A stretch of 17,500 bases of DNA, from contig JAOTVO010000008.1 in NCBI GenBank assembly GCA_029863355.1, positions 1-17,500 on the forward strand. The letters run 5' to 3'. Shown piece by piece: positions 1 through 17,500 of this stretch. Positions within the stretch are counted from its first letter, which is position 1; the number at the start of each line of letters is the position of its first letter. The stretch is from Candidatus Krumholzibacteriia bacterium (lineage in GTDB: Bacteria; Krumholzibacteriota; Krumholzibacteria; WVZY01; JAKEHA01). The translations under genes and the position numbers were made by a program. Below the pieces are notes generated by a model. The model saw only the letters and a list, made by a program, of their open reading frames with translations. It was not told the DNA's origin and did no database searches.

Positions 1-376
1 CGCGCGCGAGTGCGTACGCGACGGCGAAGACCGCGCTCGTGACGGCGGATGCAGCCACCACCAGCGTACCCAGCGCGGCGCGGAAACCTCCCAGTTCGCC
101 GGCAACAGCGTGGCGCGGCTGGTAGCGCAGAACCGACTGCGTGATCCAACCGCTGAGCAGCACCGTGAGCAGCGTGGACGTCGCGAAGACGAGACTGTAG
201 CGACCAAAATCCACGGGATCGAACACGCGCGTGAATATCATCACGTACAGCGCGCTCGCCACCGCCGGAACGCCGACGGCCGGCAGGTAGCGCAGCAGGT
301 CGTGGCCGAGCTTGCGCACGATGTGGGCGAGGAACTCCGCGTCGCTTTGCCCGCGCGGCGTGGGCGCCTCGCCCAT
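1..376 (-). CDS. Polysaccharide flippase N-terminus (partial)
   Basis: The first 125 residues are visible; the rest lies beyond the left edge of the window. After a polar start of about 30 residues come hydrophobic stretches at roughly 33-50, 62-76 and 98-124, with the motif FTRVFDPVDFGRYSLVFA between the first two. A 'hold-outs at the membrane, then FDPxDFGxYxL' beginning is typical of Wzx/RfbX-type polysaccharide flippases of the MOP superfamily, which move lipid-linked glycans across the inner membrane. The ATG overlaps the stop codon of the upstream eIF-2B-like gene by one base (TGATG), which implies translational coupling and fixes the start. As the last visible member of the row that begins with a GT39-like transferase, it suggests envelope glycan work. 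Family assignment rests on the N-terminus only, so another multi-pass membrane protein is possible. Confidence 0.72.
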   Translation of the reverse strand, partial: MGEAPTPRGQSDAEFLAHIVRKLGHDLLRYLPAVGVPAVASALYVMIFTRVFDPVDFGRYSLVFATSTLLTVLLSGWITQSVLRYQPRHAVAGELGGFRAALGTLVVAASAVTSAVFAVAYALAR

Positions 377-1317
377 CACGCCGGCCTCCGCAGCGCGCGC
401 CAGTAGCGGCGCGCACCGCGCCATTTGGCCGCCATGTCACGCGGCCGCCACACCCCGTCGTCGAGCACGATGAAATCGATCCAGTCCCGCGAGACTACCT
501 CGAAGGTGTCGTTGCGAACGCGCACACCGGCGGGCGCGCCCGCCCATACCTCGCGCGCGCCGCGTGCCTCCGGGGCGAAGGTGGAACGATCGGCCAGCTT
601 GTATGCGTCGCCCAGGACTATGACGCGGCGACCCACGAGTCGGGCCGCCGCTGCCAGCGGCGCCGACCCGGACTTGTTGGCCACGCTTCCGTCTCCGAAG
701 ATGGCGTCGCAGCCGATCACCACGGCGTCGCAGGAAGCGAGCGCCGCAACCGCCTGCGCTTCGGTAACGAGGGTGACTACGCCTGCACCCACCGCGCGGC
801 GCAGCGCCCGCGCCAGGCGGCGCCCTTCGCACAGCGGGCGCGACTCGCAGACGACGATCTCGTCGAACCGTCCCCCGCCGCCGAGTGCGGCCAGCAGCGT
901 TGTGCTGTAGCTGAGCGTCAGCGGACGGGAGACTCCCCGGAAGCGCCGTGCGAACGCGCGGGCCGTCGCTTGGCGCGCCCGCGCGAGGGACTCGCGTTCC
1001 GCGTGCACGATGGCGCGCAGCCGGCGATGCACCTCGCCGGCGTCGCGGGCGCCGCGCGTCTCGACCCGCAGGCGCCAGGCCACGCGCGCCACGGCCCCGC
1101 CGACGGCGGGCATGCCCGGGCGCAGCGACGCAGCCGCGCGCGCCAGCGCCACGATCCGCTCCACGTGGGCGCGGGCCGGCGCGCCCGCGTTGCGCGGGGT
1201 CTCGCGCGCCAGCGCGGCCACGGCACGGGCGGCGAGCTGGCTGGCACCGCTGCGCGCGTCGCGTCCGACCGCTTCGAGGCCGGCGCGCGCGCGCGGTCTG
1301 GCTCGGGGGAGCGTCAT
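376..1317 (-). CDS. eIF-2B / ribose-1,5-bisphosphate isomerase-like protein
   Basis: This 313-residue protein matches the eIF-2B alpha/beta/delta, MtnA and R15P isomerase superfamily. A helical N-terminal half (about 1-125) is followed by the Rossmann-like domain with LTLSYSTT (133-140), ESRPLCEGRRLA (158-169), GCDAIFGDGS with D204 (202-211), NKSGS (214-218) and DAYKL (237-241). MtnA and archaeal R15P isomerase use a cysteine (usually HCN or HCS) and an aspartate. D204 sits where the aspartate belongs, but the cysteine position reads LSYS, as in eIF-2B regulatory subunits. A sugar-phosphate or nucleotide-sugar role is possible but the substrate is unknown. The ATG at 1317 overlaps the CLC stop in an ATGA, the best evidence for this start; a longer frame reaches 1440 but would lie deep inside the CLC gene. 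The stop overlaps the flippase start. Confidence 0.75.
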   Translation of the reverse strand: MTLPRARPRARAGLEAVGRDARSGASQLAARAVAALARETPRNAGAPARAHVERIVALARAAASLRPGMPAVGGAVARVAWRLRVETRGARDAGEVHRRLRAIVHAERESLARARQATARAFARRFRGVSRPLTLSYSTTLLAALGGGGRFDEIVVCESRPLCEGRRLARALRRAVGAGVVTLVTEAQAVAALASCDAVVIGCDAIFGDGSVANKSGSAPLAAAARLVGRRVIVLGDAYKLADRSTFAPEARGAREVWAGAPAGVRVRNDTFEVVSRDWIDFIVLDDGVWRPRDMAAKWRGARRYWRALRRPA

Positions 1318-3113
1318 CGGCTTGCGCGCAGGTCGCTCAGGCGACGATAGTAGCTCGAGATCACGTCGCGGCGGCGGATCATGCCCAGGAGCTTGCGGTT
1401 GTCGTCGCGATCCACCACGGGGAGCTTGTCCACCTCGCACTCGGCGAACTTGCGCATGGTCGAGGCCAGGTTCTCGTCCACGGTCACCCAGGAGACGTGC
1501 TCGTCGGCAATCTCGCGGATGATGAGCAGGTTGTCCAGCTCGCGCTCGACGAGGATCTCGCGGACATCGGCTATGGAGAAGATGCCGGTGAGCTCGCCCC
1601 TGTCATTGATCACGGGGAAGTTCTGCTGGTCCGTCTCCGTCATGATGGGAATGAACGCGCGCAGGGTCATGGTCTCCGGGATGTAGGCGAACTTCGCGTC
1701 GGCGTTGAAGATGTCGCGTACGCTGATCTCCTCCAAGTGATCCTTGACGAAATCGCCTACGTGCGCCGGCGAGTCGAAGCGCGTGTCCACCTGCCTCTGG
1801 TAGATGCTCCAGCGCCGGGCGATGATCGAGGCCAGCGCGCACACCCACATGGCGGGAACGAGCAGGTGGTAGTTTCCCGTCATCTCGCTGACCATGATGA
1901 CGGTGGAGATGGGCGCGTTCGACGCCCCCGCGAAGAAGCCCGCCATCCCGACGATCACGAAGGCGCCGGGATGGGCCACGACACCCGGCATCCACGCGTG
2001 AAAGAGCTTGCCCACCGCCCCGCCCAGGCTGCCGCCGATCACCATGGAGGGACCGAACACGCCGCCGCTTCCGCCCGAGCCGATGGAGAGCGACGTGGTG
2101 AGGATCTTCCCCAGCGCGATGGCAAAGAGCAGGGGGATGGCGATCTGCTCGTCGAGCGCGCCCTGGATCACCCCGTAGCCGAAGGCGAGCGTCTGCGGGA
2201 GGAAGAACCCGATGCAACCGGTGGCCAGCCCGCCTATGGCGGGTTTGACATAGTTGGGGACGCGCATGCGTTCGAAGAACCGCTTGGTCCCGTAGAAAGT
2301 CTTCACGTAGAGGGGCGTGGTCCCGGCGACCACCAGGGCGAGCACCGTGTAGGGCAAGAGCTCGAGTGGATGCGTGAACGCGAAGTCCGACTTGCGGAAC
2401 AGCGGCTGGAAGCCGAACACGATGCCGAAGGTGGAGTAGGCAACGATCGTCGTCACGATGGCGGGGATCACCACTTCGTGCTCGAACTCCGGTTCGCGGT
2501 AGAGGATCTCCGCGGCGAACAGCGCGCCGGCCAGGGGCGCGCGGAAGATGCTCCCGATGCCCGCGCCCAGTCCCGCGGCGAGCATGATGCGGCGCGCGCG
2601 GGCGTCGAGCCCCAGGCGCTGCGCGAGAAACGATCCGAAGCCCGCGCCGATCTGGGCGATGGGCCCCTCGCGTCCGCCCGAGCCGCCCGAGCCCAGCGTG
2701 ATGGCCGCCGAGATCGCCTTGACGATGGGCACGCGACCGCGGATCCGCCCCTGCTGGTTGTGGTAGGCGTCGATGGCCGCGTCGGTGCCGTGCCCCTCGG
2801 CCTCGGGCGCGAACCGGTAGACGATGAAGCCGGCCAGGAGCCCGCCCAGCGCCGGCACGAGCACGAGCAGGTAGCGGCTGAGCGGGGTAGCCGTGGGCGA
2901 GAACAGGGGCGGCTCGCCGTAGGGGTGCGGGGGACGATAGCCCGCGATGGAATCGAGCAGGTAGTGCTGCCCGAGCTGGCAGAGCACGTAGAACGCGCAG
3001 GCGCCCAGCCCGGCCACCACACCGACGACCACCCCGTAGACCATGTAGACGCCGATGGAGCGGAAGTTGAAGGCGGCGGCGAAGCGCAGAATGCGACGAT
3101 GGAATCGGTTCAT
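1314..3113 (-). CDS. CLC chloride channel/transporter with two CBS domains
   Basis: A 599-residue CLC-family anion channel or Cl-/H+ antiporter of the inner membrane. The membrane domain (about 20-435) carries GHGTD (107-111) where most CLCs have GSGIP, GREGP (147-151) with the external gating glutamate E149, and GVFGP (351-355). The candidate central-gate tyrosine is Y438 in WSIY. A pair of CBS domains follows (about 466-525 and 538-592), which in this family often bind adenine nucleotides. The position of the internal proton glutamate reads E202-I203, with isoleucine in place of the second glutamate of ClC-ec1, so coupling to protons may be altered. The gene follows nadE by 63 bases and ends in a 4-base overlap with the eIF-2B-like gene. 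The ribosome binding site before the ATG is weak. Family call is secure; channel versus exchanger is not decided by sequence. Confidence 0.95.
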   Translation of the reverse strand: MNRFHRRILRFAAAFNFRSIGVYMVYGVVVGVVAGLGACAFYVLCQLGQHYLLDSIAGYRPPHPYGEPPLFSPTATPLSRYLLVLVPALGGLLAGFIVYRFAPEAEGHGTDAAIDAYHNQQGRIRGRVPIVKAISAAITLGSGGSGGREGPIAQIGAGFGSFLAQRLGLDARARRIMLAAGLGAGIGSIFRAPLAGALFAAEILYREPEFEHEVVIPAIVTTIVAYSTFGIVFGFQPLFRKSDFAFTHPLELLPYTVLALVVAGTTPLYVKTFYGTKRFFERMRVPNYVKPAIGGLATGCIGFFLPQTLAFGYGVIQGALDEQIAIPLLFAIALGKILTTSLSIGSGGSGGVFGPSMVIGGSLGGAVGKLFHAWMPGVVAHPGAFVIVGMAGFFAGASNAPISTVIMVSEMTGNYHLLVPAMWVCALASIIARRWSIYQRQVDTRFDSPAHVGDFVKDHLEEISVRDIFNADAKFAYIPETMTLRAFIPIMTETDQQNFPVINDRGELTGIFSIADVREILVERELDNLLIIREIADEHVSWVTVDENLASTMRKFAECEVDKLPVVDRDDNRKLLGMIRRRDVISSYYRRLSDLRASR

Positions 3114-3176
3114 GGAGCTTCTCGCGTTCGCGACGGAAACAGAGGCGGCACCGAAGCGCGCGGCGGTACCAGGCCG

Positions 3177-4820
3177 TCACGCATCGTAGCGTGCCGCAAT
3201 GGGGAACCGCCGGCCCGCGCCGAACGCCTTGGAAGTGACTTTCAGCCCGGGTGGTGCCTGCCTGCGCTTGTACTCGCTGCGCCGCACCGCGGCGACGACC
3301 CAGTCGACGGTCGCGCGGTCGAAGCCCCGCTCCACGATCGCCTTCGCGTCGAGGCCCTGCTCGATGTAGAGGTCCAGGATCGCGTCGAGAACTTCGTACG
3401 GGGGCAGCGTATCGGAGTCCTTCTGTCCCGGCTTGAGCTCCGCCGAGGGCGCCTTCTCCACGATCGCGCGCGGAATGACCTCGCCGGAGCTGTTGACGAG
3501 CCCAGCCAGGCGATAAACCGCGGTCTTGGGCACGTCCGAGATCACGGCCAGTCCACCGCTCATGTCTCCGTAGAGCGTGCAGTAGCCCACGGCGAGCTCG
3601 CTCTTGTTTCCCGTCGACAGCACGAGGTGTCCGAGCTTGTTGGAGTAAGCCATGAGGATGTTGCCGCGGATGCGGGCCTGGACGTTCTCCTCGGCGACGT
3701 CGCTCGCGCGCCCGGCAAACGGTCCCGACAGAGCCGCCGCGTACGCGCTCATGATCTCGCCGATGGGCACGACGGCGAGCTCGACGCCGAGGTTGCCGGC
3801 CAGCGCGCGGGCGTCTTCCAAGCTTTCCGCGGACGAGTGGGGAGACGGCATAGCGACGGCCAGCACCTGGCTCGCGCCCAGTGCTTCCGCGGCGACGGCC
3901 AGCGTGACGGCGGAGTCTATGCCGCCGGAGAGTCCGACCACAGCCCGATCGAAACCGCACTTGGACAGGTAGTCGTGCGTGCCCAGCACGAGCGCTCTGT
4001 AAATGCTCGTCGTCTCGTCCATGGACTCATACTCCGCGGCGTTACTCGGCGCCGACGTGTCGACCACGACCATGCCTTCCTCGAACATCGGACCGACCGC
4101 GATCACTTCCCCCCGCCGTCCCGCCGCGAGACTGCGCCCGTCGAACACCAGCTCGTCGTTCCCCCCCACCTCGTTGACCATGAGGAAGGGCACGCCGTGG
4201 CGACGGGCGTGGCCCCGCACCAGGTCCAGCCGCGTGCGCTCCTTGCCCACCGTGAAGGGCGAAGCGGATACGTTGATCATAAGCGTCGCGCCCGCCGCGG
4301 CCAGGCTGGCGATGGGATCGGCGTCGTAGGTGCGGCGTCCGAAGATCTCCGGGTCGTTCCACGCGTCCTCGCAGATGGAGATGCCCAGGACCTCGCCGCG
4401 AAAGCGTGCCGGCTCGACGCTCGTAGCGGGGTCGAAGTAGCGGGCCTCGTCGAAGACGTCGTAGGTGGGAAGGAGCGATTTCTCCTGGACGTGGACCACT
4501 TCCCCGCCGGCGAGCAGGGCGGCGGCGTTGGCCACCCCCTTGCGCGCGCGACGCGACGGAACGGGCAGGCCCACGACGACGCCCACGCCGCCCAGGGCCC
4601 GCGTCTCCGCGGCAAGCTCTTCCAGCGCGGCCGCGCACGCGTCGACGAAGGCAGGGCGCTCCACCAGGTCCTTCGGTGGGTACCCGCAGATGCACAGCTC
4701 GTGGAAGACGATGAGCTCGACACCGGCGTCGCCGGCCGCACGCAGTCCCCGTCGAATGCGCTGCAGGTTGCCCTCCACGTCGCCGACAACCGTGTTGATC
4801 TGCACGAGCGCCGTTTTCAT
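3177..4820 (-). CDS. nadE: Glutamine-dependent NAD+ synthetase
   Basis: This 547-residue two-domain enzyme makes NAD+ from deamido-NAD+ (nicotinate adenine dinucleotide), ATP and glutamine in the cytoplasm, the last step of NAD synthesis. The N-terminal nitrilase-type glutaminase domain (1 to about 255) has the expected catalytic triad: E41 in HELCICGYPPKDL, K114 in VQEKSLLP and C150 in ISICEDAW. The C-terminal synthetase domain (about 270-547) has the PP-loop SGGIDS (298-303) and STGNKSELAVGYCTLYGDM (402-420). The length is normal for the glutamine-dependent class. The start at 4820 begins directly with the conserved strand KTALVQINT; the ribosome binding site is weak. It lies 46 bases after the GT39-propeller gene and 63 bases before the CLC gene, with no terminator-like hairpin in either gap, so it is probably read as part of the same transcript. 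Confidence 0.97.
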   Translation of the reverse strand: MKTALVQINTVVGDVEGNLQRIRRGLRAAGDAGVELIVFHELCICGYPPKDLVERPAFVDACAAALEELAAETRALGGVGVVVGLPVPSRRARKGVANAAALLAGGEVVHVQEKSLLPTYDVFDEARYFDPATSVEPARFRGEVLGISICEDAWNDPEIFGRRTYDADPIASLAAAGATLMINVSASPFTVGKERTRLDLVRGHARRHGVPFLMVNEVGGNDELVFDGRSLAAGRRGEVIAVGPMFEEGMVVVDTSAPSNAAEYESMDETTSIYRALVLGTHDYLSKCGFDRAVVGLSGGIDSAVTLAVAAEALGASQVLAVAMPSPHSSAESLEDARALAGNLGVELAVVPIGEIMSAYAAALSGPFAGRASDVAEENVQARIRGNILMAYSNKLGHLVLSTGNKSELAVGYCTLYGDMSGGLAVISDVPKTAVYRLAGLVNSSGEVIPRAIVEKAPSAELKPGQKDSDTLPPYEVLDAILDLYIEQGLDAKAIVERGFDRATVDWVVAAVRRSEYKRRQAPPGLKVTSKAFGAGRRFPIAARYDA

Positions 4821-4866
4821 GGCAGTGGATTGGAAGGTTACCGTCGATCCCCGCTCCCGGCAACGG

Positions 4867-7218
4867 CTATCGCTCGCCCGCGCGCCGAGGCTCGGTCAGG
4901 TCTTCTTCCTCAAGCTGCGCGAACTTTAGTGGCTTGTCCAGCCTTTCGACGTAAGCCTCGAGTCCTTCCAGCAGGTAGATGCCCATCGGCCCGTCCATGT
5001 TGGACACGATCGCCAGCCGACCTCCGTCCGGGCTCCACGCGGGAAAGGCGTCGAGAGACCGCCTGCCGTCCGGATTCCAGTTCTTGGTGAGCAGCAGCCG
5101 CCGGCGGCCGTCGCGCGAGACGATGTAGATGTCGACGCTTCCCCAGTCCTTGGCCGCCACGGCGAAGTACCGGCCGTCGGGACTCCAAGCCGGTGTGCAA
5201 TCGACCTCGCGGGGAGACTCGACGACTCGCCGCCGCTTCGTCGCCAGGTCGAGGATCACCAGCTCGCGCCAGCGGCGCGTCCACGCGAGGCGGGATCCGT
5301 CCGGCGAGTACGACGGGCAGCCGTTGTCCCCGTCGTCGGTGAGCCTGACCAGCGCCCCCGTATCCAACTCGACCTCCCACAACTCCGAGCCGCCCGTGCG
5401 CTCGGACGAGAACACGATAGCGCGTCCGTCGGGCGTCCACCGCGGCCACGTGTCCCGGCCCGAAGCGCCCGCCACCCGCGCGACCGCTCCCGACGCGAGC
5501 TCGGCGACGTAGATGTCCCAGTCGCCGTCGCGCGTGGAGGCGAAGGCCAGCCTCGTTCCGTCCGGCGACCAGTCGGGCTGGCCGTCGTCGAACGGCCCGC
5601 CGACGAGCAGGTCGGGCTCGCCGCCCGTGGCGGGAATCACGTAGATGTCCGCGTTACCCGTCCGGCTCGAGGCGAAGGCGATGCGGCGCCCGTCGGGACT
5701 CCAGTCGGGCGCGGCGTCCCGCCCCCGGGGCGGCGCGCTGAGAAGCGTGCGGCGCAGCGGGTCATGGTCACGAACCCGCTCGTAGATCATCAGCCCCGCG
5801 GGCACCGCGTAGATCTGCTCGAAACGGAGCTCCCCCGCGATGGCCGGCCCGTGCGTCAGGAGCGGCGCCAGGAGCGGACGCAAACCCTTGATGACCTCGT
5901 AGTGCAACGATAGGAAACGAACGCCGTCGCCGGCGAGCTCGCTCATCGTCTCGTCGTACGCCCCGTGCGGGATCTCCACGTACTCGGCGTCGGCGTAGAA
6001 GGCCACGTAGGGCTTGCGGTCCGCCACCTTGTCGCCCGGCCGAACCAGGTCGTGGAGGAACCGGCCGGCGGTCCGCATCTCCGCAAAGCCTTCGTCGACC
6101 GGCTCGGTCAGGTGGTGCCAGTTGACGAACGGGGCGGCGAGCGCGCACGCCCCGATGACGGCGAGGGCGGCGGACTTGCGTCCCCGCCTCCCCAGCGCGC
6201 CGGCGCCGACGAACGCGGACAGGATCGCGAGCGGGAGGAACGGCAGCAGGTAGCGCTCGGTTCCCGCGCGTACGGTGAAGAGCGGTCCGATGAACAGCGG
6301 CGCGAACGCCGCCAGCAGGAAGGTCCGGCGGCGGCAGACGCCGTAGAGCGCGAGCAGGAGGGGCGCGAACACCAGGTTCCGCGCCAGCAGGTAGCCGTCC
6401 ACGGGGAGCTTGCGCGCGTAGACGACGAGCAGCGAGCGCACCGCACCCCCCCCTCCGCGCGCCTCGTCCGTCGAGGTCACGGTCGCCGTGTCGCCGGCGA
6501 CGGTTCGCTCGCGGTCCTGCCAGTCCTGCGCGCTGATCCCGAAGAACTCGCTCTTGGGCAGGAGCTTGATCTCCCGCGACGACCGGTACATCGCGGCCAG
6601 GTTGCACGCGTAGACGAACAGGAACGGCAGCAGGAGCGCCGCCGCGCGCCTGGGCGTCCGACGCCGCAGCAGCGCCAAGATCCCCATGACGGCGACCATC
6701 TCCGGACGCGTGATCGCGGCCAGCCCCCCCGCCGCGCCCGCGGCCACGTCGCGGTTCTGCCCATAAAACAAGAGCGCCAGCAGCATCCACATCGTGTAGG
6801 CCGACTCGGAAAACGTCTCCAGCGAGAGGCGGACGAAGAGCGGGCTGGCGGCGAAGACGAGGGCGCAGTAGAAGGCGAGGCGGCGACTGAGGAAGCGGGC
6901 GGCCAGCAGGTAGAGCACGCACGGAGCGGCCAGGCCGGCGAGGAGCGAGACGACCTGCGCGGCGCGCACCCCCTCCCCGACGAGCGGGAGGAACAGCGAG
7001 ATCAGCAGCGGGTAGCCCAGCGGAAACGCACCCGCCGCCGGCGAGTGCGACCACAGGGTCCGGGCCTGGCTGATGTAGAACGTCCCGTCGTACGAGACAA
7101 GGTCGAAGCGCCCGAGCAGGGGCAGACGAACGGCCGCGGCCGCCAGGACGAGCAACGCGCAGGCCAGCCAGGGGCCGCGGGGCGCCCAAAGGGTTGTTGT
7201 GATGAGCCTCTCGCGCAC
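4867..7218 (-). CDS. GT39-like membrane glycosyltransferase fused to a PD40/TolB propeller
   Basis: About 783 residues if the GTG at 7218 is the start. The N-terminal half is a GT-C type integral membrane glycosyltransferase (PMT/ArnT/GT39-like): a first membrane helix at about 15-34, an external loop with VSYDGTFYISQARTL (41-55) where the acidic GT-C motif is expected, then about eight to ten further hydrophobic segments up to about 365. A soluble linker (about 370-500) leads to six PD40-type blades, each with (S/T)PDG, at 507-510, 551-554, 595-598, 638-641, 679-682 and 729-732. Such enzymes use polyprenyl-phosphate sugars on the periplasmic face, so the propeller is probably periplasmic. 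The open frame runs on to 8472, but that stretch is antisense to the regulator. A GTG at 7248 and an ATG at 7368 are alternatives. A run of eight G encodes GGGG at 255-258. Confidence 0.85.
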   Translation of the reverse strand: MRERLITTTLWAPRGPWLACALLVLAAAAVRLPLLGRFDLVSYDGTFYISQARTLWSHSPAAGAFPLGYPLLISLFLPLVGEGVRAAQVVSLLAGLAAPCVLYLLAARFLSRRLAFYCALVFAASPLFVRLSLETFSESAYTMWMLLALLFYGQNRDVAAGAAGGLAAITRPEMVAVMGILALLRRRTPRRAAALLLPFLFVYACNLAAMYRSSREIKLLPKSEFFGISAQDWQDRERTVAGDTATVTSTDEARGGGGAVRSLLVVYARKLPVDGYLLARNLVFAPLLLALYGVCRRRTFLLAAFAPLFIGPLFTVRAGTERYLLPFLPLAILSAFVGAGALGRRGRKSAALAVIGACALAAPFVNWHHLTEPVDEGFAEMRTAGRFLHDLVRPGDKVADRKPYVAFYADAEYVEIPHGAYDETMSELAGDGVRFLSLHYEVIKGLRPLLAPLLTHGPAIAGELRFEQIYAVPAGLMIYERVRDHDPLRRTLLSAPPRGRDAAPDWSPDGRRIAFASSRTGNADIYVIPATGGEPDLLVGGPFDDGQPDWSPDGTRLAFASTRDGDWDIYVAELASGAVARVAGASGRDTWPRWTPDGRAIVFSSERTGGSELWEVELDTGALVRLTDDGDNGCPSYSPDGSRLAWTRRWRELVILDLATKRRRVVESPREVDCTPAWSPDGRYFAVAAKDWGSVDIYIVSRDGRRRLLLTKNWNPDGRRSLDAFPAWSPDGGRLAIVSNMDGPMGIYLLEGLEAYVERLDKPLKFAQLEEEDLTEPRRAGER

Positions 7219-7264
7219 CGGTCTCGACGATCGCCGTCTGCCGTCCACCCCCTCGACGGCCCGG

Positions 7265-7270
7265 AGGATA
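7265..7270 (-). promoter_or_regulatory. Candidate extended -10 for the GT39-propeller gene
   Basis: Read on the minus strand this is TGCTATCCT, a TATCCT hexamer preceded by the TGN of an extended -10 element. No good -35 lies at the right distance, as is common for extended -10 promoters. Transcription would begin near 7258, leaving about 40 bases of leader before the GTG at 7218 and about 10 before the GTG at 7248, which favours the former start. The call rests on motif shape alone. Confidence 0.3.
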
Positions 7271-7383
7271 GCACAGAACCGCGCGAGCGGCGACCGGGCG
7301 GGGCCCCCGGCGGGAAGCCAAATAAACGATTTTGTTGCAAAAATATCCGTAAATCTGTTATTGTGCATTGGGGTGTATTTACC

Positions 7384-7388
7384 AAGGA
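7384..7388 (+). promoter_or_regulatory. Ribosome binding site of the SufR-like regulator
   Basis: AAGGA lies seven bases before the ATG at 7396. It decides the start: the open frame continues far upstream to 5965, but only as antisense to the membrane transferase and without such a signal. Confidence 0.65.
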
Positions 7389-7395
7389 CCGTGAC

Positions 7396-8076
7396 ATGAA
7401 CGAGGCTTTCAAAGCCTTGTCGGAAACGCGGCGGGCGATTCTCGTCTTCCTCAAGTGGAACGGCGGCGCGACGACGACCGAGGCCGCCGCACACCTGGGG
7501 ATCAGCGACGAAGGCGCGCGCCAGCACCTGGTGCTGCTCGAGCGCCGCGGGTGGGTAGCGCGTCGGGACGTCCGGCCAGCCACGCCCCGCTCGGGGCGCC
7601 CCACGGCACGCTACGAGCTGAGCGACGCCGGCGAGTCGCTCTTTCCCCGGCGCTACGACGAGCTCGCGATGACCCTGCTCGACTTCATCGTCGAGCGACA
7701 CGGGCGCGAGGCGTTGCGCGATGTTCTCGCACGGATCGCGGACCGGCGTGTCGAGTCGTGGACGGGCAGGCTGCAGGGACGTTCGCTGGAGGAGCGGGTG
7801 GAAGCGCTGCGCGACCTCTACGAGGAGGACGACGCCTTCGCCTCCGTCGAGCGGCGCGACGGGAAGTACCTGCTGATCGAGCGCAACTGCCCGTTTAGCC
7901 GCGTCGCGGCGGCCCATCCCGAGCTGTGCGGGGCGACGCACGCGACGCTGACGCGGCTCCTGGGGGTCCGCGTTCGCCGCCTGGAGCGGATGCACGCCGG
8001 AGACGGCCGCTGCGTCTTCGAGATCCTCCCGGACGAGCCGGTCGACGCAGCGGCGATGGACGTCGCGCTCGATTAG
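7396..8076 (+). CDS. SufR/COG2345-like winged-helix transcriptional regulator
   Basis: A 226-residue cytoplasmic DNA-binding protein. Residues 1-80 form an ArsR/MarR-like winged helix, with the helix-turn-helix around TTTEAAAHLGISDEGARQHL (26-45) and a basic wing RRDVRPATPRSGRPTARYEL (56-75). The C-terminal part carries three cysteines in the arrangement found in SufR-type regulators: C165 in ERNCPF, C178 in PELCG and C206 in GRCVFEI. In SufR these bind a 4Fe-4S cluster that controls DNA binding and so senses iron or oxidative stress. No suf genes are visible beside it, so its target is unknown; the divergent GT39-propeller row and its own promoter are the nearest candidates. Its stop codon shares four bases with the stop of the convergent Trm112 gene. 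The family is clear, the cluster and ligand are inferred. Confidence 0.85.
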   Translation: MNEAFKALSETRRAILVFLKWNGGATTTEAAAHLGISDEGARQHLVLLERRGWVARRDVRPATPRSGRPTARYELSDAGESLFPRRYDELAMTLLDFIVERHGREALRDVLARIADRRVESWTGRLQGRSLEERVEALRDLYEEDDAFASVERRDGKYLLIERNCPFSRVAAAHPELCGATHATLTRLLGVRVRRLERMHAGDGRCVFEILPDEPVDAAAMDVALD

Positions 8077-8327
8077 GACGCCGCGGGGATTCCCTTCTCG
8101 ATCAGCATGATCGGGATCCCGTTGCGGATCTCGTAGATGGTCTTCTCGTCTTCGGTGATGAGCGCCTCCTCGAGACGCTCGCCCAGCTGCTCGCCCGAGC
8201 GGTTCTTCACTCGCCCCGCGGCGATGTCCGCGTTGAGCGACTCCAGCCGCCCCGCCTCGAGCAGGCGCACCGGTACCTTCGTCGCCGGACAGCACAGAAT
8301 CTCCAGCAGCTTCCTGTCGATAGGCAT
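8073..8327 (-). CDS. Trm112 family protein (UPF0434-type)
   Basis: A small 84-residue protein with the family signature: LLEILCCPATKVPVRLL near the N-terminus (7-23) and IYEIRNGIPIMLIEKG near the C-terminus (64-79). Eukaryotic and archaeal Trm112 activates methyltransferases; the role of the bacterial members is not settled. The zinc-knuckle CPxC is here CPAT (13-16), so the metal site is probably absent. The segment 24-63 is longer than in E. coli YcaR, a form with the pattern CPxT that I believe is common in other bacteria. The start at 8327 is supported by AGGGAG about six bases upstream; a longer frame to 8402 lacks such support. The stop overlaps that of the regulator, so the two messages are complementary at their 3' ends. 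Confidence 0.85.
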   Translation of the reverse strand: MPIDRKLLEILCCPATKVPVRLLEAGRLESLNADIAAGRVKNRSGEQLGERLEEALITEDEKTIYEIRNGIPIMLIEKGIPAAS

Positions 8328-8507
8328 CTCCACTCCCTCTGACCGACGCGGGTATTCCCGGTCGTGCCTCCCGCCAGCATACGCCAAGCGGCGGCCCGCC
8401 ACCAGGGGGGTGTTCCGAGATTGCGCTTGTGCGAGGCGTTGGGCAGCCCGTAACTTGGTCCGACCTTTGCAAGGTGCCGCGGGTTCCCGTCCCGCTCCGG
8501 AGGTTCC
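8328..8507. promoter_or_regulatory. Divergent intergenic region between Trm112 and the GH130 fusion
   Basis: This 180-base gap must carry promoters for both genes. A partial dyad at 8341-8363 (GACCG ... CGGTC, with an inner GGG ... CCC) lies in the presumed Trm112 leader and could form a hairpin. Reading toward the fusion gene, TTGTGC (8427-8432), 18 bases, then TAACTT (8451-8456) is a weak promoter candidate. GGAGGT at 8499-8504, three bases before the ATG at 8508, is a strong but closely placed ribosome binding site that fixes the fusion start. Confidence 0.45.
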
Positions 8508-11500
8508 ATGACGGACGCTCTAACCCCCCAGGAAGCGGAGCTGGCCAAGCAGTTTCGCGAGCAGGTGGACGCCTTCGTGGCGCGCGTCGGCGACGCGCGG
8601 TCGCTCGACGTCCTGGTCGGCATCCCGTTTCACGACGAGGCCGACACGGTGGGCGCGGTGATCGACGTCGCGCGCCGCGGGCTGGCCGCCGCCGGACTCG
8701 CCGGGCGCTCCGCGGTCGTCTGCATCGGCTCGGAGCGCGGCGCTTACATGATCAGCGCCGCCGGCGGCGCTTCGGCGGGGCGGCCGGGGCCGGTGCGCGT
8801 GCTCGCCGGCTCCATCGGAAACGGGTTCGAGGGCCGCGGCTGGTGCGCGCTCGCTCTCGCGCACGCCGCCGCTCGCCTGCGCAGCGCGCTGGTCATGCTC
8901 CCCCCCAATCTGGGCGTGCAGCCTCGCGGCGGCGACGAGGCCGGCGCCGGTTTCGGCCCGCACTGGATCGCCCGCCTGCTGGAGCCAGTGCGCGACGGCG
9001 ACGCGGTGGCCCTGGCGCGCTTCAGCCGCCACCCCCTCGCCCAACCGGTGGAGTCGCTCCTGGCATTCCCCATCGCGACCGGGCTCTTGGGGCTGCGCGC
9101 ACGCCAGGGCCTGCCCGGCGTGGCGGCCATGTCCGCTCGCTTTCTCGAACGGGCGACGGCGGGGCTGGGCCGCTGGAGTTTCGACGCGGGCAACTACGGG
9201 TTCGAACCCTGGCTCCTCGTCGAGGCAGCGACGGCCGGCGTGCCGGTGGTCGAGGTGCCCCTCGGCGCCGTCTCGCTTCGCCACGAGGTCGGGCGCCTCA
9301 AGCTCGTGTTCCGCCAGACCGCGCACGTCCTCTTCGACCAGCTGGCGCGCCGGTCGGATCGATGGACCGCCCGGGGCGCCCTGGTGCGCGCGCCCGCGCT
9401 CTCGCCGCCGGTGGTCGAGTCGCCGCCGCCGCCGTATCCCCTCTCCAGCGAGCAGTTGCGGCGACGGTTCTGGCTCGAGTTCAACCACTACGATGACACC
9501 CTGTATCCGAGAATCCTGCCCGAGGCGCTGCGCGAGCGTCTGGAGTCCACGCAGGGCGCGGGGAACGTGCACCTGGCCGACGACGAGTGGATCGCGCTGA
9601 TCGAGGAGTTTCTGCTCGCGTTCGCCTTCGAGCGCGACTACCACCGCGACGACATCGTCGACGCGCTCTTCCCCTTCTTTCTGGCGCGGCTGGTCTCCCT
9701 CATCGACGAGGTAGGCGCGCGCGACCGCGTGCTGGCGGCGTCGGACCTGCCCGCCCGAGAGCGCTCCGCGGTCGTCCGCCTGGAGGCGGAGACGCGCTTC
9801 GCCGCGCAGGCCGACGCGTTCGCCGCGCGCTGGTCTTCCTTCAGCGAGCGCTGGCGCGAGCGCGAGCGGCGCACCACATCCTATCTGCCGCGCCTGGGGG
9901 CGTGGGAGTTCGTGCCCAACGTCGGGATCATCGTTCCCCAGGAACTCCCCGTGCCGGGCGGGAACTCGGTGTGGGCCTACCAGATCTACAAGGAACTCGT
10001 CGACCGCTACCGCGAGGAGTATCGCGCCTTCGTGACCGGCGAGCTCGGGCTGAGCGACCCCACCGACTCCGGAGCGGTCCTGGAAGGCTTGGGGGCGTAC
10101 ATGTACCGTCTCGACCGCGCGCTCGACGCGGACGTCTTCCCGTTCGACCTGGTCACGCCGGAGGGGGCGCGGACGACGGCCGAGCGGATTCGCGAGAACT
10201 TCTCCGGCGGGGACGTGTTCCGCCTGACCCCGGAGGCCGCGGAGCGCTTGCTGCGGCGCGTGCCCCCGGCCAACCTGGTCACACAGTTCGGGTTCCGCGA
10301 CGTCGCGGCCCTGCTCGAGGCGCACGACCCCAACGACGCCCTGGGGCTGGCCGCGTGGACGGATCAGCAGGGCTACCTCAGTCGCGTGCTCGACTACGTC
10401 GAGAAGGAAGCCACGCCCGCGTGGTTCGCGGACGGCCCCGCGGAGGTGCGCGTCGCGGAGACGCGCTACCTGGCCGGCGCCCCCGACATCGGCGCCGCGG
10501 CGGCGCTGACGCGGCTCGCCGGCCGCCTGGTCGTGGCCAACGCGACGCCCGGCTCGGGCGGACGGCTTCCCAAGCTGTGGTTCTTCCTGCGCGCCGTGAA
10601 GTCGATCGTGGGGATGGAAGTGTTCTCCGACATGTGGCGGGGGCTGGCGCGGGAGAAATCGGGGTTCGCCGAGGGCCTCGCCGCCTGCCTGCGCAACCAC
10701 TGGGGCCGCCGCATCCTCTCCGTGCACAATGCCTTCGAGAACCAGCACCAGCGCATCCTGGTGGAACGCGTGCTGCGGTTCGCCGAGGCGCTCGCCGCCG
10801 ATCCCAAGACGGAGCGCGCCGGCACGCTGTTGCGCGCCGCGGCCCGCGCGTACCACCTCTCCATCACGCTGCCCGACGGAACGTTCGTGCCGCTGTCGGC
10901 GTGGACGTGGGCGAGCCATAGCAACCGCGGCGCCGTCGGGAGTCCCACCCCGCTCTCTTCCCTCGTAGAGCGGGACTGGGCCACGCACGACTTCTTCTCG
11001 CTCTACCTGGAGCGCGCTGGGCGCGCCACCGGCGAGGCGATCGACGAAAAGGTCATCGAGCTGGTCAGCGCCGGACGCGAGCCCGACGACCTGCGCGAGC
11101 ACTTCCTGGGAGTGAAGGCGAGCATCGACACGCTGGTGGCGGCGCCGGGGGGAACCAGCCTGCCCCCGCCGGCCCGCAAGCTGACGCGCCCGCTGCCCGG
11201 TCCCATCCTGGCGCCGGCGGCGAACGATTGGGAATCCCGCTACGTGCTCAACGCGGCGGCCGTGCGCCTCGACGGCACCATCTACATCCTCTACCGGGCG
11301 TTCGGCGCCGACGAGCTGTCGCGCATCGGGATGGCCTGGACACGGGACGGCCTGAACATCGACGGCCGCCTCCCCGAGCCGGTCTTCGCGCCCGGCGATC
11401 CCACCGAAGCCGGCGGCTGCGAGGATCCACGCCTGGTCGTCATTGAAGGCCGTCTCTACATGCTCTACACGGCGTACGACAATCGCGTGGCGCAGATCGC

Positions 11501-12119
11501 CATGGCCTCGATACCGGTCGATGCTTTCCTGGAACGGCGTTTCGACCAGTGGGTGCGCCACGGTCTCGCCTACCCGGGCCTGGCCAACAAGGACGCGGTC
11601 CTCTATCCGGAGAAACTCGCGGGGCGCTACGCGGTCTATCACCGCATCGACCCCAACATGTGGGTGTCCTACCTGGACGACCTCGCCTGCCCGTGGCCGC
11701 GCGAGGACCAGCGCATTATCGCCGGCCCGCGCTCGGGCATGATGTGGGATGGGGTGAAGGTGGGCGCGGGGGCGCAGCCGATCAAGACCACGCGCGGCTG
11801 GCTCCACATCTACCACGGCGTCGACTTCGAACGCTCGTACCGCCTCGGCGTCCTTTTTACCGCGCTCGACGACCCCGCCGAGGTCCTGTACCGCTCGCCC
11901 AACGCGATCCTGGAGCCGGAGACCGACTACGAGATGGGCAACGGGGATTCGTGGGTGCCGCACGTGGTGTTCACCTGCGGCGCGGTGAGCGCGCAAGACA
12001 AGGCCGTGCTGGAACCCGACGACGAGATCCTCGTGTACTACGGGGCCGCCGACACGGTGATCGGGGTGGCCAGGGGGACCGTGCGCGACATGGTGCCGGT
12101 CATCGACACGCTCGACTAG
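8508..12119 (+). CDS. GT-A (GT81/GT2-like) - unknown domain - GH130 phosphorylase fusion
   Basis: A single open frame of 1203 residues. Residues 1 to about 285 resemble GT81/GT2 GT-A enzymes (glucosyl- or mannosyl-phosphoglycerate synthases): VGIPFHDEADTVGAVI (37-52), PHWIARLLEPV (151-161), FEPWLLVEAATAGV (232-245) and LGAVSLRH with H259. The usual DxD position reads PPN (132-134). About 310-455 is helical and resembles the C-terminal extension of such enzymes. About 460-890 I do not recognise. Residues 895-1203 are a GH130 propeller with GCEDPRL (970-976), D973 being the likely catalytic acid, plus LYRA (928-931), YHRIDPNMW (1044-1052) and IYHGVD (1101-1106), which hold possible phosphate ligands. 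GH130 members mostly phosphorolyse beta-mannosides to mannose 1-phosphate. No signal peptide is seen, so it is probably cytoplasmic. The start is fixed by GGAGGT. It converges on a GT4 gene six bases away. Confidence 0.88.
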   Translation: MTDALTPQEAELAKQFREQVDAFVARVGDARSLDVLVGIPFHDEADTVGAVIDVARRGLAAAGLAGRSAVVCIGSERGAYMISAAGGASAGRPGPVRVLAGSIGNGFEGRGWCALALAHAAARLRSALVMLPPNLGVQPRGGDEAGAGFGPHWIARLLEPVRDGDAVALARFSRHPLAQPVESLLAFPIATGLLGLRARQGLPGVAAMSARFLERATAGLGRWSFDAGNYGFEPWLLVEAATAGVPVVEVPLGAVSLRHEVGRLKLVFRQTAHVLFDQLARRSDRWTARGALVRAPALSPPVVESPPPPYPLSSEQLRRRFWLEFNHYDDTLYPRILPEALRERLESTQGAGNVHLADDEWIALIEEFLLAFAFERDYHRDDIVDALFPFFLARLVSLIDEVGARDRVLAASDLPARERSAVVRLEAETRFAAQADAFAARWSSFSERWRERERRTTSYLPRLGAWEFVPNVGIIVPQELPVPGGNSVWAYQIYKELVDRYREEYRAFVTGELGLSDPTDSGAVLEGLGAYMYRLDRALDADVFPFDLVTPEGARTTAERIRENFSGGDVFRLTPEAAERLLRRVPPANLVTQFGFRDVAALLEAHDPNDALGLAAWTDQQGYLSRVLDYVEKEATPAWFADGPAEVRVAETRYLAGAPDIGAAAALTRLAGRLVVANATPGSGGRLPKLWFFLRAVKSIVGMEVFSDMWRGLAREKSGFAEGLAACLRNHWGRRILSVHNAFENQHQRILVERVLRFAEALAADPKTERAGTLLRAAARAYHLSITLPDGTFVPLSAWTWASHSNRGAVGSPTPLSSLVERDWATHDFFSLYLERAGRATGEAIDEKVIELVSAGREPDDLREHFLGVKASIDTLVAAPGGTSLPPPARKLTRPLPGPILAPAANDWESRYVLNAAAVRLDGTIYILYRAFGADELSRIGMAWTRDGLNIDGRLPEPVFAPGDPTEAGGCEDPRLVVIEGRLYMLYTAYDNRVAQIAMASIPVDAFLERRFDQWVRHGLAYPGLANKDAVLYPEKLAGRYAVYHRIDPNMWVSYLDDLACPWPREDQRIIAGPRSGMMWDGVKVGAGAQPIKTTRGWLHIYHGVDFERSYRLGVLFTALDDPAEVLYRSPNAILEPETDYEMGNGDSWVPHVVFTCGAVSAQDKAVLEPDDEILVYYGAADTVIGVARGTVRDMVPVIDTLD

Positions 12120-12132
12120 AACCGCTCAGTCG
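12113..12132. terminator. Small inverted repeat across the convergent stop codons
   Basis: CGACT (12113-12117) and AGTCG (12128-12132) flank a ten-base loop and span the stop codons of both convergent genes. The arms are short and no T-run follows on either strand, so it is at best a weak shared terminator. Confidence 0.2.
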
Positions 12133-14348
12133 GTGGCGCCCGCCTTCTCGGCGTCGAGCGCGGCCAGCTGGTGCAGCGTGAGAAACGATAGCAGGCAGAA
12201 CACCGACGCTTCCGTTCCCTGGTTCGCGTTCAACCCGGCCGGCGTGAGGGCGTCGTGGCAGCCGCCCGTCCCGAAGTCGTAGAGCGACTGCCCCAGCCGG
12301 TTGGCCCCCAGGAACCAGTCGGCCGCCGCGCGAATCGGCCCCAGCAGCGCCTTGTCCCTCCGGTCCTGGAACACCGCGCCCACGGCGTCGATGAACACCG
12401 CCGCCGACACGGGCGACTCGTCTTCCCCGTCGCGCTCGCGCACGAAATTCCGGCCGCCGCCGGTGCGCTCGATCAGGACCTCCAGCGTGCGATCGACGTC
12501 CTTGCGCAGATCCGGATCCTGCAGCGCGACCGCCGCCACCGATAACACCTGCACGGGCAGGGGCCAGTCCGCGGCGGGCCACGCCTCCACCCAGTCCTCC
12601 CCCACCACCGCGCGTACGCGGTCCACGTAACGGCCGAGCAGGCGCTTGAACTCCGACGCGCCGGGGAAGCGCGCCAGGTAGTTCGCGGCTCCGAGCGCGC
12701 CGTAGGCCGCCGCGCGGGCGTCGGAGAGCTCGCCGCGGCGTCCGACGAGGTCGTGGAAGCTGTCGATGGCCGACTGCGCGAGGGCAGACGACCGGTGCTG
12801 CACGAGGTATCCGAGCGCCCACAGCGCTTTGCCCACCGCCACCGCCGAGGCCGGACCCAGGGGCCGGCGGCCGTAGTCGAGTCCCTCGTGCACCTGCGTG
12901 CCGTCGCCGATCAGCGTCTGCAGCAAGGCGACGTTCACCTCTGTCAGACGCTGCGCCTGGGGGAGGCTGAAGACGTCGTGGAACTTCGCGCAGGTGACGA
13001 CATAGGCGGCTGCGTCCTCGAGGCGATAGCCGTGCCTCCACTGCGGCACCGTGTAACGCGCGTGATGGGCGGGGCCCGTGTCGTCGCACAGGCGAGCCAG
13101 GTGGTCGAGGCGCGGAGTGGGAACGTTGGTCGCCGAGATGGGGCGGCGCAGCGCCGACGCCCGCGGGCGGCGGGGCATCACGTGGTTGCGCACGTCGTCG
13201 AAGACGCCGAGGTAGGACCTGGCCACCGCCGGCCAGACCGTGCCCCGGCAGTGGATGTAGGCGCGCTTGCGCATCGCCGTCAGCGCGACCTCGTCGTCGA
13301 GCAGCGCGTTGACCTCGCGCGCGAGCGCTTCGGGGTCGTGCGGGGGCACGAGCGCACCGCGGCCCTCGGCCAGGAGCTCCTCGGCGTGCCAGAAGGGCGT
13401 GGCCACCACCGCTTTGCCCGCCCCCATGGCATAGGAGAGCGCGCCGCTGGTGATCTGGTCCATGTTGTGGTACGGCGCCACGAACAGGTCGCTGGCGCCG
13501 ATGTACTCCAGGAGCTCGTCCAGCTCGACGAAGCGCGGGTGGAAGAGCACATGATCTTCCAGGTGCAGGTCGCGCACGCGCCGCTGCAGCTCGAGCCGGT
13601 ACGACTCGCCCTCTTCCTGCACCACCGCCGGATGGGTGGCACCGAGCACGACGTAGGTGACGCGCGGGTGCCGCTCCACGATGCGCGGCAACGCTTCGAT
13701 CATGTCCTCGATGCCCTTGTTCCTGGACAGGAGCCCGAAGGTCAGGAGCACGCGCCGGCCCTCGACGCCGAACTTGTCCTTGTAGTAGTTGGGGTCGATG
13801 AAGGGCACGTCGTGAATCCCGTGCGGGATGAGCACGGCCTTCGCCTCGCCCACGTGGTAGACGTCGGAGATGAACTCGAGCGCCTTGCGCGTCATGACTA
13901 CGACGCGGTCGGCCCGGGCGAGGATCTCGTCGAATACCGCTTTTTGGTCGGGCAGCGGGTTGGCCAGCACGGTGTGGCAGGTGACCACCACGGGTCGGTT
14001 GAGGTCGCGCAGGAGCCCGAGCACGTTGCCGCCCCAGTTGCCCCCGAAGATCCCGTATTCGTGCTGCAGGCTCAGCACGTCGATGCGGCTGAAGTTGAGG
14101 AAGTCCGCCGCGCGCGCGTAGTCGATCTGGTGCCCCTGGCGCACTTCGAACTTGACCCGCTCGGGGTAGTCGTAACCCTCGGGCCGGTCGTTCATCGCCA
14201 CCACGGTCACCCGCTGGTCGCCGTCGCACTGGCGCAGCACGGCGCTGCTCAGGTCGTGCGTGAACGTGGCGATCCCGCACTTGCGGGGCAAGTAGCTGGC
14301 CAGGAACGCGATTCCGCGCCCGCGCGTGACATTGCTCGGAGCCACCAT
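12126..14348 (-). CDS. GT4 glycosyltransferase with C-terminal toroid-like domain
   Basis: A 740-residue cytoplasmic protein. Residues 1 to about 390 are a GT-B fold GT4 transferase: LASYLPRKCGIATFTHDL (16-33), LQHEYGIFGGNWG (94-106), CHTVLANP (124-131), IPHGIHDVPF (174-183), FGLLSRNKGI (204-213) with the donor-binding R209 and K211, and APYHNMDQITSGALSYA (291-307). The classical EX7E is replaced by Q298-x7-Y306. Residues about 430-740 are helical and resemble the alpha/alpha toroid appended to a GT4 subgroup often found with GH130 genes, ending in WFLGANRLGQSLYDFGTGG and ANQGTEASVF motifs. It probably transfers mannose or glucose from a sugar nucleotide; donor and acceptor are inferred. The ATG at 14348 was chosen over an ATG at 14408 because GGAGGT lies seven bases upstream of it and the promoter lies between them. 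It converges on the GH130 fusion. Confidence 0.88.
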   Translation of the reverse strand: MVAPSNVTRGRGIAFLASYLPRKCGIATFTHDLSSAVLRQCDGDQRVTVVAMNDRPEGYDYPERVKFEVRQGHQIDYARAADFLNFSRIDVLSLQHEYGIFGGNWGGNVLGLLRDLNRPVVVTCHTVLANPLPDQKAVFDEILARADRVVVMTRKALEFISDVYHVGEAKAVLIPHGIHDVPFIDPNYYKDKFGVEGRRVLLTFGLLSRNKGIEDMIEALPRIVERHPRVTYVVLGATHPAVVQEEGESYRLELQRRVRDLHLEDHVLFHPRFVELDELLEYIGASDLFVAPYHNMDQITSGALSYAMGAGKAVVATPFWHAEELLAEGRGALVPPHDPEALAREVNALLDDEVALTAMRKRAYIHCRGTVWPAVARSYLGVFDDVRNHVMPRRPRASALRRPISATNVPTPRLDHLARLCDDTGPAHHARYTVPQWRHGYRLEDAAAYVVTCAKFHDVFSLPQAQRLTEVNVALLQTLIGDGTQVHEGLDYGRRPLGPASAVAVGKALWALGYLVQHRSSALAQSAIDSFHDLVGRRGELSDARAAAYGALGAANYLARFPGASEFKRLLGRYVDRVRAVVGEDWVEAWPAADWPLPVQVLSVAAVALQDPDLRKDVDRTLEVLIERTGGGRNFVRERDGEDESPVSAAVFIDAVGAVFQDRRDKALLGPIRAAADWFLGANRLGQSLYDFGTGGCHDALTPAGLNANQGTEASVFCLLSFLTLHQLAALDAEKAGATD

Positions 14349-14355
14349 GCTTCCC

Positions 14356-14361
14356 ACCTCC
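14356..14361 (-). promoter_or_regulatory. Ribosome binding site of the GT4 gene
   Basis: GGAGGT on the minus strand, seven bases before the ATG at 14348. It decides between this start and the in-frame ATG 60 bases upstream, which would sit before the predicted transcription start. Confidence 0.8.
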
Positions 14362-14387
14362 GTTACCGATGGTGTATCGACGACGCC

Positions 14388-14416
14388 ATCATAGCACGGC
14401 CGGTGCACTCAGTCGA
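14388..14416 (-). promoter_or_regulatory. Sigma-70-like promoter of the GT4 gene
   Basis: On the minus strand the -35 is TCGACT (14411-14416), followed by 17 bases and the -10 TATGAT (14388-14393). Four and five of six bases match the consensus. The -35 overlaps the last codons of the SGNH hydrolase gene. Transcription would start near 14381 and give a leader of about 30 bases, so GT4 can be expressed separately from the gene before it. Confidence 0.55.
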
Positions 14417-15653
14417 GGAAGGCCAAGTCGGCGTTGGAGAGCTGGTAGTCGAGGCCGTAGCGCGCGCGCAGGTGGTCGAGCAGCACGCGCGCGGCCAGCG
14501 CGTGACCGTAGGCGTTGGGGTGCCCGTCGCGCTCGAGGTAGAGCTTGCGCCGCCGGGCCGCGTCCCTGAATTCGGCGAGCGGGTAGACGTAGTCGATTCC
14601 GCCCCCCCCGCAGAAGCGCCCCAGGCGCACGAAGGGCGCGTGGAAATCGAGCCGATCCGGGGCCACGCCCGCACCCTCGAGCAGCCACCGGCGCCAGTCG
14701 TCGTCGGCCTCGATGAGCGGAAAGACGAATACGATGAGCTCGGCGCCGATACTGTCGCAGTACTGCTTGACGCGCAGGAGAATCGCTTCGGTCGTGCGCC
14801 AGGCGCTCTCCATGCCCTCGTCGGAGGGGGACTCGAAGACGGACCAGTGCGTCACCGACGCCCCGCCCGCATTGCGGCCGAAGCCGAGCGGGAACGCGTC
14901 TTGCGCGGGCGCCTCCGCGCCCGTGACGCTCTTCAGGCTCCGGACCAGCATCACGAGGAAATGGCTCCGCCGCAGGAGATTCCTGAGCCCGTGGGCGGCG
15001 CGCCGCGCGGGCGGCGCACCCGGACGCCGCACCGGAGCGGCCAGCACCAGCGAGTCCCCCTCCACGGCGAAACGCGGCTTGGGTGCCGTGCCGAGGAACA
15101 GGTGATCTAGCCCGTTGTTGATGACGTCGTTGATCATGAAAAAGTCCAGCACCACGATGTCGGGCCGCAACCGCGGTGCGACCCGCTGCAGCAGCAGGAA
15201 CTCCTGGTCGGTGCCGAAGCCCGGGACGGCCGTGTTGAGCACCTCGGCCGTGCCGCCGAGAGCGCGCGCCATGAAGTCGGAGCATCGCCACTGGACGTCG
15301 ACGCCGGCGCCGAACGCCACCGAGTCCCCGATGTGCAGGACGCGCGGCCGGCCCGGCCGCGGCTCGGCGACCTCGCGCTCCCGCATGCCCAGGGCGTTCA
15401 CGCGCACGCGGTAGTCGATGCCGCGCCGGCGATCGACCACGTGCACCCGCGAGCCCGGGTCCAGGCTCCAGCCCAGTTCGGGGTCGAAGCGGATCACCGT
15501 GCCGACATTCTCCACGGGGAAGAAACGTCGAGTGACGATCTCGGCGGCGAGGATTAGTGCGGCGAGCGTCGTCGCCGCGAGCAGGAAGTTGGCGCCCAGG
15601 CGCGCCCAGCGGGATCTATGGCCGCGCTGGCGCCGCAGGTCGTCGTCCAGCAT
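14409..15653 (-). CDS. Membrane-anchored SGNH/GDSL hydrolase
   Basis: A 414-residue protein with one N-terminal membrane helix (about 20-42, after a basic stretch) and a periplasmic SGNH/GDSL hydrolase domain. The blocks are visible in order: GDS with nucleophile S111 in LHIGDSVAFGAGV, the oxyanion glycine region TAVPGFGTDQE (141-151), N175 in FFMINDVINNG, and D376/H378 in ERDGHPNAYGH. Proteins of this layout often remove or transfer acyl groups on surface polysaccharides, and AlgJ/AlgX-like acetylation factors are relatives; the substrate here is unknown. The segment FCGGGGIDY (347-355) is encoded over a run of eight G. The start at 15653 has GGAGGA seven bases upstream. It sits 60 bases before the GT4 start and 79 bases after the S9 peptidase, with its own promoter in the latter gap. 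Confidence 0.85.
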   Translation of the reverse strand: MLDDDLRRQRGHRSRWARLGANFLLAATTLAALILAAEIVTRRFFPVENVGTVIRFDPELGWSLDPGSRVHVVDRRRGIDYRVRVNALGMREREVAEPRPGRPRVLHIGDSVAFGAGVDVQWRCSDFMARALGGTAEVLNTAVPGFGTDQEFLLLQRVAPRLRPDIVVLDFFMINDVINNGLDHLFLGTAPKPRFAVEGDSLVLAAPVRRPGAPPARRAAHGLRNLLRRSHFLVMLVRSLKSVTGAEAPAQDAFPLGFGRNAGGASVTHWSVFESPSDEGMESAWRTTEAILLRVKQYCDSIGAELIVFVFPLIEADDDWRRWLLEGAGVAPDRLDFHAPFVRLGRFCGGGGIDYVYPLAEFRDAARRRKLYLERDGHPNAYGHALAARVLLDHLRARYGLDYQLSNADLAFLD

Positions 15654-15660
15654 GCTGCGT

Positions 15661-15666
15661 TCCTCC
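15661..15666 (-). promoter_or_regulatory. Ribosome binding site of the SGNH hydrolase gene
   Basis: GGAGGA on the minus strand, seven bases before the ATG at 15653. Sequence and spacing are close to ideal and support this start. Confidence 0.75.
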
Positions 15667-15695
15667 GGGTGCGGACGGACCCTTGCCCGAGGGCC

Positions 15696-15724
15696 ATTGT
15701 ACCACGAAGCGCCGCCAGGCTCAA
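15696..15724 (-). promoter_or_regulatory. Sigma-70-like promoter of the SGNH hydrolase gene
   Basis: On the minus strand the -35 is TTGAGC (15719-15724), then 17 bases, then the -10 TACAAT (15696-15701). Matches to consensus are four and five of six. Transcription would start near 15689, leaving a leader of about 36 bases before the ATG at 15653. It lies entirely between the S9 peptidase stop and the SGNH start. Confidence 0.6.
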
Positions 15725-15732
15725 ACGCGGCG
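15710..15732 (-). terminator. GC hairpin directly after the S9 peptidase stop
   Basis: CGCCGC and GCGGCG (15727-15732 and 15710-15715) form six-base arms with an 11-base loop immediately after the TAA of the peptidase. No T-run follows, so it may only weaken read-through or stabilise the 3' end. It overlaps the -35 of the SGNH promoter. Confidence 0.3.
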
Positions 15733-17500
15733 TTACCTCTCGCCGCCGATGGCGCGGTTGCGCACCATCTCCTCGACGTCGTACGGCGAGGGCTCCCCGC
15801 CCAGGTAACGGTGGAACCAGTCGAGATGGGCCGCGTAGTAGAGCGGCAGCGACCGCACGTAACTGGGCCAGTGCCCGTCGTTTTCGAACACGATCAGACG
15901 CGACGGCACGCCGCGCTTGCGCAGGGCCGAGAAGAACTCCAGGCTCTGCGTGTAGGGCACGCGGTAGTCCTTCTCGCCGGTGATGACCAGGCACGGCGTC
16001 TCGAAGCGGGCGGCCAGCCGGTGCGGAGACCACTTCTCGTAGTCCTCCGATTCCCACGGCGCGCCGCCCAGATCGAATTGCGGGAACCAAAGTTCTTCGG
16101 TCGCTCCCCACATCGCGGGCAGGTCGTAGACCCCCATCATCGCGGCCAGGCACTGGAACCGGTTCGTGTTTCCCTCCAGCCACATCATCATGTAGCCGCC
16201 GTACGACCACCCCATCGCCCCCATCCGCTCTTCATCCACCCAGGGTAGCCGGGCCAGCCCGTCGGCGACAGCCATGACGTCCTCGTAGACCTTGCCGCCC
16301 CAGTCGCGTGAGATCGCGCGCGTGAACGCCTGGCCGAATCCCGTCGAGCCGTGCGGGTTGGGAAAGGCGACGACGTAGCCGGCTCCGGGGTAGACCTGCC
16401 AGTCGCCGCGGAAGCTGTCCGTCCACTGCATCTGCGGTCCCCCGTGAACATTGACGATGAGCGGGTAGCGCCCCTGCGGGTCGAAACCGTGGGGCTTCAC
16501 CACGAAGGTGTGGATCTTGCGACCCGTCGGGGACTCGAACCACATCTCCTCGGCCGGACGGATATCCACCTCGTCCTCGATCGATCGGTTGAAGGTGGTG
16601 AGCCGCCGGCTCCCCTTGCCCTCGTTGGTCACCGTCCAGATCTCGCTGGGCTCGCCCACTGAACGGCGTGATACGACGATGCGACGACCGTCGCTCGAGA
16701 CGTCGAAGGCATCAACGTGGCGCAGATCGACGATGGGACGGATGCGCCTGGTGTCCAGGTCGATGCGATACAGAGGCCGGGCGCCTTCCTCTTCGGCGGT
16801 GAAGTAGATCGAGCGCGAGTCGGGCGCCCAGCGGTGTGCCACCACCCAGTTGTCGAACGCCTCGGTCAGCACCTCGCTCTGCCCGCTGCGCCGGTCGTAG
16901 ACGGCGAGACGGAGACAATCGGCCTCGTAGCCGGGCTCAGCCTGCGTGAGGTAGGCGATGGCGCTGCCGTCGGGCGAGTAGCGCGGGTCGGCGTCGAAGG
17001 CCGGATTGCCTCCGGTGATGTTCAAGCGGTCGCCGCCGGAAAGGGGGACGACAAAGAGGTCCTTGTTGGTCGTCTCCCACTCGTTGGCGTCGGCGTTACC
17101 CGCTACGCAGATCTCCCGTCCGTCCGGCGACACGTCGAGGCCGGCGAAGCCGCCCGCCGAGAACGCCGGGAGATCCACGTGGCCCGGCGTCAAGTCGGTC
17201 GTGGTCTTCGCTTCTATGTCGTAGACGAGCGTGTGGAAGCGCTTTCCGTCCTTCCAGAAGGTCCAGTGCCGATAGAGGAGGTCGTCGGCCACGTGGGCCT
17301 GGATGACGCCCTCGTCGAGGTCCTTCGCGAGCTTCTCGTTGCAGTCCGAGTCGGCACCGCACTCCGGAAAGACCTCGGCGACGAAGAGGAGCCGCCCGCC
17401 GTCGGGCGTCCACACGGCGCCGCCGGCCCCGGGGGCGAAGTCGGTGAGCCGCTGCGCCTCGCCGCCGTTGGCGGGAATGCGCCAGGCCTGTTCGCCCTTC
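15733..17500 (-). CDS. S9-family serine peptidase (partial, 5' end missing)
   Basis: The C-terminal 588 residues of a prolyl-oligopeptidase-family (S9) enzyme, of the acylaminoacyl-peptidase/dipeptidyl-aminopeptidase type; the N-terminus is beyond the right edge. In visible numbering, PD40-type propeller blades (VWTPDGG, VSPDGRE, YSPDGS, WAPDSR and VSSDGRR) occupy about 1-310. An alpha/beta-hydrolase domain follows, with VHGGPQMQW (351-359), the nucleophile S432 in GWSYGGYMMMW, the acid D511 in GEKDYRVP and the histidine H543 in ENDGHW, a complete triad. Such enzymes cleave short peptides and are cytoplasmic or, with a signal peptide, periplasmic or secreted; the missing N-terminus leaves that open. 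The stop is TAA, followed by a GC hairpin and then the SGNH promoter. There is no visible functional link to the glycan genes. Confidence 0.93.
   Translation of the reverse strand, partial: KGEQAWRIPANGGEAQRLTDFAPGAGGAVWTPDGGRLLFVAEVFPECGADSDCNEKLAKDLDEGVIQAHVADDLLYRHWTFWKDGKRFHTLVYDIEAKTTTDLTPGHVDLPAFSAGGFAGLDVSPDGREICVAGNADANEWETTNKDLFVVPLSGGDRLNITGGNPAFDADPRYSPDGSAIAYLTQAEPGYEADCLRLAVYDRRSGQSEVLTEAFDNWVVAHRWAPDSRSIYFTAEEEGARPLYRIDLDTRRIRPIVDLRHVDAFDVSSDGRRIVVSRRSVGEPSEIWTVTNEGKGSRRLTTFNRSIEDEVDIRPAEEMWFESPTGRKIHTFVVKPHGFDPQGRYPLIVNVHGGPQMQWTDSFRGDWQVYPGAGYVVAFPNPHGSTGFGQAFTRAISRDWGGKVYEDVMAVADGLARLPWVDEERMGAMGWSYGGYMMMWLEGNTNRFQCLAAMMGVYDLPAMWGATEELWFPQFDLGGAPWESEDYEKWSPHRLAARFETPCLVITGEKDYRVPYTQSLEFFSALRKRGVPSRLIVFENDGHWPSYVRSLPLYYAAHLDWFHRYLGGEPSPYDVEEMVRNRAIGGER

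Follow-up and report, generated by a model that had tools for sequence, protein, structure and literature searches.

A single uninterrupted frame encodes a protein of three parts, in which a GT78-like domain, a middle domain (MID) and a GH130 phosphorylase domain follow one another. From its sequence and from the genes that accompany its relatives, we tentatively propose that this protein would be an intracellular GH130-type beta-1,2-mannoside phosphorylase with two accessory domains, working in an internal cycle fed by GDP-mannose. The stretch of DNA that we analyzed, 17,500 nucleotides long and called the window here, contains the following features relevant to this proposal.

8499..8503, plus strand: ribosome-binding site GGAGG (from the sequence)
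8508..12119, plus strand: three-part protein (TRI), 1203 aa (from the open reading frame list and full-length relatives)
8610..9842, plus strand: GT78-like domain (mannosylglycerate-synthase fold), about residues 35-445
9843..11162, plus strand: MID, residues 446-885 (W799 and E821 invariant; structure model)
11163..12116, plus strand: GH130 phosphorylase domain (residues 886-1203; nearest kin Teth514_1788/1789)
12126..14408, minus strand: GT4 glycosyltransferase (about residues 1-405) fused to a C-terminal domain, CT (about residues 416-760) (from Pfam, neighborhoods and the CT profile)

The sole Pfam match found in the three-part protein is PF04041, at 164.5 bits against a curated cut-off of 26, which bears out the GH130 assignment made in the first-pass annotation. 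By sequence and by fold, the nearest solved kin of this domain are Teth514_1788 and Teth514_1789, which have been assayed as beta-1,2-mannoside phosphorylases (PMC4264767). Residues N915, R930, E972, D973, R975, K1028, H1045, R1046, H1103, and D1182 are identical in all 170 aligned proteins. Among them, N915, D973, and D1182 align with Asn28, Asp92, and Asp281, the -1 subsite residues reported for Teth514_1788 (PMC4264767), while the basic residues H1045, R1046, and H1103, also common to both Teth enzymes, are putative phosphate-binding residues by alignment. K1028 is likewise common to both Teth enzymes and is the likely equivalent of Lys199 of BT3780, a lysine described as a mark of beta-1,2 specificity that is kept in Teth514_1788/1789 (PMC4599007). 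Judged by these residues, the GH130 domain is apparently intact and looks active. Its score of 229.8 bits against the NCBIfam model for beta-1,2-mannobiose phosphorylase (NF052550) is under the equivalog cut-off of 450, a shortfall that counts against our proposal. The GH130 fold is common to the GT108 family, and no chain named as a Leishmania enzyme was found among the 28 profile matches (E<=10). At six loci (L074, L075, and L077-L080), the gene after a GH130 gene encodes two tandem GH130 domains (626-685 aa) and no MID; the hosts are five candidate-phylum records (Parcubacteria, Roizmanbacteria, Levyibacteriota, and Patescibacteria) and one Oligoflexales.

The region between the outer domains, left unassigned in the first-pass annotation, did not gain an assignment from our searches, as MID had zero Pfam matches and its predicted structure (pLDDT 92.2, pTM 0.90) had no match in the structure libraries searched, including with Foldseek. 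MID may have a new fold. The mean consensus share of its two parts is 0.48 and 0.57, with W799 and E821 invariant in all 170 aligned proteins and Y782, W801, and F793 (169 each), S803 (167), D790 (159), and E744 (158) nearly so. A residue make-up of this kind is usual for sugar-acting sites, and MID may be a catalytic or a binding domain. One alternative to an accessory role is that MID is itself a sugar-acting catalytic domain that carries out a transfer, as in the plan of cyclic glucan synthase. That enzyme is membrane-bound, which counts against the comparison. It shares the order of parts with the three-part protein: a GT, a middle cyclization domain, and a C-terminal domain of a phosphorylase family that acts on chain length. 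This plan is reported in PMC10834661. Together with the conserved residues it gives the catalytic reading some appeal; against it are the missing fold match and the lack of any recognized donor-binding motif in MID, and we consider it unlikely. With a confident model but no structural match found, this 440-residue family could yield a new carbohydrate-active fold from a single crystal or assay. In L071 (Candidatus Jordarchaeum), we observed the reordered arrangement GH130-GH130-MID in a frame without a GT part, and a separate GH130 gene alongside it.

The three-part gene is convergent with the GT4-CT fusion gene, which lies six bases past its stop. The CT of the window has no Pfam match. Its profile matched part of 7tem at E 2e-16 and gave weak matches to enzymes of the GH88 type (E 0.002-0.003); these matches point to an alpha-helical toroid. 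Mannose-1-phosphate guanylyltransferase (ManC) and phosphomannomutase were absent among the window genes identified, and a scan for promoters and terminators returned 0 promoter-like sites and 2 terminator-like sites, with 1.3 of the latter expected.

The window also contains a chloride channel of the ClcA/ClcB kind (1314-3113, minus strand), whose C-terminal part matches CBS-domain proteins, and next to it an NAD synthase that carries a nitrilase-type domain (3177-4820, minus strand). At 4867-7200 (minus strand, with a provisional gene start), a PMT_2-type membrane glycosyltransferase runs on in one frame into five PD40 beta-propeller repeats, an unusual-looking fusion. A SufR-like winged-helix regulator (7402-8076, plus strand) overlaps the end of a small Trm112-like protein (8073-8402, minus strand), and a GDSL/SGNH-type esterase (14409-15653, minus strand) and a Dpp5-like S9 peptidase (15733-17415, minus strand) lie at the far end.

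We surveyed the neighbors of the three-part gene at the best 80 of 574 confirmed loci in named genomes and kept 66, dropping the 14 that had no single frame with MID and GH130. CT was found at 42 of the 66 loci, labeled alone at 27 and fused to GT4 at 15. GT4 of type a was present at 31 loci and a further GT4, type b, at 13; mannose genes were represented by ManC (27 loci), phosphomannomutase (25), and a mannose-6-phosphate-isomerase-like cupin (4). A separate GH130 gene occurred at 9 of the 66 loci, not counting a split-frame piece in L061. Near the three-part gene, 24 of the 66 loci had no CT and 39 had no ManC, but the counts of neighbors present are raw counts and lower bounds, because many contigs are short and end close by. 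Among the four nearest relatives of the window in named genomes (L001-L004), GT4-CT adjoins the three-part gene in three (L002-L004), and neither ManC nor phosphomannomutase lies nearby in any; ManC-like genes were found elsewhere in the two of these genomes that were searched, both under the curated cut-off. The neighbors in the wider family tie it to mannose activation genes, in keeping with the link to mannose metabolism drawn in the first-pass annotation, and they hint at an internal mannose-polymer cycle.

The same neighborhoods could be read as salvage of external beta-1,2-mannosides that feeds GDP-mannose synthesis. This has been proposed for Thermoanaerobacter, where GH130 genes of the same type lie beside ManC and GT4 genes and were read as serving to salvage oligomannan taken up by the cell (PMC4264767); such a setting does not call for an internal polymer. 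An ABC-transporter ATPase family does recur in our survey, at 14 of the 80 loci; however, it falls far short of the CT-type family, which is present at 46 of the 80 (single and fused together). In addition, salvage of short oligomers needs no two extra conserved domains, and the Thermoanaerobacter enzymes (303 and 313 aa) do without them. We regard salvage as an unlikely role for the three-part protein.

The association with CT extends beyond adjacent genes. In the order of Syntrophomonas zehnderi, presumably Syntrophomonadales and defined here by genome G005, which carries the S. zehnderi locus L034, MID was present in 55 of 63 genomes. CT matched at E below 1e-30 in all 55 of these, whereas only 2 of the 8 that lack MID had such a match (Fisher p 4.1e-7, in a test that treats kin genomes as independent). 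A weak CT match in G014 (3.3e-4) was scored as absent; with weak matches included, the tally is 58 of 63. When the window CT was used as the query, CT was also found in 8 of 9 genomes with related loci, and the archaeal genome of L071 gave no match with this query, a single distant one that may miss it. This co-occurrence indicates that CT and the three-part protein belong to a single system, also where their genes are not neighbors.

In the cycle that we tentatively propose, phosphomannomutase would provide mannose 1-phosphate and ManC would convert it to GDP-mannose within the cell, and GT4 and CT would then make a mannose-containing glycan, also inside the cell. MID and the decayed GT78-like domain would bind, place, or modify this glycan for the GH130 site, where beta-1,2-linked mannose and phosphate would yield alpha-mannose 1-phosphate, returned to the same pool. 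The GH130 domain could also run in reverse and extend the chain from alpha-mannose 1-phosphate. In either direction, mannose 1-phosphate would be the point at which the three-part protein and ManC meet, and the net effect would be a mannogen-like cycle or a length-control arm of a mannan synthase. If this is true, the set of three-part protein, GT4 and CT, ManC, and phosphomannomutase would allow a direct test of it in hosts that are in culture, Syntrophomonas among them.

A bolder extension holds that many anaerobic bacteria and some archaea build and recycle an internal beta-1,2-mannan reserve instead of glycogen. In this view MID would be a catalytic domain of new fold that initiates, lengthens, or rearranges the polymer, and the three-part protein would be synthase and phosphorylase in one; we find this unlikely. 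Glycogen phosphorylase scored above the cut-off in 3 of the 63 genomes and glgC in 2. All 3 genomes with glycogen phosphorylase carry MID, and both genes are missing from the 8 genomes without MID. Since they are equally rare with or without MID, their rarity does not favor mannan storage; it is compatible with such storage and leaves room for another reserve.

The N-terminal part of the three-part protein is folded like GT78 mannosylglycerate synthase. The synthase-type GT-A domain claimed in the first-pass annotation thus stands as a fold, but a synthase role is not supported for this protein. In mannosylglycerate synthase, a DxD motif is reported to act in metal binding and a histidine to lie near the metal (PMC2581804). 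In the window protein, the DxD position reads P132-P-N134 (P-x-N) and the metal-histidine position is Leu. All 15 standalone GT78-like relatives have DxD, and 13 of them have His at the metal-histidine position. In contrast, none of 166 fused proteins has DxD; the last Asp of the motif is kept in 103, the His in 30, and an E/D-x-D together with His in 19. The proteins of L011 and L016 are examples with E-x-D and His. These counts leave out 4 of the 170 fused proteins, in which the GT part is too short, and the standalone set (P0139 and P0141-P0154) is 15 of 25 GT matches, from which P0132-P0138, P0140, P0155, and P0156 were excluded because they are short or probably derive from fused proteins in pieces. 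Window positions 8508-9437 had no Pfam match at E<=10 and hence none to PF21969 (MGS_GT), which matched 3 of the 5 standalone kin scanned (P0148 and P0153 above the cut-off, P0152 below it). In a FastTree tree of MID and GH130 (midpoint-rooted, so with a provisional root), proteins with the metal Asp and His occur in both halves and at least 11 changes of this state are needed, which makes repeated loss of the metal residues likelier than a single loss. With the DxD and the metal histidine lost, the GT-A part is probably decaying and a working synthase in the window protein is unlikely, although the domain may possibly bind a nucleotide sugar or a glycan. The family clearly exemplifies the loss of the metal motif from a GT-A domain within a conserved fusion.

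These observations bear on whether the protein is bifunctional, with the GT-A part making a mannoside or glucoside and GH130 recycling the product. The fold itself is in favor of this, as are the conservation of G231 (168/168) and W235 (160/168) and the 19 fused relatives with E/D-x-D and His, in which the GT part may be active. Besides the loss of the motif, the opposing evidence is that the GT part is less conserved than GH130 (mean consensus share of 0.48 for the GT-A stretch and 0.41 for its helical part, compared to 0.70) and that MID and GH130 occur without it, in the L071 frame and in P0124 as deposited. We consider a bifunctional enzyme very unlikely in the window protein. Known solutes of the mannosylglycerate-synthase family carry alpha-linkages and GH130 acts on beta-mannosides, so the making of a compatible solute, which the first-pass annotation had suggested, is not indicated.

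The gene starts with an ATG at 8508 and runs for 1203 codons without an internal stop, with GGAGG four bases upstream, in agreement with the open frame and strong ribosome-binding site described earlier. Used as a database query, the full chain returned 284 proteins at E<=1e-3 (7996 candidates scored), and 109 of the 120 matches listed are 1150-1260 residues long; the closest among the matches listed, P0001, is 96% identical over the entire length. Full-length relatives are found in many separate records from many bacteria and some archaea, are mostly about 31-57% identical, and are mostly named "predicted GH43/DUF377 family glycosyl hydrolase," "glycosidase," or "hypothetical protein" by their sources. 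The three-part chain thus represents a stable protein rather than a chimera or an assembly error. An artifact, whether a frameshift between domains, a chimeric assembly, or a chance open frame in GC-rich sequence of the kind seen in the antisense frame opposite the gene (8520-11996, minus strand, 1158 aa, which itself probably just reflects GC-rich codon usage), is refuted by these relatives and has a negligible probability.

GH130, GT78, and the mannose genes are of kinds already known, while the fusion, the MID family, and the tie between MID and CT were not found described in the open-access library searched. Known GH130 enzymes consist of one domain of some 300 aa, whereas the GH130 domain of the window forms the final quarter of a chain of 1203 aa that has two further domains. 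The GT78 mannosylglycerate synthase of Rhodothermus marinus (2bo4/2bo7) has the same fold as the window domain at 16% identity; compared to it and to standalone glucosylglycerate-synthase-like kin, the window domain lacks the DxD and metal His and is fused to MID and GH130. The likeness to cyclic glucan synthase is an analogy only, as that enzyme (about 2780 aa; 8rf0) handles glucose rather than mannose and has other families at every position. The proposed cycle resembles that of mannogen, reportedly the subject of Sernee 2019. If our proposal is true, the mannogen-type cycle, so far described in Leishmania, would gain a widespread prokaryotic counterpart built from other domains. In Leishmania, GT108 enzymes, which have the GH130 fold, recycle this reserve (PMC8950772). 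In contrast to the three-part protein, these mannosyltransferase/phosphorylases (6q4y, 6q50) are eukaryotic, single-domain proteins without MID or a GT78-like part, and they form a separate family that matches the GH130 part with a much lower Z and 14-16% identity.
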